A DNA stretch of 64,000 nt from Streptomyces sp. S4.7 (GTDB taxonomy: Bacteria; Actinomycetota; Actinomycetes; Streptomycetales; Streptomycetaceae). The notes under the pieces are model-generated. The model made no database searches. It had not been told where the DNA came from and was given only the letters and a program-made list of their open reading frames with translations. The stretch spans positions 4,030,001-4,094,000 of the forward strand of contig NZ_CP048397.1 of assembly GCF_010384365.1 (NCBI RefSeq), written 5' to 3'. Made by a program: the position numbers and the translations under genes. Positions within the stretch are counted from its first letter, which is position 1; each line of letters begins with the position of its first letter. Positions 1 through 64,000 of this stretch are shown one piece after another.

Positions 1-1
1 G

Positions 2-502
2 GTCGGCGCCTCGACGGTGGACGTCGGGGCCGCCGCCGCCGCGGAGGAGCGACTGCGCGATCTGGAGGCCGAGTTGGACGACATCGCGGACGCGGTGGGG
101 CTGCCGGGTCTCGTACAGGACCTGCGGGCCGCGATCGCCGAGGCCGACGAACTCGTGCGTCAGCACGGCGACGCGGCCGACCGGCAGGAGCTGGCCGCCA
201 TCCGGAGCCGGGCCGACGAGGCGATCAACGCACAGGACTCGGTCGCCGTCCGCGGGCTCATCGACCGGACGGGGTCGCTGCTGTTCGAACTTGAGCGGCG
301 CAGCCCCGACTGGGCGGTGAAGCTGTTCTACACGCTCCAGGAGATGCTCCGCTCGTCCGGACAGGCGGGGCCGCTCATCCAGCAGGGGCAGCGGGCCATC
401 GCGGCGAACGACCGGCAGGGCCTGGACGCGGTGAACCAGCGGCTGTACCGGCTGCTGCCCAAGGATGAGCAGGACAAGGTCGTCTGGCTGGGCAGGGCGT
501 GA
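2..502 (+). CDS. Hsp70-like (DnaK-type) protein, C-terminal part, cut by window edge
   Basis: The frame is open from the left edge, so only the last 166 or so residues are present. They are helical and charged, with AEERLRDLEAELDDI near the start and a compact C-terminal region ending DEQDKVVWLGRA. This resembles the alpha-helical C-terminal extension of the Hsp70-family proteins found in Streptomyces, but the diagnostic ATPase domain lies outside the window, so the family call is tentative. The stop overlaps the next start (GTGA at 499-502), so the two genes are probably translated together. Confidence 0.55.
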   Translation, partial: VGASTVDVGAAAAAEERLRDLEAELDDIADAVGLPGLVQDLRAAIAEADELVRQHGDAADRQELAAIRSRADEAINAQDSVAVRGLIDRTGSLLFELERRSPDWAVKLFYTLQEMLRSSGQAGPLIQQGQRAIAANDRQGLDAVNQRLYRLLPKDEQDKVVWLGRA

Positions 503-1599
503 GAGGCGTGACGGATGTGACGGACGACAGGGCGGATGTGACCGATCCTGCGCGGGCACGGGCACTGAGCCTGCAACTGGCGTTGAACCGGGCCCACTCG
601 GCGGCCCGTACGGGTGATCTCGACCTGGCGGCGCGGCTGCTGGACGAGCTGGACGAGCTGGGCGAGTCGGACGAACCATCCGGGCCGGACGCCCACTCCG
701 CTCACGCGACGGTGCTGGCCGCCCTCAATCTCCGCGCCAAGGTGCATGCCCAGCGCGGCGAGCTGACCGAGGCGGACGCGTGCTGGTCGCGGGTGGAGGC
801 CCTCGCCCCCGACGACCCGGACGCGGCGGCCGGCCGCCGTACCCTCGCGAAGATCGCCGCCGGGCGGCGGCACGCCCGCCCGGTCGTCCACACCGGCCGG
901 GTCGCGGTCGTCGCCGCCGCGCTGGCGGGAGTCGCGCTGATCGGCGGTGGCGGCTGGCTCCTCGCGACCGGCGACGACGGCGACGGCGACCGGCGCTCGT
1001 CGGACTCGGTGGCCGAAGCGGACACCGGATCGGAGCGGCTGCGGGAGGAGTCGCGCCGGGCCGATGCCCTCAAGGAGCGTCTGGAGGCGCTCGAAGCGGG
1101 CGACACGGCCGCCGCGGCGCGCCGTGACAGCACGCTCGACGCGGTCGCCGAGCGCCTGGCGATGCCGGGTGTGGAGATCCGGCGGCATGCCGATGACGTC
1201 CAACTGGTCTTCAGCACGGGGGTGTTCCCGTACGACTCCGTCATCGGCCCGCAGGGCGCGTCCGCGCTGACGGAGATCGGCCGCAGGCTGGCCGACCTGG
1301 AGTCCGACCTCGGGGCTGGGGCGGGGGCCGGGAGCGGTACGGGGGTGGAGACCACCGTGGTGGGCCACTCCGTTGCCGTGCCCGGCGGCGCCCCGAGCGG
1401 CGGATCGGTGGTCGCGCTGAACCGGGCCCGGGTGGCCGCCCAGTATCTGGCGCAGGACAGCGACCTGCGGCTGACGGACTTCCGGCTGGTCAGCGCGGAC
1501 CAGCGGCGGGGCCCCTTCCCGGCGACGGAGGCGAACGCGCCCCGCAACCGTACGGTCACGCTGCTGATCACCCCGAAGGAGCCACCGCCCGCGCCCTGA
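499..1599 (+). CDS. Membrane-anchored protein with TPR-like N-terminus and OmpA-like C-terminal domain
   Basis: 366 aa, GTG start overlapping the upstream stop by four bases. Residues about 20-120 are helical repeats of TPR character (AARTGDLDLAARLLDEL, then AQRGELTEADACWSRVEAL). One membrane segment lies at about 134-157. A charged, coiled-coil-like stretch follows at about 173-200. The C-terminal third resembles an OmpA/MotB peptidoglycan-associating fold: a VVGHSV strand, then NRARVAAQYLA, then NAPRNRTVTLLI. The likely topology is a cytoplasmic TPR part and an external OmpA-like part. Coupling to the Hsp70-like gene suggests an envelope or stress role; this is inference. Confidence 0.6.
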   Translation: MRGVTDVTDDRADVTDPARARALSLQLALNRAHSAARTGDLDLAARLLDELDELGESDEPSGPDAHSAHATVLAALNLRAKVHAQRGELTEADACWSRVEALAPDDPDAAAGRRTLAKIAAGRRHARPVVHTGRVAVVAAALAGVALIGGGGWLLATGDDGDGDRRSSDSVAEADTGSERLREESRRADALKERLEALEAGDTAAAARRDSTLDAVAERLAMPGVEIRRHADDVQLVFSTGVFPYDSVIGPQGASALTEIGRRLADLESDLGAGAGAGSGTGVETTVVGHSVAVPGGAPSGGSVVALNRARVAAQYLAQDSDLRLTDFRLVSADQRRGPFPATEANAPRNRTVTLLITPKEPPPAP

Positions 1600-1625
1600 T
1601 GACGCGGCGCCCCGAGAGCCCCCGG

Positions 1626-1991
1626 CTACCGTGCCGCGAACTGCGTGAGGATGGCCTGCACTTCGTAGATGTCGACGCCCTTGGTGAAGGTCTTCTGGAT
1701 CGGCACCGAGGCCCCGGAGAGCCAGATCTTCAGCTCGGCGTCGAGATCGAACGTGCCGGCCGTCTCCACGGCGAAGTGCGAGATGCTCCGGTACGGAATG
1801 GAGTGGTACTCGGTCTTCTTGCCGGTTATCCCCTGCTTGTCGACGAGGATCAGCCGCCGGTCGGTGAAGAGGATGCTGTCACGGATCAACTGGTAGGCGG
1901 CGTGCACCTGTTCGCCCTGCCCCAGCAGTCGCGCGTAGTCCTGCTGGGCGGTGGCCGGATTGATGGTGTGTGCGTTGCCGAACAGTGCCAT
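1626..1991 (-). CDS. PH-domain-like (bPH) small protein
   Basis: 121 aa. The ATG at 1991 is preferred to the upstream in-frame starts because GGGGAA precedes it and the protein then begins MALFGNAHTINPATA. The sequence matches the bacterial PH-like family: DYARLLGQGEQVHAAYQLIRD, ILFTDRRLILVDKQG, YHSIPYRSISHFAVE and a C-terminal TKGVDIYEVQAILTQF helix. Such proteins are small cytosolic beta-barrels of unclear function. It converges on the upstream membrane-protein gene with a 26-nt gap. Confidence 0.8.
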   Translation of the reverse strand: MALFGNAHTINPATAQQDYARLLGQGEQVHAAYQLIRDSILFTDRRLILVDKQGITGKKTEYHSIPYRSISHFAVETAGTFDLDAELKIWLSGASVPIQKTFTKGVDIYEVQAILTQFAAR

Positions 1992-2136
1992 GAGATTCCC
2001 CCATTTATCCAAGTTGCACGGTCCGCGTACTGTACCGGCCACTGCCCGAGCGGGCCGGGACGGAAGGTCGAGATCCTCCTGCCCGCACATGACCACCATG
2101 CGACTATTCGACGCCTCACGCCGGGACCGGTGGTGG

Positions 2137-3138
2137 TCAGGCGGGCCGGGACGTGCCGAATACCTCGGGCTCGGAGGCGTAGGGCAGGTTCTCCAGCGGG
2201 CGGTCGGTGCAGAAGCGCGCCATGAGGTCGGCGAAGTCGGCGATGCGTTCCACCGGGGCGAGGTGGTCCGTCTCCCCGATGGTCATGAACCGCGCTGTCG
2301 GCAGGCACGCGGCCATGGTGCGGCCCATGGCGGGTGTGGTCAGGGTGTCGTGCTCACCGGTGACGACCAGGCCGGGGATGTCGGGGGTCGGCTCCGGGCG
2401 GTACCACTCGTGGCGCATCAGCCGGGAGTTGTGTTCGGCGGACATACGCAGCTGCTCGGGGCTCTGCGAGGCGATCTGCTGATAGACGAGGCGGGCGACG
2501 GCGGCCTTCTTGCGTACGTGGCCGGTGCCGGGGGGCGACATGAAGCGGTCGGCGAGTTCCCGGGCGATGGGCTCCGTCTCACCGCGTCGGATCATGCCGT
2601 CCCAACGCTCCATCGCCACCGCGTAGTCGGCCGGGATGACGGTGGTCATCCCGACGAGCATCATCCGTTCGAGGAGGTGAGGGTAGTGCTGGGCGAACCG
2701 TACGCCGATGGCTCCGCCGTAGCAGGCGGCCACCAGATTGATGCGGGGGATGCCGAGTTCCCGGACGACGTGGCGGACGGCGGCGGCGAGGAAATCGACG
2801 CCGTATTTGGCGGGCAGGAAGTCGGCGGTTCCATAGCCGGGCAGGTCTACGGTGATCACGGAGCTGAGCGGGGTGAGCCATTTCTCGTGCCGCTGCCATG
2901 AATTGCGGTCCTGGGAGGACCCGCCCAGGATGACGACGGGCTGGGTGTCGAGAGGACCCCGGCGGGCGATTCGGCAGGTGTAGCGGAATCCGTCGAAGGT
3001 CAGATCGTGTTCGACGACTTCCGTGGACTGCTGCCCGGTGTTCTCGGCTCCCGCGTCGGTGGCCTGGGGCGGAAGCGTGAGGGCGCCGTCGGCGGTGGGG
3101 GTATGTGAACTGGTGATCGCGTCGGTGGGCACAGGCAC
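2137..3138 (-). CDS. Alpha/beta hydrolase with possible Cys nucleophile
   Basis: 333 aa from the GTG at 3138, which has GGAG seven bases upstream; the longer reading frame to 3267 has an Arg-rich, implausible N-terminus. Core features of the fold are visible: VVILGGSSQDRNSW (oxyanion-hole strand), VDLPGYG, the nucleophile elbow in NLVAACYGGAIG, the acid in VTGEHDTLT and the His in ETDHLAP. The elbow carries Cys where Ser is usual, as in dienelactone hydrolases. Substrate unknown. It is divergent from the LuxR-type regulator that follows, which may control it. Confidence 0.8.
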   Translation of the reverse strand: MPVPTDAITSSHTPTADGALTLPPQATDAGAENTGQQSTEVVEHDLTFDGFRYTCRIARRGPLDTQPVVILGGSSQDRNSWQRHEKWLTPLSSVITVDLPGYGTADFLPAKYGVDFLAAAVRHVVRELGIPRINLVAACYGGAIGVRFAQHYPHLLERMMLVGMTTVIPADYAVAMERWDGMIRRGETEPIARELADRFMSPPGTGHVRKKAAVARLVYQQIASQSPEQLRMSAEHNSRLMRHEWYRPEPTPDIPGLVVTGEHDTLTTPAMGRTMAACLPTARFMTIGETDHLAPVERIADFADLMARFCTDRPLENLPYASEPEVFGTSRPA

Positions 3139-3582
3139 AGGGTGGCTCCAAGGACTGAGGTGGGGGTGTCGCCGTCCGGCAAGTGACCCTGCACGTCCCG
3201 CAGTGGCGGTACACCGGATGCGGACGCGAGCGAGCAGGAGCACTTTCCGCTTCACTGCTCCTACCAACGACCAGAATTCGCCACGAAATCATCCGCAGGT
3301 GAGTCTTGGGGAGAAAGTGGAACGGGATTCCCTCGTACGAGTTCCAGGAATTCGCGCACATCTGCGTCTGGCGGCCGGGTGCCCCACCTTCGACCGGCCG
3401 CGGCGGACGGCAGTTCGACGGCGGAACGTGGCAGCGGTTCGGCGCAGGTGGCCGGGCGCTGTCTGTTCTGTGCATGTCGATGCGTGATAGGCAGCGAACG
3501 CCGGAGGGCGGTGGCCTGCGACTCCGTCCCGGACGGGCCGGTACGGCGACCGGTGTGCGACGACCGTGAGGAGTGGCCTCTC

Positions 3583-6500
3583 GTGTACGAACAGACGTGG
3601 GAGCGGCGATTGGCGTCCGCGCTGTCCGGCACCTGCACCGGCATGGGTGCGGGGAGCGGGGCGGGGCAGGAGCCGACGCTGGTGCTGGTCGAGGGCGACG
3701 CGGGGATGGGAAAGAGCAGACTCGTGCACCGGCTGCTGGAGATGCCACAGGCGCGGGCGGTGGCGCGGCTGGTGGTGACGTTCCAGGCGTCGGGCGGTCT
3801 GGTGGTCGCCGACCCGCTCGGCCCGGAGCCACGCGTCGGCAGTTCGGCGGTGCCCGGGAGGCGGCTGAACGCGACGGGGACGTCGGGGGCGGGCCGGGAC
3901 GAGCCGGCCGAACCGGCGACCGCGACCGCACAGAACACGGCGCGGGGGCAGGACGCGGCTCCGCTCGGGGTGCGGCTCACCGCGTACCAGGCACTTGAGG
4001 CGCTGCTCGCCTCCGCCCGCCCCGCCCTCCTGGTCGCCGAGGATCTCCACCACGCGGACGACGACTGTCTGGCGCTGCTGCGGGGTCTGCTGAGGGAGCC
4101 GCCCGCGCCCTTCGCCGCGGTGCTGACCTATCGGCCCGAGCAACTGCCGAGAACCGGGCTGCCGTTGGGCCGGGCGGTGGATTATCCGGCGCGGCTCTCG
4201 GTCGTGCGGTGGCGGCTGGAGCCGTTGGACGAGCGGGGCGTGCGGAGTGCGGCGGGGGAGTTGCTGGGGGCGTGGCGATGTCCCCAGGACTTCGTGGCGC
4301 GGCTCCGGCAGCGTTCGGCCGGGGTGCCGCAGGTCCTCGTGGACCTGCTGCGGATGCTGCGGGACGCCGCCGACGACCGGAACGGCCCCAGCGACAGCGG
4401 CCGTCACCGCGACGTCCAGGACCGCGACGTCCAGGACCGCGACGTCCAGGACCGAGGATTCACCGCAGGGGACGTGGACGAGGTCGGAGTCCCGGTCCGG
4501 CTGGCGGAGTTGGTGCTGGAGAGGACGGCCGCGTTGCCTGAGCCGTACCGTCCGGTCGTCTGGGCCGCCGCGGTGCTGGACGAGCCGGCCGGTGCCCAGG
4601 ACCTGGCGGCGGTGGCGGGCTGTCACGGCGACGAGGGCCGTACGGCGCTGATCGCGGCGCTGGCGGGCGCGGTCCTGCGGGAGACGAGCGAGGGGCGGTA
4701 CGGGTTCGCGGTGCCGCTGGCGGCGACAGCGCTGTACGCGGAGCTGCCGGGGCCCGTGCGGGAGCGGCTGCACCGCCGTGCGGCGGCGATGCTCGCCGCA
4801 CGCGAGCCGGCGCCCTGGGCGCGTATCGCGCGCCACTGGCGCGGCGGCGGGCGTACGGAGGACTGGCTGCGGGCCGCGGAGCACCTCGGACGCGACGACG
4901 AGGCCGCCGTCGCGCTGCTGGAGGAGGCGCTGGACACCGGCGGCCTCCCGGCCGACAAGCGGGGGGCGTTGGCACTGACGCTCGCCCGTGGCGCCGTACT
5001 CGGCCGCCGCTCGGAGGGGACCACCCGCATCCTGCGCGGGATCGTCGAGGACCCGGCGCTGCCCGCCGCCGACCGGGGTGAGATACGGCTCGAACTGGGC
5101 CTGCTCCTGCACAACCGCAAGAGATGTTTCGAGGAGGGGCGTTCGGAACTGCGCCGGGCGGCGGACGAGTTGGCCGAGGCCGAACGGCCCGCGCTCGCCG
5201 CACGGGCGATGGCGGCGCTGGCGAACCCGTTCTTCCCGGGTGCCTCCCTGGCGGAGAACGTGACCTGGCTGGAGCGCGCGGAGACGGCGGCCGAGGCGTC
5301 CGGGGACCGGGCCGCGCGAACCGCGACCGCCGCCTGCCGGGCGACCGTCCTGATGAACACCGGCGACCTGGACGCCTGGCGGCTGGTGGCGCGGCTGCCC
5401 CGGGACAGCCCGGACCGGGCCGGCCGCCAACAGGTGGCGCGGGGGCTGTGCAACACGGCGAACGGCGCGGTGTATCTGGGCCACTACCGGCGTGCGGACG
5501 AACTGCTGACGGAGGGCATCGAGCTGGCGGCGCGCAGTGGCGCGCCGTTCCTGGAACGGGTGGGACGCGGTACGGCGCTGTTCCGCGACTGGCTGACCGG
5601 CCGCTGGGAGGGCCTGGCCGAACGGTGCACGGGGCTGGTGGCGGAGGACGGCAGCGCGAGTGACGCCCGCGTCGTGCTGGCCCTGCTGGCACTGGCGAAG
5701 GGTGACTGGGAGGCGGTGCGGGACTGGCTCCCGCGAGCGGATCGCGTCCACGGGACCTACCGGGTCTACGAGAGCTGCGAGGCCCCGGTGGCGGCCACGG
5801 CGGCCGGTGCCCATATCCGGCTCCTGCTCGCCCGGCAGCAGGTCGACTCCGCCGCCGAAGCCGCCGCGTCGGCCTGGGCGTGGCTCGCCGGGAAGGGCGT
5901 CTGGGTCTGGGGCGCCGAACTGGCCCCCTGGGTGGTCCTGGCCCATGTCAGTGCGGGGCAACGGCAGTCGGCGCAGCGCGTGGTGGCGGAGTTCGCCGCC
6001 GGGCTGACCGGTCGGGACGCTCCGTCGGCGACGGCGGCCCTGCTCTGGTGCCGGGCGGTACTGGCCGAGGCGGACGGTGAACTGGCGCAGGCGCGGGGGT
6101 GTTTCCAGAAGGCGGGCGCGGCGTACGACGGGCTGCCGCACCCGTACGCCCGCGCGCTCATGGCCGAGGGCGAGGGCCGTTGCGCGCTGCTGCTCGGCGT
6201 CGGCCTCGGCGCCGACGAGGTGGAGGCGGCGGTCGAGGACCTCACCCGCCGAGTGGCGGAGCTGACCGACCTCGGCGCGGTCTGGGACGCCGCGCGCGTA
6301 CGGGCGACGCTGCGCGCCTACCGCCCCGCAGCCGGGCGGCGTCCCCCGGGCCGGCCGGCGTACGCGGAGCGGATGTCCCCTCGCGAGGGGGAGGTCGCGG
6401 AACTGGCGGCGACGGGGCTGACGAACCGTGAGATCGCGGCCACGCTGTATCTGTCGCCGCGCACGGTGGAACAGCATGTGGCGCGGGCGATGCGCAAGCT

Positions 6501-6585
6501 CGGTATCGCCAGTCGGCAGGGCCTGGCGAAGGAGGTGTCGCGTGCTCGCGCGACGGACGGCGAAGGAGGGGGCGACGGCGGGTAG
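3583..6585 (+). CDS. LuxR-family ATP-binding transcriptional regulator (LAL type)
   Basis: 1000 aa. The GTG at 3583 is chosen because GAGGAG lies nine bases upstream; the frame is open further 5' but without conserved character. A Walker A motif (EGDAGMGKSRLV, about residues 37-48) and LLVAEDLHHADDDCLALL (Walker-B-like) define an AAA/NB-ARC ATPase. A long helical TPR-like middle follows, and the last 75 residues are a LuxR helix-turn-helix (MSPREGEVAELAATGLTNREIA, then LSPRTVEQHVARAMRKL). LAL proteins usually activate catabolic or secondary-metabolite genes. A 15-nt unit repeated three times (4411-4455) inserts RDVQD repeats between the ATPase and the helical part. Confidence 0.92.
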   Translation: MYEQTWERRLASALSGTCTGMGAGSGAGQEPTLVLVEGDAGMGKSRLVHRLLEMPQARAVARLVVTFQASGGLVVADPLGPEPRVGSSAVPGRRLNATGTSGAGRDEPAEPATATAQNTARGQDAAPLGVRLTAYQALEALLASARPALLVAEDLHHADDDCLALLRGLLREPPAPFAAVLTYRPEQLPRTGLPLGRAVDYPARLSVVRWRLEPLDERGVRSAAGELLGAWRCPQDFVARLRQRSAGVPQVLVDLLRMLRDAADDRNGPSDSGRHRDVQDRDVQDRDVQDRGFTAGDVDEVGVPVRLAELVLERTAALPEPYRPVVWAAAVLDEPAGAQDLAAVAGCHGDEGRTALIAALAGAVLRETSEGRYGFAVPLAATALYAELPGPVRERLHRRAAAMLAAREPAPWARIARHWRGGGRTEDWLRAAEHLGRDDEAAVALLEEALDTGGLPADKRGALALTLARGAVLGRRSEGTTRILRGIVEDPALPAADRGEIRLELGLLLHNRKRCFEEGRSELRRAADELAEAERPALAARAMAALANPFFPGASLAENVTWLERAETAAEASGDRAARTATAACRATVLMNTGDLDAWRLVARLPRDSPDRAGRQQVARGLCNTANGAVYLGHYRRADELLTEGIELAARSGAPFLERVGRGTALFRDWLTGRWEGLAERCTGLVAEDGSASDARVVLALLALAKGDWEAVRDWLPRADRVHGTYRVYESCEAPVAATAAGAHIRLLLARQQVDSAAEAAASAWAWLAGKGVWVWGAELAPWVVLAHVSAGQRQSAQRVVAEFAAGLTGRDAPSATAALLWCRAVLAEADGELAQARGCFQKAGAAYDGLPHPYARALMAEGEGRCALLLGVGLGADEVEAAVEDLTRRVAELTDLGAVWDAARVRATLRAYRPAAGRRPPGRPAYAERMSPREGEVAELAATGLTNREIAATLYLSPRTVEQHVARAMRKLGIASRQGLAKEVSRARATDGEGGGDGG
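4411..4455 (+). repeat. Three tandem 15-nt units inside the LAL regulator gene
   Basis: The unit gacgtccaggaccgc occurs three times head to tail, the last with one changed base. It is in frame and adds RDVQD repeats in a probable linker. Confidence 0.95.
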
Positions 6586-6621
6586 GCGCGTAAGGGCCGC
6601 CTCCGCCGCGACCTGCGGCGA

Positions 6622-6658
6622 AGGGCGGGCCGACCGTCGTGCGTGGTCGGCCCGCCCT
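6622..6658. terminator. Bidirectional hairpin terminator
   Basis: Perfect 14-bp arms (AGGGCGGGCCGACC and its complement) with a 9-nt loop lie between the convergent LAL regulator and protease genes. There is no long T-run, as is common in Streptomyces. Confidence 0.8.
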
Positions 6659-6702
6659 GTTCGACGAGTGCTCGTCAGCCCGAATCCCGGAGGAGCAAGG
6701 GA

Positions 6703-7275
6703 TCAGCTGCACATGGTCGTGCGCATCACGTCGGCCTGACTGGCCCAGCTCGCGCAGCCCGTGCCGGAGTGCCCGTACCAGTTGTGGCCGAACTCGTGGG
6801 CGGCCAGCAGCGCGAAGTCGCCGACCATGGTGGACAGTTCGATGCGCTGGCCGGAGCCCCAGTTGCAGCCCACGACGTTGCTCCCGCCGCAGCCCTGCAC
6901 ATAGCCGCCGACACAGGAGACGGGTGTACCGCTGGATGCCGTCTCGGTGGCGGAGCCCCAGTAGTTGGCGCCCTGGCGTATCGCGCCTTCACGACCGCTG
7001 CAGGACGAGGTGATGTGGTAGCTCCAGGCCGGTACCCGGACGGCTCGCTCGTCGGCCTTGACCGTCGGCAGGTCCGACAGGTTGCCGGCGTCGCCGGTCT
7101 TGAAGCGGGGGGCGGGGGTGGCGTCCGCGGCGACAGCGGCCTCGGCGGACTGCGCCACGGCGGCGGGACGGGCGATGTCACTGTTCTCGATGGCGTTGGC
7201 CGACGTGGGGAGCGCGAAGAGAAGGGCGGCGGCGACGGCCGATGCCCCAGCGATTCTTCGGATTGACGAGAGCAT
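6703..7275 (-). CDS. Secreted zinc metalloprotease, snapalysin-like
   Basis: 190 aa from the ATG at 7275, with AAGGAG six bases upstream. Residues 1-28 form a signal peptide (SIRRIAGASAVAAALLFALP, then SANA). After a pro-region the mature part has YHITSSCSGREG, several paired Cys (SCVGG, QGCGGSNVVGC) and the zinc motif AHEFGHNWYGHSG, followed by a C-x(7)-DVM segment like a Met-turn. The mature domain is small, as in M7 snapalysins. The third zinc ligand spacing (HExxHxxxGH) differs from the HExxHxxGxxD of snapalysin, so the exact family is uncertain. Confidence 0.75.
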   Translation of the reverse strand: MLSSIRRIAGASAVAAALLFALPTSANAIENSDIARPAAVAQSAEAAVAADATPAPRFKTGDAGNLSDLPTVKADERAVRVPAWSYHITSSCSGREGAIRQGANYWGSATETASSGTPVSCVGGYVQGCGGSNVVGCNWGSGQRIELSTMVGDFALLAAHEFGHNWYGHSGTGCASWASQADVMRTTMCS

Positions 7276-7523
7276 GACAGATCTCCTTGTGGGGGGAGCG
7301 GCGCACATTCATGCCGGTGCGACCCGTCGTGGACGACGCCGCGGGACTCGGGCCCGCGGAACGGGCCCCGTACATGGGGGGATCGCCAGCAAAGTACGTG
7401 CGCCCGTGCCGCCCGCCTATCCGGATCCCCCGACATACGGATACGCAAAGAATCCCCGGCGAGGTGGTCGCCGGGGACGGGTACGGGCCCTTGACCGAGC
7501 CGTCAGGGGCCCTCACCGAACCG

Positions 7524-8486
7524 TCAGCGGAGGTTGAAGCGTTCCGCCCAGGACATGACGTCCGCCGTGGTCGCGTTGCCGCCGCACAGCACCAGGCCCA
7601 GACGCGCGTCCCCGCCGACGCGTTCGAGTACGCGGCGGGCGGCCGGTAGGAGACACCCGGCGGCCGGTTCGGCCCAGACCTTCGCCTGGTTCGCGAGGTC
7701 GAGCGTGCCCTGGACCGCCTCGGCGTCCGAGACGACGAGCACATCGCTGACCAGGTCGGTCACATGGTCGTAGGTGATCCGCGAGACCGTGGGCGCGCTG
7801 AGCGTGGAGACGATGGACGACAGCCGGACGGGCTTCGGGCCTCCGGCCGCCAGCGCCTCGGACATGGCCTGCGCGCCGACGGTCTCGACGCCCCAGATCC
7901 GTACGCCGGGCAGCCGCGCGTGCAGCGCCGCCGCGACACCGGAGATGAGCGCGCCGCCGCCGATGGAGACGAGAACATCCGTGATCCCGGCGCTCGCGTC
8001 CTCGGCGAGCTCCAGGCCGACCGTGCCCTGTCCGGCGACGACCACCGGGTCGTCGAAGGGGTGGACCATGGTCAGTCCGTCGGCCTGGAGCCGCGACATG
8101 AGCGCGAACGCCTCGTCCATCGTGTCGGTCAGCCGCACCGTCGCGCCGGCCGCCTCCGCGATCTCGACGGCGCGCGCGGGTGCGGACTTCGCCATGACGA
8201 CGGTGGCCTTCACACCGAGCGCCTCGGCCATCACCGCGACCGAGATCGCGTGGTTGCCGCCGCTCACCGCCACCACCCCGGCCGCGCGGTCCGCCTCGCT
8301 CAGGGACAGGAGTTTCGCTGTCGCCCCGCGCGCCTTGAAGGAGCCGGTGCGCTGAAGCACCTCCAGCTTGGCGGTGACGGGCACCCCGAGCAGCGCCGAC
8401 AGGCCGGGGCTGTCGACCGTCGGCGTACGCGCGACATGTCCGGCGATCAGTCCCGCCGCCGCTTCGATGTCCGAGATGCCGATCAC
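7524..8486 (-). CDS. PLP-dependent threonine/serine dehydratase (or serine racemase-like)
   Basis: 320 aa, fold-type II PLP enzyme. The Schiff-base Lys is in QRTGSFKARGA, the substrate loop in VSGGNHAISVA, and the phosphate-binding glycine loop in SIGGGALISGVAAAL; LVLCGGNATTADV forms the C-terminal PLP-ring contact. The length fits catabolic threonine dehydratases without an ACT domain. It would deaminate Thr or Ser to a 2-oxo acid plus ammonia. It is monocistronic here. Confidence 0.9.
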   Translation of the reverse strand: MIGISDIEAAAGLIAGHVARTPTVDSPGLSALLGVPVTAKLEVLQRTGSFKARGATAKLLSLSEADRAAGVVAVSGGNHAISVAVMAEALGVKATVVMAKSAPARAVEIAEAAGATVRLTDTMDEAFALMSRLQADGLTMVHPFDDPVVVAGQGTVGLELAEDASAGITDVLVSIGGGALISGVAAALHARLPGVRIWGVETVGAQAMSEALAAGGPKPVRLSSIVSTLSAPTVSRITYDHVTDLVSDVLVVSDAEAVQGTLDLANQAKVWAEPAAGCLLPAARRVLERVGGDARLGLVLCGGNATTADVMSWAERFNLR

Positions 8487-8580
8487 GACACGTACCTCCT
8501 GTTGACGGCCGGTTGCCGCCGCTTCTGGAGACCGTACAGACCGCCGTCCCCCGGGTCGGCCCGGGGTGCCCCGACCCAGC

Positions 8581-9503
8581 TAGGCCGTGTATCGAAAGTG
8601 GATCTTGCGCAGTGAATGATCACGGTTCATGGGTCGGGGAGATCTCACGGACGAGCAGTGGGCGGTGCTGGAGGCGTTGTTGCCGAAGGGGACGAAGGCG
8701 GGTCGGCCGCCTGTCTGGCCTCGGCGGCAGTTGATCGACGGCATACGGTTCCGGGTCCGTACCGGGGTTCCGTGGCGGGACGTGCCTGTCGAGTACGGGC
8801 CGTGGGGCCGGGTCTACGACCTGTTCCGCCGGTGGCAGCGGAATGGCACTGCACCGGATCCTGAGCCGACTCCAGGTCCTGGCGGACGCAAAGAGGGCGA
8901 TCACGTGGGACCTGAATGTCGACTCCACAGTCTGCCGCGCCCATCAGCATGCGGCCGGGGCCCGCAAGCAGGGCGACGTGCAGAAGGAACCACCTGGCGG
9001 CATCTTCACCGAGCCCCCCTGATCACGGGCTGGGACGCTCACGCGGGGGGTTCACCACCAAGCTGCATCTGGCCGTTGAGCAGGGCCAGAAGCCCATGTC
9101 GATCGTGATCACGGCAGGACAGCGCGGGGACTCGCCGCAGTTCGAACCCGTGCTGGACAAGGTCCGCGTGCCCTGCATCGGGCCGGGCCGGCCACGCGTC
9201 CGGCCCGATCTCGTGCGGGCTGACAAGGCGTACGCTTCCCGCAAGAACCGTGCCTACCTGCGACGACGCGGAATCCGCTGCACCATCCCGGACAAAGCCG
9301 ACCAGGCATCCCATCGCAAGAAGCGCGGCTCCCGCGGCGGCAGGCCGCCCAAGTTCGACGCCGAGGACTACAAAGCTCGGCACGCGGTCGAGTGCGGGAT
9401 CAACCGCCTCAAGCGCCACCGGGCCGTGGCCACGAGATACGACAAGCTCGCCGTCCGCTACGAAGCGACCGTGCTGGTCGCAGCCATCAACGAGTGGATG
9501 TGA
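8581..9503 (+). mobile_element. Decayed IS5-type insertion sequence
   Basis: Begins near the GGCCGTGTATCGAAAGTGGA end-like sequence ahead of a broken IS5-family transposase. No matching inverted end is visible after the stop at 9503, so the right end appears lost or degraded. Confidence 0.65.
8629..9503 (+). pseudogene. IS5-family transposase, two frameshifts
   Basis: The protein is recognisable in three successive frames. The N-terminus (LTDEQWAVLEALLPKG, GVPWRDVPVEYGPW) runs to about 8850. The middle ([21 protein letters not shown]) is one frame on and stops near 9020. The C-terminus ([52 protein letters not shown]) ends at 9503. Loss of two bases near 8850 and gain of one near 9018 would explain it. 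Two shifts in opposite regions argue against programmed frameshifting, so the transposase is dead unless these are sequence errors. Confidence 0.85.
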
Positions 9504-9630
9504 CCAGCACAATCGCAACAGGCCGCAGGAGGAAGGGTCGCGACGTCCGCCATCCCGGGATGGCTCGTTAGCACTTGCGAGGGCGCCCTGTGCCGCCACT
9601 GAAGCAAAGCGTCCGGTGCCGCATCGCGGT

Positions 9631-9680
9631 TCGCCTGGTGGTCGCCTACCACGCCGCGCCGGTAGGCGACCACCAGGCGA
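9631..9680. terminator. Strong hairpin, 20-bp arms
   Basis: Perfect inverted repeat (TCGCCTGGTGGTCGCCTACC and its complement) around a 10-nt loop. It starts four bases past the darcynin stop codon on the minus strand, so it is the likely terminator of that gene. Confidence 0.8.
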
Positions 9681-9683
9681 TAC

Positions 9684-10043
9684 TCAGGCGTTGTTGGTCG
9701 CCAGAATGTCGGTGTCGTAGTGCTTGGCGTACGCGTTCTCGACGCCCACGAGGATTTCGACGATCTCGAAGTAGTGGTCCCAGAACGGCGTCTCGCGCAA
9801 TGCCTCGATGACCAACTGGAAAGCCTCGTGATCGCGTGCCTCCCAGACCCAGATGTCGGTAACGCGGGCCGTGTAGAACTCGGTGTCGTAGTAGCGCCAA
9901 CGTACGTCCTCGGCCTTGTCCTTGATGGCGGGCAGAACGCTTTCCTGGAAGGCGGCGACGCGCTCCGGCACGGACAGCTCCAGCCAGGCGCGATTGGTCT
10001 TGAGGAGAATGAACGCTGTTACGGCGGGCTCGAAGTCGGACAT
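9684..10043 (-). CDS. Darcynin family protein
   Basis: 119 aa from the ATG at 10043, with GAGGAGA eight bases upstream. The sequence is the darcynin pattern throughout: FILLKTNRAWLELSVPER, RWRYYDTEFYTARVTDIWVWE, ALRETPFWDHYFEIVEILVGVENAYAKHYD. Darcynins are small single-domain cytosolic proteins, probably of ferredoxin-like fold, with no established reaction. It is monocistronic, with its own terminator. Confidence 0.9.
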   Translation of the reverse strand: MSDFEPAVTAFILLKTNRAWLELSVPERVAAFQESVLPAIKDKAEDVRWRYYDTEFYTARVTDIWVWEARDHEAFQLVIEALRETPFWDHYFEIVEILVGVENAYAKHYDTDILATNNA

Positions 10044-10191
10044 GGAAGATCTCCTCGCAGGGTGCTGGATGGTGTTTGCGGTGCGGTGCCGTAGGCCCCG
10101 CTTAGGGTGTCCTCGTCCAGGCCGGGCCGGTCGGATTCCAGTCGGGAAGCTCGCGCGTGCGGGTGCCCGTGGCCCCTGGACGAAGACGTGC

Positions 10192-10458
10192 ATGACTTTC
10201 CCGCACCAGTTTGGGTTCACCGTGTGTCGAAACGATCCGGCGGTGAAACAGTTGATCGCGACCAAGGACGTTCTCAGCGCCGGCGCGTGTGCCGTCCTGA
10301 ATCGCATCGACCCGGCCCGGCCAGCCGGCGATCAAGCAATCGGCCGGCTGTTCGGACCGGCCTTCTTCTGGGGCATGAGCGGGCGCGACCCGGCGCAGCT
10401 CGACACGCACGAGCTGGCACGAAGCTTCCTCCGTGGCCTCGGATCTGAGGAATCCTGA
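10192..10458 (+). CDS. Small hypothetical protein, possibly a regulator C-terminal remnant
   Basis: 88 aa (MTFPHQFGFTVCRNDP ... LDTHELARSFLRGLGSEES). No family is recognised with confidence. The helical C-terminus with a G-R-D-P-x-x-L-D-T segment recalls the ligand-binding ends of TetR proteins, so this may be the tail of a lost repressor. The start has only a weak ribosome site. Low confidence that it is expressed. Confidence 0.3.
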   Translation: MTFPHQFGFTVCRNDPAVKQLIATKDVLSAGACAVLNRIDPARPAGDQAIGRLFGPAFFWGMSGRDPAQLDTHELARSFLRGLGSEES

Positions 10459-10791
10459 AGGCGAGCCCGTCATGCCGCTCCCGGCCACGCACCGGCGGCT
10501 GTCGTCGGTGTTTCTGAATTGACGTCACCACTCAGTTCCTGCCGTCAACAGGCAGCTACGGCAGTGGGCGTGTCCGCATGACTTACCATCAGGCACGGAA
10601 TGGTTGCTGGTTCAGGCGATCGACGAAGTCGCTGTTCGCCAAGACTCGGCAGGGCTTCAAGAACGGATTTCTTACTACGCCGATTCAAGGGCCACCGCAC
10701 GCCAACTGCCGGACTCTCGGAAGCTGAAGAATCCGCCTCGTACCAGTGGGTGCGGCGGCGGCATCCCTGGAAGCACAGGCGCGATGCTGTC
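10459..10791. other. Intergenic stretch without a recognisable gene
   Basis: 333 bases between the small hypothetical gene and the siderophore-interacting protein gene. Several short frames are open but none has a family pattern or a good ribosome site. Base composition is slightly lower in GC than the neighbours, which suggests old mobile or remnant DNA. Confidence 0.5.
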
Positions 10792-11481
10792 CTACTCCAG
10801 CCCGCGCTTGCCCGGTGCCCAGAACGGCTTGGTGAGTACCGCCCGTCGGTCCCAGCCGGCCTCTCGCACGAGCACCTGCCGCACGTGCTGCACGGTCCGC
10901 GCCTCCCCGGCGACGTACGCGATCCCGCCTGACTCAGGGGCGAGGCGTCGCACCGCATCCGGGAGCGAAGTGCCACTCCTGATGATCCAATCGAGGCGGT
11001 CCGAGTACGGCAGGGGGAGCCGGTCGGCAGCCGTCTCCGTTTCGATGCAGCCGGAGATTCGCGCCCCGTCAGGCAGTGCGCCCAGCATCGCGCCGAAGGC
11101 GACCGACGCCGTCTCCTCCCCGACGAACACGTGGTGCGCGGCGTCGGGCCGCAGCATGAACGCCCCTTCCGGCTTGCGCATTCGGACCCGGTCGCCGACT
11201 GTGACGCTTCTCCCCCACCGTGCTCCGGGACCACCCTCAGGGTGATCCAGTACGCACAACTCGACGGCGCCCTCCGGGTCGTAGCGCCAGATCGAGTACG
11301 TGCGCAGAGTCAGCCCGCCGCCGACCGCGACCCTCACCTGCTGTCCGGGGCGGACGGCCAGCCCGGACAGGGCCTCGCCCTCGATGCGCAGGCGACGGAG
11401 CCGGGCGGCGACAGGCTCGGTCTCGGTGGCCGTGCCATGAAGCGTCAGCAGGTCCAGGAGAGGGGAGAGCAGGGCAGCCAT
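10792..11481 (-). CDS. Siderophore-interacting protein (FAD-binding ferric reductase)
   Basis: 229 aa from the ATG at 11481, with GAGGAG four bases upstream. It shows the SIP layout: an N-terminal flavin beta-barrel with RTYSIWRYDPEGAVELCVLDH and GPGARWGRSVTVGDRVRMRKPEG, then an NAD(P)H-like domain with HHVFVGEETASVAFGAML and ending GGIAYVAGEARTVQHVRQVLVREAGWDRR and KPFWAPGKRG. SIPs reduce ferric siderophores in the cytosol to release iron. The upstream 30-bp palindrome (11546-11575) is the obvious candidate control site. Confidence 0.9.
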   Translation of the reverse strand: MAALLSPLLDLLTLHGTATETEPVAARLRRLRIEGEALSGLAVRPGQQVRVAVGGGLTLRTYSIWRYDPEGAVELCVLDHPEGGPGARWGRSVTVGDRVRMRKPEGAFMLRPDAAHHVFVGEETASVAFGAMLGALPDGARISGCIETETAADRLPLPYSDRLDWIIRSGTSLPDAVRRLAPESGGIAYVAGEARTVQHVRQVLVREAGWDRRAVLTKPFWAPGKRGLE

Positions 11482-11545
11482 AGGACTCCTCGGAAACTCG
11501 TCGATGCGGTGGGGCGCTGAAGGCCAACATCCAACCGAACGCGAC

Positions 11546-11575
11546 ACTATCGCGTTCTGCTCAGAACGCGATAGT
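11546..11575. promoter_or_regulatory. Perfect 30-bp palindrome upstream of the SIP gene (repressor operator candidate)
   Basis: ACTATCGCGTTCTG, two central bases (ct), then CAGAACGCGATAGT; arms are 14 bp and perfect, extending to 15 bp with the flanking c/g pair. It lies 64 bases upstream of the SIP start. Size and symmetry fit a TetR-family operator. It does not resemble the DmdR iron box. Confidence 0.7.
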
Positions 11576-11808
11576 GCTTGTTTTTGTGTGTGCCCGCGTT
11601 CGGCTACGCCGGGCTCCTTTGACGCCGCGATCAGTAGGCCGACTTCGCGAAGGTCGGGGCCCTGGCACATGCGGAGCCGAGACGGACAGTCGGGGCCCTG
11701 CCGGTGACGGCGACAACGGGGGTTGCGCGGCCCCCGCGCCCGATGCGTCTGAACCAGATCCAGCTCCGCCTGGGCGGAGGGGCCTTCACCCGGAATCTTG
11801 GACACGGG

Positions 11809-12708
11809 CTATGCGGCTGGGGCCAGGGTAGTTGATGTTGAGTTGAGGGCTGTCTCGTAGGCGATGGGACTGCGTTGTCCGAGGCTGGAGTGGCGGCGTC
11901 GGGTGTTGTAGCGGTGGAGCCAGCGGAACAGGTCGAGGCGGGCTTCGCGCTCGTCGGCCCACGCCCTGCGGCCCTGGAGTGTCTCCCGCTTGCAGGTGGC
12001 GTTGAAGGACTCGGCGAGTGCGTTGTCCGCCGAGCTGCCGATGGCGCTCATGCTCTGCATCACGCCCGCCCGGCGACAGGCGTCGGCGAACGCCCTGCTC
12101 GTGTATTGGGCGCCGTGGTCGGTGTGCATGACGGCGCCGGCCAGGCTGCCGCGGCACCGTTCCGCGGCGGCCAGGGCGTCGGTGACCAGTTCGGCTCGCA
12201 TGTGGTCGGCGATCGCCCAGCCTGCCAGGCGCCGGGAGGCGAGGTCGATGACCGTGGCCAGATACAGGAACTTCCCGCCGGTCAGCGGGAGGTAGGTGAT
12301 GTCGCCGACGTACTTCGTGTTCACCTTCGCGGCGGTGAAGTTGCGGCCGATGAGGTCTGCTGCCTTCGCGGCGGTCGGATCCGCGATGGTGGTGCGGTGC
12401 TTCCTGCGCAGCCGCAGTCCGGCGAGTCCCGTGGTCTGCATGAGGCGGGCGACACGTTTGTGATTGATCCGCTCGCCGTTCTCGCGGAGCTCGGCGGTGA
12501 TCCTCGGGACGCCATAGGTGCCGTCCGAGCTGTGGTGGATGGTGCGTATCCGCGCGGCGAGCTTCGCGTCGGCTGCCTTGCGGGCCGCCCTCGCGGCCGC
12601 GGTGTTGCGCCAGTAGTAGAAGCTCGAGCGGGCGATGCCCAGGATGGTGCACAGCCGCTTCACGCCGAAGCGGCGCTGGTGGTCGGCGACGAACTGGAAG
12701 CGGTTCAC
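11809..12708 (-). CDS. IS3-family transposase OrfB (DDE integrase core)
   Basis: 299 aa, starting at a GTG overlapping the orfA stop (GTGA). The HTH_21-type region has HHSSDGTYGVPRITAEL. The catalytic triad is visible as YVGDITYLP (Asp), MHTDHGAQYTS (Asp) and DNALAESFNATCKRE (Glu). The end has WLHRYNTRRRHSSLGQRSP, typical of IS3. All key residues are present. Confidence 0.93.
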   Translation of the reverse strand: MNRFQFVADHQRRFGVKRLCTILGIARSSFYYWRNTAAARAARKAADAKLAARIRTIHHSSDGTYGVPRITAELRENGERINHKRVARLMQTTGLAGLRLRRKHRTTIADPTAAKAADLIGRNFTAAKVNTKYVGDITYLPLTGGKFLYLATVIDLASRRLAGWAIADHMRAELVTDALAAAERCRGSLAGAVMHTDHGAQYTSRAFADACRRAGVMQSMSAIGSSADNALAESFNATCKRETLQGRRAWADEREARLDLFRWLHRYNTRRRHSSLGQRSPIAYETALNSTSTTLAPAA

Positions 12709-13010
12709 CAGCGCGTCTCCCCGGCGAAATACTTCGCCGCCTTCCTCAGGATCTCGCGCTCCTCCTCCAGCTCGCGGACCTTCTTGCGCAGGGCCGCGTT
12801 CTCCTCCTCCAGCGGCGTGGGCGGCTCCGCGGCTGTCTCCGCCCGGCGCCCCCTCGGCCGGTTCGCCCCGGCCGCCCGAACCCAGTTGCGCAGCGTCTCC
12901 GGGTTGACTCCCAGATCAGCGGCAACCGACCTGATCGTCGCTCCGGGCCGGGACCGGTACAGCGCGACCGCGTCCGCCTTGAACTCCGGCGGGTAGTGCT
13001 TCATGACCAC
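12705..13010 (-). CDS. IS3-family transposase OrfA (helix-turn-helix)
   Basis: 101 aa: MKHYPPEFKADAVALYRSRPG, then a helix-turn-helix IRSVAADLGVNPETLRNWVR and a leucine-zipper-like EEENAALRKKVRELEEEREILRK. It overlaps orfB by four bases, so coupling rather than a long slippery overlap would produce OrfB here. Confidence 0.92.
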   Translation of the reverse strand: MVMKHYPPEFKADAVALYRSRPGATIRSVAADLGVNPETLRNWVRAAGANRPRGRRAETAAEPPTPLEEENAALRKKVRELEEEREILRKAAKYFAGETRW

Positions 13011-13290
13011 GAGATGTCCGTTCTCAGATCCTCAGGATCCAGTGTCTCGTGTGCCCAAGATCAAGGGTCAAGGCCCGAGTAGAACTCACCCCGGAAGCGT
13101 GACAGTCCCGCAATCGGATCCTGCCGGACGACGTGATGCGACAGACTCATCCCCACGGCCTTCGTGCTAAGCGTTGTGTGTTCCTTGGTCGGATCACATG
13201 CTCAGCCGAAGGCCGCCCGCACGTAGGGCAGTTACCAGTCCGAGTGATCAAGTACGACGAACCGTTCGGACCCCGAGGTTAAAGATCAAG

Positions 13291-13385
13291 CTAGTACTGA
13301 AGCGCCGTCGCGACGTCCCTGCCGATGCGTTCCACCGCGCCCAGGTCGAGTCCGTAGTGCACGTAGCGGCCGTTGCGTTCCGTAC
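13291..13385 (-). pseudogene. ArsR-type regulator remnant (winged-helix end only)
   Basis: On the minus strand a short frame reads TERNGRYVHYGLDLGAVERIGRDVATALQY and a stop. RNGRYVHYGLD is the wing and last helix typical of ArsR repressors. No upstream part of the domain is joined to it, so it is a scrap 30 or so codons long. Confidence 0.45.
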
Positions 13386-13465
13386 GTACGGATGGATCAC
13401 GGGCAGCAGCTGGGAGAGGTTCCGGTCCTGAACCGCCCCGCGTCCCCGGCCCCGGCCTCCCCGCG

Positions 13466-14089
13466 CTACGTGTAGACGCCCGCCCGCGCCGCCGCCGCTG
13501 CCGCCTCCGCCGCTCGTGTCCCCGCCGCCTCGTCGAGGGGGGCGTCGCTGGTCAGCAGGCGGTAGTAGAGCGGGGCCGAGACCGCGCGGATCACCTCGTG
13601 CGGGTCCGTCCCCTCCGGCAACTCGCCCCGCAGCACGGCTTGTTCGACACACGGCGCCCATTCGGCGACCCGGATCTCGTAGAAGCGGTGCAGGGACTCG
13701 GCCGTTCTCGCGTCCGTCGTCGCCGCCGCGATCACCGCCTTGAACAGCGCGCCCTGGCGCGGGTCGGCCAGAGTGCGGCGTACGAGTTCGGCGTTGGCCC
13801 GCAGATCGCCGAGCAGCGAACCGGTCTCGGTGTGTGGCAGCGACCGCTCGGCCATGTCCGTCAGCAGGTCGGCGACGAGACCGGCCACCGTTCCCCAGCG
13901 GCGGTACACGGTCGACTTGCCCACGTCCGCGCGGCGCGCGAGATCGGCGAGGTCCAGCCGCGCGAAGCCGTCTTCGGCCAGGGCGTCGCCGGCTGTGCGG
14001 AGCACCGCGGCGCGCACCCGAGCTGTACGGCCTCCGGGGCGCAGGGTCCCGGGATCGCCACAGGCGTCGTCGTTCTCTTCAGCGCTCAT
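13466..14089 (-). CDS. TetR/AcrR-family repressor
   Basis: 207 aa. The DNA-binding domain is at residues about 22-68 (RVRAAVLRTAGDALAEDGFARLDLADLARRADVGKSTVYRRWGT). The C-terminal half ends YYRLLTSDAPLDEAAGTRAAEAA, as in the TetR_C_11 group. It diverges from the aldo/keto reductase gene across a 133-base region with repeated AACGGGACT half-sites, so it probably represses both itself and that gene. Confidence 0.92.
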   Translation of the reverse strand: MSAEENDDACGDPGTLRPGGRTARVRAAVLRTAGDALAEDGFARLDLADLARRADVGKSTVYRRWGTVAGLVADLLTDMAERSLPHTETGSLLGDLRANAELVRRTLADPRQGALFKAVIAAATTDARTAESLHRFYEIRVAEWAPCVEQAVLRGELPEGTDPHEVIRAVSAPLYYRLLTSDAPLDEAAGTRAAEAAAAAARAGVYT

Positions 14090-14107
14090 CGGCGCACCTC
14101 ACCCCCA

Positions 14108-14182
14108 TAACGGGACTCCAGTTTCATTAGCCACACTCCTCTGTTACGTTGGGGCCATCTTAAAGGGACAGAAGTCCCGTTA
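14108..14182. promoter_or_regulatory. Divergent promoter region with TetR operator half-sites
   Basis: TAACGGGACT (14108-14117) and its exact complement AGTCCCGTTA (14173-14182) face each other. The second also forms a compact palindrome GGGAC-agaa-GTCCC (14165-14178), and the first is followed by an approximate mirror AGTTTCATT. Two operator sites for the adjacent TetR are likely. Confidence 0.55.
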
Positions 14183-14222
14183 GTGTTCTCGGCTTCTCAG
14201 GGTCTCGTGAAGGGTTTCGATC

Positions 14223-15302
14223 ATGGAGTACAGGCAACTGGGAGCGTCCGGGCTCAAGGTCCCGGCACTCAGCTTCGGGGCGGGCACGTTCGGCGGCCGG
14301 GGGCCGCTCTTCGGCGCCTGGGGCAGCACCGACGCGCAGGAGGCGCGCAGGCTCGTGGACATCTGCCTGGAGGCGGGCATCTCGATGTTCGACACGGCGG
14401 ACGTGTACTCGGCGGGCGCCTCCGAGGACGTCCTCGGCCAAGCGATCAAGGGCCGTCGGGACGAGGTGCTGCTGTCGACCAAGACGAGCCTGCCGATGGG
14501 CGACGGACCGGGGGACGCCGGATCCTCGCGCTCGCGGCTGATCCGGGCGACCGAGGACGCGTTGCGTCGGCTGGGCACCGACCGCATCGACCTCTTCCAG
14601 CTCCACGCGTTCGACGCGGCGACCCCGGTCGAGGAGGTGCTGTCCACACTCGACCAGCTCGTACGGTCCGGGAAGATCCGCTACGTCGGCGTCTCCAACT
14701 TCTCCGGCTGGCAGCTGATGAAGTCGCTGGCCGCCGCCGAGAAGCAGGGCCACCCGCGCTATGTGGCGCACCAGGTCTACTACTCGCTCGTCGGCCGCGA
14801 CTACGAGTGGGAACTGCTGCCCCTCGGTCTCGATCAGGGTGTCGGCGCGATGGTCTGGAGCCCGCTGGGGTGGGGGCGGCTCACCGGCAAGCTGCGCCGT
14901 GGCCAGCCGCTGCCGGCCGGCAGCCGACTGCACGAGACCGCCGGCTTCGGGCCGCCCGTCGACGACGAGCATCTCTTCCGTGTGGTCGACGCACTCGACG
15001 AGATCGCGGAGGAGACCGGCAGGACCGTCCCCCAGGTGGCCATCAACTGGCTGCTGCGACGCCCCACCGTGGCCTCCGTCATCATCGGCGCCCGCAACGA
15101 GGAACAACTGCGTCAGAACATCGGTGCCGTCGGGTGGGAGCTGACGCCCGAGCAGGTGGCCCGGCTCGACGCGTCGAGCGCGAAGGTGGCGCCGTATCCC
15201 TACTTCCCGTACGAACGCCAGGAGGGCTTCGCCCGCCTCAACCCCTCCCCGCTCGCCCGCGCCGCCGCTGACCGCTGCCGGCGAGAGGCCGCAGGCGCGT
15301 GA
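14223..15302 (+). CDS. Aldo/keto reductase
   Basis: 359 aa TIM-barrel oxidoreductase. Catalytic residues of the AKR family are visible: FDTADVYSAGASE (Asp and Tyr), STKTSL (Lys) and FQLHAFD (His), with IIGARNEEQLRQNIGA binding NADP phosphate. YVGVSNFSGWQL is typical of the YajO/Tas-like group. Divergent from a TetR gene that likely controls it; substrate unknown. The stop overlaps the 3' end of the convergent DedA gene. Confidence 0.93.
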   Translation: MEYRQLGASGLKVPALSFGAGTFGGRGPLFGAWGSTDAQEARRLVDICLEAGISMFDTADVYSAGASEDVLGQAIKGRRDEVLLSTKTSLPMGDGPGDAGSSRSRLIRATEDALRRLGTDRIDLFQLHAFDAATPVEEVLSTLDQLVRSGKIRYVGVSNFSGWQLMKSLAAAEKQGHPRYVAHQVYYSLVGRDYEWELLPLGLDQGVGAMVWSPLGWGRLTGKLRRGQPLPAGSRLHETAGFGPPVDDEHLFRVVDALDEIAEETGRTVPQVAINWLLRRPTVASVIIGARNEEQLRQNIGAVGWELTPEQVARLDASSAKVAPYPYFPYERQEGFARLNPSPLARAAADRCRREAAGA

Positions 15303-15899
15303 GCGCGTACGTGACGACGGCGAGCAGGACCAGGGCGAGAACCACCTTGGAGAGCACCCCGACGTATGTCTCCACCAGATGCCACTGGTCGCCCAGCCAG
15401 TAACCGGCCAGCACCAGAACCGAGTTCCACAGCAGGCTGCCGAGGGTGGTCAGGGATATGAAGACCGGCAGCGGCATGCGCTCGACCCCGGCCGGCACCG
15501 AGATCAGACTCCGGAATATGGGCACCGTGCGGCCCAGGAAGACGGCCTTGGTGCCGTGCTTGGCGAACCACTGCTCCGTACGCACCAGATCGGCGTCCTT
15601 GACCAGATCGCGTGCATCCGCTCGCGGCCGAAGAGCATCCCCACCCAGTACAGGACAACCGCTCCCACCACCGAACCGAGCGTGGTCCAGAAGAGCGCCG
15701 CTCCCAGACCGATGACTCCCTGACCCGCCGCGAAGCCGGTCAGCGGCAGGATGATCTCGCTCGGCAGCGGTGGGAAGAGATTCTCCAGCGCGATGGCGAG
15801 GCCCGCGCCCGGCGCCCCCATCGTGTCCACGAGATCGGCGGCCCAGCCCGCGATGCCGCCCGCAGGTTCCTGCGGGAGAGCGAGCAGTACGACATCCAT
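15238..15899 (-). pseudogene. DedA-family membrane protein with a frameshift
   Basis: The ATG at 15899 starts MDVVLLALPQEPAGGIAGW; LENLFPPLPSEIILPLTGFAAG and LFWTTLGSVVGAVVLYWVGMLFGRERM are classic DedA/SNARE-associated motifs with membrane helices. Near 15620 the frame must change to continue DLVKDADLVRTEQWFAKHG, VFLGRTVPIFRSLISVPAGVERM and two more membrane helices to 15238. The split lies between two well-conserved parts, so it is either a recent inactivation or a one-base sequence error. DedA proteins are flippase-like membrane proteins. Confidence 0.8.
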
Positions 15900-16076
15900 C
15901 AGTTGGCTCCAGGGGGCGCGGGTGTGGGGTGTGGGCTGGGGGTGGGGGCGGACCCGTCGGACGGTTTCCAGCGTCCGACGGAGAGGTTCCAGCGGATCCG
16001 GCGCGTACGTCGCGCTTCCCCCACAACAATAGAAACCGCAGGCCAGCCCCGGTATGCGGGTTACCGCCGGGCCCGC

Positions 16077-16114
16077 TGCGGAAAACCGCAGGCAGCCCCC
16101 TGCGGTTTTCCGCA
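16077..16114. repeat. 16-bp perfect inverted repeat between DedA and TetR genes
   Basis: TGCGGAAAACCGCAGG, a 6-base loop, then its complement. The half unit AAACCGCAGGCAGCCC also occurs in near-identical form at about 16034-16050. No T-run follows. It may be a terminator, an operator or a mobile palindrome. Confidence 0.75.
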
Positions 16115-16174
16115 AGGAACCGGGAAGGCGCCCAAGGGCGTTCAGAGGCGCCCGGCCACCCCCGTCCATCAAAG

Positions 16175-16190
16175 CTGACCGATCGGACAG
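16175..16190. promoter_or_regulatory. TetR autoregulatory operator candidate
   Basis: CTGACCGATCGGACAG is palindromic except at one position per arm and ends 13 bases before the TetR start codon, where it would overlap the promoter. Confidence 0.5.
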
Positions 16191-16203
16191 TTATGGTGGA
16201 CGC

Positions 16204-16845
16204 ATGGCACGCCCCGCCTCCGCCCTGCGCGGACACATCCAGGAATCGGCGTTGCAGTTGTTCGCGACCCGCGGCTACGAAGGCACGTCGCTGCACGACA
16301 TCGCGACCACCGTCGGCTGCTCGAAGGCGTCCCTGCTCTACCACTTCACCAGCAAGGAAGCGATCCTCACCGAGCTGCTGACCCCGGCCGGCGAAGGGCT
16401 CGCCGCCCTCGACGCCCGGCTACTCGACCTCGACGGGCGGGCGGCAACGGAGGCCGCCGTCACCGGCTACGTCGATCTCGCCATGCGTTTCCGGCGCGAG
16501 ATCAAGATCCTCTTCGAGGACATCCCCGGTATGACCGCCCACCCCGCGCTCGGCAGCATTCCCGGCACCGTCGACCGTCTGCTGGACGCGTTCGCGGGCC
16601 GGTCGAAGGCGGCACGGGACGTGGTCGCGGCCTACATGGTCCTCGGGGCCGTCTTCGTGACGGGCGCCAGCGATGTCGACGTACCCGATCAGGAACTGCG
16701 CGACGAACTCGTCCGCGGCGCGCTGCGCACCCTCGCACCCGCACCCGGACCCGGACCCGCACCCGCACCCGCACCCGCCTCACGAAACCCCGGCCCCGGC
16801 CCCGACCCCACCCCCGACCCGGCGCCGGCCCCCGCCCCCCACTGA
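16204..16845 (+). CDS. TetR-family repressor of the MMPL exporter
   Basis: 213 aa. The HTH is at residues about 8-55 (LRGHIQESALQLFATRGYEGTSLHDIATTVGCSKASLLYHFTSKEAIL). The ligand domain ends near residue 178, after which about 35 residues are a Pro/Ala/Gly tail encoded by CCCGCA/CCCGGA hexamer repeats, which probably arose by slippage. The MMPL transporter starts 68 bases downstream in the same direction, so the pair is probably one drug- or lipid-export unit. Confidence 0.92.
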   Translation: MARPASALRGHIQESALQLFATRGYEGTSLHDIATTVGCSKASLLYHFTSKEAILTELLTPAGEGLAALDARLLDLDGRAATEAAVTGYVDLAMRFRREIKILFEDIPGMTAHPALGSIPGTVDRLLDAFAGRSKAARDVVAAYMVLGAVFVTGASDVDVPDQELRDELVRGALRTLAPAPGPGPAPAPAPASRNPGPGPDPTPDPAPAPAPH

Positions 16846-16913
16846 TCGCGCGCAGCCCCCTCGCCCCCCGGGCCGAGCCCGACCACCGACCACCGAGAAG
16901 AGAAACCTTCGCC

Positions 16914-19205
16914 ATGGCTTCCCTGCTGTACCGGCTCGGCCGGTTCTCCTTCCGCCGACGCAGGCGCGTCGTCGCCGTATGGCTCCTCCTGCTCGCCGCG
17001 CTCGGCGGAGCCGCCGCCACCCTCATGGGCCCCAGCAGCGACAAATTCACCATGCCCGGCACCGAGTCCCAGCGCGCGCTGGACTCCCTCCAGGAGCAGT
17101 TCCCGCAGGCCAGCGGCACGACCGGCACCATCGTCATAGCCGCGCCCGAGGGCGGGAAGCTCGCCCCGGCCGCGGTCGCGCCGGTGGTACGGGACGCCGC
17201 CGCCGTGCCCGGGGTGATCGGCGCGGTCGACCCGTTCCAGGCGGGCGCCGTCTCCGAGGACGGCCGGTACGCCCTGGTCCAGGTGCAGTTCGAGAAGGCC
17301 GTCGACGAGGTGACCGACGCGCAGCGCGCGGCGTACGAGAAGGCCGGCGCCGACGAGGAGGGGCTGCGGGTCGAGCACGGCGGTGAAGTCCTCAGCGCCG
17401 AGGTGGAGGTGGGCTCCACCGAGGCGATCGGTGTCCTGATCGCCGCGGGCGTCCTCGTCGTCACCTTCGGCTCGATGGTGGCCGCCGGTATGACGCTGCT
17501 GAACGCGCTCGTCGGCGTCGGGGCCGGCATGGCCGGGCTGTTCGCCCTGAGCAGCGTGGTCGAACTGACCAGTACGGCACCCATCCTGGCGCTCATGCTC
17601 GGGCTCGCCGTCGGCATCGACTACTCGCTGTTCATCACCTCACGGCACCGCCAGTACCTGACCGAAGGCATGGACGCCGAGGAGGCGGCCGGCCGCGCGG
17701 TCGGGACAGCGGGTTCTGCCGTGGTCTTCGCGGGCGCCACCGTCGTCATCGCCCTCGCCGGGCTGACCGTCGTCAACATCCCCTTCCTGAGCGTCATGGG
17801 CCTGGCCGCGGCGGGTACGGTCGCCGTCGCCGTCCTGGTCGCGCTCACACTCCTCCCGGCGCTTCTCGGCTTCGCCGGCCTCCGCGTCCTGCCCCGCAAG
17901 CAGCGCGACAGCCGCACAGGCACAGGCACAGGCACAGGCACCGGCACCGGCACCGAAAGCAGTACCGGCACGGGCTCCGGCAGCAGCGCCGTCAGTGGCA
18001 CCAACACCTCGAAGGACGGCTCGACCACCGAGCCCCGCGAGGCCCTCGGCTTCCGCTGGGGCCGTACCGTCACCCGCTTCCGCGTCCCCGTCCTCCTCGT
18101 CGGCATCCTCGGCCTCGGCGTACTGGCCCTCCCCGCCGCCGACATGCGCCTGGCGCTGCCCGACGCGGGCACCGCCGCCGCGGGCTCCGCGACCCGTGAG
18201 GCGTACGACCTCACCAGTGAGGGGTTCGGCCCCGGCTTCAACGGCCGTCTGATCGCCGTCGTTTCGAGCGACGACGCCGCGGCCACCGCCGCCGCCGCGA
18301 AGGAGGCGACGGAGCGGATCCAGGGCACCAAGGACGTACTGGCCGTCACACCACCGCAGTTGAACAAGCAGGGCACCACGGCGCTTCTCACCGTCATTCC
18401 CAAGGCGGGCCCCACGGACGAGGCCACCGAGGCGGTCGTGCACGCCGTCCGTGACCGCGTGGCGGACATCGGGGACGCCCCGGGCGCGGCGGGCGCGGAT
18501 GTCGCGCTCTCCGGCACCACGGCCGTCGGCATCGACGTCTCCGAGAAGGTCGCGGACGCGATGCTGGTCTATCTGCTGCTCGTCGTCGGTCTGTCGATCC
18601 TGCTGCTGATGCTGGTCTTCCGCTCGTTCCTGGTACCGCTGAAGGCCGCGCTGGGCTTCCTCCTCACCATCGGAGCCACCTTCGGCATCACCGTGGCGAT
18701 CTTCCAACAGGGCCGTTTCGCCGATCTGTTGGGCGTCGACACCCCCGGGCCGCTGGTGAGCTTCCTGCCGATCCTGCTCATCGGCATCCTGTTCGGGCTG
18801 GCCATGGACTACGAGGTCTTCCTCGTCTCCCGGATGCGCGAGGACTACGTCCACGGCGCCGGCGCGCAGCAGGCGACCGTCAGCGGGATGGGGCACAACG
18901 CCCGTGTCGTCACCGCCGCCGCGCTGATCATGACGGCCGTCTTCGGCGGGTTCGTCCTCATGCCCGACCCGATCATCAAGTCGATGGGCTTCGCGCTGGC
19001 CATCGGTGTGCTCGTCGACGCGTTCATCGTGCGCATGGCGCTGGTCCCGGCGGTGATGTCCCTGCTCGGGCGCGCCGCCTGGTGGCTGCCGCGGTTCGTC
19101 GACCGGATCCTGCCCAACCTCGACATCGAGGGCGAGAGCCTGCAACGCAAGCTCGTACCGGAGCAGCGCGCGGCGGACGAGAGCGAGGACGCGGTCAGGG
19201 TGTGA
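16914..19205 (+). CDS. MMPL-family RND transporter
   Basis: 763 aa. The N-terminal helix (RRRRVVAVWLLLLAALGG), two soluble loops and two blocks of membrane helices fit the MMPL layout. ALMLGLAVGIDYSLFITSRHRQYL and LIGILFGLAMDYEVFLVSRMREDY are the paired TM4 and TM10 segments with the Asp-Tyr proton-relay motif. Between the halves (about residues 335-360) is a low-complexity GTGTGTGTGTGTESSTGTGSG linker encoded by GGCACA hexamers. It likely exports a lipid or hydrophobic toxin under control of the upstream TetR. Confidence 0.94.
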   Translation: MASLLYRLGRFSFRRRRRVVAVWLLLLAALGGAAATLMGPSSDKFTMPGTESQRALDSLQEQFPQASGTTGTIVIAAPEGGKLAPAAVAPVVRDAAAVPGVIGAVDPFQAGAVSEDGRYALVQVQFEKAVDEVTDAQRAAYEKAGADEEGLRVEHGGEVLSAEVEVGSTEAIGVLIAAGVLVVTFGSMVAAGMTLLNALVGVGAGMAGLFALSSVVELTSTAPILALMLGLAVGIDYSLFITSRHRQYLTEGMDAEEAAGRAVGTAGSAVVFAGATVVIALAGLTVVNIPFLSVMGLAAAGTVAVAVLVALTLLPALLGFAGLRVLPRKQRDSRTGTGTGTGTGTGTESSTGTGSGSSAVSGTNTSKDGSTTEPREALGFRWGRTVTRFRVPVLLVGILGLGVLALPAADMRLALPDAGTAAAGSATREAYDLTSEGFGPGFNGRLIAVVSSDDAAATAAAAKEATERIQGTKDVLAVTPPQLNKQGTTALLTVIPKAGPTDEATEAVVHAVRDRVADIGDAPGAAGADVALSGTTAVGIDVSEKVADAMLVYLLLVVGLSILLLMLVFRSFLVPLKAALGFLLTIGATFGITVAIFQQGRFADLLGVDTPGPLVSFLPILLIGILFGLAMDYEVFLVSRMREDYVHGAGAQQATVSGMGHNARVVTAAALIMTAVFGGFVLMPDPIIKSMGFALAIGVLVDAFIVRMALVPAVMSLLGRAAWWLPRFVDRILPNLDIEGESLQRKLVPEQRAADESEDAVRV

Positions 19206-19212
19206 CGCCGGA

Positions 19213-19248
19213 GCCGCCCCGGCCCGCGGGAAGGCGGGCCGGGGCGGC
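19213..19248 (+). terminator. Hairpin terminator after the MMPL gene
   Basis: 15-bp perfect arms (GCCGCCCCGGCCCGC and complement) with a 6-base loop, eight bases after the stop. Confidence 0.8.
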
Positions 19249-19439
19249 ACGGATGTGACCGGACGGCGGGAGCGGCGCGGGTCGGACCTCCTCGGGGGTC
19301 GACCGGTGGCTGCCGGTGAGGGTCGCGTACCGCGGGTGCGCGTACGGCGGTTGAATGCATCCCCTTTGCGGCTGAGTGCTGTTGATGTGCATTCGGCGGC
19401 CTCCGTCAGGCGTATTGGTCCCTATGCTTGGTGCGTACT

Positions 19440-19455
19440 TCTACAGACCTGTAGA
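19440..19455. promoter_or_regulatory. BlaI-like operator upstream of spo0M
   Basis: TCTACAGACCTGTAGA: 7-bp arms around two bases, 44 bases before the Spo0M start. The same palindrome occurs upstream of the BlaI gene (22128-22143) with only the centre differing. Confidence 0.7.
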
Positions 19456-19499
19456 GATACGTCCGTAACTGGTCCGGGAACGAAGGAGGGAACACCTCG

Positions 19500-20483
19500 A
19501 TGGTGTTCAAGCGGCTGCTCGGTTCACTCGGCGTCGGCGGGCCGACGGTGGAAACGGTGCTGGAGGCCGGTGCGGTACTGCCGGGTGGCACCTTGCGGGG
19601 CGAGGTCCGGCTGGTCGGCGGGAGCGAGTCGTACGACGTCGACCGCGTCGACCTGGAACTGGTCGCCCATGTCGAGGCGGAGCACGAGGAGGGGGAGAGC
19701 AAGGGCTACGTCGGCTTCGAGCGGTACGAGATCGGCGGGGGTTTCCGGCTGGGCGAGGGGGCGTCGCACAGCGTGCCGTTCTCGGTGCCGGTGCCGTGGG
19801 AGATCCCGTTCACCGAACTGCACGGTGAACCGCTGGGGGTCAGCCTGGGCGTGGTCACGGACCTGGAGCTCTCGGGCGCGAGGGACAAGGGTGACTTCGA
19901 CGCCCTCGCCGTACGGCCGTTGGCGGTGCAGGAGGCCGTGCTGGAGGCGTTCGGGCAGCTGGGCTTCGGGTTCAGGTCGGCGGACCTGGAGCTGGGACAC
20001 ATCAACGGGACCGGCCAGCGCCTGCCGTTCTACCAGGAGATCGAGTTGATCCCGGCGCCGAGTTACGCCCACCGGCTGAACGAGGTCGAGGTGACGTTCC
20101 TGGCGCACCCGGGCGGGACGGAGGTCGTCCTGGAGGCCGACGGGCGCGGTGAGGCGGGTGTGGACGACGCGTTGAACCGGCACACCGTCGGGCACGAGGA
20201 GGTGCCCCACACCGACTGGAACGCGGTGGTGGCGGGGTGGATGGACCGGCTTGCGAGCGGTTACGGGGACCACGCGTACGGGCACGGTCACGGCTCCGAC
20301 CACGGGGCCGGGCACGGTCACGGCTCCGGCATGAGTACGGGCGCGGCGGTCGCCCTCGGCGCGGCCGGTCTGGCCGTGGGGGTGGCGGGCGGCATGGTGG
20401 CGGCGGAAGTCGTGGACGAGGTGGGCGACTTCTTCGAGGAGGAGGAAGAGGAGGAGGGCGAGGAGGAGGGCGAGGAGGGCTAG
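19500..20483 (+). CDS. Spo0M-family arrestin-like sporulation protein
   Basis: 327 aa; ATG with GGAGGG nine bases upstream. VFKRLLGSLGVGGPTVETVLE, PGGTLRGEVRLVGG and FRSADLELGHINGTGQRLPFYQEIE are the Spo0M signature. Spo0M has an arrestin-like beta fold and acts in sporulation and membrane traffic. After residue 255 there is a His/Gly-rich stretch (HGHGSDHGAGHGHG), a hydrophobic helix (AVALGAAGLAVGVAGGMVAAE) and a Glu-rich tail, extras often seen in Streptomyces homologues. The BlaI-like box in its promoter suggests control by the nearby BlaI. Confidence 0.9.
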   Translation: MVFKRLLGSLGVGGPTVETVLEAGAVLPGGTLRGEVRLVGGSESYDVDRVDLELVAHVEAEHEEGESKGYVGFERYEIGGGFRLGEGASHSVPFSVPVPWEIPFTELHGEPLGVSLGVVTDLELSGARDKGDFDALAVRPLAVQEAVLEAFGQLGFGFRSADLELGHINGTGQRLPFYQEIELIPAPSYAHRLNEVEVTFLAHPGGTEVVLEADGRGEAGVDDALNRHTVGHEEVPHTDWNAVVAGWMDRLASGYGDHAYGHGHGSDHGAGHGHGSGMSTGAAVALGAAGLAVGVAGGMVAAEVVDEVGDFFEEEEEEEGEEEGEEG

Positions 20484-20711
20484 GGTCCTGCCAGGCGTCC
20501 CGGGCCCCCGAAGATCCGCCGGACAGGGCCTGGACCGGGTCCGTCCGGGGCCGGTTCATCCTCAAGCGCCGGACGGGCTGGAGGTGTTCGGCCGGGTGGG
20601 GTGGGGGTGGGCGCCGGTGGTCGGTTGTCCTCAGGCGCTGGAACGGCTGGGCCGGCTCGGGCGGTCGCCCGGCGGGCTGAAGTGGGGCCCGGCGGGCGGG
20701 CGTCAGGCGTG
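20484..20711. other. Intergenic region with a Streptomyces dispersed-repeat-like motif
   Basis: Contains CCTCAAGCGCCGGACGGGCT near 20560 and a degenerate second copy near 20630. The motif resembles a short dispersed intergenic repeat common in Streptomyces. No gene is seen. Confidence 0.45.
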
Positions 20712-21665
20712 CTAGAGCTGGGTCGATGCCTTCAGGACGAAGAAGAGCGTCACCGTCGCGTTCGCCGAGGACAGTGCCGAGCCCACCGTTCCCGCCGTCG
20801 CCGTCCAGATCGCCAGGCCCGCTCCGGTGAAGACCGGCGGCCACGTCATCGCGGCGGGTGCCGGGGCCAGCAGTGCGGCGACCCGGCGGGGGACGGGGCC
20901 CGCGCCGGCGATGCCGGCCAGCGTCGGTGCCGGGGCCCCGCGGGACACCAGCGCCGCCTTTCCGATCGCGCGGGCGACCAGCGTGCGGCTGCCGGTCGTC
21001 CGGGCCGCCTCCTCGTCCGCCCAGCGTTCCGTCGTGTACGCCACGGCCGCCTGTAAAGGCCGCAGTAAGGGATTCGCCCGCGCCGCCAGCCGTACCGCGA
21101 GCAGACCGCGGTGATGACGTCTCGTCAGATGAGCGCGCTCATGCGCGAACAGGGCCGCCCGCTCGCGGGAGTTGAGGCAGTCGAGCAGCGCGCTGGAGAC
21201 GACAATCCGACCCGCCCGCTTCCCGTCCCGGCCTCGCCCGCCGCCCGGCAGCGCGTACGCGTACGGCGCCTGGTCCGGCAGCACCACGAGCTGCCGCTCG
21301 GGCATCCCCGCCAGCGCGCTCCATGCCCGCCGCCGTACGCGCAGGTGCCGCCAACCCGTGGCCGCGCATGCCGCCGCCACCGCGACCAGCGCGGCGATCG
21401 CGGCCTTGCCGGCCACCTCGTCGTACGGCACGGCGTCCCGCACCTCCGCGTCCGACCAGCCGTCGGGCAGCGGATTGCCCGGCAGTTGGGCCGTCCCGAC
21501 GACGACCAGCAGCCCCAGGCAGAGCGTGCTGCACACGGCCAGCACCACCGTCAGCGCGGTCAGGAGGCGCGTGGCCAGGCGCGGATGGAGATGCTGCTCG
21601 GCCAGTCGCGCGACCGGCACCGCCGTGAGCGGCAGTACGAGCGGCAGAAAGACGAACACGCCCAC
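20712..21665 (-). CDS. M56-family (BlaR1-like) membrane metalloprotease
   Basis: 317 aa. Membrane helices at the N-terminus (VFVFLPLVLPLTAVPVARL), about residues 36-55 and 90-110, then a cytoplasmic zinc protease domain with IVVSSALLDCLNSRERAALFAHERAHLTRRHH (HExxH) and WADEEAARTTGSRTLVARAIGKAAL. No penicillin-binding sensor domain is present. It starts three bases after the BlaI stop, forming a two-gene operon. By analogy it cleaves or otherwise inactivates BlaI when a signal is sensed. Confidence 0.92.
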   Translation of the reverse strand: MGVFVFLPLVLPLTAVPVARLAEQHLHPRLATRLLTALTVVLAVCSTLCLGLLVVVGTAQLPGNPLPDGWSDAEVRDAVPYDEVAGKAAIAALVAVAAACAATGWRHLRVRRRAWSALAGMPERQLVVLPDQAPYAYALPGGGRGRDGKRAGRIVVSSALLDCLNSRERAALFAHERAHLTRRHHRGLLAVRLAARANPLLRPLQAAVAYTTERWADEEAARTTGSRTLVARAIGKAALVSRGAPAPTLAGIAGAGPVPRRVAALLAPAPAAMTWPPVFTGAGLAIWTATAGTVGSALSSANATVTLFFVLKASTQL

Positions 21666-21668
21666 GGG

Positions 21669-22064
21669 TCAGTCCTCCGCCTCGTCCTCGGTGGCGTGCA
21701 GCAGGTCGCGCAGCAGCCGCTCGTCGTCGTACGACAGGGCGGTGACGAACCGCGCGAGCACCGCCTCCCGGTCCGACTCCGCGTCCAGCACCCGGCGCAT
21801 CCGCAGTGCGGCCAGCCCCGCGCCGTCGGAGGCGGCGCGCCACTCGAAGGAGCGGCCCGAACGCTCGCGGGTCACGGCGTTCTTGGCCTGCAGGCGGGTC
21901 AGGGTCGTCATCACGGTGGTGTACGCGAGGGTCCCGCCGAGCCGTTCGCGTACCCACCCCGCGTTCGCCGGCCCCGGTGCCTCCCGGAGCGCGGCCAGTA
22001 CCTGCGACTCCAGTTCACCCTGCCCCCGGCGCCGACGTTCGTCGGGACCTTCGTGCTCGGTCAC
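21669..22064 (-). CDS. BlaI/MecI/CopY-family repressor
   Basis: 131 aa from the GTG at 22064, with GGGAG ahead; the upstream extension of the frame is not protein-like. The winged helix reads GELESQVLAALREAPGPANAGWVRERLGGTLAYTTVMTTLTRLQAKNAV and RERSGRSFEWRAA. The C-terminal helices (EAVLARFVTALSYDDERLLRDLLHA) form the dimer part. It is the partner of the M56 protease downstream, and the 16-bp palindrome 64 bases upstream is its likely autoregulatory site. Confidence 0.93.
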   Translation of the reverse strand: MTEHEGPDERRRRGQGELESQVLAALREAPGPANAGWVRERLGGTLAYTTVMTTLTRLQAKNAVTRERSGRSFEWRAASDGAGLAALRMRRVLDAESDREAVLARFVTALSYDDERLLRDLLHATEDEAED

Positions 22065-22127
22065 ACCGTCTCCCTCAGGCTCCGGAGCGGGCCGCCCGCA
22101 GGCTTGGAATGCCCTCTCCCGCCAATC

Positions 22128-22143
22128 TCTACAGTCCTGTAGA
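22128..22143. promoter_or_regulatory. BlaI-like operator between blaI and tatA-like genes
   Basis: TCTACAGTCCTGTAGA, the same palindrome as at 19440-19455. It sits between divergent starts at 22064 (minus) and 22232 (plus), so it could govern both. Confidence 0.75.
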
Positions 22144-22231
22144 TTCTGGCAGCAGATAGCGGGTCCGTACCAGTGCGGGCCCGTTCCGGTGCGGGGCGTC
22201 CGGCCGCGCCCCACGTGGTCTGGAGGTCCAG

Positions 22232-22585
22232 TTGCTCGGGCTTGGTGAGCTGGCGATCATTCTGATCGTCGTGATTCTGGTGCTCGGCGCCAAGAGGCTG
22301 CCGGACCTGGCCCGTTCGGCGGGCAAGTCGGCCCGGATCCTCAAGAGCGAGGTCCGCGCGATGAAGGCCGAGAACCCGCCCCCGCCGACGGCTCCTGTGA
22401 CGGACACGCCCTACCCCGTCCGTCCCGGCGAACCGACACGCGGCGAACCGACACGTGTTGAGCCAACGCATGTTGAACCGACACGTGTCGAACCGGGACT
22501 CACTGAACCCACTCGCGTTCAGCCGGCGTACACCGACCCCGAGGACCGCCCGCCCGGCGCCCGCCCCTCAACTCCCGGTCGGTGA
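22232..22585 (+). CDS. TatA/TatE-like twin-arginine translocase subunit
   Basis: 117 aa, TTG start with GGAGG five bases upstream. Residues 1-50 match TatA: a short membrane helix (GLGELAIILIVVILVLGAKRLPDLARSAGKSARILKSEVRAMK) with the Phe-Gly hinge replaced by Leu-Gly, followed by the amphipathic helix. The rest is a Pro-rich tail with EPTRVEPT-type repeats encoded by near-repeats of GAACCGACACG. Probably an accessory TatA, as a main tatA is normally elsewhere with tatC. Confidence 0.82.
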   Translation: MLGLGELAIILIVVILVLGAKRLPDLARSAGKSARILKSEVRAMKAENPPPPTAPVTDTPYPVRPGEPTRGEPTRVEPTHVEPTRVEPGLTEPTRVQPAYTDPEDRPPGARPSTPGR

Positions 22586-22682
22586 GCGGCCACCGGACTT
22601 CCTTCCGCGTCGCCGCCTTGATGGAGAAGTTGGGCACGATCCGCTCCAGCCGGCCGGGCATGACCCAGTTGGCCGCCCCGTA

Positions 22683-23016
22683 TCAGGAGGCGGCCGGCTG
22701 CCAGCCGAGTGCCGGGCCCAGGCAGGTGGCGATGTCGGTGAGTATCTGGACGTAGTCGTCGTGGTCGAAGGTGAACGGCAGCGCGAAGGAGACCTCGTCG
22801 ATCTCCCGGAACGCGGCGTGGCCGTGGAGCCGTTCGGCGATCTCGGCGGACGGGCCGACGAGATCGGGGGCGAACATCGGCCGGCCCCTGGGGCGTGGCC
22901 GTCCGTGGCAGCCGCGTCCGCGCGTACTCCTCGTACTTGGCGCGCTGCGCCGCCGTCGCGTTGTCGGTCGGGACGACGACGAGCCCCTGCGAGACGCGGG
23001 CCCGGTCGCCGTCCAT
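22683..23016 (-). pseudogene. LLM-type flavin oxidoreductase, 3' remnant with frameshift
   Basis: The minus strand shows QGLVVVPTDNATAAQRAKYEEYARTRLPRT in one frame and MFAPDLVGPSAEIAERLHGHAAFREIDEVSFALPFTFDHDDYVQILTDIA in another, ending at 22683. The second block is the C-terminal part of LLM-class monooxygenases. The start and most of the barrel are missing, and its 5' end abuts the divergent esterase relic. Confidence 0.7.
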
Positions 23017-23911
23017 GCCCGACCAGCATCCGTCCCCCCCCCGCCTGCTCGCCGACTGGTTCCGTGCGCACTCCGTCCAGCTGACCGGCCTCGACGCGGA
23101 CGAAGCACTCGACGATCTCGAACCGCTGCGGGAGATCGTCGGCGACGCCCGTGTCGTCGGCCTCGGCGAGAACGCGCACTTCGTCGAGGAGTTCTCCCAC
23201 GCCCCTCAACGCGTGCTGCGCTTACTCGCCGAGCGCTGCGGATTCACCGTCCTGGCCTTCGAGTTCGGTTTCAGCGAGGGCTTCGCGCTCGACCGGTGGC
23301 TCAGCGGCGAGACGCAGGGCGAGAGTGAGGCGGAGGTGAGCAGGGCCGCCGCCGAGTGGGGCTTCGCCGACTTCATGGACTGGCTGCGCCGCTACAACCG
23401 CTCCGGCGGCCACCCGCTGCGGTTCGCGGGCCCCGACATCCCCGCGGCCGGCGGGGCGCTGCGACCCGCACTCGACCCGGTGGCCGACTACCTCCGCGAG
23501 GTCGACCCCGACGCGCTGGCGCTCCTCGAAACGGCCCTGGAGATCAGCGACCGGTTCCTCGGCGGTGAGAAGACCGGTTCCGGCGCAGCCGCGGCCCCCG
23601 CCTGGGGCGAACTGGAACCCGCCGAGCAGAACGAGCTGACCGCCACGCTGGCACGCCTCCTGCTGCGGCTGCGCGCAGTCGAACCGGTCCATGTGGAACG
23701 CGGCGGTCAGAGCGCCTTCGACATCGCCCGGCGCCTCGACCCTCGGCGAGGCGCCGTGGGAGCGGTCGACGGTCGTCGACAAGCCGGCGCCGAGGTCGCC
23801 GACGACCTCAAGGCGACCGAGGGCGGCGACGTCCTCGTGCTCTCCAGTGCGAGCGTCATCAAGGCGCTGCTGGCGGCCGACAAGGTCGACCGGCCGGCCC
23901 TCGCGAGCTGA
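23015..23911 (+). pseudogene. Truncated erythromycin-esterase-like gene fused to a DHFR-like (RibD-C) tail
   Basis: 298 codons with one open frame. Residues 1 to about 225 match the erythromycin esterase N-terminal half (ARVVGLGENAHFVEEFSHAPQRVLRLLAERCGFTVLAFEFGFSEG, FADFMDWLRRYNRS, PLRFAGPDIPAAGG). The last 60 residues instead read VADDLKATEGGDVLVLSSASVIKALLAADKVDRPAL, the pattern of the RibD-C dihydrofolate reductase-like family just before its last strands. Both halves are incomplete, so a deletion joined two genes. The frame survived, so a chimeric protein could still be made, but neither fold is complete. Confidence 0.65.
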
Positions 23912-24302
23912 AGGCGACGGCCGAGGCACGCGTCAACGGGTGACGACGTCCGGCGGTTCGTGGCCGGTCGATCGCGGCGGCGACCACTCCGCGCGCCCCG
24001 GCGACACCCTCGGCCACCCACCCCCGGCCGCCCAACTCCCGCCCGTCGTCTCCCGCCAGGCCCTCGACCTCGGTGTGCAGCCGCGCCCGGAGTGCGGCCG
24101 GACGAGCCGCGGGGTGCCCGGTTGTGCCCGTACCCATGCCGCCATGGTCCGTATGGCCCGTGTTCCGCGTCCGTTAACGATCTGAGCGCTCAGCTGGGCC
24201 CGCGGGTGGGCCCCTAGGCCCTGCGACTGGGTCCGGGCCTCTCCCTAGTCTCCGGAGATCTCCCGAGCGGGGAGGCCGGGAACGCTGGACGGAGGAGTCC
24301 GG
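23912..24302. other. Intergenic stretch, no convincing gene
   Basis: 391 bases. A minus-strand frame (RARLHTEVEGLAGDDGREL ...) is open but has no ribosome site or family pattern. It may be further debris of the deletion that created the esterase fusion. Confidence 0.4.
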
Positions 24303-25946
24303 ATGACAGGCACACGGTGCGCCCACGGGGCTCCGCGGCGCGGTGCACGGGGTCAGGGCGGTGTCGAGTACGTCGCGCTGATAGGCGTCGTCGCCGCGAT
24401 CGTCGGTGCGATCGTGGCGCTGACGGTCCCCGACGACACATCTGTGGCGCTGAAGGACGCGGTGTGCCGCATCGTCAACGCCGGTGACGGCGGCGAGGGT
24501 TGCGACTCCGGCGACGGAGGCGGCGGGGACGGGGGCGGTGGAGACGACGGAGGCCCCCTGCCCCAACCACCGCCGGGCGACCCCTTCCAGCCGGCGAAGT
24601 GCCTGCTCTCCCAGGATCAGACCAAAGAAACGGTCGTGGTCCAGATCCTCTTCATCAAGATCAGCAGCTCCGAGCAGATCAAGCTCCAGCAGTGGTCCGA
24701 CGGCACCGTCACGCTGGAACGCGTGACCGAGACCGGCGGCGGTGTCACCGCGAGCATCTCGGCCGGCATCCCCGGGCTGAAGGAGTGGGGCGGCAGCGCC
24801 TCGCTCAGCGGCAGCTACGTGAAGGGCAGCGGCAGCGGCGGTCAGTGGCTGTTCAACGGCAACAAGACCGGTGACTCGCAGAAGGACCTTGAGCTGAACC
24901 TGGAGGACGCGAAGCAGTTCACCGAGTACCTGAAGGCCCAGAGCAAGTGCAACTCGCGCCCCGCCGGGCCCCGTTCCTCCGAACTCGGCATGATCTGCGG
25001 CTACCACGCCGACAAGAAGAAGCCCGATCTGCCGCCGGAGAAGGCCCCGGACGTCGACATCACCAAGACCAGCACCGAGGCGTCCGGCAGCGTCAGCTTC
25101 GGCAAGGGGTTCAAGAAGGGCAAGGGCGGCAAGGACAAGGACGGCAAGCCGACCGACCTGGGGAACATCTCGGGTGAGTTCGGCAGCGGCACCATGACCG
25201 AGGACGTCGTGGTCATGCGCGCCAACACCGGCCCCGACGCCGGGAAGATCACCTTCGTCTACACCTTCAGCGTCGACGCCAAGGGCGGTGAACTCGCCCA
25301 GGGCAAGGCCACCCGTATGCAGCAGGTCTCCGTGACCTACGACGCGGCCACGTTCGACCAGGAGGAAGAGGACGGCAAGGAGCACCGCCCGGAGAAGCTG
25401 GTGATCACGACCAGTCAGGAGAACGGTGAGGGCGCCGGCATCCAGGCCGGTGCGGGCGCCAATGTTCCCGGTACGCCGGTGACGATCGATGTGGGTGGTG
25501 GTGGCGGCAACATCAAGTCGCAGATCCACACCGAGTCGGCCGAGGTCGCGCTGGACAACGACGCCGACAGCAAGCTGGTCGAGGACTGGCTGCGCGGCCG
25601 GGGCGACTTCCCGGCCAGTGACGTCCTGCCCACCCCCTCGGACGCGGCGGAGGTCCCGGGCAGCGACGCCGGCCCGCTGGAGCGTCTCCTCCACGACAAG
25701 GGCAAGCTGTCGCGGCTGGACTACAACGCCAACACCGACTGGTGGAACGCCTCCCTCGGCATCGGCTTCGGGATCTCCGCCGGCCAGGTCACCGCCGGGT
25801 TCAAACTCTTCGGCATCGACATCACGCACGAGGAGAAGAACCAGACGATCACCGGCAACCCCTCGTACGCCACCGGGCCGAAGAACGGCGGGGCGCGCCC
25901 CTGGGTCGAGTGGACCAACTGCACGAAGACCAAGCCGATCACGTAG
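24303..25946 (+). CDS. Large surface or secreted protein with Flp-prepilin-like N-terminus
   Basis: 547 aa. ATG with GGAGGAG seven bases upstream. After a basic leader, ARG-QGGVEYVALIGVVAAIVGAIVALTVP matches a class III (Flp/TadE-type) prepilin: Gly17 before the cut, Glu at +5 and Tyr at +6, then a hydrophobic helix. A Gly/Asp linker (about 62-85) leads to a region of about 460 residues rich in Ser, Gly and beta-like repeats (GGGVTASISAGIPGLKEWGGSASLSGSY; FGKGFKKGKGGKDKDGK). Function unknown. If processed, a prepilin peptidase must be supplied from elsewhere; no tad genes are nearby. Confidence 0.7.
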   Translation: MTGTRCAHGAPRRGARGQGGVEYVALIGVVAAIVGAIVALTVPDDTSVALKDAVCRIVNAGDGGEGCDSGDGGGGDGGGGDDGGPLPQPPPGDPFQPAKCLLSQDQTKETVVVQILFIKISSSEQIKLQQWSDGTVTLERVTETGGGVTASISAGIPGLKEWGGSASLSGSYVKGSGSGGQWLFNGNKTGDSQKDLELNLEDAKQFTEYLKAQSKCNSRPAGPRSSELGMICGYHADKKKPDLPPEKAPDVDITKTSTEASGSVSFGKGFKKGKGGKDKDGKPTDLGNISGEFGSGTMTEDVVVMRANTGPDAGKITFVYTFSVDAKGGELAQGKATRMQQVSVTYDAATFDQEEEDGKEHRPEKLVITTSQENGEGAGIQAGAGANVPGTPVTIDVGGGGGNIKSQIHTESAEVALDNDADSKLVEDWLRGRGDFPASDVLPTPSDAAEVPGSDAGPLERLLHDKGKLSRLDYNANTDWWNASLGIGFGISAGQVTAGFKLFGIDITHEEKNQTITGNPSYATGPKNGGARPWVEWTNCTKTKPIT

Positions 25947-26081
25947 CGGCCCCAGGCAGACCCCCGGCGTTCCACGGACCGTTCCACTCCCCGCGTATGA
26001 CGGCACGTCAGCGGGGGTGGAACGGTTCCGGGCGTTCCACCCCTGTCGCGGTGTCTTGCCTGGTCAGGGCGGGTCCGCCAA

Positions 26082-26117
26082 TGCTGGTGATCGTTCAGCC
26101 GACCACGATCACCAGCA
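26082..26117. promoter_or_regulatory. 12-bp inverted repeat in the 5' region of the next gene
   Basis: TGCTGGTGATCG and its complement around 12 bases, ending 22 bases before the ATG at 26139. It could be an operator or a leader hairpin. Confidence 0.55.
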
Positions 26118-26138
26118 CTGCCGACGGGGAGCCAGACC

Positions 26139-26813
26139 ATGACGACCAAGACCGGGACCACCACCACGAACGTGAGAACGTACGCGAACACGAAGGCGAA
26201 CACGAAGTCGTACGTGAACGCGGTCCGCACCGCCGTACTGACCGCCGCGGTGACGGGCCTGACCCTCGCCTCACTCGCCACCGCCACCGCGGCCGGCCCG
26301 GCGCCGAAGTTCCTCTCCGCGGGGCAGCTGCCCGCCGCCAGTACCCCGTGGGTCGCCGACGCGGTACAGCAGGGCCTGCCGGAGTACGGCTCCGTGTGCA
26401 CCGAGGGAGTCGCCCCGGCGGCGGGCACCTCCTACCGGGACTTCCGTACCGACCTGGACACCAACGGCCGCCAGACCACCACCGTCGCCGCCACCGAGGC
26501 CAAGGCGAAGACTCTGGCCACCAAGCTGAAGCAGCGGATCGCGGGCTGCCTCGACCGGCTCGCGGTGGCGTACCCGGGCACCGTCGGCGAGGCGTTCTAC
26601 CACGGCGGGATCGCCGTCGAGGAGGGCGCCGACGTCTACAACGTCGACACCTCCCACCCCGAGACCGGCACCGCCGACGCGCACCTGATCTCCGTGGGCC
26701 GCGACGGCCGCACCGTCACCGTCCTGGAGGTCAGCCACCTCGGCCGGACCCTCTCCGAAGAGGTCGGCCCCTTTTGTAACAGCACCCGCACCGCCGTCGC
26801 CAAGCTCTACTGA
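26139..26813 (+). CDS. Secreted hypothetical protein
   Basis: 224 aa. A long Thr/Asn-rich n-region precedes a hydrophobic core (AVLTAAVTGLTLASLATATAA), giving a Sec-type signal peptide of about 52 residues. The mature part is soluble with two Cys pairs possible (GSVCTEG, AGCLDRL, PFCNST) and a VADAVQQGLPEYGSVCTEG beginning. It resembles small sensor-type secreted domains of Streptomyces but I cannot name the family. Ends at a strong terminator. Confidence 0.7.
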   Translation: MTTKTGTTTTNVRTYANTKANTKSYVNAVRTAVLTAAVTGLTLASLATATAAGPAPKFLSAGQLPAASTPWVADAVQQGLPEYGSVCTEGVAPAAGTSYRDFRTDLDTNGRQTTTVAATEAKAKTLATKLKQRIAGCLDRLAVAYPGTVGEAFYHGGIAVEEGADVYNVDTSHPETGTADAHLISVGRDGRTVTVLEVSHLGRTLSEEVGPFCNSTRTAVAKLY

Positions 26814-26842
26814 TCACCCGGCACTGATCGACCCCGCACCGT

Positions 26843-26882
26843 CCGGCCACATCCGCGCCTCGCGCGGCGCGGATGTGGCCGG
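26843..26882 (+). terminator. Hairpin terminator, 17-bp arms
   Basis: CCGGCCACATCCGCGCC and its exact complement with a 6-base loop, 30 bases after the secreted-protein stop. Confidence 0.8.
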
Positions 26883-26941
26883 GCGGAATGGGCCTTAGTT
26901 TGGAGGGGGGAAAGGGAGCAGCGGGCAGGTCAGGAGCGATC

Positions 26942-28180
26942 ATGCCGGACATCGACTACGCCGTTCTGTTCCAGGCGCTGCCCAGCCCCTACCTGATCCT
27001 CGACCCGCACCTGGTGATCCTCGACGCCAATGCCGCCTATCAGCGTGTCGCGTCCCTCCACCGGGACCAGCTTCTCGGCCGCTACATCTTCGACGCGTTC
27101 CCCGACAACCCCCACGACCCGGACGCGGACGGGGTCAGGAACCTCTCCGCCTCGTTCGCCCGCGTTCTGGCGAGCGGCGAGCCCGACACCATGGCGCTTC
27201 AGCGCTACGACGTCCGGGATCCGCGGCGGGCGGGCCGGTTCACGGAGCACTGGTGGTCCCCGGTGAACACCCCGGTGGTCGACTCGCAGGGCGAGGTGAC
27301 ATGCATCATTCACCGTGCCGAGGATGTCACCGCCTTCGTGCGCTCCCGGCGCTTCCGCAACCAGGGCGGCGGGGAGCTGACCTCGCGCGAGGAGGGCATG
27401 GAGGCCGAGCTCTACGCCCGTGCCCGTAAGCTCCAACGGCTCAACGAGGAGCTGCGGCTCGCCCATGGCCGGGAGCGGCAGGTGGCGGTCACGCTCCAGG
27501 AAGCGATGCTGCACTCGCCGGACCTGGCCCGCCACCCGAACATCGCCGTGCGCTACCTCCCCGCCATCGGCTCGCTCAATGTGTGCGGGGACTGGTACGA
27601 CACGGTCGATCTCTCCGATTCCCGGTTCGCCGTCGCCGTGGGTGATGTGGTCGGCCACGGACTCGAGGCCGCCACCGTCATGGGCATGCTCCGCAGCGCG
27701 CTCTCCGCCGTCAGCCGCACCGTCACCGGCCCCGCCCAGGCTCTGGAGATCCTCGGCCTGTACGCCCGCTCCCTCGACGGCGCCATGGCCACGACCGCCG
27801 TCACGGCCATGGTGGACGCCCGCAGCAACCTCATCATGTACAGCAGCGCCGGCCACCCACCGCCGGTCCTGCTGCACCGCGACGGCAGCTACGAGCTCCT
27901 CGACAAGGCCACCGACCCACCCCTCGGAGCCCGCGTCGAGCACGTACTCCGCCCCCAGGCCGGCATCACCTACGAGGTCGGGGACACCCTCGTCCTCTAC
28001 ACCGACGGTCTGATCGAGCGCCGGGGCGAGGACATCGACGCGGGCCTGACCCGGCTCACCGACGCGCTCGCCACCTGCGCCGATGTCAGTCCGGAGACTC
28101 TGGCCGACACGCTCCTGGAACACCTCCACCTCACGGCAGGCTCCAGCGACGACATCGCCCTGGTCGTCATCCGCCTGTAG
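26942..28180 (+). CDS. PAS-PP2C (SpoIIE-type) serine phosphatase
   Basis: 412 aa from the ATG at 26942, with AGGAG five bases upstream. A PAS domain (residues about 5-135: YAVLFQALPSPYLILDPHLVILDANAAYQRV ... VVDSQGEVTCIIHRAEDVT) is followed by a coiled helix (ARARKLQRLNEELRLAHGRERQVA) and a PP2C domain with metal-binding Asp residues in VCGDWYDTVDL, VAVGDVVGHGLEAATVM, YSSAGHPPPVLL, LVLYTDGLIERRG and SSDDIALVVIRL. Such proteins dephosphorylate anti-sigma-factor antagonists. No partner genes are adjacent. Confidence 0.94.
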   Translation: MPDIDYAVLFQALPSPYLILDPHLVILDANAAYQRVASLHRDQLLGRYIFDAFPDNPHDPDADGVRNLSASFARVLASGEPDTMALQRYDVRDPRRAGRFTEHWWSPVNTPVVDSQGEVTCIIHRAEDVTAFVRSRRFRNQGGGELTSREEGMEAELYARARKLQRLNEELRLAHGRERQVAVTLQEAMLHSPDLARHPNIAVRYLPAIGSLNVCGDWYDTVDLSDSRFAVAVGDVVGHGLEAATVMGMLRSALSAVSRTVTGPAQALEILGLYARSLDGAMATTAVTAMVDARSNLIMYSSAGHPPPVLLHRDGSYELLDKATDPPLGARVEHVLRPQAGITYEVGDTLVLYTDGLIERRGEDIDAGLTRLTDALATCADVSPETLADTLLEHLHLTAGSSDDIALVVIRL

Positions 28181-28297
28181 GTCCCGTCCGTGCGAGCGTC
28201 ATGCCCGTGGCACCGGCCGCGCCCTGCTTGACCGGGCGTGCATCGCACCAGGCACACTTCAGGTATCGCACTATTCCGGCCATCAGAAGGATTAGGC

Positions 28298-28882
28298 ATG
28301 ATCACGCTGACGAAGGAAGACGGTCCCGCCGACCTGGACGGGGTGACGCATCTGTCCATCGGGGTGTCCTGGGACCCGACCGTGGGAAGCAGCGGGGGAG
28401 TCCTGGGCAAGCTCCGGCAGAAGGCCGGCACCGACCTCGACCTGATCGCGATCGCGGTGCAGGGCGCGGATCCGGTACGGCTGGCGGGGCTGGACTCCCT
28501 GGACCCGCTGGGGAACGGTTCGCTGCTGCACAGCGGCGACAACCAGACGGGCAAGGGCGACGGCGACGACGAGACCGTCACCGTCGAGTTCTCCCGCATA
28601 CCGGCCAACATCACGTCGATCGTGTTCATAGCCGCCGCGTACAAGAAGCGCAGCTCCTTCCAGAACGCGCGCAACATCAGCTTCAAGGTGTACGACGCGA
28701 CGGGCGGCAGCACCCAGCAGGTCGCCGACATCTGGCCGAGCCTGCTCAGCAACGACAACGGGTGCGTCGTGGCCAAGGCGGTGCGTGAGGGCGCCGGCTG
28801 GAAGCTCCAGGTGATCAACGAGACGGGGAAGATCAAGCAGGGGGACGAGCAGGCCCTGATGCGTTTCGCCGTCAGCAAGTAG
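28298..28882 (+). CDS. TerD-family protein (tellurite/stress, calcium-binding type)
   Basis: 194 aa: MITLTKEDGPADLDGVTHLSIGVSWDP, TDLDLIAIAV, LHSGDNQTGKGDGDDETVTVEFSRIPANITSIVFIAAAY, and a C-terminal VNETGKIKQGDEQALMRFAVSK-like strand. The GDGDDE segment corresponds to the TerD calcium site. Unlike most ter genes it is alone, with no other ter genes nearby. Just after the stop the 10-base unit AGTAGCGGCA is repeated about three times. Confidence 0.9.
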   Translation: MITLTKEDGPADLDGVTHLSIGVSWDPTVGSSGGVLGKLRQKAGTDLDLIAIAVQGADPVRLAGLDSLDPLGNGSLLHSGDNQTGKGDGDDETVTVEFSRIPANITSIVFIAAAYKKRSSFQNARNISFKVYDATGGSTQQVADIWPSLLSNDNGCVVAKAVREGAGWKLQVINETGKIKQGDEQALMRFAVSK

Positions 28883-29099
28883 CGGCAAGTAGCGGCAAGT
28901 AGCGGCCGGGCGGAGCGCCGCCGTCCGGGCAGGCTCCGCCGCCGGACCACCTGGGCCCGTTCGCCGGTGCCGCCTCCCGCGTGCCGGTGGCGTGGCCCCG
29001 GGTGGGGCCCGGCTGCCGTGAGAGGCCGCCGGGCGAATCTCCGGCCCCGGTGATCGGGGCGGGCGTTCTCCGGCCCGCGGAACCGGGCAGTCCCGGTGC

Positions 29100-30380
29100 T
29101 CAGGGCGCCCCCGCTTCCCGGGCCCGGCGGGAGGAGAAGTGGCGTGCGCTGGGTACGAGGGCGGCGGCGGCCGGGGCCGCGAAGCAGATCAGCGCGCAGA
29201 CGGTGAGTACGGCGCGGGGGCCGAAGGCGTCGATCGCCGGGGCGATGAGCGCCAGGCCGACCGGCGCGAGACCGTACGACAGCATGAAGTCGAGCGAGGA
29301 GACGCGGGCGAGTCTGTCGGGTGCCACCTCGCGCTGAGTGGCGGTGAACCAGGGGACGTTGAAGAGTTCGATGCCGACTCCGGCGACGGCGTAGGCGGCG
29401 ACGACGACCGCGGGGTGCACCGGGAAGAGAAGGCTCAGCGGCGCGAATCCGTAGGCGGCCAGCCCGGCGAGGGCGGCCCAGCCCTGGGAGGGCGGGCGCC
29501 AGCGGGCGATGAGCAGCGCGGCGGCGAGGGCTCCGGCGGTGTAGGCGGTGGTGGCCGCCGCGAGGACCACACCGGTGTCGTACCGGTCCCTGCTGACCAG
29601 GGGCAGCGCGACCCCGGTCGCGGAGTAGCCGGTGGCGATGACGGCGGTCAGCGCGGCGAGCGTGGCGATGAACCAGGGGTGCCTGCGCGCCTCACGTACC
29701 CCGTCCGCGAACTCCGCCAGGAACGACGGGCGTCGGGATGAAGGTACGGCGTCGGGCCCGCCGTCGGGCGCGTGGGTGCCGCGCCCGGGGGTGAGCGCGG
29801 CGACGAGCCAGAGTGCCCCGATGCCCAGGAGCAGTGCCCCGGTGCCGAGGGCGACCGCGAGCAGAGCGGTGAGGGCGGGACCCGCGAGGGTGCTGACCCG
29901 GACGGAGAGCGTCATGGCCGCGTTGGCCTGCTGCCTGCGTCCGTCGTCGACGACTTCCGCCGTGAGCGCCTGGAAGGCGGGCCGGCAGGCGCCCTGCCCG
30001 GCTCCGGCGAGCGCGGCGGCGAGCGCCATCAGGGGAAGCGAGCGCCCCAGTCCGGCGGCGAGGAGCGGTGCGGAGGCCGCGGCCGCGAGCCCTGACCACA
30101 GGACGACTCCGCGCCGTGAGTGCCGGTCCGCCAGCACCCCGCCCACGGGGACCGCCGCGAGGAATCCGAGGGTGCGGGCGGCCAGGAGCAGGCCGAGCGC
30201 GGCGGGTGACAGCGTCCGGTCGAGTACGGCGAGGCCGAGCACGAACGGCAGGGCCCAAGTGGCGAGCCCCGAGGCGGTGGCGCCCGTCCACAGCCGCAGG
30301 AACGCGGTGTCCCGCAGTACGGAACACGCGGGCGGTGGGGCGGACTTGGCGATTTCTGTCGTGCGGGGTGCGGTCGGCAC
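29100..30380 (-). CDS. MFS transporter, possible exporter of the neighbouring locus product
   Basis: 426 aa from the GTG at 30380, with AGGAG nine bases upstream. About 12 hydrophobic helices. The conserved A-motif loop is GGVLADRHSRRGVVLWSG, between helices 2 and 3. FTATQREVAPDRLARVSSLDFMLSYGLAPVG is typical of the enterobactin-exporter-like (EntS/MFS_3) group, which export siderophores. It is transcribed away from the seven-gene operon, with the Fur/Zur-like box in the shared 233-base region, so joint control is plausible. Export role is inference. Confidence 0.88.
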   Translation of the reverse strand: MPTAPRTTEIAKSAPPPACSVLRDTAFLRLWTGATASGLATWALPFVLGLAVLDRTLSPAALGLLLAARTLGFLAAVPVGGVLADRHSRRGVVLWSGLAAAASAPLLAAGLGRSLPLMALAAALAGAGQGACRPAFQALTAEVVDDGRRQQANAAMTLSVRVSTLAGPALTALLAVALGTGALLLGIGALWLVAALTPGRGTHAPDGGPDAVPSSRRPSFLAEFADGVREARRHPWFIATLAALTAVIATGYSATGVALPLVSRDRYDTGVVLAAATTAYTAGALAAALLIARWRPPSQGWAALAGLAAYGFAPLSLLFPVHPAVVVAAYAVAGVGIELFNVPWFTATQREVAPDRLARVSSLDFMLSYGLAPVGLALIAPAIDAFGPRAVLTVCALICFAAPAAAALVPSARHFSSRRAREAGAP

Positions 30381-30523
30381 GGTGTGACGCTCCTGACATC
30401 GGGGGCCGGCTGATACGGCTCCGCCACCGTCAAGTGCCCGTGGGGCGGGGCGTGGTGACGCACGGGACTGCGGCGGAGTCACGGAACGGCGTGGCCGCCC
30501 GCGGCTGCTCAAGGGTAGCAAGA

Positions 30524-30538
30524 TGAAAATGATTATCG
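30524..30538. promoter_or_regulatory. Fur/Zur-like 7-1-7 box in the divergent promoter region
   Basis: TGAAAATGATTATCG matches 13 of 15 positions of the Streptomyces Zur box as I recall it (TGAAAATGATTTTCA), and similarly the 7-1-7 Fur pattern. It is strikingly AT-rich against its surroundings and lies 76 bases before the methyltransferase start and 144 before the MFS start. Zur is more likely than Fur because iron control in Streptomyces is mainly through DmdR. Confidence 0.7.
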
Positions 30539-30613
30539 TTATAGTGCGGTCTGGCTCGCCTCTCCCTGCCAGGGGCACGGCCATATCTGCCCCCTCTCGC
30601 ACCGGAGGACCCG

Positions 30614-31351
30614 ATGGACCCGACAGCGACCGGACCCGCTCTGCTGGAACAGCTCCCACCGCCCCTCCCCGCGGCGCGGATCATCGCGCTCAACCAGCCG
30701 AGGACCGATCCGCACACCACCCGCGCCTACACCTGGGAGGGCTGGGACTTCGAGGCACCGCCGGGTGTCTTCCTGCCGGGCGCGACCAGCCGGATGATCC
30801 ACGAGCGGCTGCTCGACGGCCGGATCGAGGTACGCGGGCGCCGATACGGTGCCATGGGCGCCGGGTTGGGGGTCGAGGCCGTCGCCGCCGGAGTCCGCGG
30901 GGCCCGCGAGATCTACGCGATGGACATCCACGCCGAGAGCGTGGAGACCGCCGCCCGCCACTACCGGCGGCTCGTCGGCGCCCGCGAGGGCACCGACTTC
31001 GTCCCCGTCGTGGGCGACATGTTCGACGGCCTGGCGCCGGGTGTGCGGCTGGACGTCATCACGTTCAACCCGCCCGCGGTCAGCCAACGGGTCAGCGACG
31101 ACCCGGCCGTCGTGCGCAACGTCTGTGCGGGCGCGCCCCTCGTGGCGCGGTTCTTCACCCGGATCCGCGACCGGGACCTGCTCGCCGACGGCGGTGAGGT
31201 CTTCCTCGTCGTCTCCAACACCGCCGACCTGCGCACGATCGTGGGTGACGCCCTGGACCAGGGGTTCACCGCGGAGATCGACCATCTGCACGACTGGCAG
31301 GACGGCGTCCTGACCTTCCTGTTCCGGCTGACCCGGGGAGCCCGGTCATGA
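30614..31351 (+). CDS. SAM-dependent methyltransferase with NPP motif (metallophore locus gene 1)
   Basis: 245 aa; AGGA precedes the ATG. SAM motif I is YGAMGAGLGVEAVAAG (about 79-93), the acidic motif II is YAMDIHAESVETA (Asp104), and ITFNPPAVSQR (NPP at 152-154) is the post-II motif of HemK/PrmC-like amino-methyltransferases. The short N-terminal part (TRAYTWEGWDFEAPPGVFLPG) resembles the small-molecule branch rather than PrmC itself. SAM could donate methyl or an aminocarboxypropyl group; the sequence does not decide. First gene of the operon; its stop overlaps the next start (ATGA). Confidence 0.8.
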   Translation: MDPTATGPALLEQLPPPLPAARIIALNQPRTDPHTTRAYTWEGWDFEAPPGVFLPGATSRMIHERLLDGRIEVRGRRYGAMGAGLGVEAVAAGVRGAREIYAMDIHAESVETAARHYRRLVGAREGTDFVPVVGDMFDGLAPGVRLDVITFNPPAVSQRVSDDPAVVRNVCAGAPLVARFFTRIRDRDLLADGGEVFLVVSNTADLRTIVGDALDQGFTAEIDHLHDWQDGVLTFLFRLTRGARS

Positions 31352-32226
31352 CCGCGCCCACTTCCCCCGCGAGCCCCGCCGGTCCCTCCGACCTCGCGAG
31401 CCCCGCCGGCCCCCGCACCGTCGACGGCCTGATGTCCGGCGTCCTGGCGGGAGCACACGGCCCGGACCCGGCCGGTCTCACGGCCACCAGCGCGTTCTGG
31501 ATCCACCACGGCACACGCCTCGCCGGGGGCGACACCACCTACCTCAACCAGTACGTACTCATCAGGCTCGGCGGATCCTTCGGAGCCTGCGCCTTCGAAG
31601 CCGGTGAGATCGACCCCGCCGTCTGCCGGGAGGCGTCCGGGATGCCCCTGGACGTACTGCTGCGGGATGCTCCCCGGCCGATCCGGATCGCCGCCCTCGA
31701 CGCCTACCTCACCGAGGCCGAGCCGCATTCCCGGACGTCGCGCGCCGAGCCGGTGGCCCTGCCCGCCGGCACCCCGGAGATCCGGGCGAAGGCCCGCGAC
31801 GCGGCCGTGGCCGGTCTGCTGGACATCGCACCCGGTGCGAAGGTCGGGCTCATCGGCGTGGTCAATCCGCTGGTCGCCGCGATCCGCGAGCGCGGCGGCA
31901 GCCCGCTGCTCTGCGACTTCAATCTCCGCACGACCCAGTGGGGCGACCTCGTCAGCGACAGCGCGGAGACGGTGCTGGGCGAATCCGACGCCGTCATCGC
32001 CACCGGAATGACTCTCGGCAACAACTCCTTCGACACCGTCCTCGCCCGGTGCCGCGAACGCGCCGTGCCGCTGATCGTCTACGCCCAGACGGGCAGCGCG
32101 GTGGCACGGGCCTTCCTGGGCTCGGGCGTGACCGCCCTGTCCGCCGAGCCGTTCCCGTTCTCCCAGTTCAGCGCGGAGCCGACCACGCTCTACCGCTACC
32201 GCGAGCCCGCCGGGGGCGGGGCGTGA
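31348..32226 (+). CDS. DUF364/Rossmann-like protein (putative heavy-metal chelation family)
   Basis: 292 aa. After a disordered Ala/Pro/Ser leader, SAFWIHHGTRLAGGDTTYLNQYVLIRLGGSFGACAFEAGEI resembles the DUF4213 N-terminal part. The C-terminal half has a Rossmann-like core: KVGLIGVVNPLVAAIRERGGSPLLCDFNLRTTQWG, SDAVIATGMTLGNNSFDTVLARC and PLIVYAQTGSAVARAFLGSGV, as in DUF364 proteins described as putative heavy-metal chelation domains. The reaction is unknown. Overlaps both neighbours by four bases, so it is made together with them. Confidence 0.7.
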   Translation: MTAPTSPASPAGPSDLASPAGPRTVDGLMSGVLAGAHGPDPAGLTATSAFWIHHGTRLAGGDTTYLNQYVLIRLGGSFGACAFEAGEIDPAVCREASGMPLDVLLRDAPRPIRIAALDAYLTEAEPHSRTSRAEPVALPAGTPEIRAKARDAAVAGLLDIAPGAKVGLIGVVNPLVAAIRERGGSPLLCDFNLRTTQWGDLVSDSAETVLGESDAVIATGMTLGNNSFDTVLARCRERAVPLIVYAQTGSAVARAFLGSGVTALSAEPFPFSQFSAEPTTLYRYREPAGGGA

Positions 32227-33347
32227 CGGCCGGAGCGGGCGGCACCGGGCCGGGCACCCCGGGCAGGGCCGGTATGTCTCCCGAGCCCGCCGTCTCCGGT
32301 ACGGGGTACGCCAGTTGCCACCACGGCGAGATCCTGCAGGGCGTCTTCCTCGACGCCCGGGGCCGACGGTGCGCCGCCCTCGTCACCCTGCCGCTGACCG
32401 GCCTCGGCACCCGCGCCGACGCCGTACTGCGACCGGGCACCCCGCCAGGGAGCCACTCCGTCGACCCGCCCGACCGCACGAAGGCACTGCGCGCCGCGAC
32501 CCTCGCCCTGCGGGAATGCCGCGCCCGGCGCCCTCAAGTCCCTTTCGGCAAACTGGAGTTGCGGCTCGGCGGCGACGTTCCGCTGGGACTGGGCATGGGG
32601 TCCTCCAGCAGCGATGTCATCGCCGCGGTGCGCGCGGTCGCCGACGCATGCGGGCTGCGGCTGCCGTCGCGGACCGTCGCCCGAATCGCGGTACGGGCCG
32701 AGCAGGCGTCCGATCCTCTGATGCTCGACGGCCGGCCACTGCTGTTCGCACAGCGGGAGGGCCGGGTCCTCGAAGTCCTCGGCGACGCGCTGCCGCCCGC
32801 CGTGGTGGTCGGCTGCACCCTGGGCGAGGGGCGGCCCGTGGACACCCTGTCCCTCCCGGCCCCGGCCTGCGGCGACGACGACGTGCGCGCCTACGAGCGG
32901 CTGCGCTCACTGCTGCGGCGGGCGGTGGCCGAAGGGGATGTCCGGCTGCTCGGGAAAGTCAGTACCGAAAGCGCCCGGCGCGCCCAACGGGTACTGCGCC
33001 ACCGGGAGTTCGACCGCCTGACGCGCGTGGCCGAGCGGACGGGGGCGGTGGGCGTACAGATCGCTCACAGCGGCAGCGTGGCCGGGCTGCTCTTCGACCC
33101 CGCGGCCACTGACCTGGGGGCGCGCCTCCGGCGCTGCGCGGGCGCCCTGGACCGCGAAGGCATCCCCGTGACCCGGACCTTCACGACCCGCCCGTCCGCC
33201 GAACACCTCACGCCCTCCACCCGCACCACGCCCCTCACGCCGTTCACGACCAGCGAGGAGTCCCGCCATGGACGAGCACATCGCCGACGCGATCGGACGA
33301 CCCGACCTGATACGCCTGGACGAAGGGCTCATCTGTCTGCGCTTTGA
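32223..33347 (+). CDS. GHMP kinase, PduX-like (amino-acid kinase candidate)
   Basis: 374 aa from the GTG overlapping the previous stop (an ATG at 32274 is the alternative). CHHGEILQG (residues 33-40) matches the GELxQG signature of PduX L-threonine kinases; the GHMP ATP loop is VPLGLGMGSSSSDVIAAVRA (119-138), and the C-terminal motif is QIAHSGSVAGLLFDP. PduX makes O-phospho-L-threonine. Here the neighbouring PLP lyase suggests that an O-phospho amino acid is an intermediate with phosphate as the leaving group. The last 80 bases run over the next gene in another frame, so the C-terminal tail is dispensable or the true stop is affected by an indel. Confidence 0.8.
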   Translation: MTAGAGGTGPGTPGRAGMSPEPAVSGTGYASCHHGEILQGVFLDARGRRCAALVTLPLTGLGTRADAVLRPGTPPGSHSVDPPDRTKALRAATLALRECRARRPQVPFGKLELRLGGDVPLGLGMGSSSSDVIAAVRAVADACGLRLPSRTVARIAVRAEQASDPLMLDGRPLLFAQREGRVLEVLGDALPPAVVVGCTLGEGRPVDTLSLPAPACGDDDVRAYERLRSLLRRAVAEGDVRLLGKVSTESARRAQRVLRHREFDRLTRVAERTGAVGVQIAHSGSVAGLLFDPAATDLGARLRRCAGALDREGIPVTRTFTTRPSAEHLTPSTRTTPLTPFTTSEESRHGRAHRRRDRTTRPDTPGRRAHLSAL

Positions 33348-34296
33348 GTCCATGAAGGCGGTCTCCGCCACGGCGGCCGTCCGGCACCTGCTCGACACCG
33401 GCGCCGTACGGCCCGGCGACACCCTGCTGGACAGCTCCAGCGGCATCTACGCGTACGCCCTCGCCCTGGCCTGCCATCGCTACGGCATGCGCTGCCACAT
33501 CATCGGCTCCACGACCGTGGACCACACGCTGCGTACGCAACTCGCCGTGCTCGGGGCGGAGTTCGAGCAGATGGACCCCAGCGACGACCTGAAGCTCGAC
33601 CAGAAGCGCCGGGTCGCGCGCATCCACGAGATCCTCGCCGCGCACCCCGAGTACCACTGGATGCGCCAGTACCACGACGACATCCACTACCTCGGCTACC
33701 GGGCCGTAGCCGACCGTATCCACGAGGAGACCGGTACCGGCCCGCTCACCGTGGTCGGCGGAGTCGGATCCGGCGCCTCGACCGGGGCACTCGCCCGCCG
33801 TCTGCGGGAACACTCACCCGGCGTCGGCCTCATCGGAGTTCAGCCGTTCGGCAGCGTCACCTTCGGCAGCGAGCACGTGCCCGACCCCGACATCATCATC
33901 GCCGGGATCGGCAGCTCCATCCCCTTCGCCAATGTCGACCACACCCTCTACGACACCCTGCACTGGCTGGGCTTCGGCACCGCCCTCGCCGGCAGCGTCG
34001 ACCTGCTGCGCAGGTACGCCGTCTTCGCCGGACTCTCCACCGGAGCGGCCTATCTCACCGCACGGTGGGAACGCAACCGCGACCCCGGCCGGACCTTCCT
34101 CTTCATCGCCGCCGACACCGGCCACCGCTACACCGACTCGGTCTTCGCCCGCCACCGCACGGCGCAGCCGGCCGACTCCCTCGCCCCGCGCACCGTGGCC
34201 ACGCTCGACGATCTCGCCCACCCCTGGTCCCGGATGAACTGGAACCGCGCACCCGCGCCCGCGCCCGTGGCCACGCGTGAACGGCGGACCCGTTGA
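33268..34296 (+). CDS. Cysteine-synthase-like PLP enzyme (beta-replacement candidate)
   Basis: 342 aa; ATG with AGGAG eight bases upstream. Fold-type II features: the Schiff-base Lys is Lys30 in RFESMKAVSATAAV, the loop usually SSGNTG is altered to LDSSSGIYAYALA (about 54-66), and the phosphate loop is GGVGSGASTGALARRL (164-179). Charged QKRRVARIHEILAAHPEYHWMRQYHDD resembles SbnA/2,3-diaminopropionate synthase-type enzymes. With the kinase upstream, it could replace the phosphate of O-phospho-Ser or O-phospho-Thr with an amine or thiol. This is inference; no substrate is known. Confidence 0.82.
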   Translation: MDEHIADAIGRPDLIRLDEGLICLRFESMKAVSATAAVRHLLDTGAVRPGDTLLDSSSGIYAYALALACHRYGMRCHIIGSTTVDHTLRTQLAVLGAEFEQMDPSDDLKLDQKRRVARIHEILAAHPEYHWMRQYHDDIHYLGYRAVADRIHEETGTGPLTVVGGVGSGASTGALARRLREHSPGVGLIGVQPFGSVTFGSEHVPDPDIIIAGIGSSIPFANVDHTLYDTLHWLGFGTALAGSVDLLRRYAVFAGLSTGAAYLTARWERNRDPGRTFLFIAADTGHRYTDSVFARHRTAQPADSLAPRTVATLDDLAHPWSRMNWNRAPAPAPVATRERRTR

Positions 34297-35447
34297 CGCC
34301 TCGTCACTCCACGCCGACTCCCCTGCCCCCAGGGGTGGATGCCGCCGAGTCGGTCACCTCCCGGACCCCGGCAGCCGCGCCCCCGGCCGGCACCGTCGCG
34401 GGGCGGCTCCACCGTCCCGCCGCCGTCGCGGCCATGTGCGCGGCCCTCGCCGTACTGCTGTCCGGCTCCGTACTACTCGCCATCAGCCTGGGACCGGCCC
34501 CGGTCCCGCCCGCCGACACCGCCCGCTTCCTGTGGGCGGCGCTGGCCGGAGGCCGCGTCGAGGCGGCCGACATCACGACGTACCAGATCATCTGGGAGAT
34601 CCGCACCCCGCGCGTGCTGCTCGCGGCCCTGGTGGGGGCCGGGCTGAGCGCGGTCGGCGTCGCCGTCCAGGCGATGGTCCGCAACGCGCTCGCGGACCCG
34701 TTCGTCCTCGGCGTCTCCTCCGGAGCCTCCGTCGGCGCCGTCGGTGTCACGGTCACCGGAGGCCTCGCGGGGCTCGGTCTCCACGCGGTGTCGGCCGGGG
34801 CGTTCGCGGGCGCGCTGTTCGCGTCCTTCCTGGTGTACGCCGCATCCTCGCGCGGCGGCGCGCTGTCCCCGCTTCGGCTCGTACTGACCGGCGTCTGCGT
34901 CTCGTTCGGACTCCAGGCCGTGATGAGCGTGATCATCTACCTCGCGCCGAGCGGCGAGGCGACCAGCACCGTCCTGTACTGGACGATGGGCAGCTTCGGC
35001 GCGGCGAGCTGGGCCGCCCTGCCGGTCGTGACCGCGGCCGTCCTGCTCGGCACAGCGGTGCTGCACCGGCAGAGCCGTTCCCTGGACGTCCTGGCACTCG
35101 GCGACGAGACCGCGGTCAGCCTCGGCATCAGCCCCGACCGGCACCGGCGGTTCCTGCTCGTCCTCGCCTCCCTGCTGACCGGAGTCATGGTCGCTGTCAG
35201 CGGCGCGATCAGCTTTGTCGGGCTGGTCATGCCGCACCTCGTACGCCTGGTGGCCGGCGCCGGACACGCCCGGGTCCTGGCCCTCGCGCCCCTGGCCGGG
35301 GCGGTGTTCATGGTGTGGGCCGACCTGATCGCCCGCACTCTGGCCGCCCCGCGCGAACTGCCGCTCGGCGTCATCACCGCGCTCGTCGGAGTACCGGTCT
35401 TCATCACCCTGATGCGCCGCAAGAGCTACCTCTTCGGGGGCCGCTGA
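34293..35447 (+). CDS. FecCD/BtuC-type ABC permease
   Basis: 384 aa from TTG overlapping the previous stop (TTGA). Around nine or ten membrane helices. The family patterns RTPRVLLAALVGAGLSAVGVAVQAMVRNALADPFVLGVSSGASVGA and SGAISFVGLVMPHLVRLVAGAGHARVLALAPLAGAVFMVWADLIARTL are both present. A single permease gene implies a homodimeric transporter, as with BtuC. It imports a metal complex or cofactor with the ATPase and binding protein that follow. Confidence 0.94.
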   Translation: MTPRHSTPTPLPPGVDAAESVTSRTPAAAPPAGTVAGRLHRPAAVAAMCAALAVLLSGSVLLAISLGPAPVPPADTARFLWAALAGGRVEAADITTYQIIWEIRTPRVLLAALVGAGLSAVGVAVQAMVRNALADPFVLGVSSGASVGAVGVTVTGGLAGLGLHAVSAGAFAGALFASFLVYAASSRGGALSPLRLVLTGVCVSFGLQAVMSVIIYLAPSGEATSTVLYWTMGSFGAASWAALPVVTAAVLLGTAVLHRQSRSLDVLALGDETAVSLGISPDRHRRFLLVLASLLTGVMVAVSGAISFVGLVMPHLVRLVAGAGHARVLALAPLAGAVFMVWADLIARTLAAPRELPLGVITALVGVPVFITLMRRKSYLFGGR

Positions 35448-35448
35448 C

Positions 35449-36222
35449 ATGGAACTCTCCCTCGACGGCGTGACGTTCGCGCTCGACGGCAGGACCCTGG
35501 TACGGGACCTGTCCCTGCACGTCGCCACCGGCCGGGTGATCGGACTCGTCGGCCCCAACGGCAGCGGCAAGTCCACCGCCCTGCGGTGCGTCTACCGCGC
35601 GCTGAGACCCACCGGCGGAACGGTGCTCGTCGACCGGCGCGACCTCGACTCACTGACGCTGCGCGAGAGCGCGCGGGCCGTCGCCGCCATGACCCAGGAC
35701 AGCTCCGTGGACCTCGACTTCACCGTCGAGGAGGTCGTCGCCCTCGGCCGGGCCCCGCATCTGCGCGGCAACCAGAACCTGGGTGAACGGGAACGGGACC
35801 TGGTGACCGCCGCCATGGCCCGCCTCGGCATCGGCCATCTCGCCCACCGCGGAATCCTGACCCTCTCCGGCGGCGAACGCCAGCGCGTCCTGGTGGCCCG
35901 CGCCCTGGTCCAGGAGCCGCAGATCCTGGTCCTGGACGAGCCCACCAACCATCTCGACATCCGTCACCAGCTCGAACTGCTCTCCCTGCTGCGCGGATCG
36001 GGCCTCACCGTCCTGGTCGTCCTGCACGACCTCAACCTCGCGGCAGCCGCCTGCGACCGGCTCGCGGTCCTCTCCCAGAGCCGCCTCGTCGCCTCGGGCA
36101 CCCCCGAGGAGGTCCTCACCGCCGAGCTCCTGCGGGAGGTGTTCGGCGTCCGGGCCGACGTCGTACGCCACCCGCACACCGGCGATCCCCAACTGCTGTA
36201 CGTACTCCCGACCCACCCGTGA
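35449..36222 (+). CDS. FecE/BtuD-type ABC ATPase
   Basis: 257 aa, starting two bases after the permease stop. Walker A is GPNGSGKST (35-43), Q-loop in MTQDSSV, signature LTLSGGERQ (137-145), Walker B LVLDEPTNHLD (160-170), and the switch His in VVLHDLNLAA. All catalytic elements are present, and the sequence is of the iron-chelate/B12 importer group. Confidence 0.95.
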   Translation: MELSLDGVTFALDGRTLVRDLSLHVATGRVIGLVGPNGSGKSTALRCVYRALRPTGGTVLVDRRDLDSLTLRESARAVAAMTQDSSVDLDFTVEEVVALGRAPHLRGNQNLGERERDLVTAAMARLGIGHLAHRGILTLSGGERQRVLVARALVQEPQILVLDEPTNHLDIRHQLELLSLLRGSGLTVLVVLHDLNLAAAACDRLAVLSQSRLVASGTPEEVLTAELLREVFGVRADVVRHPHTGDPQLLYVLPTHP

Positions 36223-36244
36223 ACAGCACCCGTGAACAGCACCC

Positions 36245-37264
36245 ATGAACAGAGAGAGACCCATGTCCCCACGTCCCGCGGTACGCCGCCCCGCCCTGCT
36301 CGCCTCCGCGCTGACCGTCGCCGTCCTGCTGAGCGGCTGCGGCGCCGACATCGAGACCGACACCGAGGCAGACGCCGAGGTCAAGGTGCGCCGGTGCGGC
36401 GAGTCCGTCCCGTACACCGTCCCGAAGAAGGCCGTGGCCTACGAAGGCGGCAGCGCCGACAAGCTGTTCAGCCTCGGCCTGACCGACCACGTGCTCGGCT
36501 ACGTCATGCCCCCGGCCAACCCGCCGGTGAGCGAATCCCCCTGGGCCGCCGAGTACGCCAAGGTCAAGATGCTCAGCGACGACCTCCTCAACAAGGAACT
36601 CGTCGTCTCCCACAAGTCCGACCTCGTCGTCGCCGGCTGGAACTCGGGCTTCAGCGACCAGCGCGGCATCACACCCGAGATTCTCGACAGACTCGGCATC
36701 CAGAGCTTCATGCACACCGAGAGCTGCTACAACTACCCCGGATTCCCCGAGAAGACGGCCCCCTTCGACGGCCTCTACACCGACCTCGAACGGCTCGGCC
36801 GGATCTTCCGCGTGGAGGACAGGGCGACCGAGGTCGTCGACGCCCTCAAAGAGCGTGTGGACAAGGTCGGTTCGGCCGCGCCGAAGACCGACCCCCTGCC
36901 GGTGTTCCTCTACGACTCCGGCACGGACCAGCCGTTCACGGCCGGCAGCCAGGTCCCGCCCAACGACATCATCAAGACCGCCGGAGCCCGGAACATCTTC
37001 GACGGCCTCGACGAGCGCTGGACCCAGGTGAGCTGGGAAGCCGTCACGCGGGCGGCGCCCGAGGTGATCATCATCCTCGACTACGGCGACCAGCCCGCGA
37101 AGGAGAAGATCGACTTCCTGAGGAAATCCCCCCGCACGAGCGAACTTCCGGCCGTGCGGAAGAACCAGTTCTTCGTCCTCGACTACAACGAGGGCATCAG
37201 CGGCCCGCGGAACATCGACGGCCTGGAGAAGTTCGCGTCCTACCTCACCACGCTGAAGCGGTGA
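36245..37264 (+). CDS. Metal-chelate/cofactor-binding lipoprotein (class III SBP)
   Basis: 339 aa; a second ATG at 36263 has the better AGAGAGA ribosome site and may be the true start. Lipobox LLSGC gives a lipidated Cys32. The two lobes (KKAVAYEGGSADKLFSLGL ... SDLVVAGWNSGFSD; VFLYDSGTDQPFTAGSQVPPNDIIKTAGARNIF ... VSWEAVTRAAPEVIIILDYG) follow the TroA/FepB class. The pattern resembles the actinobacterial cassette labelled F420-0 transporter, but no cof genes accompany it and the upstream enzymes point to a dedicated small molecule. Ten-base GAACAGCACCC repeats precede it. Confidence 0.9.
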   Translation: MNRERPMSPRPAVRRPALLASALTVAVLLSGCGADIETDTEADAEVKVRRCGESVPYTVPKKAVAYEGGSADKLFSLGLTDHVLGYVMPPANPPVSESPWAAEYAKVKMLSDDLLNKELVVSHKSDLVVAGWNSGFSDQRGITPEILDRLGIQSFMHTESCYNYPGFPEKTAPFDGLYTDLERLGRIFRVEDRATEVVDALKERVDKVGSAAPKTDPLPVFLYDSGTDQPFTAGSQVPPNDIIKTAGARNIFDGLDERWTQVSWEAVTRAAPEVIIILDYGDQPAKEKIDFLRKSPRTSELPAVRKNQFFVLDYNEGISGPRNIDGLEKFASYLTTLKR

Positions 37265-37418
37265 AGCGGTGAAGCGCTGAAGTGCGGAATCCTGGCATCG
37301 CCGACGCCGCGCCGGTCCGACGGAGTGTCGGCGTACGGGTACGGGCGGCGGCTGACAGCATCGGTCGGGCACCTCGTCGCCACCCCCGCGCGGGGACGCG
37401 ACCGCGAGAGGCAGACCC

Positions 37419-38966
37419 ATGACGCCACGCCCCCACTGGCTGTTCGGGGACCAACTCGGTCCGCGTTTCGTCGACCCGCGTCACGGCGGCCCCGACGCCA
37501 GGGCACCGCTGATCATGATCGAGGCGCGCTCGGTGCTGCGCCGGCGCCGCTTCCACCGGGCCAAAGCCCATCTGGTGCTCTCGGCGATGCGGCACCGCGC
37601 CGCCGAGCTCGGCGACCGGGTCACGTACGTCCGGGCCGAGACGTACGCCGAGGGCCTGGAGACGGCCCTCGGCCACCCGTCCTCCCGCCCGGCCACGCAC
37701 GACGGGGGCGCGGGCGGCCGGCTGACGGTCTGCCACCCCACCTCGCGCCGGGCACTGGAGTTCGTCCGGGCGCGCGAGGGCGTCGAGGTCCTGCCGGCGA
37801 AGGGCTTCCTGGTCAGCCACGACGACTTCGCGGGCTGGGCCGGCCGCGGCGACGGACAAGGTCTGCGGCTGGAAGGCTTCTACCGCTGGGTTCGCGGGCA
37901 GCACGACCTGCTCATGGACGGGGACGAGCCCGTCGGCGGGCGGTGGAACCTCGACCGCGACAACCGCGAACCCCCGCCGCGCGGACAGGAGACGCTCGAC
38001 GTCCCTCGCCCCTGGCAGCCGCGTGAGGACGCGATCGACGAAGAGGTCCGCCACGACCTCGACCGCTGGGAACGCGACGGCTCCGTCTCCTTCGTCGGCC
38101 GTGACGGCCCCCGACACTTTCCCGCCACCCGGCGCGAAGCGCTGTCCGCGCTGCGGCACTTCATCACCCACCGGCTGCCGGACTTCGGCAGCCACGAGGA
38201 CGCCATGCTCGCGGCCGACCCCGTGATGAGCCACAGTCTGCTGTCCGCGCCCCTGAACCTCGGACTCCTCGACCCGGCCGAATGCGTGGAACGCGCCGAG
38301 CGGGCCCACCGCGCCGGCGACGCGCCCCTCAACAGCGTCGAGGGTTTCGTCCGGCAGATCGCCGGCTGGCGCGAGTACGTCTGGCATCTCTACTGGCACT
38401 TCGGCGAGGACTACCGCCACCGCAACGCGCTGCGCCACAAGGCCCCGCTGCCCGACTGGTTCCTCGACCTGGACGCCGACGCCGTCACCGCCAACTGCCT
38501 GTCCTCCGTGCTCGCCCAGGTGCGGGACACCGGCTGGACCCACCACATCCCGCGCCTGATGGTGCTCGGCAGCCGCGCCCTCCAGGACGGCTGGGACCCG
38601 GCGGCCGTCACCGACTGGTTCCACCGCTGCTTCGTCGACGGCTACGACTGGGTGATGCTCCCCAACGTCGTCGGCATGTCCCAGTACGCCGACGGCGGCC
38701 TCATGACCACCAAGCCCTACACCTCCGGCGGCGCCTACATCCACCGGATGAGCGATCTCTGCGGCCCCTGCGCCTACCGCCCCACCGACCGCACAGGCGA
38801 CCGCGCCTGCCCTTACACGGCCGGCTACTGGGCCTTCCTGCACCGCCACCGCGACCGCCTGGCGGCCAACCACCGCATGGCCCGCGCGGTCAAGGGCCTC
38901 GACCGGCTCAAGGACCTCCCGGAACTCCTCGACACGACCGCGCGACGCGCGGACGCGGCACCCTGA
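37419..38966 (+). CDS. FeS-type bacterial photolyase/cryptochrome (PhrB-like)
   Basis: 515 aa. N-terminal photolyase-related alpha/beta domain (HWLFGDQLGPRFVDP), then a helical FAD domain with VEGFVRQIAGWREYVWHLYW and ANCLSSVLAQVRDTGWTHHIPRLMVLG. Cys360, Cys448, Cys451 and Cys464 have spacings 88, 3 and 13, identical to the four cluster ligands I recall for Agrobacterium PhrB (350, 438, 441, 454), so a [4Fe-4S] cluster is expected. The family repairs (6-4) photoproducts. It has its own ribosome site and is probably outside the metallophore operon. Confidence 0.93.
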   Translation: MTPRPHWLFGDQLGPRFVDPRHGGPDARAPLIMIEARSVLRRRRFHRAKAHLVLSAMRHRAAELGDRVTYVRAETYAEGLETALGHPSSRPATHDGGAGGRLTVCHPTSRRALEFVRAREGVEVLPAKGFLVSHDDFAGWAGRGDGQGLRLEGFYRWVRGQHDLLMDGDEPVGGRWNLDRDNREPPPRGQETLDVPRPWQPREDAIDEEVRHDLDRWERDGSVSFVGRDGPRHFPATRREALSALRHFITHRLPDFGSHEDAMLAADPVMSHSLLSAPLNLGLLDPAECVERAERAHRAGDAPLNSVEGFVRQIAGWREYVWHLYWHFGEDYRHRNALRHKAPLPDWFLDLDADAVTANCLSSVLAQVRDTGWTHHIPRLMVLGSRALQDGWDPAAVTDWFHRCFVDGYDWVMLPNVVGMSQYADGGLMTTKPYTSGGAYIHRMSDLCGPCAYRPTDRTGDRACPYTAGYWAFLHRHRDRLAANHRMARAVKGLDRLKDLPELLDTTARRADAAP

Positions 38967-39183
38967 CCTGTCGTTGGGCATTCGGCTAAGTCCGCTCCAA
39001 TTTCACTTCGCAGCCGAATTGGTAACAGAGAACTCCGCCGAAACGGGCTACCGGAATAAATTGCCCACGGGGTCTGACCAGCACTGTCGCGACCGTCAAG
39101 TCAGGTGTAACGGGGGATGGTTGACCGTTTCCGTGATAGAGTTCCATTGAATTCACAGGACGCCACGAAAAAAGGGGAATGGC

Positions 39184-39780
39184 GTGAATACCGAGAAGGT
39201 CACGGCTCGACGTCTTAAGGCCGAAGAGGTTGCGGAGTTGGGCCTCCAGGACGGCATCTTCGTCTCGGCAGAGATGGATGGCCTTCCTCTCGACTGCTAC
39301 GCCCCGGCTTTCCTCACGGAGCCGGGTAAGAATTTCGAGGGCGGATCCTTCACCGCGAGGACCTCCTTCGGCCGGGAAATCCACGTCCTCCCGGACAACG
39401 CCGAAGAGCGCGGGATCTGGATTGCCGACAAGGCGGGGGAGGAAATCGAGGTTCTCCAGAGCGCGGGCGTCCTCCTGAATCTCGCCCTCTTCGTTCCCGA
39501 CGGAAACATGGAATCCCTGGATTCGCTCTACGCCGCCGCCCGTGACGCCTTCGGCGCGGGAATCGTCCAGCGCTGGAGCGAAGAAGTCGTCGCGGTACCG
39601 GACGTCAAGGTCGACCTGTTCGAGGAGCCGGCCCGCGGCCGCAAGAACGCGAGCAGCCAGCGCGACCGCCGCGCCCTGGACATCTACCCGACCCGAGTGC
39701 GATTCCTGGAGCCCAGCGACGGCTGGAAGTTCATCGTCGAACCGCACAAGGAGGTCGTCGACGACACCCCGACGATCTGA
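39184..39780 (+). CDS. Hypothetical protein, lower GC than neighbours
   Basis: 198 aa, GTG start with AAGGGGAA a few bases upstream. Mixed alpha/beta soluble protein: VAELGLQDGIFVSAEMDGLPLDCYAPAFL, REIHVLPDNAEERGIWIADKAGEEIEVLQSAGVLLNLALFVPDGN and VRFLEPSDGWKFIVEPHKE. No signal peptide or membrane helix, and no family recognised. The gene and its 200-base upstream region are visibly lower in GC, with an AATTGG inverted pair near 38997-39022, suggesting transfer. Followed by a strong terminator. Confidence 0.6.
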   Translation: MNTEKVTARRLKAEEVAELGLQDGIFVSAEMDGLPLDCYAPAFLTEPGKNFEGGSFTARTSFGREIHVLPDNAEERGIWIADKAGEEIEVLQSAGVLLNLALFVPDGNMESLDSLYAAARDAFGAGIVQRWSEEVVAVPDVKVDLFEEPARGRKNASSQRDRRALDIYPTRVRFLEPSDGWKFIVEPHKEVVDDTPTI

Positions 39781-39834
39781 CCTGACACCGGACTGAGGAC
39801 CACGCCGGCGCGGCTGTCACCGGCGGCTCGAAAA

Positions 39835-39866
39835 GACGCCCGGCCGGGAAACCCCGGCCGGGCGTC
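39835..39866 (+). terminator. Hairpin terminator
   Basis: 14-bp perfect arms (GACGCCCGGCCGGG and complement) with an AAAC loop, 54 bases after the hypothetical gene. Confidence 0.8.
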
Positions 39867-40004
39867 CGACCTCGCCGAACTTGCGGGGGGTGCGGAAGGC
39901 TGCGCAGGGTGGAGGAGCGGGGGTGGCGCCGCGGCCGATGCTCCGGCCGGGCCGACGGCGTACGCGGGGAGTTGTCCGACGCCGCCGAGCAGAGGACCAC
40001 GATC

Positions 40005-40949
40005 ATGGGAACGACGGAAACCTCCCTGACCCGGTCGGCGTGGCCGCGGTTGCGCGTCGACGAATGGGTCGAGACCCGCGACACGCTGCACATGTGGGTA
40101 CAGATCGTGGGCAAGGTCCGGCTGGCACACGCCCCGCTGCTCAACCACTGGTGGCAGGTGGCCCTTTATGTGACCCCCCGGGGGCTGACCACCTCCGCCG
40201 TCCCCTACGGCGTCGGGGCCTTCGACGTCGAGTTCGACTTCGTCGACCACATGTTGCGTGTCCGCACCAGTGAAGGCGGCGCCCACTCCATCGCACTGGA
40301 GTCCATGCCGGTGGCCGACTTCCACGCCCGCGTCGGGCGGACGCTGGAGGAGCTGGGCGTACCCACGGCCATCCAGGACCATCCGAACGAGGTCGAGCCG
40401 GCAGTCCCGTTCTCGACGGACTACCAGCACCACACCTACGACCCGTATGCGGCGCAGCTGTTCTGGCGGCAACTCCTCCAGGCGAACCGCGTGTTGGGGG
40501 AGTTCCGTGGTCAGTTCGTCGGCAAGGTGAGCCCGGTGCACTTCTTCTGGGGGGCCATGGACCTGGCGTGCACCCGGTTCTCCGGACGCCGCGCCCCCAC
40601 ACATCCCGGGGGCGCCCCGAACTGCGGTGACTGGGTGATGGTGGAGGGCTACTCGCACGAGCTGAGCAGTTGCGGGTTCTGGCCCGGCGGCGGGGAGGAG
40701 GGGGCCTTCTACTCGTACGCCTACCCGGAGCCGGCCGGGTTCGCCGACAGCCCGGTCACCCCGTCGGACGCCTTCTACAGCAGGCAGAACGGGCAGTTCC
40801 TGCTGCCGTACGAGGCGGTACGCACCGCCGACGACCCGGACCGTGCACTCGCCGGCTTCCTGCGGAGCACGTACGCGGCAGCCGCGGACGGGGCCGGATG
40901 GGACCGGGCGGCACTGGAGACGGACCCGGAGCGCTGGGCCGACCGGTGA
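40005..40949 (+). CDS. DUF5996-family protein
   Basis: 314 aa from the ATG at 40005, with AGAGGA ahead. The family pattern is clear: WPRLRVDEWVETRDTLHMWVQIVGKVRLAHAPLLNHWWQVALYVTPRGLTT, VEFDFVDHMLRVRTSEG, FWRQLLQANRVLGEFRGQFVGKVSPVHFFWGAMDLACTRFSGR and YSHELSSCGFWPGGG. Cytosolic, function unknown. The gene 75 bases downstream runs in the same direction. Confidence 0.88.
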   Translation: MGTTETSLTRSAWPRLRVDEWVETRDTLHMWVQIVGKVRLAHAPLLNHWWQVALYVTPRGLTTSAVPYGVGAFDVEFDFVDHMLRVRTSEGGAHSIALESMPVADFHARVGRTLEELGVPTAIQDHPNEVEPAVPFSTDYQHHTYDPYAAQLFWRQLLQANRVLGEFRGQFVGKVSPVHFFWGAMDLACTRFSGRRAPTHPGGAPNCGDWVMVEGYSHELSSCGFWPGGGEEGAFYSYAYPEPAGFADSPVTPSDAFYSRQNGQFLLPYEAVRTADDPDRALAGFLRSTYAAAADGAGWDRAALETDPERWADR

Positions 40950-41023
40950 CGCTCCGGCGGCCGGGCGACAGCAGCCGAGCAGGAGCAGCGGCACCCGAGC
41001 GGAAGAACCGGAAGGACGACCTC

Positions 41024-41503
41024 ATGACTTCCCGTGACGACTGGCCGACGCCCGCGCAGGGCCTGGTGCTGACCCACTTCCTGACCGTGCGGGACGTCGC
41101 GGTCTCCCGCCGTTTCTACGCCGACGTGTTCGGCGGGCAGGTGGTGCTGGCGGAGAACCCCTGCATCGTGAAGATCGCCAACGGCTGGATCATCATGAAC
41201 CCCGGGGGCGGCCCCACCCCCGACAAGCCCGACGTCGTCCTCACCGCTCCCGAACCCGGTGACCCCGTGTCCTCCTTCCTCAACGTACGGGTGGCCGACA
41301 TCGCGGCCTTCCACGAGCAGGCGACCGCCAAGGGCGCGCGATTCCTCACGGAGCCCCTCGACCGCAAGGCCGAACTCCGCTGCTACGTCAGGGACCCGGA
41401 CGGCTATCTGATCGAGGTCGGTCAGGCCACCGGCATGCTGGAAGGCACCTTCGCGGATCGCACCGACCCACCGGGGAACGGGGCACGGTCGGGCACCGGC
41501 TGA
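41024..41503 (+). CDS. VOC (glyoxalase/bleomycin-resistance) family protein
   Basis: 159 aa; GAAGGA eight bases before the ATG. Paired beta-alpha-beta modules: VLTHFLTVRDVAVSRRFYADVFGGQVV, and FLNVRVADIAAFHEQATAKGARFLTEPLDRKAELRCYVRDPDGYLIEVGQAT. Metal positions His (THFL) and Glu (IEVGQ) are present. Substrate unknown. Probably co-transcribed with the DUF5996 gene. Confidence 0.9.
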   Translation: MTSRDDWPTPAQGLVLTHFLTVRDVAVSRRFYADVFGGQVVLAENPCIVKIANGWIIMNPGGGPTPDKPDVVLTAPEPGDPVSSFLNVRVADIAAFHEQATAKGARFLTEPLDRKAELRCYVRDPDGYLIEVGQATGMLEGTFADRTDPPGNGARSGTG

Positions 41504-41641
41504 CTGCTCCGCGTGGCCGCTCCGGGGACCCACCGGTGAGAATTCGCCACCGCGGTCCTGCGGGCGCACGATGGAAATGACGCTCCGGCACCTCGTGATA
41601 CTGAACGCCGGGACGTGAACCTAGGAAGGAGGTGCGACGTC

Positions 41642-41890
41642 ATGACCCAGTTCATGGACGTCCACCGCGGAATGAAGGGCATCACCGCCGACCAGCTGAA
41701 GCAGGCCCACAAGGCCGACGCCGACATCGAGAGCGAAGAAGGCGTCCACTTCGAGAAGGTCTGGGCGGACCCGCGGTCCGGCACGGTCTACTGCCTCTCC
41801 GACGCCCCCTCGGCCGAGGCGGTCCAGCGCATCCACGGCCGGACGGGCCACCAGGCGGACGAGATCCACTCCGTCCCGCTGACCGCGTGA
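41642..41890 (+). CDS. SCO4226-type nickel-binding protein (DUF4242)
   Basis: 82 aa. The ATG at 41642 has a perfect GGAAGGAGG seven bases upstream. MTQFMDVHRGMKGITADQLKQAHKADADIESEEGVHFEKVWADPRSGTVYCLSDAPSAEAVQRIHGRTGHQADEIHSV follows the DUF4242 family, whose Streptomyces coelicolor member SCO4226 binds nickel. Ferredoxin-like fold, cytosolic. The His and Cys residues (DVHRG, YCLSDAP, RTGHQADEIH) are the likely ligands. Confidence 0.9.
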   Translation: MTQFMDVHRGMKGITADQLKQAHKADADIESEEGVHFEKVWADPRSGTVYCLSDAPSAEAVQRIHGRTGHQADEIHSVPLTA

Positions 41891-41971
41891 CCCCGGTGAC
41901 CGCGTGACCGCAACCGCCCGTCCTTGAGGCCACGTCCGTCCCCCGCCCTGTCATCCGCCTCGCGGGTCGCG

Positions 41972-42083
41972 GAGATCCCGCGTTTGTCGCCGGTCCCCTG
42001 CGGATTCGTCCGTGATCGGTAACAGCGGGATCTCGCGCGGGCGTTCGCCTGTCTCCTTCGTTGCAGAGTATCGGCGGAGACAG
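41972..42083. promoter_or_regulatory. Structured leader upstream of the CE4 deacetylase
   Basis: Two nested features: GAGATCCCGC (41972-41981) pairs with GCGGGATCTC (42025-42034), and CTGTCTCC (42049-42056) pairs with GGAGACAG (42076-42083). Whether this is a riboswitch, an attenuator or a set of operators cannot be told from sequence alone. Confidence 0.4.
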
Positions 42084-42100
42084 CGAAGGGGTGGGCGGAC

Positions 42101-42874
42101 ATGGCAAGGCACAAGGGAAGGGGATGGCAGGGCCGGCTTGTCGCGGCGGCGCTCGGGGTGACGGCGGTCGCCGCGGCCACCTCCATGTGGAGCGCGCAGG
42201 CCAACCCCACGGCGGCGCAGCCGAAGGCACCTGTCTCGGTCCCGGACGACCCGGACCGGAAGGTGGCCGAGGTGTCGGCGGAGATCGTCCACGCCTCTGA
42301 CGGCGGCGCCCGGGGCGTCAACATCACGATCGACGACGGACCGGACCCGGCCTGGACGCCGCAGGTGCTGCAACTGCTGAAGGACAACGACACGAAGGCC
42401 ACGTTCTGCATGGTGGGCACCCAGGCCCAGGCGCACCCGGACCTGGTCAAGCAGGTCGTGGCGGCCGGACACCGGCTGTGCAACCACACGGTCTCGCACG
42501 ACACCACCATGGACACCAAGTCCGAGGCCTACCAGTCCCAGCAGATCCTGGACGCCGAGCGCATGATCACCAAGGCGTCGGGAGGCGTCCGCCCGCAGTA
42601 CTACCGGGCACCTGGCGGCGCTTTCACCCCGTACAGCCGGGAACTCGCCGCGTCCCGGGGGATGCGCCCGCTGGGCTGGAACGTCGACTCCAAGGACTTC
42701 GAACGCCCCGGCGCGGACGCCATGGTCGCCACGGTGAAGCGGGAGATCCCCAACGGCCCGACAGTCCTGTTCCACGACGCGGGAGGCGACCGCTCCCAGA
42801 CGGTGGCCGCGCTGCGCGGGGTGCTGCCGTGGCTGAGGGAGCAGGGGTACTCCTACGGTTTCCCGGAGCGGTGA
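42101..42874 (+). CDS. Secreted polysaccharide deacetylase (CE4, NodB-like)
   Basis: 257 aa with an N-terminal signal or anchor (RLVAAALGVTAVAAATSMWSAQA). CE4 motifs: TIDDGPDPAWTP (motif 1, two Asp), HTVSHDTT (HxxxH zinc site), YRAPGGAFTP (motif 3), WNVDSKDF (motif 4) and VLFHDAGGDRSQTVAAL (motif 5). All catalytic residues are present. It removes acetyl groups from peptidoglycan or chitin outside the cell. Confidence 0.94.
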   Translation: MARHKGRGWQGRLVAAALGVTAVAAATSMWSAQANPTAAQPKAPVSVPDDPDRKVAEVSAEIVHASDGGARGVNITIDDGPDPAWTPQVLQLLKDNDTKATFCMVGTQAQAHPDLVKQVVAAGHRLCNHTVSHDTTMDTKSEAYQSQQILDAERMITKASGGVRPQYYRAPGGAFTPYSRELAASRGMRPLGWNVDSKDFERPGADAMVATVKREIPNGPTVLFHDAGGDRSQTVAALRGVLPWLREQGYSYGFPER

Positions 42875-42928
42875 ACGAGTCCGACCCGTCCAAGTCCCAA
42901 CACTCACAGCTCATTTGGGCCGGTCGCG

Positions 42929-43249
42929 CTACGGGCCGGGGGCACGGAAGTTCACCTGCCGGCGCGCCGCCTCGTCGATCTCGTCGATGGTGAGGAGCGG
43001 GGTGGCCCGGGTGTGAAGGGCGCCGCTGGCCTTGACGGTGAGAGAGACGGCGGCCATGGAGACGGGGTCGGGGAAATCGATGATGAGCACGATGTCGTCC
43101 TCCCCGAAGGCGAAGTACATGGCCTCGACCTTCCCGCCGAGCCCGGTGACGACCTGCTCGACGGCATCGCGCCGCCCACTCGCGCCCTCGCTGAGCAGAC
43201 CCTTCGTGCCCTCGGTCGTATAAGTGGCTTGGATGAGGAACTTCGGCAT
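42929..43249 (-). CDS. GYD-domain protein
   Basis: 106 aa from the ATG at 43249. MPKFLIQATYTTEGTKGLLSEGASGRRDAVEQVVTGLGGKVEAMYFAFGEDDIVLIIDFPDPVSMAAVSLTVKASGAL is the GYD pattern, although the name-giving GYD is here GEDD. Small cytosolic ferredoxin-like fold, function unknown. Confidence 0.88.
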   Translation of the reverse strand: MPKFLIQATYTTEGTKGLLSEGASGRRDAVEQVVTGLGGKVEAMYFAFGEDDIVLIIDFPDPVSMAAVSLTVKASGALHTRATPLLTIDEIDEAARRQVNFRAPGP

Positions 43250-43369
43250 AGGGACGCTCCGTGCCCATCGACTGTCCGGTACGCACAATCAACTTCCCGG
43301 GCCCCGCCGACCTCACTTGCCGACCGTCCGTATTCACCCGTTAGGAGCCGACCCCGTGGCAGCGGTGCG

Positions 43370-43579
43370 TCAGCTCTGGGCGGTGTCGTCGCCGGACTGT
43401 TCCGCGCCCTCGCCCGCCTTCTCGCGCATCTTGCGCACCAGTTCCGCCTTCCGTTCGGCGGCGCCCTTGCGGTCGAGGTTGCGGTGCGGGCCATTGTTCT
43501 GCCGTTCGGCGCGGGACAGCCTCTTGCGCTGGCCGCCGCCCATGCCCACGGGGTTGTTGATGTTCTTGCTCACGGTCAT
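43370..43579 (-). CDS. DUF6243-like small basic protein
   Basis: 69 aa: MTVSKNINNPVGMGGGQRKRLSRAERQNNGPHRNLDRKGAAERKAELVRKMREK. Very basic with an N-terminal Gly-rich turn; the pattern is one I recall as DUF6243, conserved in Streptomyces. GGGAGAA precedes the ATG. Nucleic-acid binding is possible but unproven. Confidence 0.75.
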   Translation of the reverse strand: MTVSKNINNPVGMGGGQRKRLSRAERQNNGPHRNLDRKGAAERKAELVRKMREKAGEGAEQSGDDTAQS

Positions 43580-43873
43580 GGGTTCTCCCGGAGTGATGTG
43601 AAGGGATCTACGGATCTACTGGTGGGGGACGGGCGTGGCGACATCGAGGGACGTCAGCAGGGGCTCATCACGCTCTCACTCGTAAATCGGCGTCTGGCAG
43701 AACATGACAAAGACGTTACCCGGTTCCGCCGGTCCCGCACGCCAGGCCTTTCGCCGCCCCGGCATCGGCCGGGCTGTCGGTGAGCCCGGGTCCGCCCTTT
43801 CATTCCGGGGATCTTCGTCCTGCCCCTTAGGCTGATGCCGTTGGCCAGTGCATCAAAGTGGGGGAGCGGGCCG

Positions 43874-44407
43874 ATGAACTCGGTGAACCTGAAGAATCCG
43901 GACGCGGAAGCGAAGGGCCGCACGGGGGACATCCGTTTCGGCTGTCCGTCGATCGGTTGCCAACTGGAGAGCGACACGAGCGTGTTCCTCCAGCTGTACG
44001 GCAAGCCGGACGGCACCCTCGACGAGTGCCGTCGGCTGCTCAAGCACGGAAAGAACCACCCCCTCCCGCTCGCCGGGGCGGCGAACGGCAGCGAGATCTG
44101 CATCAAGGGCCCCTCGGGGGACATCGCTCTGTTCGTGATCTCGACGAAGTCGACCGCGATGCCGGACATCGCCTTTCTCCAGGGCGCCCTGACGATCTGG
44201 CGAGGAGCGGCCCAGTTCCCGTCCGCTGTCACGTACACGGCTCGGCCACTCCTTCGCGGGACGCCGGGCGAACCCGCGCCCCGTACGAGGCATCCCCCCG
44301 GCGCAGGTCGCTTCAGGGCTTTCTGGCAACCGCCCCGTACATGGCGATGTCGCGGCCGTCGATGCCGGCCTGTTCAGGGCCGGGGTGCCAGGTGTGCACC
44401 TGGGTGA
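43874..44407 (+). CDS. Hypothetical protein, likely 3' part of a larger ancestral gene
   Basis: 177 aa. GGGGGAGC precedes the ATG. Residues about 10-105 look like a folded domain (RTGDIRFGCPSIGCQLESDTSVFLQLYGKPDGTLDECRRLLK, SEICIKGPSGDIALFVISTKSTAMPDIAFLQGALTIWRGA), the kind found at the extracellular end of Streptomyces secreted or kinase proteins. It has no signal peptide, and the last 60 residues are Arg/Pro-rich read-through overlapping the methyltransferase gene antisense. Probably a remnant. Confidence 0.45.
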   Translation: MNSVNLKNPDAEAKGRTGDIRFGCPSIGCQLESDTSVFLQLYGKPDGTLDECRRLLKHGKNHPLPLAGAANGSEICIKGPSGDIALFVISTKSTAMPDIAFLQGALTIWRGAAQFPSAVTYTARPLLRGTPGEPAPRTRHPPGAGRFRAFWQPPRTWRCRGRRCRPVQGRGARCAPG

Positions 44408-45122
44408 CTCCTGGTTCCTCCAGTTCCAGTCCCTCGAAGAACGATGTGGCGGTGGGGAGATCGCGTAGCGCCATGGGCATGTTCTGCTGCCTGTACTCCT
44501 CCGCCACCCGGTTGACCTCCTCGGGTGCGAAGTCGGCGGTGCCGATGGTCATCGCCAGATAACTGCCGGACGGCAGCGGTTCCAGCAGCCGCTTGATCAG
44601 GCGCCGGTCGTCCGGAGGCAGGATGAAGTGCAGGATGCCGATCACCATCAGGCCGACGGGCCGGTTCAGATCGATGAGGTCGCGGAACTCGGGGCTGTCC
44701 AGAATGGTGTCGGGGTGGTGCATGTCGGCGTCCACGTACGCGGTGGCCCCTTCGGCCGAGCTCTGCAGCAGGGCGCGGGCGTGGGCGAGGACGACGGGAT
44801 CGTTGTCGACGTAGACCACATGTGATTCCGGCGCCACCTCCTGCACGACCTCATGCAGGTTGGGCGAGGTCGGCAGACCGGTCCCGACGTCGAGGAACTG
44901 CCGAATGCCTCGCTCCTCGGCGAGGAAGCGGCCGGCGCGGTGCATGAATCGGCGGTTTTCCATCATGTGGACGGGCAGGGCGGGCCAGTGCCGGCACATG
45001 GCGTCGCCCGCTTCGATGTCGACGGGGTAGTGATCCCTGCCGCCCAGGATGTAGTCGTACACCCGCGCGGAGTGGGCGCGCGAGGTGGCGAGCCCGCTCT
45101 GTCGATCGTGCGGAGCGTTCAT
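44313..45122 (-). CDS. DUF574-type SAM-dependent methyltransferase
   Basis: 269 aa. SRAHSARVYDYILGGRDHYPVDIEAG, NRRFMHRAGRFLAEERGIRQFLDVGTGLPTSPNLHEVVQ, VVYVDNDPVVLAHARALL and VGLMVIGILHFILPPDD match the Methyltransf_19 (DUF574) family that is greatly expanded in Streptomyces. Such genes usually neighbour SpoIIE-type or DUF397 regulators; a SpoIIE phosphatase lies next to it here. Confidence 0.93.
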   Translation of the reverse strand: MNAPHDRQSGLATSRAHSARVYDYILGGRDHYPVDIEAGDAMCRHWPALPVHMMENRRFMHRAGRFLAEERGIRQFLDVGTGLPTSPNLHEVVQEVAPESHVVYVDNDPVVLAHARALLQSSAEGATAYVDADMHHPDTILDSPEFRDLIDLNRPVGLMVIGILHFILPPDDRRLIKRLLEPLPSGSYLAMTIGTADFAPEEVNRVAEEYRQQNMPMALRDLPTATSFFEGLELEEPGVTQVHTWHPGPEQAGIDGRDIAMYGAVARKP

Positions 45123-45328
45123 GTGGCGCCTCTTTCGGTCAAGGACGGCTCACTAACGGTATGAACGTGATGTTCCGGTCGCAAGCGAAACAGCGGCAAC
45201 GGCGCGAAGGGCGGGAACGGCGCGATGAAGAAGCGTTCGGCAAGCCGGCCGCGAGCCGGCGAAGCGGACCTGCCGCTCCGCGTATCCCCGGAACCGCGGG
45301 TAAGGCCCTCCGTACGGCCGACGGGGCA

Positions 45329-46981
45329 TCACCGCTCCCTCCGGGCTTGCAGGGCGATGACGGCGATGTCGTCCCAGCGGTTCTGGACGGGCGGCAGGAG
45401 CCCTCGGATCAGCGTCAGCTGCGATGCCCCCTTCCGGACCAGTGCGTCGGTCTGCTCACGCAGGCGCCGCAGACCGTCACCGATGTCCGTGCGCGGCACC
45501 TCCACGAGTCCGTCGGTGTAGAGCACCAAGGTGTCGCCCTCCCGGATGACCGCGTGGAGGTCGGTACGGGGGAGGGCCTCGCCGACGCACAGGGGCGGGT
45601 CCGGGGCCGCGAGGTCGTGCAGGTAACGCGACGGCGCGTCGGCCGGGATCAGCAGGGGTGGCGGGTGGCCGGCGTTGGACAGAGCGATGTGCCAGGCGTT
45701 CTCCGCCTGCCGGTGCAGGACCGCGTGCACCGCCGTGACCATCGACGGGCTGTCGAGCGCCTGCACGATGCGGTCGAGCCGGCTCAGGGTGGCCGCCGGG
45801 CTGGCGGCCGGGCCGCTGTCGTAGGCGAGTCCCCTCAGCATGCTGTTGACACGCCCCATCGCGGTGGCCGCGTCCACGTCGTGACCTGCGATGTCGCCGA
45901 TGGACAGGGCGAGTGAGTCGGCCGAGAGCCGGACGGCGTCGTACCAGTCCCCGCCGACCTCGGCGGCCGAGTCGGCCGGATGGTAGAGCGCCGTGATGAC
46001 GAGACCTTCGACGGTCGGCGGCGCCGCCAGGAAGGACTGCTGCAGCACGAGGGCCGTGTCGCGGATGCTCTGCAGTTCCATCGTCCGGCGCAGGGGCCCG
46101 CTCATCTGCTGGAAGACGTCCTGCAACAGGTACAGGTCGGCCTCGTCCGAGGGCGGGTTGCCCCGGCAGGTCGCTGTGGTCGCCAGCGCGACGGTCCGGT
46201 TGTCCACCACGACGGGCAGCAGGGCCACGCTCGTCGCGTCGGCCTCCCTCAGCCACCGGACGGAGATCTTGGAAAGACTGTCTTCGGGCGGCCCTCCGGG
46301 CGGGAAGGTCAACAGCTCCGCCTTCTGGCTCTCGATGGCCGCTTGCGCGGCCCGCCCCAGCAGGAAGTCCGCGTCCAACGGGTGGATGGGAGGCAGTCCG
46401 GGGGCCAGCCCCACCCGCTCCGCCAACGCCGCGGCCGGTACGCCCTCGGAAGTGCGGAAAGCGGCTTGGGCCTCGCCCCGCACGTGGAAGACGGCGACGG
46501 CGTCGGCAAGTTCAGGCACGACCGCTGCCGCAGTGGTCAGAAAGGCCTCGGACAGATTGTGCGCGGCCGGTACCGGTGCCATACGGGCCAGCAGCTTCTC
46601 CCGCATACGGGTACGCCAGTGGTCCTCGGCATCGGTGGCGGTACCGACCCACTCCAGTTTCCCGCTCCGGTCCGGGACAGGTGCAGCGATGATCTTGATG
46701 TGGCGGAAACGGTCGGGGGCGTTCTCAAGCCGTACTCGTACGATCGTGTCGAGGGAGGACCGCTGCTGATTGGCCTTGCGCCACGCCCTCTGGAACCAGT
46801 CCCGGTCCTTCGGATGCACCGCGTCCATCCATGAGCTCTCACCGTCGGGGTGCCACAGCCTCTCCGGCATCCCGCTGTCCATCAGCAGAGTGACGACCCC
46901 GTCGGCCGACATCACCCAGACGGACTGCGGTACGGCGCCCAGGAGCGCTTCGTACCGTCTGAGGAGAGATCCTTCATTCAC
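45329..46981 (-). CDS. PAS-GAF-SpoIIE serine phosphatase
   Basis: 550 aa. PAS (about 8-125: YEALLGAVPQSVWVMSADGVVTLL ... DAEDHWRTRM), GAF (about 140-310: AFLTTAAAVVPELADAVAVFHV ... LLPVVVDNRTVALATTATC) and PP2C (about 330-550: ALYHPADSAAEVGGDWYDAVRL, LSIGDIAGHDVDAATAMGRV, LSNAGHPPPLLIP, LVLYTDGLVEVPRTDIGDGL, WDDIAVIAL). Metal-binding acidic residues are present. It would act on an anti-anti-sigma protein in response to light, redox or another signal; no partner is adjacent. Confidence 0.94.
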   Translation of the reverse strand: MNEGSLLRRYEALLGAVPQSVWVMSADGVVTLLMDSGMPERLWHPDGESSWMDAVHPKDRDWFQRAWRKANQQRSSLDTIVRVRLENAPDRFRHIKIIAAPVPDRSGKLEWVGTATDAEDHWRTRMREKLLARMAPVPAAHNLSEAFLTTAAAVVPELADAVAVFHVRGEAQAAFRTSEGVPAAALAERVGLAPGLPPIHPLDADFLLGRAAQAAIESQKAELLTFPPGGPPEDSLSKISVRWLREADATSVALLPVVVDNRTVALATTATCRGNPPSDEADLYLLQDVFQQMSGPLRRTMELQSIRDTALVLQQSFLAAPPTVEGLVITALYHPADSAAEVGGDWYDAVRLSADSLALSIGDIAGHDVDAATAMGRVNSMLRGLAYDSGPAASPAATLSRLDRIVQALDSPSMVTAVHAVLHRQAENAWHIALSNAGHPPPLLIPADAPSRYLHDLAAPDPPLCVGEALPRTDLHAVIREGDTLVLYTDGLVEVPRTDIGDGLRRLREQTDALVRKGASQLTLIRGLLPPVQNRWDDIAVIALQARRER

Positions 46982-47360
46982 CCCGCCCCCTCCCCCGCTG
47001 CGGGGCCGACGACCGCACGGAGCCGCCGAGCTCGACGGCTTCTCCGGCGCGGACCCGCCGGGCAGGACCCGTCACCGGCGCGGCTGCCCCCGTCACCGCC
47101 TCCTTGAAGCCCTGTAGGCCCGGCTCCGCACCGAGCACCAGAGGATCGTCGCCTCTCATGCTTCGATCATCCCTCGCATACGGGACAACAGCACGCCCTG
47201 ACCCTTCGCTCACCTGTCCACGCCTTCGCGGCCGGCCACGGACGGACCACCGCCCTGGTGCCCCGGACCACCGCCCTGGTGCCCCGGACACGCCCGGGGC
47301 ACCGAGGCGACGGGGGGAGGTCCGAGGCCCATGAACCGGCCCCGGCTCCGGCCGGGCGGA
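46982..47360. other. Intergenic region with a 21-bp tandem duplication
   Basis: 379 bases without a convincing gene. GGACCACCGCCCTGGTGCCCC is present twice in tandem at about 47244-47286. Otherwise nothing recognised. Confidence 0.5.
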
Positions 47361-48194
47361 TCAGCGCAGTCCGGCGAAGAGGTCGTTCTCGGGTACGGCC
47401 GCCCCGGTGGCGTCTTTGACACGTACGAAGGTCTCCGTGCCCATCAACTCGCCGAACCTCTCCTTGCCCATCTTGAGGAAGAAGATGTTCTCGCCCTGAC
47501 TGGCGTGCGCGGCGAGCGCGTCGAACTTCTGGCCGCTGAAGGCGGTGGTGTCCACCCACGTGGTGATCTCGTCGTCGGGGAGGCCGATCTCGGCCATCGC
47601 GGCGGTCTCGGCAGGATCCGGCTCCGGCATGTCCTCCTGGAACTCGCGCATGGTCTCCCCGAACCGCTCCATCATCGAGCGGGGCATCGTCGTCCAGTAC
47701 ACCTTCGGTGTCAGCGCGGTCATCTCCAGCGCCGCCATCGTGATCCGGTGGGCCTGGATGTGGTCGGGGTGGCCGTAGAAGCCGTTCTCGTCGTAGGTGA
47801 CGACCACATCGGGCCTGTAGTGCCGCATGAGTTCCGCGAGTCTGGCGGCGCTGTCCTCCACGGGGGTCTGCCAGAAGGATCCGGGGGCGTGGTTGCTGGG
47901 CCAGCCCTCCATCCCGGAGTCGGCGTAGTCCAGCATCTCCAGATCGCTGATCTTCAGGACGTCACAGCTCGACTTGAGTTCCTGGCGGCGCATCGCGGCG
48001 ACGGCCGCCGGATCGTGACCGGGATCGCCCGGCTTGACGCCCCCCGGCCCGTCACCGCAGCCGCCGTCGGTACACGTCACGAGAACGGTGCGGATGCCTT
48101 CCGCCGCGTACCGCGCGAGGACCCCTCCGGTTCCGGAGGCCTCGTCGTCGGGGTGAGCGTGCACTGCCATGAGCGTCAAAGGCCGGTCATTCAT
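47361..48194 (-). CDS. PIG-L (LmbE/Mca-type) N-acetylglucosaminyl deacetylase family
   Basis: 277 aa from the ATG at 48194, with AGGAGG ten bases upstream. The zinc motif AVHAHPDDEAS is at residues 10-20, with the second zinc His in ENGFYGHPDHIQAHRI. TCTDGGCGDGPGGVKPGDPGH and VYWTTMPRSMMERFGETM are typical of the mycothiol conjugate amidase (Mca) and MshB group. It probably acts on mycothiol-type sugars, though other PIG-L substrates are possible. Confidence 0.9.
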   Translation of the reverse strand: MNDRPLTLMAVHAHPDDEASGTGGVLARYAAEGIRTVLVTCTDGGCGDGPGGVKPGDPGHDPAAVAAMRRQELKSSCDVLKISDLEMLDYADSGMEGWPSNHAPGSFWQTPVEDSAARLAELMRHYRPDVVVTYDENGFYGHPDHIQAHRITMAALEMTALTPKVYWTTMPRSMMERFGETMREFQEDMPEPDPAETAAMAEIGLPDDEITTWVDTTAFSGQKFDALAAHASQGENIFFLKMGKERFGELMGTETFVRVKDATGAAVPENDLFAGLR

Positions 48195-48570
48195 GAGAAA
48201 CAGTCCTCCTGCGGAATTACGTCTTGGTCCGAGTACGCGGCGTACGTACCGCGATGCCGAGGCCCGGATCATGGTGGGCCGACGACCATAGGGTCTCGGT
48301 GTCCCCCCGTCCGTACGGCGTTGGCCCCTCTGTCCATGCAACCGTGCCGGCCGGACCGGCTGTTCCCGACGCGGCGGCCCGGCCTTCCGGACATCGGCGT
48401 TTCGACGCCGATGAGGTGCCTGCGCGCTCGGCGTAGGCCAGGGGCCAAAATAGGGGGCTCGATGCGAACGGCGGGGGACGGGAACTCCATGACCCTCTCG
48501 GCGCCGGGCGCGTCGGGGCCTGGTCGGCGTCCGCCGTGCGAACGGGACTGTGGGGCCCGAAACTTGCTCG
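48195..48570. other. Intergenic, no gene seen
   Basis: 376 bases upstream of the PIG-L gene. Contains its promoter region; no other frame has coding character. Confidence 0.45.
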
Positions 48571-48670
48571 CCGAACGTCGCCGAACGTCGCCGAACGTCG
48601 CCGAACGTCGCCGAACGTCGCCGAACGTCGCCGGAGGTCGGCGAACGTCGGCGGAGGTCGGCGGAGGTCG
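48571..48670. repeat. Ten tandem 10-bp units
   Basis: CCGAACGTCG is repeated six times exactly (48571-48630), followed by four variants (CCGGAGGTCG, GCGAACGTCG, GCGGAGGTCG twice). The period is about one DNA turn. Reading frames through it give meaningless Arg-rich peptides. Confidence 0.95.
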
Positions 48671-48940
48671 GCGAGAACGTCGGCGTCGCGTGTGTTCGCG
48701 GCCGGCGGTGGTGTCGGACCTACCCGGCCGGTTCGGGTGAGGGGCGGAAGCGGCCGGGGGAGACGGTGCCCGCGTAACCCTGTTCCATCGAGAGTGCGCG
48801 GGCGGCGTGGGCGCGGACGTCTACCGCGCGGCCGGTGTGAAAAGACTGCACGAGGTCACCGACGACACCGGCAGCAGCGACCTGACCCGGCTCCGGGACA
48901 CGCTGACGGGGAACCCGACCAGGCCCCTCCACAGCAGATC

Positions 48941-49168
48941 ATGACGTGCGGTTCGGAGCGGCTGGCCCGGCTCTGCGAGGAGCTCGGCCGACGCTGGGCG
49001 GCGGACGTCCAGGTATCGCTGGAAGCCCACATGGCCTGCGGCCTCGGGTACTGCCACGGCTGCGCGACCGGGACCAGAAGCGGTCCCGAGGAGTCCCCGC
49101 TGATCTGCGCGGACGGACCGGTCTTCCGCCTCATGGACCCGGATGCGCACGTGGGCGCGGACCGGTGA
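48941..49168 (+). pseudogene. PyrK-like (dihydroorotate dehydrogenase electron-transfer subunit) C-terminal remnant
   Basis: About 75 codons: MTCGSERLARLCEELGRRWAADVQVSLEAHMACGLGYCHGCATGT ... PLICADGPVFRLMDP. MACGLGYCHGC is the [2Fe-2S] ligand cluster of PyrK and CADGPVF its end. The flavin and NAD domains are missing. Its stop overlaps the next remnant (GTGA at 49165-49168), preserving the usual pyrK-pyrC type of coupling. Confidence 0.7.
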
Positions 49169-50494
49169 ACGGCTCCCCGGGGACGATGATCCTGCGGGGC
49201 GTCCGGCCTCTTGGTGGCGCGCCCCGGGACGTGACCGTACGGGGCAGTCGGATCGCCGCCGTTACGGCCCCCGGGAACGGGGACGCACGAGTGCCGCGGA
49301 CGCGACGACAGCCGAATGCGACGGTCTGATCATGCTGCCGGCCTTGGTGGACCTCCAACCCACCTGCGTGAGCCCGGTGACACCGCCTCGGAGACCATCG
49401 CGAGCGGCACGAGGGCGGCAGCGCACGGCGGATACTCCGACGTGCTCGCCATGGCCAACTGCGTGCCGGTGACCGACACCCCGGAGCGGGTACGGCACAT
49501 CATCGAGCGGGCGGCACGAACCGCGTCCTGCCGGGTACACCCGGCGGGGGCCGTCACCAGCGGGCTCGCCGGCCGCGACCTCGCACCCCTGGACGGCATG
49601 GCCGCGGCCGGCGCCCTGATGTTCTCCGACGACGGGGTATGTGTCGACGACCCCGGGCTCCTGCTGCGGGCGCTGGAGGCGGCCCGCCGCACGGGAACCC
49701 TCGTCGCCCAGCACGCGCAGTGCCCGCGTCTCGTGGAGCGGGGCCAGGTCAACGCCGGCGCGGCGGCGCGGGCCACCGGTCTGCCGCCCTGGCCGGCGAC
49801 GGGCGAGGAGACGATCGTCGCCCGGGACGTGGTACTCGCCGGGGCCACCGGCGGACGCCTGCACATCTGTCACGTCTCCACGGCGGGCACCGTCGAAATC
49901 GTCAGATGGGCCAAGTCGCGAGGCTGGCCGATAACAGCCGAAGTGACCCCGCACCACCTGCTGCTGACCGATCTCATGACGCGCGACACCGACCCTCTGC
50001 ACAAGGTGACTCCGCCCCTGCGCGGCGCCGAGGACGTGGCGGCGCTGCGCGCGGCCCTGCGCGACGGAACCATCGACGCCGTCGCCACCGACCACGCCCC
50101 GCACACCGCGTCGAGCAAGGACAACCACTGGTGCGAGGCGCCCTTCGGCATGCTGGGCCTGGAGACCGCGCTCCCGGTGGTCGCGGAGGCGCTGGGCGCC
50201 GGGAGCGAACCCGACTGGGGCCTTCTGGCCACGGTGATGTCGACGCGCCCCGCCCGTATCGCGGGGCTCGCCGACGTGGCGGGCCGTCCGCTGCGCGCGG
50301 GGGAGCCCGCGACGTTCACCCTGGTGGACCCCCGGGCCGACTGGCGGGTGGACCGGACCGAGTCGGTCAGCGCGTCGGACAACACCCCGTTCCACGGCAT
50401 GACGTTCCGCCACCGCGTCGTCGCGACCATGGTCGAGGGTCGCGTCACCGCCGACATCGACGGCAGGCTGACCTCCCCCGCGCGGGTGCCGTAG
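49165..50494 (+). pseudogene. Dihydroorotase (PyrC-like) relic with N-terminal frameshifts
   Basis: The N-terminus (MILRGVRPLGGAPRDVTVRGSRIAAV from 49186) is in one frame, CDGLIMLPALVDL in a second and HLREPGDTASETIASGTRAAAHGGY onward in a third to 50494. The first zinc motif, normally HxH in VDLHTHLREPG, is broken at the second shift and its first His is lost. Downstream motifs persist (AQHAQCPRLVERGQVN, LHICHVSTAGTVEIVRWAKSRGW, TAEVTPHHLLLTD, DAVATDHAPHT). Probably a second copy, with the working pyrC elsewhere. Confidence 0.8.
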
Positions 50495-50586
50495 CCGTGT
50501 TCACCGACGGCCGGAAGGTCGTGGACGCCCCGAAGCCGCGCGCCGCGCGGGCTTCCTCCTCTCAGGCATCCTGGGAGATCAACTCG

Positions 50587-50832
50587 TCACGAACTCTCGG
50601 TGAAGCGGACGGACCAGGCGTAGCCGCTCAAGCCCTCGTGCGGCACCCGGCGGACCTCTCTGACCTGACAACCGTCGTGGGCATACTTACGGGCGAACCG
50701 GTCGAGGCGCTGTGCGTCGGTGAGTTCCTCCATGGAGAGCGGTGCTCCGACGACGAGGTCCTCGTGAAGGACCGAGTCCTGCGCGGCACCTTCCGAGCAG
50801 GTCAAGCAGTGATGCGCTTTGGGTAGGGCCAT
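50587..50832 (-). CDS. Small hypothetical protein
   Basis: 81 aa: MALPKAHHCLTCSEGAAQDSVLHEDLVVGAPLSMEELTDAQRLDRFARKYAHDGCQVREVRRV. An N-terminal HCLTC could bind a metal. No family recognised. The start has only a weak ribosome site and an earlier in-frame start is possible. It sits in the mobile-element border zone. Confidence 0.45.
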   Translation of the reverse strand: MALPKAHHCLTCSEGAAQDSVLHEDLVVGAPLSMEELTDAQRLDRFARKYAHDGCQVREVRRVPHEGLSGYAWSVRFTESS

Positions 50833-51194
50833 GGGACCAGTGTCCTCCGCAAAGGCCGCCACGCTGTACGCAGCCGCACCGCGTACCCCCTCGGGGCGAA
50901 CTGCGGGCGGTGGTTCAGGCCGTCGTAGGGACTTCGTACGTGTCGACGGTGCGAGAGGTCCGAAGAGGTCTGGACAACGAGCAAGGCCCAAGTCGCTGAC
51001 TTGGGCCTTCGTCGTGGGCCACGTGCCCCTGACAGTGATCGCAGGTCGATTCGGAGCGAGAGGTCAGCTCCGTCGGAATATATCGTTTCACTTCTACCTC
51101 GGTCGTTTCTTTCGTCCAATCCGTTGACCCGCTTTCTGAACAGCGCCTAGCCTCCGAGCACCCGAATGAAACCTTTCATCCACTGGGGCTGCCC
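50833..51194. other. Intergenic stretch holding a hairpin shared with the tRNA-Gly terminator
   Basis: 362 bases without a gene. AAGGCCCAAGTC-gct-GACTTGGGCCTT (50983-51009) is nearly identical to the hairpin beside tRNA-Gly at 53154-53186, and the similarity continues leftwards through GGTCTGGACAAC (GGTCTAGACAAC at the other site). Confidence 0.7.
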
Positions 51195-52035
51195 ATGTCC
51201 AGACACCCGACGCGCAGAACTGCCCTGCAGCTGGGGGCCGCCGCGTCCGCCGCTGTCGTGTTCACCGGACCCCGGGCGTCCGCCGCCGCGCAGGGCAGAG
51301 GCAAGGGCGCGCCCCCTGCGCCCACCGGCCTGCTGACCGACCTGCTGCCGCAGGCTCTGGGTACCACCGCCGGACAACGGCCCCGGTTCAGCTGGCAGGT
51401 CCCCGACCTCGGCCCCCGTACCCGCCAGCGCGCCTACCAGCTGGAGGTCGCCACCACCCCGGCCGGGTTCAAGAACCACCGACTGGTCTGGAGCAGCGGG
51501 CCGGTCCGAGGGCTCAATCACGCGGTGCTGTGGGTGCGCGACGCGGACGCCAGCACCCGTTTCTACACGGAAACCCTCGGACTCCGGGTGGTCGTCGAAT
51601 CCGGAGAGGCCCCTCGGAAGGCGATTTTTTCTCCGGGCACCGGAATCCGACAATGACCACGATCTCGGCCTGTTCGGCATCGGCGCACAGGCCGAAGAGA
51701 CGAGGGCCGGTCGGGGCGAGACCGGCCTTTACCATATTGCCTGGGAGGTCCCGACACTTGGCGACCTGCGCATCGTCGCCGAGCGGTTGTCCAAACGCGG
51801 AGCCCTGGTCGGCGCCACCGATCACGGCACCACCAAGGGCGTCTACGCCAAAGACCCGGACGGCCTGGAGTTCGAGGTCTGCTGGGTGCTACCCGCGCAC
51901 CTCGTCGACGACGAGGCCCGCGCTCGGCGCGGCGAACTAGACATCGATGCCGAGATCGTCCGCTACGGCGCCACCACACAAGGCGCCTGTGCCCGTGCTG
52001 CCCCCCGCACGCCCATCCCACCCGGGTTCGCCTGA
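51195..52035 (+). pseudogene. Chimera of alpha-L-rhamnosidase N-terminus and VOC protein, with frameshift
   Basis: MSRHPTRRTALQLGAAASAAVVF is a Tat signal; GLLTDLLPQALGTTAGQRPRFSWQVPDL and RQRAYQLEVATTPAGF are the start of a family 78 alpha-L-rhamnosidase. At about residue 108 it switches to GLNHAVLWVRDADASTRFYTETLGLRVVVESGE, a VOC domain. A shift near 51630 ends this frame; the VOC protein continues in another frame (GLYHIAWEVPTLGDLRIVAERLSKRGALVGATDHGTTKGVYAKDPDGLEFEVCW) to 52035. Both a deletion fusion and a later indel are needed. Confidence 0.75.
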
Positions 52036-52506
52036 CGGGCTGCCCCGGAGTCCTGCTCCACCGGAGCCGGGACGGAGGAGAAGGGGGGTGGGCGCCCCGG
52101 ACAGCCGCAGGGTCGGGGGCTGTCCGGCTGTCCACCCGCGGGTATGTCCGTTCGTCTGCTCGGTGTCTGCCCGCAGCCGCTGATCACCACTCCGCCGGAA
52201 TCGCCCGTCGCATCGGCAGCCCTGCTGACTGCGGGCCGACGCCCTCCTTGACTCCCCCGATCTCGAAGGCGTCCTCCCCTCCCGACACTTCGACGCCGCC
52301 TGGGCCGGCCACCCGAGCAGGGCGCCTTGGCGTAAAATCTTCGACCGCCACAGCAGCGGCGATCGGCTGCGGCCGAGGCCAGGTGAGCCGAAGCCCGAGT
52401 GCGACGCGGACACCACGACGCTGACGGGCCGATGTCAGGTGAAGGTGGCCGAGCTGCAGGCGAACCTGCTGCGGCTTGACGCCGCGGGCTGTCGCACGTT
52501 GATCAG
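52036..52506. other. Remnant region with an unassigned open frame
   Basis: A plus-strand frame from about 52250 to 52603 reads LEGVLPSRHFDAAWAG ... VAELQANLLRLDAAGCRTLI without a clear start. It may be the 3' end of a gene from a lost element. No family recognised. Confidence 0.35.
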
Positions 52507-53085
52507 GTGGGAGAACGACCGCCGGCGGTTCGGTCTGACGCTCGGCGAACTCGCCACTGCCAGCGCCTACGAGCCCCTGGCTCGGGTTCAGTTGCTGTCC
52601 TGATCTGGCACCGCCGGCTCGGGGTGGACCTGATGGTGCCGCTGGTGGACAGCTCATGGGTGCGCAGCCCAGGGAACGATGACACGAAGTCGGCAACCGG
52701 TCGGCGCTTCCTCGTGCTACCCGGCTTCATGGAGCGCGACCTGAAGCGACACCTCGCCTGGTACGCGGAGAAGGACCCGAACGGGTCGCTCTTCGTGGGG
52801 GAGAAGGGTGCCCCGTTCCGGCGGTCCGGCTTCGGGCGGAAGTGGCGCAGGGCGCGCACGAAGGTGGGGTTGCCCGACAACTTCCGCTTCTACGATCTCC
52901 GCCACACCGGGCACACCCTGTCGACACAGTCCGGCGCGACGCTGAAGGACACGATGGTGCGGGCCGGGCAGTCGTCGGAGAAGGCGGCCCTCATCCATCA
53001 GCACTCCACCGGGAACGTCAGATGGAGGCCGCCGAGGGATCGACGCTCGCGTACGCACGGAGCGGGAGAAGGCCAAGAAACCTGA
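52507..53085 (+). pseudogene. Tyrosine recombinase (AICE/pSAM2-type integrase), C-terminal remnant
   Basis: RRFLVLPGFMERDLKRHLAWYAEKDPNGSLFVGEKGAPFRRSGFGRKWRRARTKVGLP and FYDLRHTGHTLSTQSGATLKDTMVRAGQSSEKAALIHQHST are the catalytic half of an integrase. The catalytic Arg (DLRHTGHT) is present, but the position of the nucleophilic Tyr (ALIYQHST in relatives) is His. The N-terminal arm and core-binding domains are absent. It ends about 100 bases from the 3' end of tRNA-Gly, where such elements insert. Confidence 0.8.
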
Positions 53086-53153
53086 CACTGGCCCGGACGA
53101 TCAGGAATCGGGCACGGCACGGGCACGAGACGCCTAGAGAGGTCTAGACAACA

Positions 53154-53186
53154 AAGGAGGCCCAAGTCGCTGACTTGGGCCTCCTT
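53154..53186 (-). terminator. tRNA-Gly terminator hairpin
   Basis: 15-bp arms (AAGGAGGCCCAAGTC and complement) around a 3-base loop, three bases beyond the encoded CCA and followed on the minus strand by TTTGTTG. Confidence 0.8.
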
Positions 53187-53188
53187 CA

Positions 53189-53262
53189 TGGAGCGGGTGA
53201 CGAGAATCGAACTCGCGCTCTGAGCTTGGGAAGCTCATGTTCTACCATTAAACTACACCCGC
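53189..53262 (-). tRNA. tRNA-Gly (CCC anticodon)
   Basis: Reading the minus strand, GCGGGTG pairs with CACCCGC as acceptor, followed by discriminator T and an encoded CCA. The anticodon arm is TGAGC-TTCCCAA-GCTCA, giving anticodon CCC. D arm (GTTTAATGGTAGAAC) and T loop (TTCGATT) are normal. Next to an integrase remnant, so it is a probable attachment site. Confidence 0.95.
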
Positions 53263-53446
53263 CTGGAGCGCCGATGATCATCCGCGCTTCCGTGGACACT
53301 CTACCTTATTGTCGACTCCGCGTGCTCGATGGCGCTGTCGGTCGCGGGAGTTGGGGCGTAGCGTCCAGGGTCGGAGTGCCGCTTCCGTCGGTGGTTCGTT
53401 GATCCCCTAATGTGTGGGTTCGTCCGCGTTTTGGGGAAGGGACCTG

Positions 53447-53620
53447 ATGGATTTGATGGAGCGCACCGTCGTCCGCTGTGCCGAAGGGCATGTGTTCAGT
53501 ACTACGTCGTTTCCGATGCAGCAGCTTGACAACGGGCGGCTCGGGCCCGGGCGGCTCATTCGGTGTCCGCGTTGTGCGCGGTTGCGGCATGCCGTACCCG
53601 TGGAGGTCGGGCGGCGCTGA
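53447..53620 (+). CDS. Small zinc-ribbon-like protein
   Basis: 57 aa: [62 protein letters not shown] and [11 protein letters not shown] provide Cys/His pairs for one zinc. GAAGGGA precedes the start. Frequently found in Streptomyces near dcd; function unknown. Confidence 0.75.
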
Positions 53621-53694
53621 CGCGGGTGGTCGGTAGGGGCGCGCGGGGTTGCCCGAGTTGGGGTGGGCCCGCGCGTTCTGCGTATCCTCGGGGC

Positions 53695-54270
53695 GTGCTT
53701 CTCTCAGACAAGGACATCCGGGCCGAGATCGATTCCGGGCGCGTACGTATCGACCCTTACGACGAATCGATGGTGCAGCCGTCGAGCATCGACGTGCGGC
53801 TCGACCGGTTCTTCCGTGTGTTCGAGAACCACCGTTATCCGCACATCGACCCCGCCGTCGAGCAGGTCGACCTGACGCGGACCGTGGAGCCGGCCGGGGA
53901 CGAGGCGTTCATCCTGCACCCCGGTGAGTTCGTGCTCGCCTCGTCGTTCGAGGTCATCTCGCTGCCCGACGACATCGCCTCCCGGCTGGAGGGGAAATCG
54001 AGTCTCGGCCGTCTGGGGCTCGTCACGCACTCGACCGCCGGTTTCATCGACCCCGGCTTCTCCGGGCACGTGACCCTGGAGCTGTCGAATCTCGCGACCC
54101 TGCCCATCAAGCTCTGGCCCGGCATGAAGATCGGGCAGCTGTGTCTGTTCCGGCTCAGCTCGCCGGCGGAGTTCCCGTACGGCTCAGAGCGCTACGGGTC
54201 GCGTTACCAGGGGCAGCGCGGACCCACCGCCTCCCGCTCGTTCCTCAACTTCCACCGGACACAGGTGTGA
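53695..54270 (+). CDS. dcd: dCTP deaminase
   Basis: 191 aa from the GTG at 53695 ([36 protein letters not shown]). The motifs [35 protein letters not shown] include the catalytic Glu and trimer Ser/Arg, and the end is [13 protein letters not shown]. The long form with YPHIDP is typical of actinobacterial Dcd, some of which also hydrolyse dUTP. It makes dUTP from dCTP for thymidylate synthesis. The stop overlaps the next start. Confidence 0.96.
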
Positions 54271-54797
54271 AGGACGTGGACGACATACGGGAGAACCTCA
54301 CATACGAGCGCTTCGGCGTCGCCGTGCGGGAGCTGGCGCAGGCCGTCGCTGACGACGGGTACGAGCCGGACGTCGTCCTGAGCATCGCGCGCGGCGGGGT
54401 GTTCGTCGCCGGCGGGCTCGCCTACGCCCTCGGCTGCAAGAACATCCACCTGGTGAACGTGGAGTTCTATACGGGAGTCGGCACGACTCTCGCGATGCCG
54501 GTCATGCTGGCACCGGTACCGAACGTGGTGGACTTCTCCAACAAGAAGATCCTGATCTCGGACGACGTCGCCGACACCGGGCGCACCCTCAAGCTCGTTT
54601 ACGACTTCTGTCTCGATCACGTCGCCGAGGTCCGCAGCGCGGTCATCTACGAGAAGACGCACTCGCTGGTGAAGTGCGAGTACGTCTGGCAGCGCACCGA
54701 CGAGTGGATCAACTTCCCCTGGTCTGCTTTGCCTCCATGCAGCAAGTCTGACACATCGGTTGCCCTGCCGGGCGACATGAGGGAAAAGCGCTCCTGA
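54267..54797 (+). CDS. Phosphoribosyltransferase, C-terminus altered
   Basis: 176 aa, GTG overlapping the dcd stop (GTGTGA). [33 protein letters not shown] and the PRPP loop [20 protein letters not shown] identify a type I phosphoribosyltransferase of the xanthine/hypoxanthine type. The sequence is family-like to [11 protein letters not shown], then changes to [19 protein letters not shown], unlike relatives. The switch near 54733 is 90 bases before the IS at 54824, so an earlier insertion or rearrangement probably replaced the last few codons. Confidence 0.85.
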
Positions 54798-54823
54798 ACT
54801 GCACTTCAGCCTCTCGTGGTGGG

Positions 54824-55882
54824 GCTAACGAGCTCGTGCATGGTTGGCGGTGAGACGCCGAGTCCTTGATCGTTGATCATGGTTGCGTGGTGGGGAACTC
54901 GGCTCGTGCACTGGTCATCAGCAACCGGCGGATCACGGGCCTGACGGCCGATGTGATCGCTGAACTCGTCGCCGAAGTGGGTCCGTTGTGGCACGAGCGC
55001 CACCAGGCCAGGCTTGCCTCCCGGCCGCGCAAGCGGGCCATGGGCGCCGGCGCGAAGCACCGGCTGGTGTTTGTCGACCGGCTGCTGGCCACTCTCGTCC
55101 ATCTCCGTCACGGGACTACCCACGACGTGCTGGCCTGCTGGTTTGGCGTGGACCGCTCCACCATCACCCGGGCCATCAACGAGGTGCGGCCCCTGCTCGC
55201 CGAGCGAGGGTGCACCATCAGCCCCGACGTACGGCTGCGGACTCTGGCCGAAGTCGTCGACCATCTCGGCGCGACAGGGAAGACCGGCATCATCGACGGC
55301 ACCGAGATCCGGGTCCGGCGGCCGGCCCAAGGACGCAAGGACCGGGACAAGTTCATCTCCGGCAAGAACAAGCAGAACGCCGTCAAATCCATGGTGGTCA
55401 CGGACGGCGAAGGACGCATGCTGTGGTGCAGCCCGACCAAGCCCGGGAGTTGCGCGGACATCACCCACGCACGCCAGTTGGGGCTGGTGGAGCTCCTGGC
55501 CGGTGGGCCTGCGGTCGAGATCCTCGCCGATGCCGGCTACCAGGGGCTCGGCGCACAGACCGGCGGACGCGTGGTGACGCCACCGCACCGCAAGTTCAAG
55601 AAGAACGCCCCGGACTGGTACGAGGATATGTACGAGCGCCAGCGCAAGGCGCACTCCTCACGCCGTATCCGGGTCGAGCACGGCATCGCACATCTCAAGA
55701 ACTGGCGGGCACTCGCACGCCACCTCGGCCGCCGCGAGCACATGAGCGACACGGTCCAGGCCATCGCCGGCCTGCTGTCTCATCAGCAGGGCGCAGACCT
55801 GACATCGGCACGGCAGATGTGACCCCCGGGCCCCACCGAAGTCCTCGGCGTCTCACCGCCAACCATGCACGAGCTCGTTAGC
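54824..55882 (+). mobile_element. IS element with perfect 39-bp terminal inverted repeats
   Basis: The left end begins GCTAACGAGCTCGTGCATGG and continues for 39 bases that recur exactly, inverted, at the right end. The element is 1059 bp with one transposase gene. No clear target duplication is seen because the flanking bases are ambiguous with the repeat. Confidence 0.92.
54866..55822 (+). CDS. IS5-type transposase with DDE_4 domain
   Basis: 318 aa from TTG at 54866 (GTG at 54887 or 54890 is also possible). The HTH part has HGTTHDVLACWFGVDRSTITRAINEVRPLL. The DDE core: GIIDGTEIRVRRP (Asp), ILADAGYQGLG (Asp) and RIRVEHGIAHLKNWR (Glu). All present and in one frame, so it is likely active. Confidence 0.93.
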   Translation: MIVDHGCVVGNSARALVISNRRITGLTADVIAELVAEVGPLWHERHQARLASRPRKRAMGAGAKHRLVFVDRLLATLVHLRHGTTHDVLACWFGVDRSTITRAINEVRPLLAERGCTISPDVRLRTLAEVVDHLGATGKTGIIDGTEIRVRRPAQGRKDRDKFISGKNKQNAVKSMVVTDGEGRMLWCSPTKPGSCADITHARQLGLVELLAGGPAVEILADAGYQGLGAQTGGRVVTPPHRKFKKNAPDWYEDMYERQRKAHSSRRIRVEHGIAHLKNWRALARHLGRREHMSDTVQAIAGLLSHQQGADLTSARQM

Positions 55883-56452
55883 TAGTGCCCACACGTGATG
55901 TGGAAGCCAGAGCATGTGATCGACAGCCTCTGTACGTCATCGTTGCCGTCAACTGGGGCATGGAGTAGACGATGGCGTGACTCGATCCGGCGGGCCGTTG
56001 ATCAGCTGATCGAAGCTCGCTGAACGGTTAGCGCTGCCCCACGGAACGGGCTAAACCGCCCATGTCACCACTGGGTGAACGAACCCGAAGCAGGTCGCTG
56101 CGAGGCCGGACCATCATGACCCCGACAGCAGCCCCTCCTCGTTACGCCTACGTGCGCCTCCAAGAGCCACGCTGCCTCTCGTGCAGATGGTGACTCTACG
56201 TGCCTAATTAGCCACTGGAAGTGTGTGGCTGGGGGCGTAACGCCAGCGTCAAGGTTGCCAACATGAAGGCAATTCAAGTGGATTATGCATCCAAAAAGGA
56301 CACTCCCGGGTCGGAAGATTTAAAAACTGATCAACCCAAAATCGGGCGAAGCGATTTCAGGTCGACCTCTTTGGTGCGCCTCGCCTTTGGGTGCAGACCT
56401 GCGCTGGATGTATGCGCAGCCCCAACGTGGGGGAATGATTCGAGGAGTTTTC
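55883..56452. other. Long non-coding stretch ahead of the bacteriocin gene
   Basis: 570 bases of visibly lower GC. AT-rich patches near 56275-56345 could hold promoters; CCCCAACGTGGGG near 56420 is a small palindrome 20 bases before the ribosome site. No gene recognised. Confidence 0.5.
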
Positions 56453-56899
56453 GTGAAGATCTCTGGCAGATCCGTAGTTTTCACCCTTGCGAGTGCGGTC
56501 CTGGCTGTCGGCGCTCTCGCCGCCCCGGCCGCCGCGGAGGATTCTCCGATCAGCAGGATCGTTGTGCACACCGCCGGGGACGGCTCTCAGCCGCCTGCGG
56601 AACTTGGCAACCCCAAGGAGTGGGGTGTGGTCACGCTCGCACTTGACGACTTGGCTGGCGAATTTACGCCCAAGACCATCATCGAAGTCGGTGGCGGAAC
56701 TTGGAGCTACGGCTGGGAAGCCAGGAACGATCAAAAGTACTGCTACTCGAACTACTACCACAGGACCGTGGACCACGGCTCAACTGTGAAGATCGCCAAC
56801 GGCACGGTAAAGGCCGTGGCGTTCGCCGGCCAGACTTCCAATGCCAACCGTTCGGCTGGCTTTGCCTACACGTGTGAGACCTACTACGCTAAGTACTAG
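56453..56899 (+). CDS. Lactococcin-972-like bacteriocin precursor
   Basis: 148 aa; GTG with GAGGAG six bases upstream. Sec signal peptide (RSVVFTLASAVLAVGALAAPAAAE), then the lactococcin 972 domain: IIEVGGGTWSYGWEARNDQKYCYSNYYHRTVDHGSTVKIANGTVKAVAFAGQTSNANRSAGFAYTCETYY. In the characterised Lactococcus peptide this type blocks septum formation by binding lipid II. The pro-region of about 55 residues is longer than usual. Base composition is lower in GC than the chromosome, suggesting acquisition. Confidence 0.85.
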   Translation: MKISGRSVVFTLASAVLAVGALAAPAAAEDSPISRIVVHTAGDGSQPPAELGNPKEWGVVTLALDDLAGEFTPKTIIEVGGGTWSYGWEARNDQKYCYSNYYHRTVDHGSTVKIANGTVKAVAFAGQTSNANRSAGFAYTCETYYAKY

Positions 56900-56967
56900 T
56901 CTTGATCTTTCCGGCGCTTTGGGAGTGTGTTATAGGTGCGGCGTCAGGGTGGCCGGGGGGAAAGCTA

Positions 56968-57702
56968 GTGCGATCGGGGCTCTGCGACTGTGTACGTAGA
57001 GCCCCGATTGGCGAAATGCTTGGCCTTGGTCATGGACCACAGAAGCGGGATATTTTAATCGTGTACTTTCTGCGTATCCGTGTCATGCCTATCGTGATTG
57101 TCTTTACAGTCGGCGTGGTTTTGGGTGTGATGGGCCCGCTCATGGGCAAATTTGACAACCCGGTCTGCCATGCTGCTGCGCTCGTCTTCTCTGGTGGGTG
57201 GGCGTGGGCCTGCTTCGCCTTTCTGGTGGGTTTTTCGCGCCGGTCCAAGATTGAGTCGGCGCTGCTGGCTTCCTCGGCATTGGCTGTAGCCGTGGTCGTG
57301 TACTACGTTTTCAAGTCTATGTTTCCGGCTTCCCCTATCGGTCTGGTCGTCTCCTCTGGAGCGGGAGACGGGCTTGGTTCTAAGATCCTTGTCTGGGGAA
57401 TAGCAGCCTTCGTCTTTGGGGCCCCTGTGGGGCTATTTGGGAACATTGCGCGAACGCGTGGTATCGGAGGACTCCCGTTTCGACTACTCATCCCGTTGAC
57501 TGCATTTATCGAGACCTCTGCGCGGTTGGATGCGGAGGCTCCATCGCAAGGTGATGTTGTCGAGTTCACCTGGAACGCGATTCGAATTGCAGCGGGTGCC
57601 GCTTTCTTGGCTGTACTGCTGCACGAATTGATAACTTGGCGTGCTGAGCGCGTGGCGCCAGGAGAAGAACGAGCGGATAACCAGGCTGTCATAGGAAATT
57701 AA
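56968..57702 (+). CDS. Multi-pass membrane protein, candidate immunity partner
   Basis: 244 aa from the GTG at 56968, whose GGGGGGAAAG site is better than that of the TTG at 56902. Five or six membrane helices (VMPIVIVFTVGVVLGVMGPLMG; ALVFSGGWAWACFAFLVGF; SALLASSALAVAVVVYYVF; LVWGIAAFVFGAPVGLFG; AAGAAFLAVLLHELITW). Lactococcin-972 loci usually have a large membrane protein plus an ABC ATPase; this one is smaller and no ATPase follows. It loosely resembles DUF6518-type membrane proteins. Immunity is inference from position. Confidence 0.6.
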   Translation: MRSGLCDCVRRAPIGEMLGLGHGPQKRDILIVYFLRIRVMPIVIVFTVGVVLGVMGPLMGKFDNPVCHAAALVFSGGWAWACFAFLVGFSRRSKIESALLASSALAVAVVVYYVFKSMFPASPIGLVVSSGAGDGLGSKILVWGIAAFVFGAPVGLFGNIARTRGIGGLPFRLLIPLTAFIETSARLDAEAPSQGDVVEFTWNAIRIAAGAAFLAVLLHELITWRAERVAPGEERADNQAVIGN

Positions 57703-57818
57703 GTATCTTCTCCCTGCGGCTCGGCTCATAGGTATAGCCGTGATCGGTTTAGCTTTGCCACGGGCAAGCCCGATATTGCGATAGAGTGCAGGTGTGCAGT
57801 GTGATCGGAAATTCGAAA

Positions 57819-57849
57819 CCCCACTCGGACGGCGTCCGAGTGGGGCGTT
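57819..57849 (+). terminator. Rho-independent terminator
   Basis: CCCCACTCGGAC-ggc-GTCCGAGTGGGG followed by CGTTTTGC. It closes the bacteriocin/membrane-protein unit. Confidence 0.9.
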
Positions 57850-57871
57850 TTGCTATCTGCGCATGCGTCTA

Positions 57872-59291
57872 GTGTGATGCGCCAGAAATGATGAGACTAA
57901 GTCTGTTTCAGGTTTCAGTGGCCGGCGGGTTGATTTTGGCGAGGTAGCCGGCGAGGGAGTTGAGGATCTCGTCGGCGGTCTTGGTCCAGGTGAAGGGCCT
58001 GGGATTCTCGTTCCATCCGTCGATCCAGGCCCTGATGTCTTGCTCCAGGGCCTTCAGGGAGGTGTGCACCCCGCGGCGGATGAGCTTGTCCGTCAGCAGG
58101 CCGAACCACCGCTCGACCTGGTTCATCCAGGAGGAGCCGGTGGGGGTGAAGTGGACGTGGAAACGGGGGTGCTTGCCCAGCCAGGTCTTGATCTCGGCGG
58201 TGTTGTGGGTGGCGTAGTTGTCGCAGACCAGGTGCACGTCGAGGCCGGCCGGCACGGCTTTGTCGATCGTGACCAGGAACTTCTTGAACTCGATCGCCCG
58301 ATGGCGGCGGTGCAGTTGCGATATGACGCTGCCGTCGGCGATGTTGAAGGCCGCGAACAGGCTGGTGATGCCGTGCCGGTAGTAGTCGTGGGTACGCCGC
58401 TCGGGCATGCCCGGCATCATCGGCAGTACAGGCTGCGAGCGGTCCAGCGCCTGGATCTGGCTCTTCTCATCCACGCACAGCACCACCGCCCTCTCGGGCG
58501 GATGGTGGTAGAGGCCGACGACATCGACAACCTTGGCGACGAACTGCGGGTCGGTGGAGAGCTTGAAGGCGTCCTGGAGATGGGGCTTGAGGTCGAACTT
58601 CTTCCAGATCCGCCCGACGGTGGACCGCGACAGCCCGGAGTGCTTCGCCATCGAAGCCCGCGACCAGTGGGTGTCTTTGCCCGGGGTGGACTCCAGCGTC
58701 GCCGTGAGCACGTCCTCGACCTGGTCCAGCAGGATCGAGGGCGGCCTGCCGGGACGCGGCTCATCGGTCAGCCCGTCCAGCCGCAACCGGATGAACCTCG
58801 ACCGCCAGCGATTCACCGTTCCTTGCGATACACCGAGTTCGGCGGCGATCTCCTTGTTCGTCCCGCCGTTCGCGCACCGCAGCACGATCCTCGCCCGCAG
58901 CGCCAGGAACTGCGCGGTCTTCGCCCGCCGCGCCCAGCGCGTCAGCTCGGCACGCTCGGCCTCGGAGAGCACCAGTTCCGGCTTGCGCCGGCCCGGCCGC
59001 GGCTTGTCCACCAGCCCCGCCACCCGCCGGGCCACGAACCGCGAGCGCCACTTGCGCACCGTCTCCGCAGACACCCCGAAGTCCGCTGCTACACCGGTAT
59101 TTGACGCTCCCTCCGCACACGCCAGAATGATCCGGGCCCGCTCCGCCGCACGGGCCGACACGGCACCACCCGCCCAACGCGCCAGCTCTGCCCGCTCCTC
59201 GGCAGACAGCACGACTTCCACAGCACGAGGACCCCGAGACGCCATAAAAACAGCCTACAGACTTAGTCTCATCATTTCTGGCGCATCACAG
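57872..59291 (-). mobile_element. IS630-family element flanked by TA
   Basis: Perfect 34-bp terminal inverted repeats starting TGTGATGCGCCAGAAATGAT (57873 onwards and 59290 backwards). TA precedes (57870-57871) and follows (59292-59293), the expected IS630 target duplication. It separates the bacteriocin genes from the AICE genes and cuts the 5' end of the TraSA-like gene. Confidence 0.92.
57908..59245 (-). CDS. IS630 transposase with duplicated N-terminal helix-turn-helix
   Basis: 445 aa, about 80 more than usual. Residues 25-80 (SARAAERARIILACAEGASNTGVAADFGVSAETVRKWRSRFVARRVAGLVDKPRPGRRK) and 108-165 (FLALRARIVLRCANGGTNKEIAAELGVSQGTVNRWRSRFIRLRLDGLTDEPRPGRPP) are the same HTH module twice. 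The DDE core follows: VLCVDEKSQIQALDR, VHLVCDNYATHNTAEIK and TGSSWMNQVERWFG. All catalytic residues are present. Confidence 0.93.
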   Translation of the reverse strand: MASRGPRAVEVVLSAEERAELARWAGGAVSARAAERARIILACAEGASNTGVAADFGVSAETVRKWRSRFVARRVAGLVDKPRPGRRKPELVLSEAERAELTRWARRAKTAQFLALRARIVLRCANGGTNKEIAAELGVSQGTVNRWRSRFIRLRLDGLTDEPRPGRPPSILLDQVEDVLTATLESTPGKDTHWSRASMAKHSGLSRSTVGRIWKKFDLKPHLQDAFKLSTDPQFVAKVVDVVGLYHHPPERAVVLCVDEKSQIQALDRSQPVLPMMPGMPERRTHDYYRHGITSLFAAFNIADGSVISQLHRRHRAIEFKKFLVTIDKAVPAGLDVHLVCDNYATHNTAEIKTWLGKHPRFHVHFTPTGSSWMNQVERWFGLLTDKLIRRGVHTSLKALEQDIRAWIDGWNENPRPFTWTKTADEILNSLAGYLAKINPPATET

Positions 59292-59293
59292 TA

Positions 59294-59541
59294 GCGGACG
59301 CATGGCGGTGTACGCGGGTGTCGGTCCTTCCCGATGGACCCGGCCACGTGCTCATTCGGGGGGTGCGGCTCGATCCGCTGATCACGCCGACCCGGCGGGT
59401 GCCTACCGGGCGGGCGCCTGCCCGGCTGGCGGCCTGGGACCTGGGGGTGGACGAGTACGGACAGAGCGTGGACGTGAGCCTGTCCCAGGTGCCCGGTGTG
59501 ACCGTGGCCGGCCTGCCCGGCTTCGGCAAAACCAGCCTGAT
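59294..59541 (+). pseudogene. TraSA/FtsK-like DNA translocase, 5' fragment
   Basis: Open from the IS630 edge: GPGHVLIRGVRLDPLITPT, AAWDLGVDEYGQSVDVSLSQVPGVTVAGLPGFGKTSLI. AGLPGFGKTS is the Walker A of an FtsK/SpoIIIE-type AICE transfer protein. The reading is cut after Leu-Ile by the IS3-type element. The N-terminal part is missing beyond the IS630, so the gene was hit at least twice. Confidence 0.82.
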
Positions 59542-59572
59542 TGAGGTTCCCCCGTTGCTCGGGAGGTGCTGA

Positions 59573-60483
59573 TCAGCTGGTCAGGGAGGGTTGACGGGGT
59601 TTCAGGTTCGCTCTTTTGGTCGTTGCCTGCTCGGCGTAGTGCTTCTCCTCGAACTCGATCGGGCTGAGGTAGCCGAGCCGCTTCTGGATGCGCCGGCTGT
59701 TATAGAAGCCGTCGAAGTACTCGAAGAGTGCGAGGTTGGCTTCGGCCCTGGTGGTGAAGACGCGGCCGCGGACGCACTCGGTCTTCGTCAGCATCCACAG
59801 ATTCTCCGCGAGGGCGTTGTCGTAACTGTCGCCGGCCGAGCCCATCGACGCGTCAATTCCTGCCCTCATCAGGCGTGTTGTCAGCTTGATGGACGTATAT
59901 TGGCAGCCGTGGTCGGCGTGGTGGATGAGCTTGCCGGGCTCGACCTCGCGGGAGGCGGGCGCGTACTCCAGGCTGGACAGGACCAGGTCGGCGTCCGCGC
60001 GGGCGGAGGTTTCCCAGGCCACGGCCCGGCGGGAGAATGCGTCGCGGATCGCGGACAGCCACAGCGGTCCCTCGGCGGTCGGGATCATCGTCAGATCGGT
60101 GACCCACAGACGGTTCGGCCCCTGGGCGGTGAAGTCCCGGCTGACGAGGTCCGGGCGAGCGCGGCTTGGGATCCCGGCGCGTGAAACCGCCCGGCGCGGG
60201 CTGAGACCCGCCAGATCGGCCTCGCGCATCAACCGCTCGACGCGTTTGCGGCCTACGTGACGCCCTCGCGTTTCAGTATGGCGTGCACCCGTGGCGACCC
60301 GTAGATGCCACCGACCGGTATGGATCGCCTTGATCTTCTTTGAGAGTCGACGTCGCGGCGCCGCCGCTCGCAGGGCTCTTTCTCAGCGCGGCGCCAGCGG
60401 TAGTAGGTGGACGAGGCGATGGAAAGCTCCCGGAGTACGCACTCGACTCCCAGGTGTGGATGCTCGTCGAGGAGCGCGGTCAC
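59573..60483 (-). pseudogene. IS3-type transposase OrfB, copy 1, several frameshifts
   Basis: The same protein as in copy 2 but split: the N-terminus (MTALLDEHPHLGVECVLREL, to 60253) and the DDE part (NRLWVTDLTMIPTAEGPL, HHADHGCQYTS, YDNALAENLWMLTKTE) are in different frames. Comparison with 62792-63709 shows several one- to few-base losses between about 60140 and 60345. Confidence 0.88.
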
Positions 60484-60788
60484 CTGGGCCGGGTCGGGTC
60501 GAGTTGCGCCGCGAAAAACGCCGAGGCCGTCCGCAGCACGTCGTTCGCCCGCTTGAGCTGGGCGTTCTCCTTCCGCAGTGCCACCAGCTCGGCGTGTTCG
60601 TCGGTAGTCAGCCGGTCATCCCGCTCGCCGGCATCGGCCTCGGCCTGCCGGATCCAGCCCCGCAGGGCCTCGGGGTGGACGCCAAGGTCGACGGCCAGCT
60701 TCTTGATCTGCGGCTTCGGATCCGACGCGCGGTACATCCGCACCGCACGCTCACGCAACTCCAGTGAGTACTTTCTGGGGGCAGCCAT
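60480..60788 (-). CDS. IS3-type transposase OrfA, copy 1
   Basis: 102 aa from the ATG at 60788: MAAPRKYSLELRERAVRMYR, helix-turn-helix IKKLAVDLGVHPEALRGWIRQ, then a zipper (EHAELVALRKENAQLKRANDVLRTA). Intact, unlike OrfB of this copy. Confidence 0.88.
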   Translation of the reverse strand: MAAPRKYSLELRERAVRMYRASDPKPQIKKLAVDLGVHPEALRGWIRQAEADAGERDDRLTTDEHAELVALRKENAQLKRANDVLRTASAFFAAQLDPTRPR

Positions 60789-60857
60789 GGACGATGTTCC
60801 TCTCATGAGAACCATCTGACCCTCTGTCATCGACTTCCGCATCTCGGGGGAACCTCA

Positions 60858-61647
60858 GATCAACGGGCTCGTCTGTGACTGGGCGCCTTCGCCCGCGATG
60901 CAATTCGTCGCCTTCGACGGGAAGGTGTCCGCCGCGTACCAGGGCGACTACGCGGACCTGGTCAAGCGCGTGTTCGCCTTCGTCGGTGACGACCTGGAAG
61001 ACGCCAACGCCCTGTTCCAACGGCTGGTCAATCTGCGCGAGACCCGCCACACGGCCGTCAAAGCCCGACTCGGGGTGACCGATATGTGGGCGGTCGGCCC
61101 GTCCGCGGCGTGGCCGCTCGTCGTGGTGATCATCGATGAGGCACACACCTACTTCCGTGACCACCGGGGCAGCGACCCCAAAACGAAGAAGCTCGCGGCG
61201 CTGGCGGCGGAGAACGCCCGGCTCGTTGAGGACCTGGTGAAGAAGGGCCGCTCGGTGGGCATCCTGACCGTCCTCGCCACACAGAAGTCCACGGGCGATG
61301 CCATCCCCACCTTCATCCGTGACGTCTGTCCGGTCGGCCTGTCGTTCGCGCAGAAGACAGCAGAGGCAGCGGTGGCCGCGCTGGGCGAAGACATCCGCAA
61401 TTGGGACGACGCCAATCCGATCAACCTCCAGGACCCCGCCTATGTCGGCGTCGCGTCCATGAGCCACCAGTCCCGCCCCGGCTTCGCCCGCATCCGCACC
61501 CCGTACGTGACCGATGCCGACTCGGCCCGCATCGCCGAGGCAACCGCCCACCTCACCCAAGATCCGATGGAACTCCTGCGTGCGCACGGCGGGCTGACCC
61601 TGTCCAAGGCCGTCGACCATCCCGGAGACAGGCCCAAGGCGGCCTGA
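60858..61647 (+). pseudogene. TraSA/FtsK-like DNA translocase, 3' fragment
   Basis: Continues the protein interrupted at 59541: INGLVCDWAPSPAMQFVAFDGK, then WPLVVVIIDEAHTYF (Walker B), VKKGRSVGILTVLATQKSTGDAIPTFIRDVCPVGLSFAQKT (FtsK sensor region) and VASMSHQSRPGFARIRTPYVTD. About 263 residues to the stop. Precise removal of the IS plus one GAT would restore the frame through the Walker A motif. Confidence 0.88.
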
Positions 61648-61694
61648 GCCGAACTCGCCCGCACACAGGCAGACTTGAAAGGAGGTGAAACCCT

Positions 61695-62423
61695 GTGGTT
61701 GAGGACCGGATCACTCAGCGCGTCGTTACCGTGGTCATGGTCGTCATCGCCGCCCTGGCGTTCGTCTTCTCCTTCGGCAACGTCTGGTCACTGGCCCTGC
61801 GTCTCGGCGTCCCCACCCCGATTGCACCACTGATCGCGCCCATGGTGGACCTGTCGGTGGTCGGGCTCCTGGTCGCGTTGCGCTACCTCTCCCTGCGCGG
61901 CGTCCCCGCCGAACAGATGCGCTCCGCCACCCGCCTCATGCACGTCTCCGGACTGCTGACGCTGGCTCTCAACATCGCCGAACCCCTCGCCCTCGGACAC
62001 TACGGCCGCGCCGCCGTGGACGCGGTCGCACCCCTGCTGCTCCTCGGCTGGGGCACGGTCGGCCCGCAACTCCTGCGCCACTTCCACGCCGTCGCGCACC
62101 CCTCGGAGCCCGCCCCCGTCCCACCAACGACGCGCGGTGCACTGCCTGTTGGTGAGGCCGAACACCGTGCACACGAACCGAGGACCGAGAGCACCGGTGC
62201 CGTGGCACCCGCCATCCCCTCACCGGTCGCCGTACCGGCGCCTGCCACGGTCCCGGCCGTGCCAGCGGTGAAGGTGCCCGAACCCCTGCTGGCCGAAGCA
62301 CGCTCCATCGCCGCCACGCACCTGGCCGAACACGGTGAATCCATCACCGCCGTCCAGCTCAAACGGCGACTCGGCACCGGCCTGCCCATGGCCACCGCAC
62401 TCCACACGGCCCTGACAGCCTGA
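61695..62423 (+). CDS. DUF2637-type membrane protein (SpdB-like AICE spread protein)
   Basis: 242 aa from GTG with a strong GGAGG eight bases upstream. Four membrane helices (VVMVVIAALAFVFSFGNVWSLAL; IAPLIAPMVDLSVVGLLVALRY; HVSGLLTLALNIAEPLAL; AVAPLLLLGWGTVGPQLL), then a Pro-rich linker and a small C-terminal helical domain (EARSIAATHLAEHGESITAVQLKRRLGTG). This is the standard DUF2637/spread protein encoded between tra and rep in actinomycete elements. Confidence 0.9.
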   Translation: MVEDRITQRVVTVVMVVIAALAFVFSFGNVWSLALRLGVPTPIAPLIAPMVDLSVVGLLVALRYLSLRGVPAEQMRSATRLMHVSGLLTLALNIAEPLALGHYGRAAVDAVAPLLLLGWGTVGPQLLRHFHAVAHPSEPAPVPPTTRGALPVGEAEHRAHEPRTESTGAVAPAIPSPVAVPAPATVPAVPAVKVPEPLLAEARSIAATHLAEHGESITAVQLKRRLGTGLPMATALHTALTA

Positions 62424-62563
62424 CCTCTCCGCCGGCCTCCCGGCACACCACCCAACCCCCGGCCCACCAGGGCTCAGTCCGTCATGCCGCCGGGCAGCGA
62501 ACGGCCCCACCCGCCGCTGCCCGGCGGCCCCTTACACCTGCGCCAGAAGGGATATCCCGCACC

Positions 62564-62760
62564 ATGACCCGCCCCCCGGACCTGCGCCACGTGATCAGCC
62601 CCTCCGTCCGGGACCTGATCGAGCTGGCCCACCTCGCAGGCTTCGACCGCGTCACCGAACAGGTCCGCAACCTGCGCGGCTGCACCCGCCCCATCAACCT
62701 CGTCGGCTGGACCACCACCACCGATCCCACCACCCAAAGCGTCCTTCGCTTCTACTCCAC
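62564..62760 (+). pseudogene. RepSA-like replication initiator, 5' fragment cut by IS3-type copy 2
   Basis: 65 codons: PDLRHVISPSVRDLIELAHLAGFDRVTEQVRNLRGCTRPINLVGWTTTTDPTTQSVLRFYST, the start of AICE replication initiators of the pSAM2 RepSA type. The element begins at the next base. The 3' part would lie beyond the window. Confidence 0.85.
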
Positions 62761-62791
62761 TGAGGTTCCCCCGTTGCTCGGGAGGTGCTGA

Positions 62792-63709
62792 TCAGCTGGT
62801 CAGGGAGGGTTGACGGGGTTTCAGGTTCGCTCTTTTGGTCGTTGCCTGCTCGGCGTAGTGCTTCTCCTCGAACTCGATCGGGCTGAGGTAGCCGAGCCGC
62901 CTCTGGATGCGCCGGCTGTTATAGAAGCCGTCGAAGTACTCGAAGAGTGCGAGGTTGGCTTCGGCCCTGGTGGTGAAGACGCGGCCGCGGACGCACTCGG
63001 TCTTCGTCAGCATCCACAGATTCTCCGCGAGGGCGTTGTCGTAACTGTCGCCGACCGAGCCCATCGACGCGTCAATTCCTGCCCTCATCAAGCGTGTTGT
63101 CAGCTTGATGGACGTATATTGGCAGCCGTGGTCGGCGTGGTGGATGAGCTTGCCGGGCTCGACCTCGCGGGAGGCGAGCGCGTACTCCAGGCTGGACAGG
63201 ACCAGGTCGGCGTCCGCGCGGGCGGAGGTTTCCCAGGCCACGACCCGGCGGGAGAATGCGTCGCGGATCGCGGACAGCCACAGCGGTCCCTCGGCGGTCG
63301 GGATCATCGTCAGATCGGTGACCCACAGACGGTTCGGCCCCTGGGCGGTGAAGTCCCGGTTGACGAGGTCCGGGGCGAGCGCGGCCTTGGGATCCCGGCG
63401 CGTGAAACCGCTCCGGCGCGGGCTGAGACCCGCCAGATCGGCCTCGCGCATCAACCGCTCGACGCGTTTGCGGCCTACGTGGACGCCCTCGCGTTTCAGT
63501 ATGGCGTGCACCCGTGGCGACCCGTAGATGCCACCGGACCCGGTATGGATCGCCTTGATCTTCTCGGTGAGCTCGACGTCGCGGCGCCGCCGCTCGCAGG
63601 GCTCTTTCTCAGCGCGGCGCCAGCGGTAGTAGGTGGAGGAGGCGATGGAAAGCTCCCGGAGTACGCACTCGACTCCCAGGTGTGGATGCTCGTCGAGGAG
63701 CGCGGTCAC
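62792..63709 (-). CDS. IS3-type transposase OrfB, copy 2, intact
   Basis: 305 aa in one frame: HTGSGGIYGSPRVHAILKREGVHVGRKRVERLMREADLAG, NRDFTAQGPNRLWVTDLTMIP (Asp), LIHHADHGCQYTSIKLT (Asp) and SYDNALAENLWMLTKTEC (Glu). It overlaps orfA by four bases. This is the reference against which copy 1 can be seen to have decayed. Confidence 0.94.
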   Translation of the reverse strand: MTALLDEHPHLGVECVLRELSIASSTYYRWRRAEKEPCERRRRDVELTEKIKAIHTGSGGIYGSPRVHAILKREGVHVGRKRVERLMREADLAGLSPRRSGFTRRDPKAALAPDLVNRDFTAQGPNRLWVTDLTMIPTAEGPLWLSAIRDAFSRRVVAWETSARADADLVLSSLEYALASREVEPGKLIHHADHGCQYTSIKLTTRLMRAGIDASMGSVGDSYDNALAENLWMLTKTECVRGRVFTTRAEANLALFEYFDGFYNSRRIQRRLGYLSPIEFEEKHYAEQATTKRANLKPRQPSLTS

Positions 63710-64000
63710 CTGGGCCGGGTCGGGTCGAGTTGCGCCGCGAAAAACGCCGAGGCCGTCCGCAGCACGTCGTTCGCCCGCTTGAGCTGGGCGTTCTCCTTCC
63801 GCAGTGCCACCAGCTCGGCGTGTTCGTCGGTAGTCAGCCGGTCATCCCGCTCGCCGGCATCGGCCTCGGCCTGCCGGATCCAGCCCCGCAGGGCCTCGGG
63901 GTGGACGCCAAGGTCGACGGCCAGCTTCTTGATCTGCGGCTTCGGATCCGACGCGCGGTACATCCGCACCGCACGCTCACGCAACTCCAGTGAGTACTTT
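63706..64000 (-). CDS. IS3-type transposase OrfA, copy 2, cut by window edge
   Basis: Identical in protein sequence to OrfA of copy 1 over the visible part (KYSLELRERAVRMYRASDPKPQ onward). By comparison with copy 1 its start codon lies about 14 bases beyond the window. Confidence 0.9.
   Translation of the reverse strand, partial: KYSLELRERAVRMYRASDPKPQIKKLAVDLGVHPEALRGWIRQAEADAGERDDRLTTDEHAELVALRKENAQLKRANDVLRTASAFFAAQLDPTRPR

Follow-up and report, generated by a model that had tools for sequence, protein, structure and literature searches.

PduX, an L-threonine kinase of the cobalamin pathway, has a GHMP fold with a GELxQG-like motif; SbnI of the staphyloferrin B pathway is ParB-like. In friulimicin-type lipopeptide clusters dabA, dabB and dabC, the last encoding a kinase, make 2,3-diaminobutyrate through the free diamino acid. 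The metallophore EDDS is an amino-polycarboxylate made with PLP-enzyme logic, and we know of neither a GHMP kinase nor a DUF364 gene in its aes gene set.

For staphyloferrin B of Staphylococcus aureus, PMC12414870 and PMC9598555 describe how the amino-acid kinase SbnI feeds SbnA. A review presents [S,S]-EDDS of Amycolatopsis japonicum (aes genes) as a Zur-controlled actinomycete metallophore, and the coelibactin cluster of S. coelicolor is described as Zur-repressed and its product as a putative zincophore and putative nonribosomal peptide. The functions given for the dab genes in PMC11117518 are 'synthesis of cysteine' and 'cleavage of argininosuccinate'.

The operon described here lies in a window of 64,000 nucleotides, the whole stretch of Streptomyces sp. 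S4.7 DNA that was analysed. As described for SbnI and SbnA, a proposed amino-acid kinase and a fold-type II PLP enzyme are combined in a putative metal-regulated metallophore operon. Yet the kinase is of the GHMP type and not ParB-like, a Zur box takes the place of the Fur control of the staphyloferrin B operon, and Pfam showed neither SbnB nor IucA/IucC synthetases among the eight proteins encoded at 30614-38966. By description only, the kinase resembles PduX in fold and motif, whereas PduX serves cobalamin synthesis. The candidate product resembles EDDS as a Zur-controlled actinomycete metallophore, again by description. Like coelibactin, the locus is a Zur-box-bearing putative zincophore operon; it differs from that cluster with its putative nonribosomal peptide and from the dab genes, the product of which is an NRPS building block. 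The features of the operon are:

29100-30380 (start approximate), minus strand: divergent gene of a putative MFS exporter (PF07690 MFS_1, 115.1 bits)
30521-30541, no strand assigned: Zur-box match, with 3 mismatches to the 21-bp motif and 1 within the 15-bp core TGAAAATGATTATCG (30524-30538)
30614-31351, plus strand: methyltransferase-like protein (MTS; PF05175, 23.3 bits, cut-off 23)
31348-32226, plus strand: DUF364 protein, putative heavy-metal chelation family (PF04016, 52.8 bits, cut-off 23)
32223-33347, plus strand: GHMP kinase, proposed hydroxy-amino-acid (threonine) kinase (PF00288, PF08544)
33268-34296, plus strand: fold-type II PLP enzyme, proposed to catalyse beta-replacement on O-phospho-amino acids (PF00291 PALP, 109.1 bits)
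34293-35447, plus strand: FecCD-type ABC importer permease (PF01032, 293.6 bits)
35449-36222, plus strand: ABC importer ATPase (PF00005, 116.5 bits)
36245-37264, plus strand: importer substrate-binding protein (PF01497, 90.3 bits)

The order divergent MFS gene, optional methyltransferase-like gene, DUF364 gene, kinase, PLP enzyme and FecCD-type ABC importer forms a conserved unit. A divergent MFS gene of the same cluster precedes the operon in the window and in 55 of 65 related loci. The DUF364 gene is present in 63 of these loci, kinase and PLP enzyme together in 61, and the methyltransferase-like gene in 14, which makes the latter an optional member. FecCD-type importer and MFS genes recur next to the DUF364, kinase and PLP genes, and the kinase and PLP genes are also paired in distant contexts. 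Membership of the DUF364 protein in its family was borne out by the Pfam score and by the predicted structure (pLDDT 88.2), the closest PDB entry of which, 3l5o, is a DUF364 protein (E 1.1e-9); to our knowledge no reaction is known for this family. A photolyase-related gene at 37419-38966 was rejected as an operon member because only one of the 65 loci (L021) has it. A search for known RNAs near the operon gave a single match, to a snoRNA family, under its gathering score.

The preliminary description of this DNA had placed a GHMP kinase directly before a fold-type II PLP enzyme, and the open reading frames together with Pfam scores over the cut-offs confirmed this. Its view of the chemistry of the pair is plausible, but it missed the setting, namely the Zur box, the DUF364 partner, the exporter and the importer. 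The GTG start of the kinase shares bases with the DUF364 stop codon (GTGA), and the kinase frame (GTG 32223 to stop 33347) shares 80 nt with that of the PLP enzyme (ATG 33268 to stop 34296). The latter overlap had been taken to fit joint production. Among 59 loci that have both genes, our gene calls show it in 39, and the remaining 20 vary between an overlap of 152 nt and a gap of 39 nt. The 80-nt overlap is common but not required.

The kinase belongs to the GHMP superfamily with 47.6 bits for GHMP_kinases_N and 24.4 bits for GHMP_kinases_C, both over cut-off. The earlier label 'GELxQG-type' is fair: the motif reads HHGEILQG, and several relatives have GELLQG. The kinase scored under the cut-off in each of the seven NCBIfam families that it matched; the equivalogs for homoserine kinase ThrB gave 28.9 and 25.4 bits against cut-offs of 194 and 168.25. 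No PduX model or structure was among its Pfam, NCBIfam or PDB matches. PDB relatives were discarded as a guide to its identity, the GHMP matches there being weak or partial only.

Alignment of the PLP enzyme with SbnA matched Lys47, Arg132, Gln151 and Tyr152, the roles of which are described in PMC12414870 (Lys47 being catalytic), to Lys30, Arg115, Gln134 and Tyr135. The same source names Arg132 and Tyr152 as phosphoserine-selecting. All four residues were kept in 20 of 20 diverse members compared. Unlike SbnA, the operon's enzyme has Gly167 in place of Ser185, a further O-phosphoserine residue of SbnA, isoleucine in place of the SGN asparagine, and Ser168 where SbnA has Thr.

Residue 168 was linked to the kinase gene. 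All 130 enzymes that have a kinase nearby carried Ser there and all 38 that lack one carried Thr, all 168 sequences being distinct and some possibly of same-species origin. No other column separated the enzymes perfectly by kinase presence; the next-best one reached 0.89. Absence of the kinase was judged within the fetched stretches, which spanned at most 21 kb for the first set, about 3-4 kb for 29 loci and 5.4-7 kb for 60 loci. Ten Ser enzymes with the kinase on the opposite strand and two loci with kinases cut by contig ends (L024, L064) were counted as kinase-bearing, and one locus with genes broken over frames (L085) was left out. On the tree, residue 168 and the kinase trait changed 8 times each; a sign test on the well-supported branches alone yielded p 0.0625, with 29 of 72 inner branches of this quick tree unresolved. 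Whole-genome searches of 29 genomes with kinase-free enzymes detected no kinase in 22 (E <= 1e-8) and one elsewhere in the remaining 7. Three genomes whose zincophore-type locus lacks the kinase were searched as well, and none had a kinase homologue (E <= 0.001).

The rule was also examined in 16 hand-chosen plasmid-borne enzymes, 12 among the 40 matches listed and the other 4 taken from the kinase search, and held in 13. Kinase-bearing loci had nine Ser and one Thr, kinase-free loci four Thr and two Ser (Fisher p 0.036). The exceptions were a Mesorhizobium locus with kinase and Thr (L236) and two loci with Ser where no kinase was found (L245, L253). One member of this set, the Tsukamurella locus L239, is of the actinobacterial zincophore type itself.

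Because SbnA uses O-phosphoserine with Thr at the equivalent position, a phosphate leaving group does not call for Ser there. The covariation of residue 168 with the kinase fits a threonine-derived donor. We infer that O-phospho-threonine is the kinase product and that its methyl group finds space next to Ser168; the tracking of the kinase by residue 168 hints at a building block from threonine rather than serine. A pathway based on serine, in which species lacking the kinase take their O-phosphoserine from serine biosynthesis, is unlikely in our estimate, although it has the precedent of SbnI and SbnA (PMC12414870, PMC9598555). Conservation of Arg115 and Tyr135 agrees with it, and loss of the kinase, tolerated in a few species, would be easiest if the kinase product were a common metabolite. 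Yet it leaves the Ser/Thr168 switch with the kinase unexplained, SbnA itself having Thr, and primary metabolism already supplies O-phosphoserine.

The predicted structure of the PLP enzyme (pLDDT 79.7; residues 135-137, 197-222 and 285-287 under 50) aligned with OASS at Z 25.4 and with SbnA (5d84) at Z 23.6 (rmsd 4.2, 288 aligned). The enzyme resembles cysteine and cystathionine synthases in fold and sequence, so that a thiol or another non-amine nucleophile is conceivable, with a thioether or other amino acid as the metallophore. We consider this improbable, as the SbnA profile reached 129.8 bits compared to 74.4 for CysKM, and an amine donor of the aspartate type would suit the lyase-like partners seen in distant contexts. 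The SbnA score was under the cut-off of the equivalog TIGR03945 (349.95).

The unusual loop SSSGIYA had been singled out earlier, and rightly so: it reads DSSSGIYA as compared to EPTSGNTG in cysteine synthase of M. tuberculosis, and D55 to A62 were invariant in 28 aligned sequences including that of the window. At the SGN position the window type has SGI, the six NRPS-context members have SGT, and a few window-type relatives carry SGL, SGV or SGT. Such changes might indicate an enzyme without a role in beta-replacement, e.g. a lyase, but the retained Lys30, Arg115, Gln134 and Tyr135 and the predicted fold, like that of OASS and SbnA, make this very improbable.

Control by zinc was suggested by the promoters. 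The 21-bp motif with at most 3 mismatches was found in 52 of 56 divergent promoters, compared to 2 of 2766 same-length control stretches elsewhere in the loci and 0 of 280 shuffled sequences. The other four promoters fitted poorly (4-5 mismatches), and 10 of the 65 loci were left out of the scoring, the gene calls showing no divergent MFS gene there. The own genome contains five sites that match the motif this well, against 1 and 2 for the backward-read control: at a znuA gene, an ABC-3 (ZnuB-like) permease gene, a cation-efflux (zinc-efflux-like) gene, the operon promoter and one further site with no apparent link. By its conserved promoter motif the operon is a predicted member of the Zur regulon, in which Zur would bind the promoter and zinc would repress the genes. 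Conservation of the box and the zinc genes sharing it thus mark a candidate NRPS-independent zincophore operon. That it serves iron or another metal, as the naming of FecCD-type importer families mostly for siderophores and cobalamin might suggest, is the least probable reading, since the Zur motif fits, zinc genes of the same genome carry it, and the DmdR1/IdeR iron box has 6-10 mismatches in the 56 scored promoters.

Relatives of the kinase and PLP genes in other bacteria lie with argininosuccinate-lyase-like and ATP-grasp or NRPS genes (NRPS identified by eye from translated text in L133-L135, L139 and L140, annotated in L241). This is the layout expected for a diamino-acid route, and the kinase, PLP and lyase sets look like dabA, dabB and dabC, by description only. 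The previously suggested route to a diamino acid via phosphate activation is plausible in view of the recurring pairs, these contexts, the kept equivalents of Arg132 and Tyr152 and the covariation of residue 168. Yet no argininosuccinate-lyase-like protein was found by the Pfam scan among the eight proteins of 30614-38966, and thus an uncleaved amino-polycarboxylate appears likelier than a free diamino acid.

The product of the operon is probably a zinc-binding molecule that is made, exported and taken up again. We propose that it is switched on by zinc starvation under control of Zur and yields a small NRPS-independent metallophore. The kinase would act on an amino acid, with L-threonine as the likeliest one, and phosphorylate its side-chain hydroxyl. 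The PLP enzyme would then swap the phosphate at the beta-carbon for a nucleophile, for which the amine of a second amino acid is the likeliest candidate; this step is modelled on SbnA, the nucleophile of which is glutamate. The product may be an amino-polycarboxylate that has 2,3-diaminobutyrate as its core and resembles EDDS or aspergillomarasmine. The DUF364 protein and, in some species, the methyltransferase-like protein might each add a further step. The MFS protein would export the product, while permease, ATPase and binding protein would re-import the metal complex. In kinase-less relatives Thr168 would mark a serine-derived donor from primary metabolism.

We give the reading as a whole, a Zur-controlled metallophore operon with a threonine kinase and a PLP enzyme that puts an amine in place of the phosphate, an even chance. 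More tentatively, DUF364 protein, GHMP kinase and PLP enzyme may define a widespread class of three-enzyme zincophore operons for a threonine-derived, 2,3-diaminobutyrate-type chelator, in which residue 168 (Ser or Thr) reports whether the donor is phospho-threonine supplied by the pathway's own kinase or a compound derived from serine, and DUF364 is a biosynthetic metallophore enzyme. Our literature search found no description of such an operon or of kinase-dependent diaminobutyrate synthesis, and one may exist beyond its scope. If true, an NRPS-free zincophore route would be added to the most studied antibiotic-producing genus, and DUF364, a family so far unexplained, would gain its first biosynthetic context. 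Furthermore, a one-residue rule would predict from sequence whether such pathways start from threonine or serine.

The window (C1:4030001-4094000, C1 being the contig) lies within a 7.94-Mb genome. The pair of a kinase and a PLP-dependent enzyme proposed in the preliminary description is present there; the two genes overlap by 80 nt and encode the expected Pfam domains.

Pfam assignments in the operon
upstream, divergent: MFS protein
upstream: methyltransferase-like protein (weak match)
upstream of the kinase: DUF364 protein
32223-33347, +: GHMP kinase
33268-34296, +: PLP enzyme (PALP)
downstream of the PLP gene, same strand: FecCD permease, ABC ATPase and substrate-binding protein

A scan of genome contigs for the locus yielded 65 loci. 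They come from Streptomyces, Actinopolyspora, Nocardiopsis, Umezawaea and Actinosynnema, and one is in a record labelled Streptosporangium. The PLP gene was present in all 65, DUF364 in 63 (it was absent from L024 and L064, each at a contig end), the kinase in 61 and the methyltransferase-like gene in 14. The overlap was exactly 80 nt in 39 of the 59 loci with both genes by our own gene calls. The binding protein of the importer fell into one of two clusters (42 vs 17 loci). A Tsukamurella plasmid carries permease, ATPase, binding protein, DUF364, MFS, kinase (profile match) and PLP enzyme in this order. With cluster types mixed, a phylum-wide sample of 396 genomes had relatives of the PLP enzyme at E <= 1e-60 in 5 of them, and a sample of 392 genomes of the genus in 127.

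The Zur motif of S. coelicolor is tGaNNatSatNNtCa and the actinobacterial 21-bp form is taaTGaNAANNNTTNtCANta, as given in an excerpt of PMC5472717. The divergent promoter contains TGAAAATGATTATCG, which matches the 15-mer with one mismatch. By itself this looser search was uninformative (121 forward matches in the whole genome vs 16 for the control). The 21-bp form with up to three mismatches matched five places in the genome, the reversed-pattern control giving 1 and 2 matches.

Genomic matches to the 21-bp Zur form
5' end of a ZnuA gene, overlapping the start picked by our gene caller
directly before an ABC-3 (ZnuB-like) permease gene
G000:C1:6772736 (G000 being the window's own genome), before a cation-efflux gene whose product has a zinc-transporter dimerisation domain
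divergent promoter of the kinase/PLP operon
a place without evident link

A Zur-box match in front of a cation-efflux gene parallels the zitB case of S. coelicolor. We scored 56 divergent promoters, i.e. those of the window and of the 55 loci in which a divergent MFS gene was called; the other ten loci had no such call. Three or fewer mismatches to the 21-mer were found in 52, and 4 or 5 mismatches in the remaining 4. Elsewhere in the loci only 2 of 2766 equal-length stretches reached this threshold, and none of 280 single-base shuffles did. Sequence evidence thus strongly supports Zur control, and the locus is very probably a Zur-controlled metallophore operon. Iron regulation was rejected, the iron box not matching the scored promoters.

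Four of the 65 loci (L063, L078, L079 and L080) have DUF364 and the PLP gene without the kinase, and no kinase homologue at E <= 0.001 was found in the three searchable genomes among them. Presence of the kinase coincided with residue 168 of the PLP enzyme, located in the glycine-rich loop following Val166-Gly167. Among 79 enzymes, Ser168 occurred in 72/72 with a kinase (two kinases being cut by contig ends) and Thr168 in 7/7 without. A new draw of 392 genus genomes added 89 contexts (29 from search output, 60 fetched); in the combined 168 distinct sequences the counts were 130/130 and 38/38, respectively. No other column separated the two groups perfectly, the runner-up having a balanced accuracy of 0.89. 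The switch was found within DUF364 (zincophore-type) loci and also within ATP-grasp loci. Each trait changed 8 times on a quickly built 75-row tree from which column 168 had been removed. The best tree gave 8 independent pairs, and the 5 on well-supported branches all agreed (sign test 0.0625); since the two traits never differ within a row, disagreement between them in a pair is impossible. A more careful tree made earlier from 46 rows had 4 changes per trait and 4 pairs, 2 of them on well-supported branches. Among 16 plasmid-borne enzymes of several classes the rule held in 13; the exceptions are Mesorhizobium L236 (Thr168 despite a kinase), Bradyrhizobium L245 and Sulfitobacter L253 (both Ser168, no kinase found). 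We consider it probable that the kinase supplies the PLP enzyme.

The predicted PLP enzyme model (pLDDT 79.7; under 50 at residues 135-137, 197-222 and 285-287) has the fold of OASS, CysM and SbnA, the phosphoserine enzyme of staphyloferrin B synthesis. The best NCBIfam match was TIGR03945 (SbnA), far under its cut-off. In the alignment with SbnA (PDB 5d84) Lys47, Arg132, Gln151 and Tyr152, residues with roles described in an excerpt of PMC12414870, correspond to Lys30, Arg115, Gln134 and Tyr135, whereas Ser185 is replaced by Gly167. The DSSSGIYA loop was unchanged across 28 aligned sequences including the window enzyme and its same-genome paralogue (58% identical). SbnA carries Thr at the position equivalent to 168, so Ser168 does not by itself point to phosphate as the leaving group. 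Serine is threonine minus one methyl group. Primary metabolism does not normally supply phospho-threonine, while it does supply a serine-derived donor. The kinase product would be phospho-threonine and kinase-free relatives would take the serine-derived donor; if so, the extra methyl of the phosphorylated donor would explain the switch, with residue 168 presumably near the beta carbon of the substrate. From these sequence comparisons we lean slightly towards threonine as the kinase substrate. Alternatively, the kinase may yield phosphoserine, as SbnI does.

An SbnA-like condensation with aspartate and then a lyase freeing fumarate would yield a diamino acid. We take argH-like genes to encode such a lyase, by analogy with the friulimicin dab genes. 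In L133, L134, L135 and L141 an argininosuccinate-lyase-like gene clusters with related kinase and PLP genes, surrounded by ATP-grasp ligases and NRPS-like genes; in L133 and L134 the kinase is not adjacent to the PLP gene. By annotation, the combination of kinase and PLP enzyme with ATP-grasp and argH also occurs in Azospirillum, in Sulfuriferula and on a Streptomyces plasmid. For friulimicin, an excerpt of PMC11117518 names the dab functions as cysteine synthase and argininosuccinate cleavage. A Pfam scan of the eight proteins of 30614-38966 found no argininosuccinate-lyase-like protein. The earlier pairing and the guess of diaminobutyrate are partly supported. Because this operon is without such a lyase, the likelier product would be the amino-polycarboxylate formed by the condensation, either as such or after modification by DUF364.

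In the stretches fetched, argH was not found near the Mesorhizobium and Bosea kinase-PLP pairs. Threonine synthase is annotated beside the pairs of L236 (Mesorhizobium pMLb), L244 and L252 (Bosea), and transketolase and acyl-homoserine-lactone synthase genes are close to the kinase in L236 and L240 (Paracoccus). The kinase relative of L238 (Sinorhizobium meliloti pSmeRU11a) has no PLP partner and adjoins nucleotidyltransferase and CDP-alcohol phosphatidyltransferase genes; kinase relatives are therefore not necessarily all amino-acid kinases. L129 (G399:C1:3396001-3412000) is an NRPS-like region. It contains a lyase-like ORF besides a kinase relative, and its PLP-enzyme relative is split over several frames; L085, the main locus of this genome, is likewise broken over frames.

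The paralogue (G000:C1:4018069-4019079; L005:8021-9097) has Thr168, lacks a kinase and adjoins a methyltransferase-like ORF. An enzyme 98.6% identical to it in G1082 (L194) is followed by ATP-grasp and MFS-like genes, while in the window genome no gene was called within 850 bases after the paralogue, which looks like a deletion. In L130, L131, L181, L194, L232, L234 and similar Streptomyces clusters, genes for a PLP enzyme and an ATP-grasp ligase are joined by MFS-like and methyltransferase-like ones, and the kinase may be present or absent; such clusters perhaps make small peptides that contain an unusual amino acid. Within the window, ORFs 60253-60483 and 62792-63709 share an identical start and appear transposase-like (insertion sequence) by eye; 56001-58000 is lower in G+C (0.576).

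Taken together, we describe a conserved operon that is a candidate for zincophore synthesis, and also a link between residue 168 and the kinase. The chances of the whole chain, from Zur operon through kinase and threonine to the PLP step, we regard as even. The DUF364 model (pLDDT 88.2) had DUF364 structures 3l5o and 3npg as best matches. An excerpt of the structure paper (PMC2954201) proposes, from fold and context, an enzyme of flavin, pterin or siderophore synthesis. Its occurrence here in a set of three enzymes encoded downstream of a Zur-box match gives this proposal, its reaction aside, a concrete candidate pathway.
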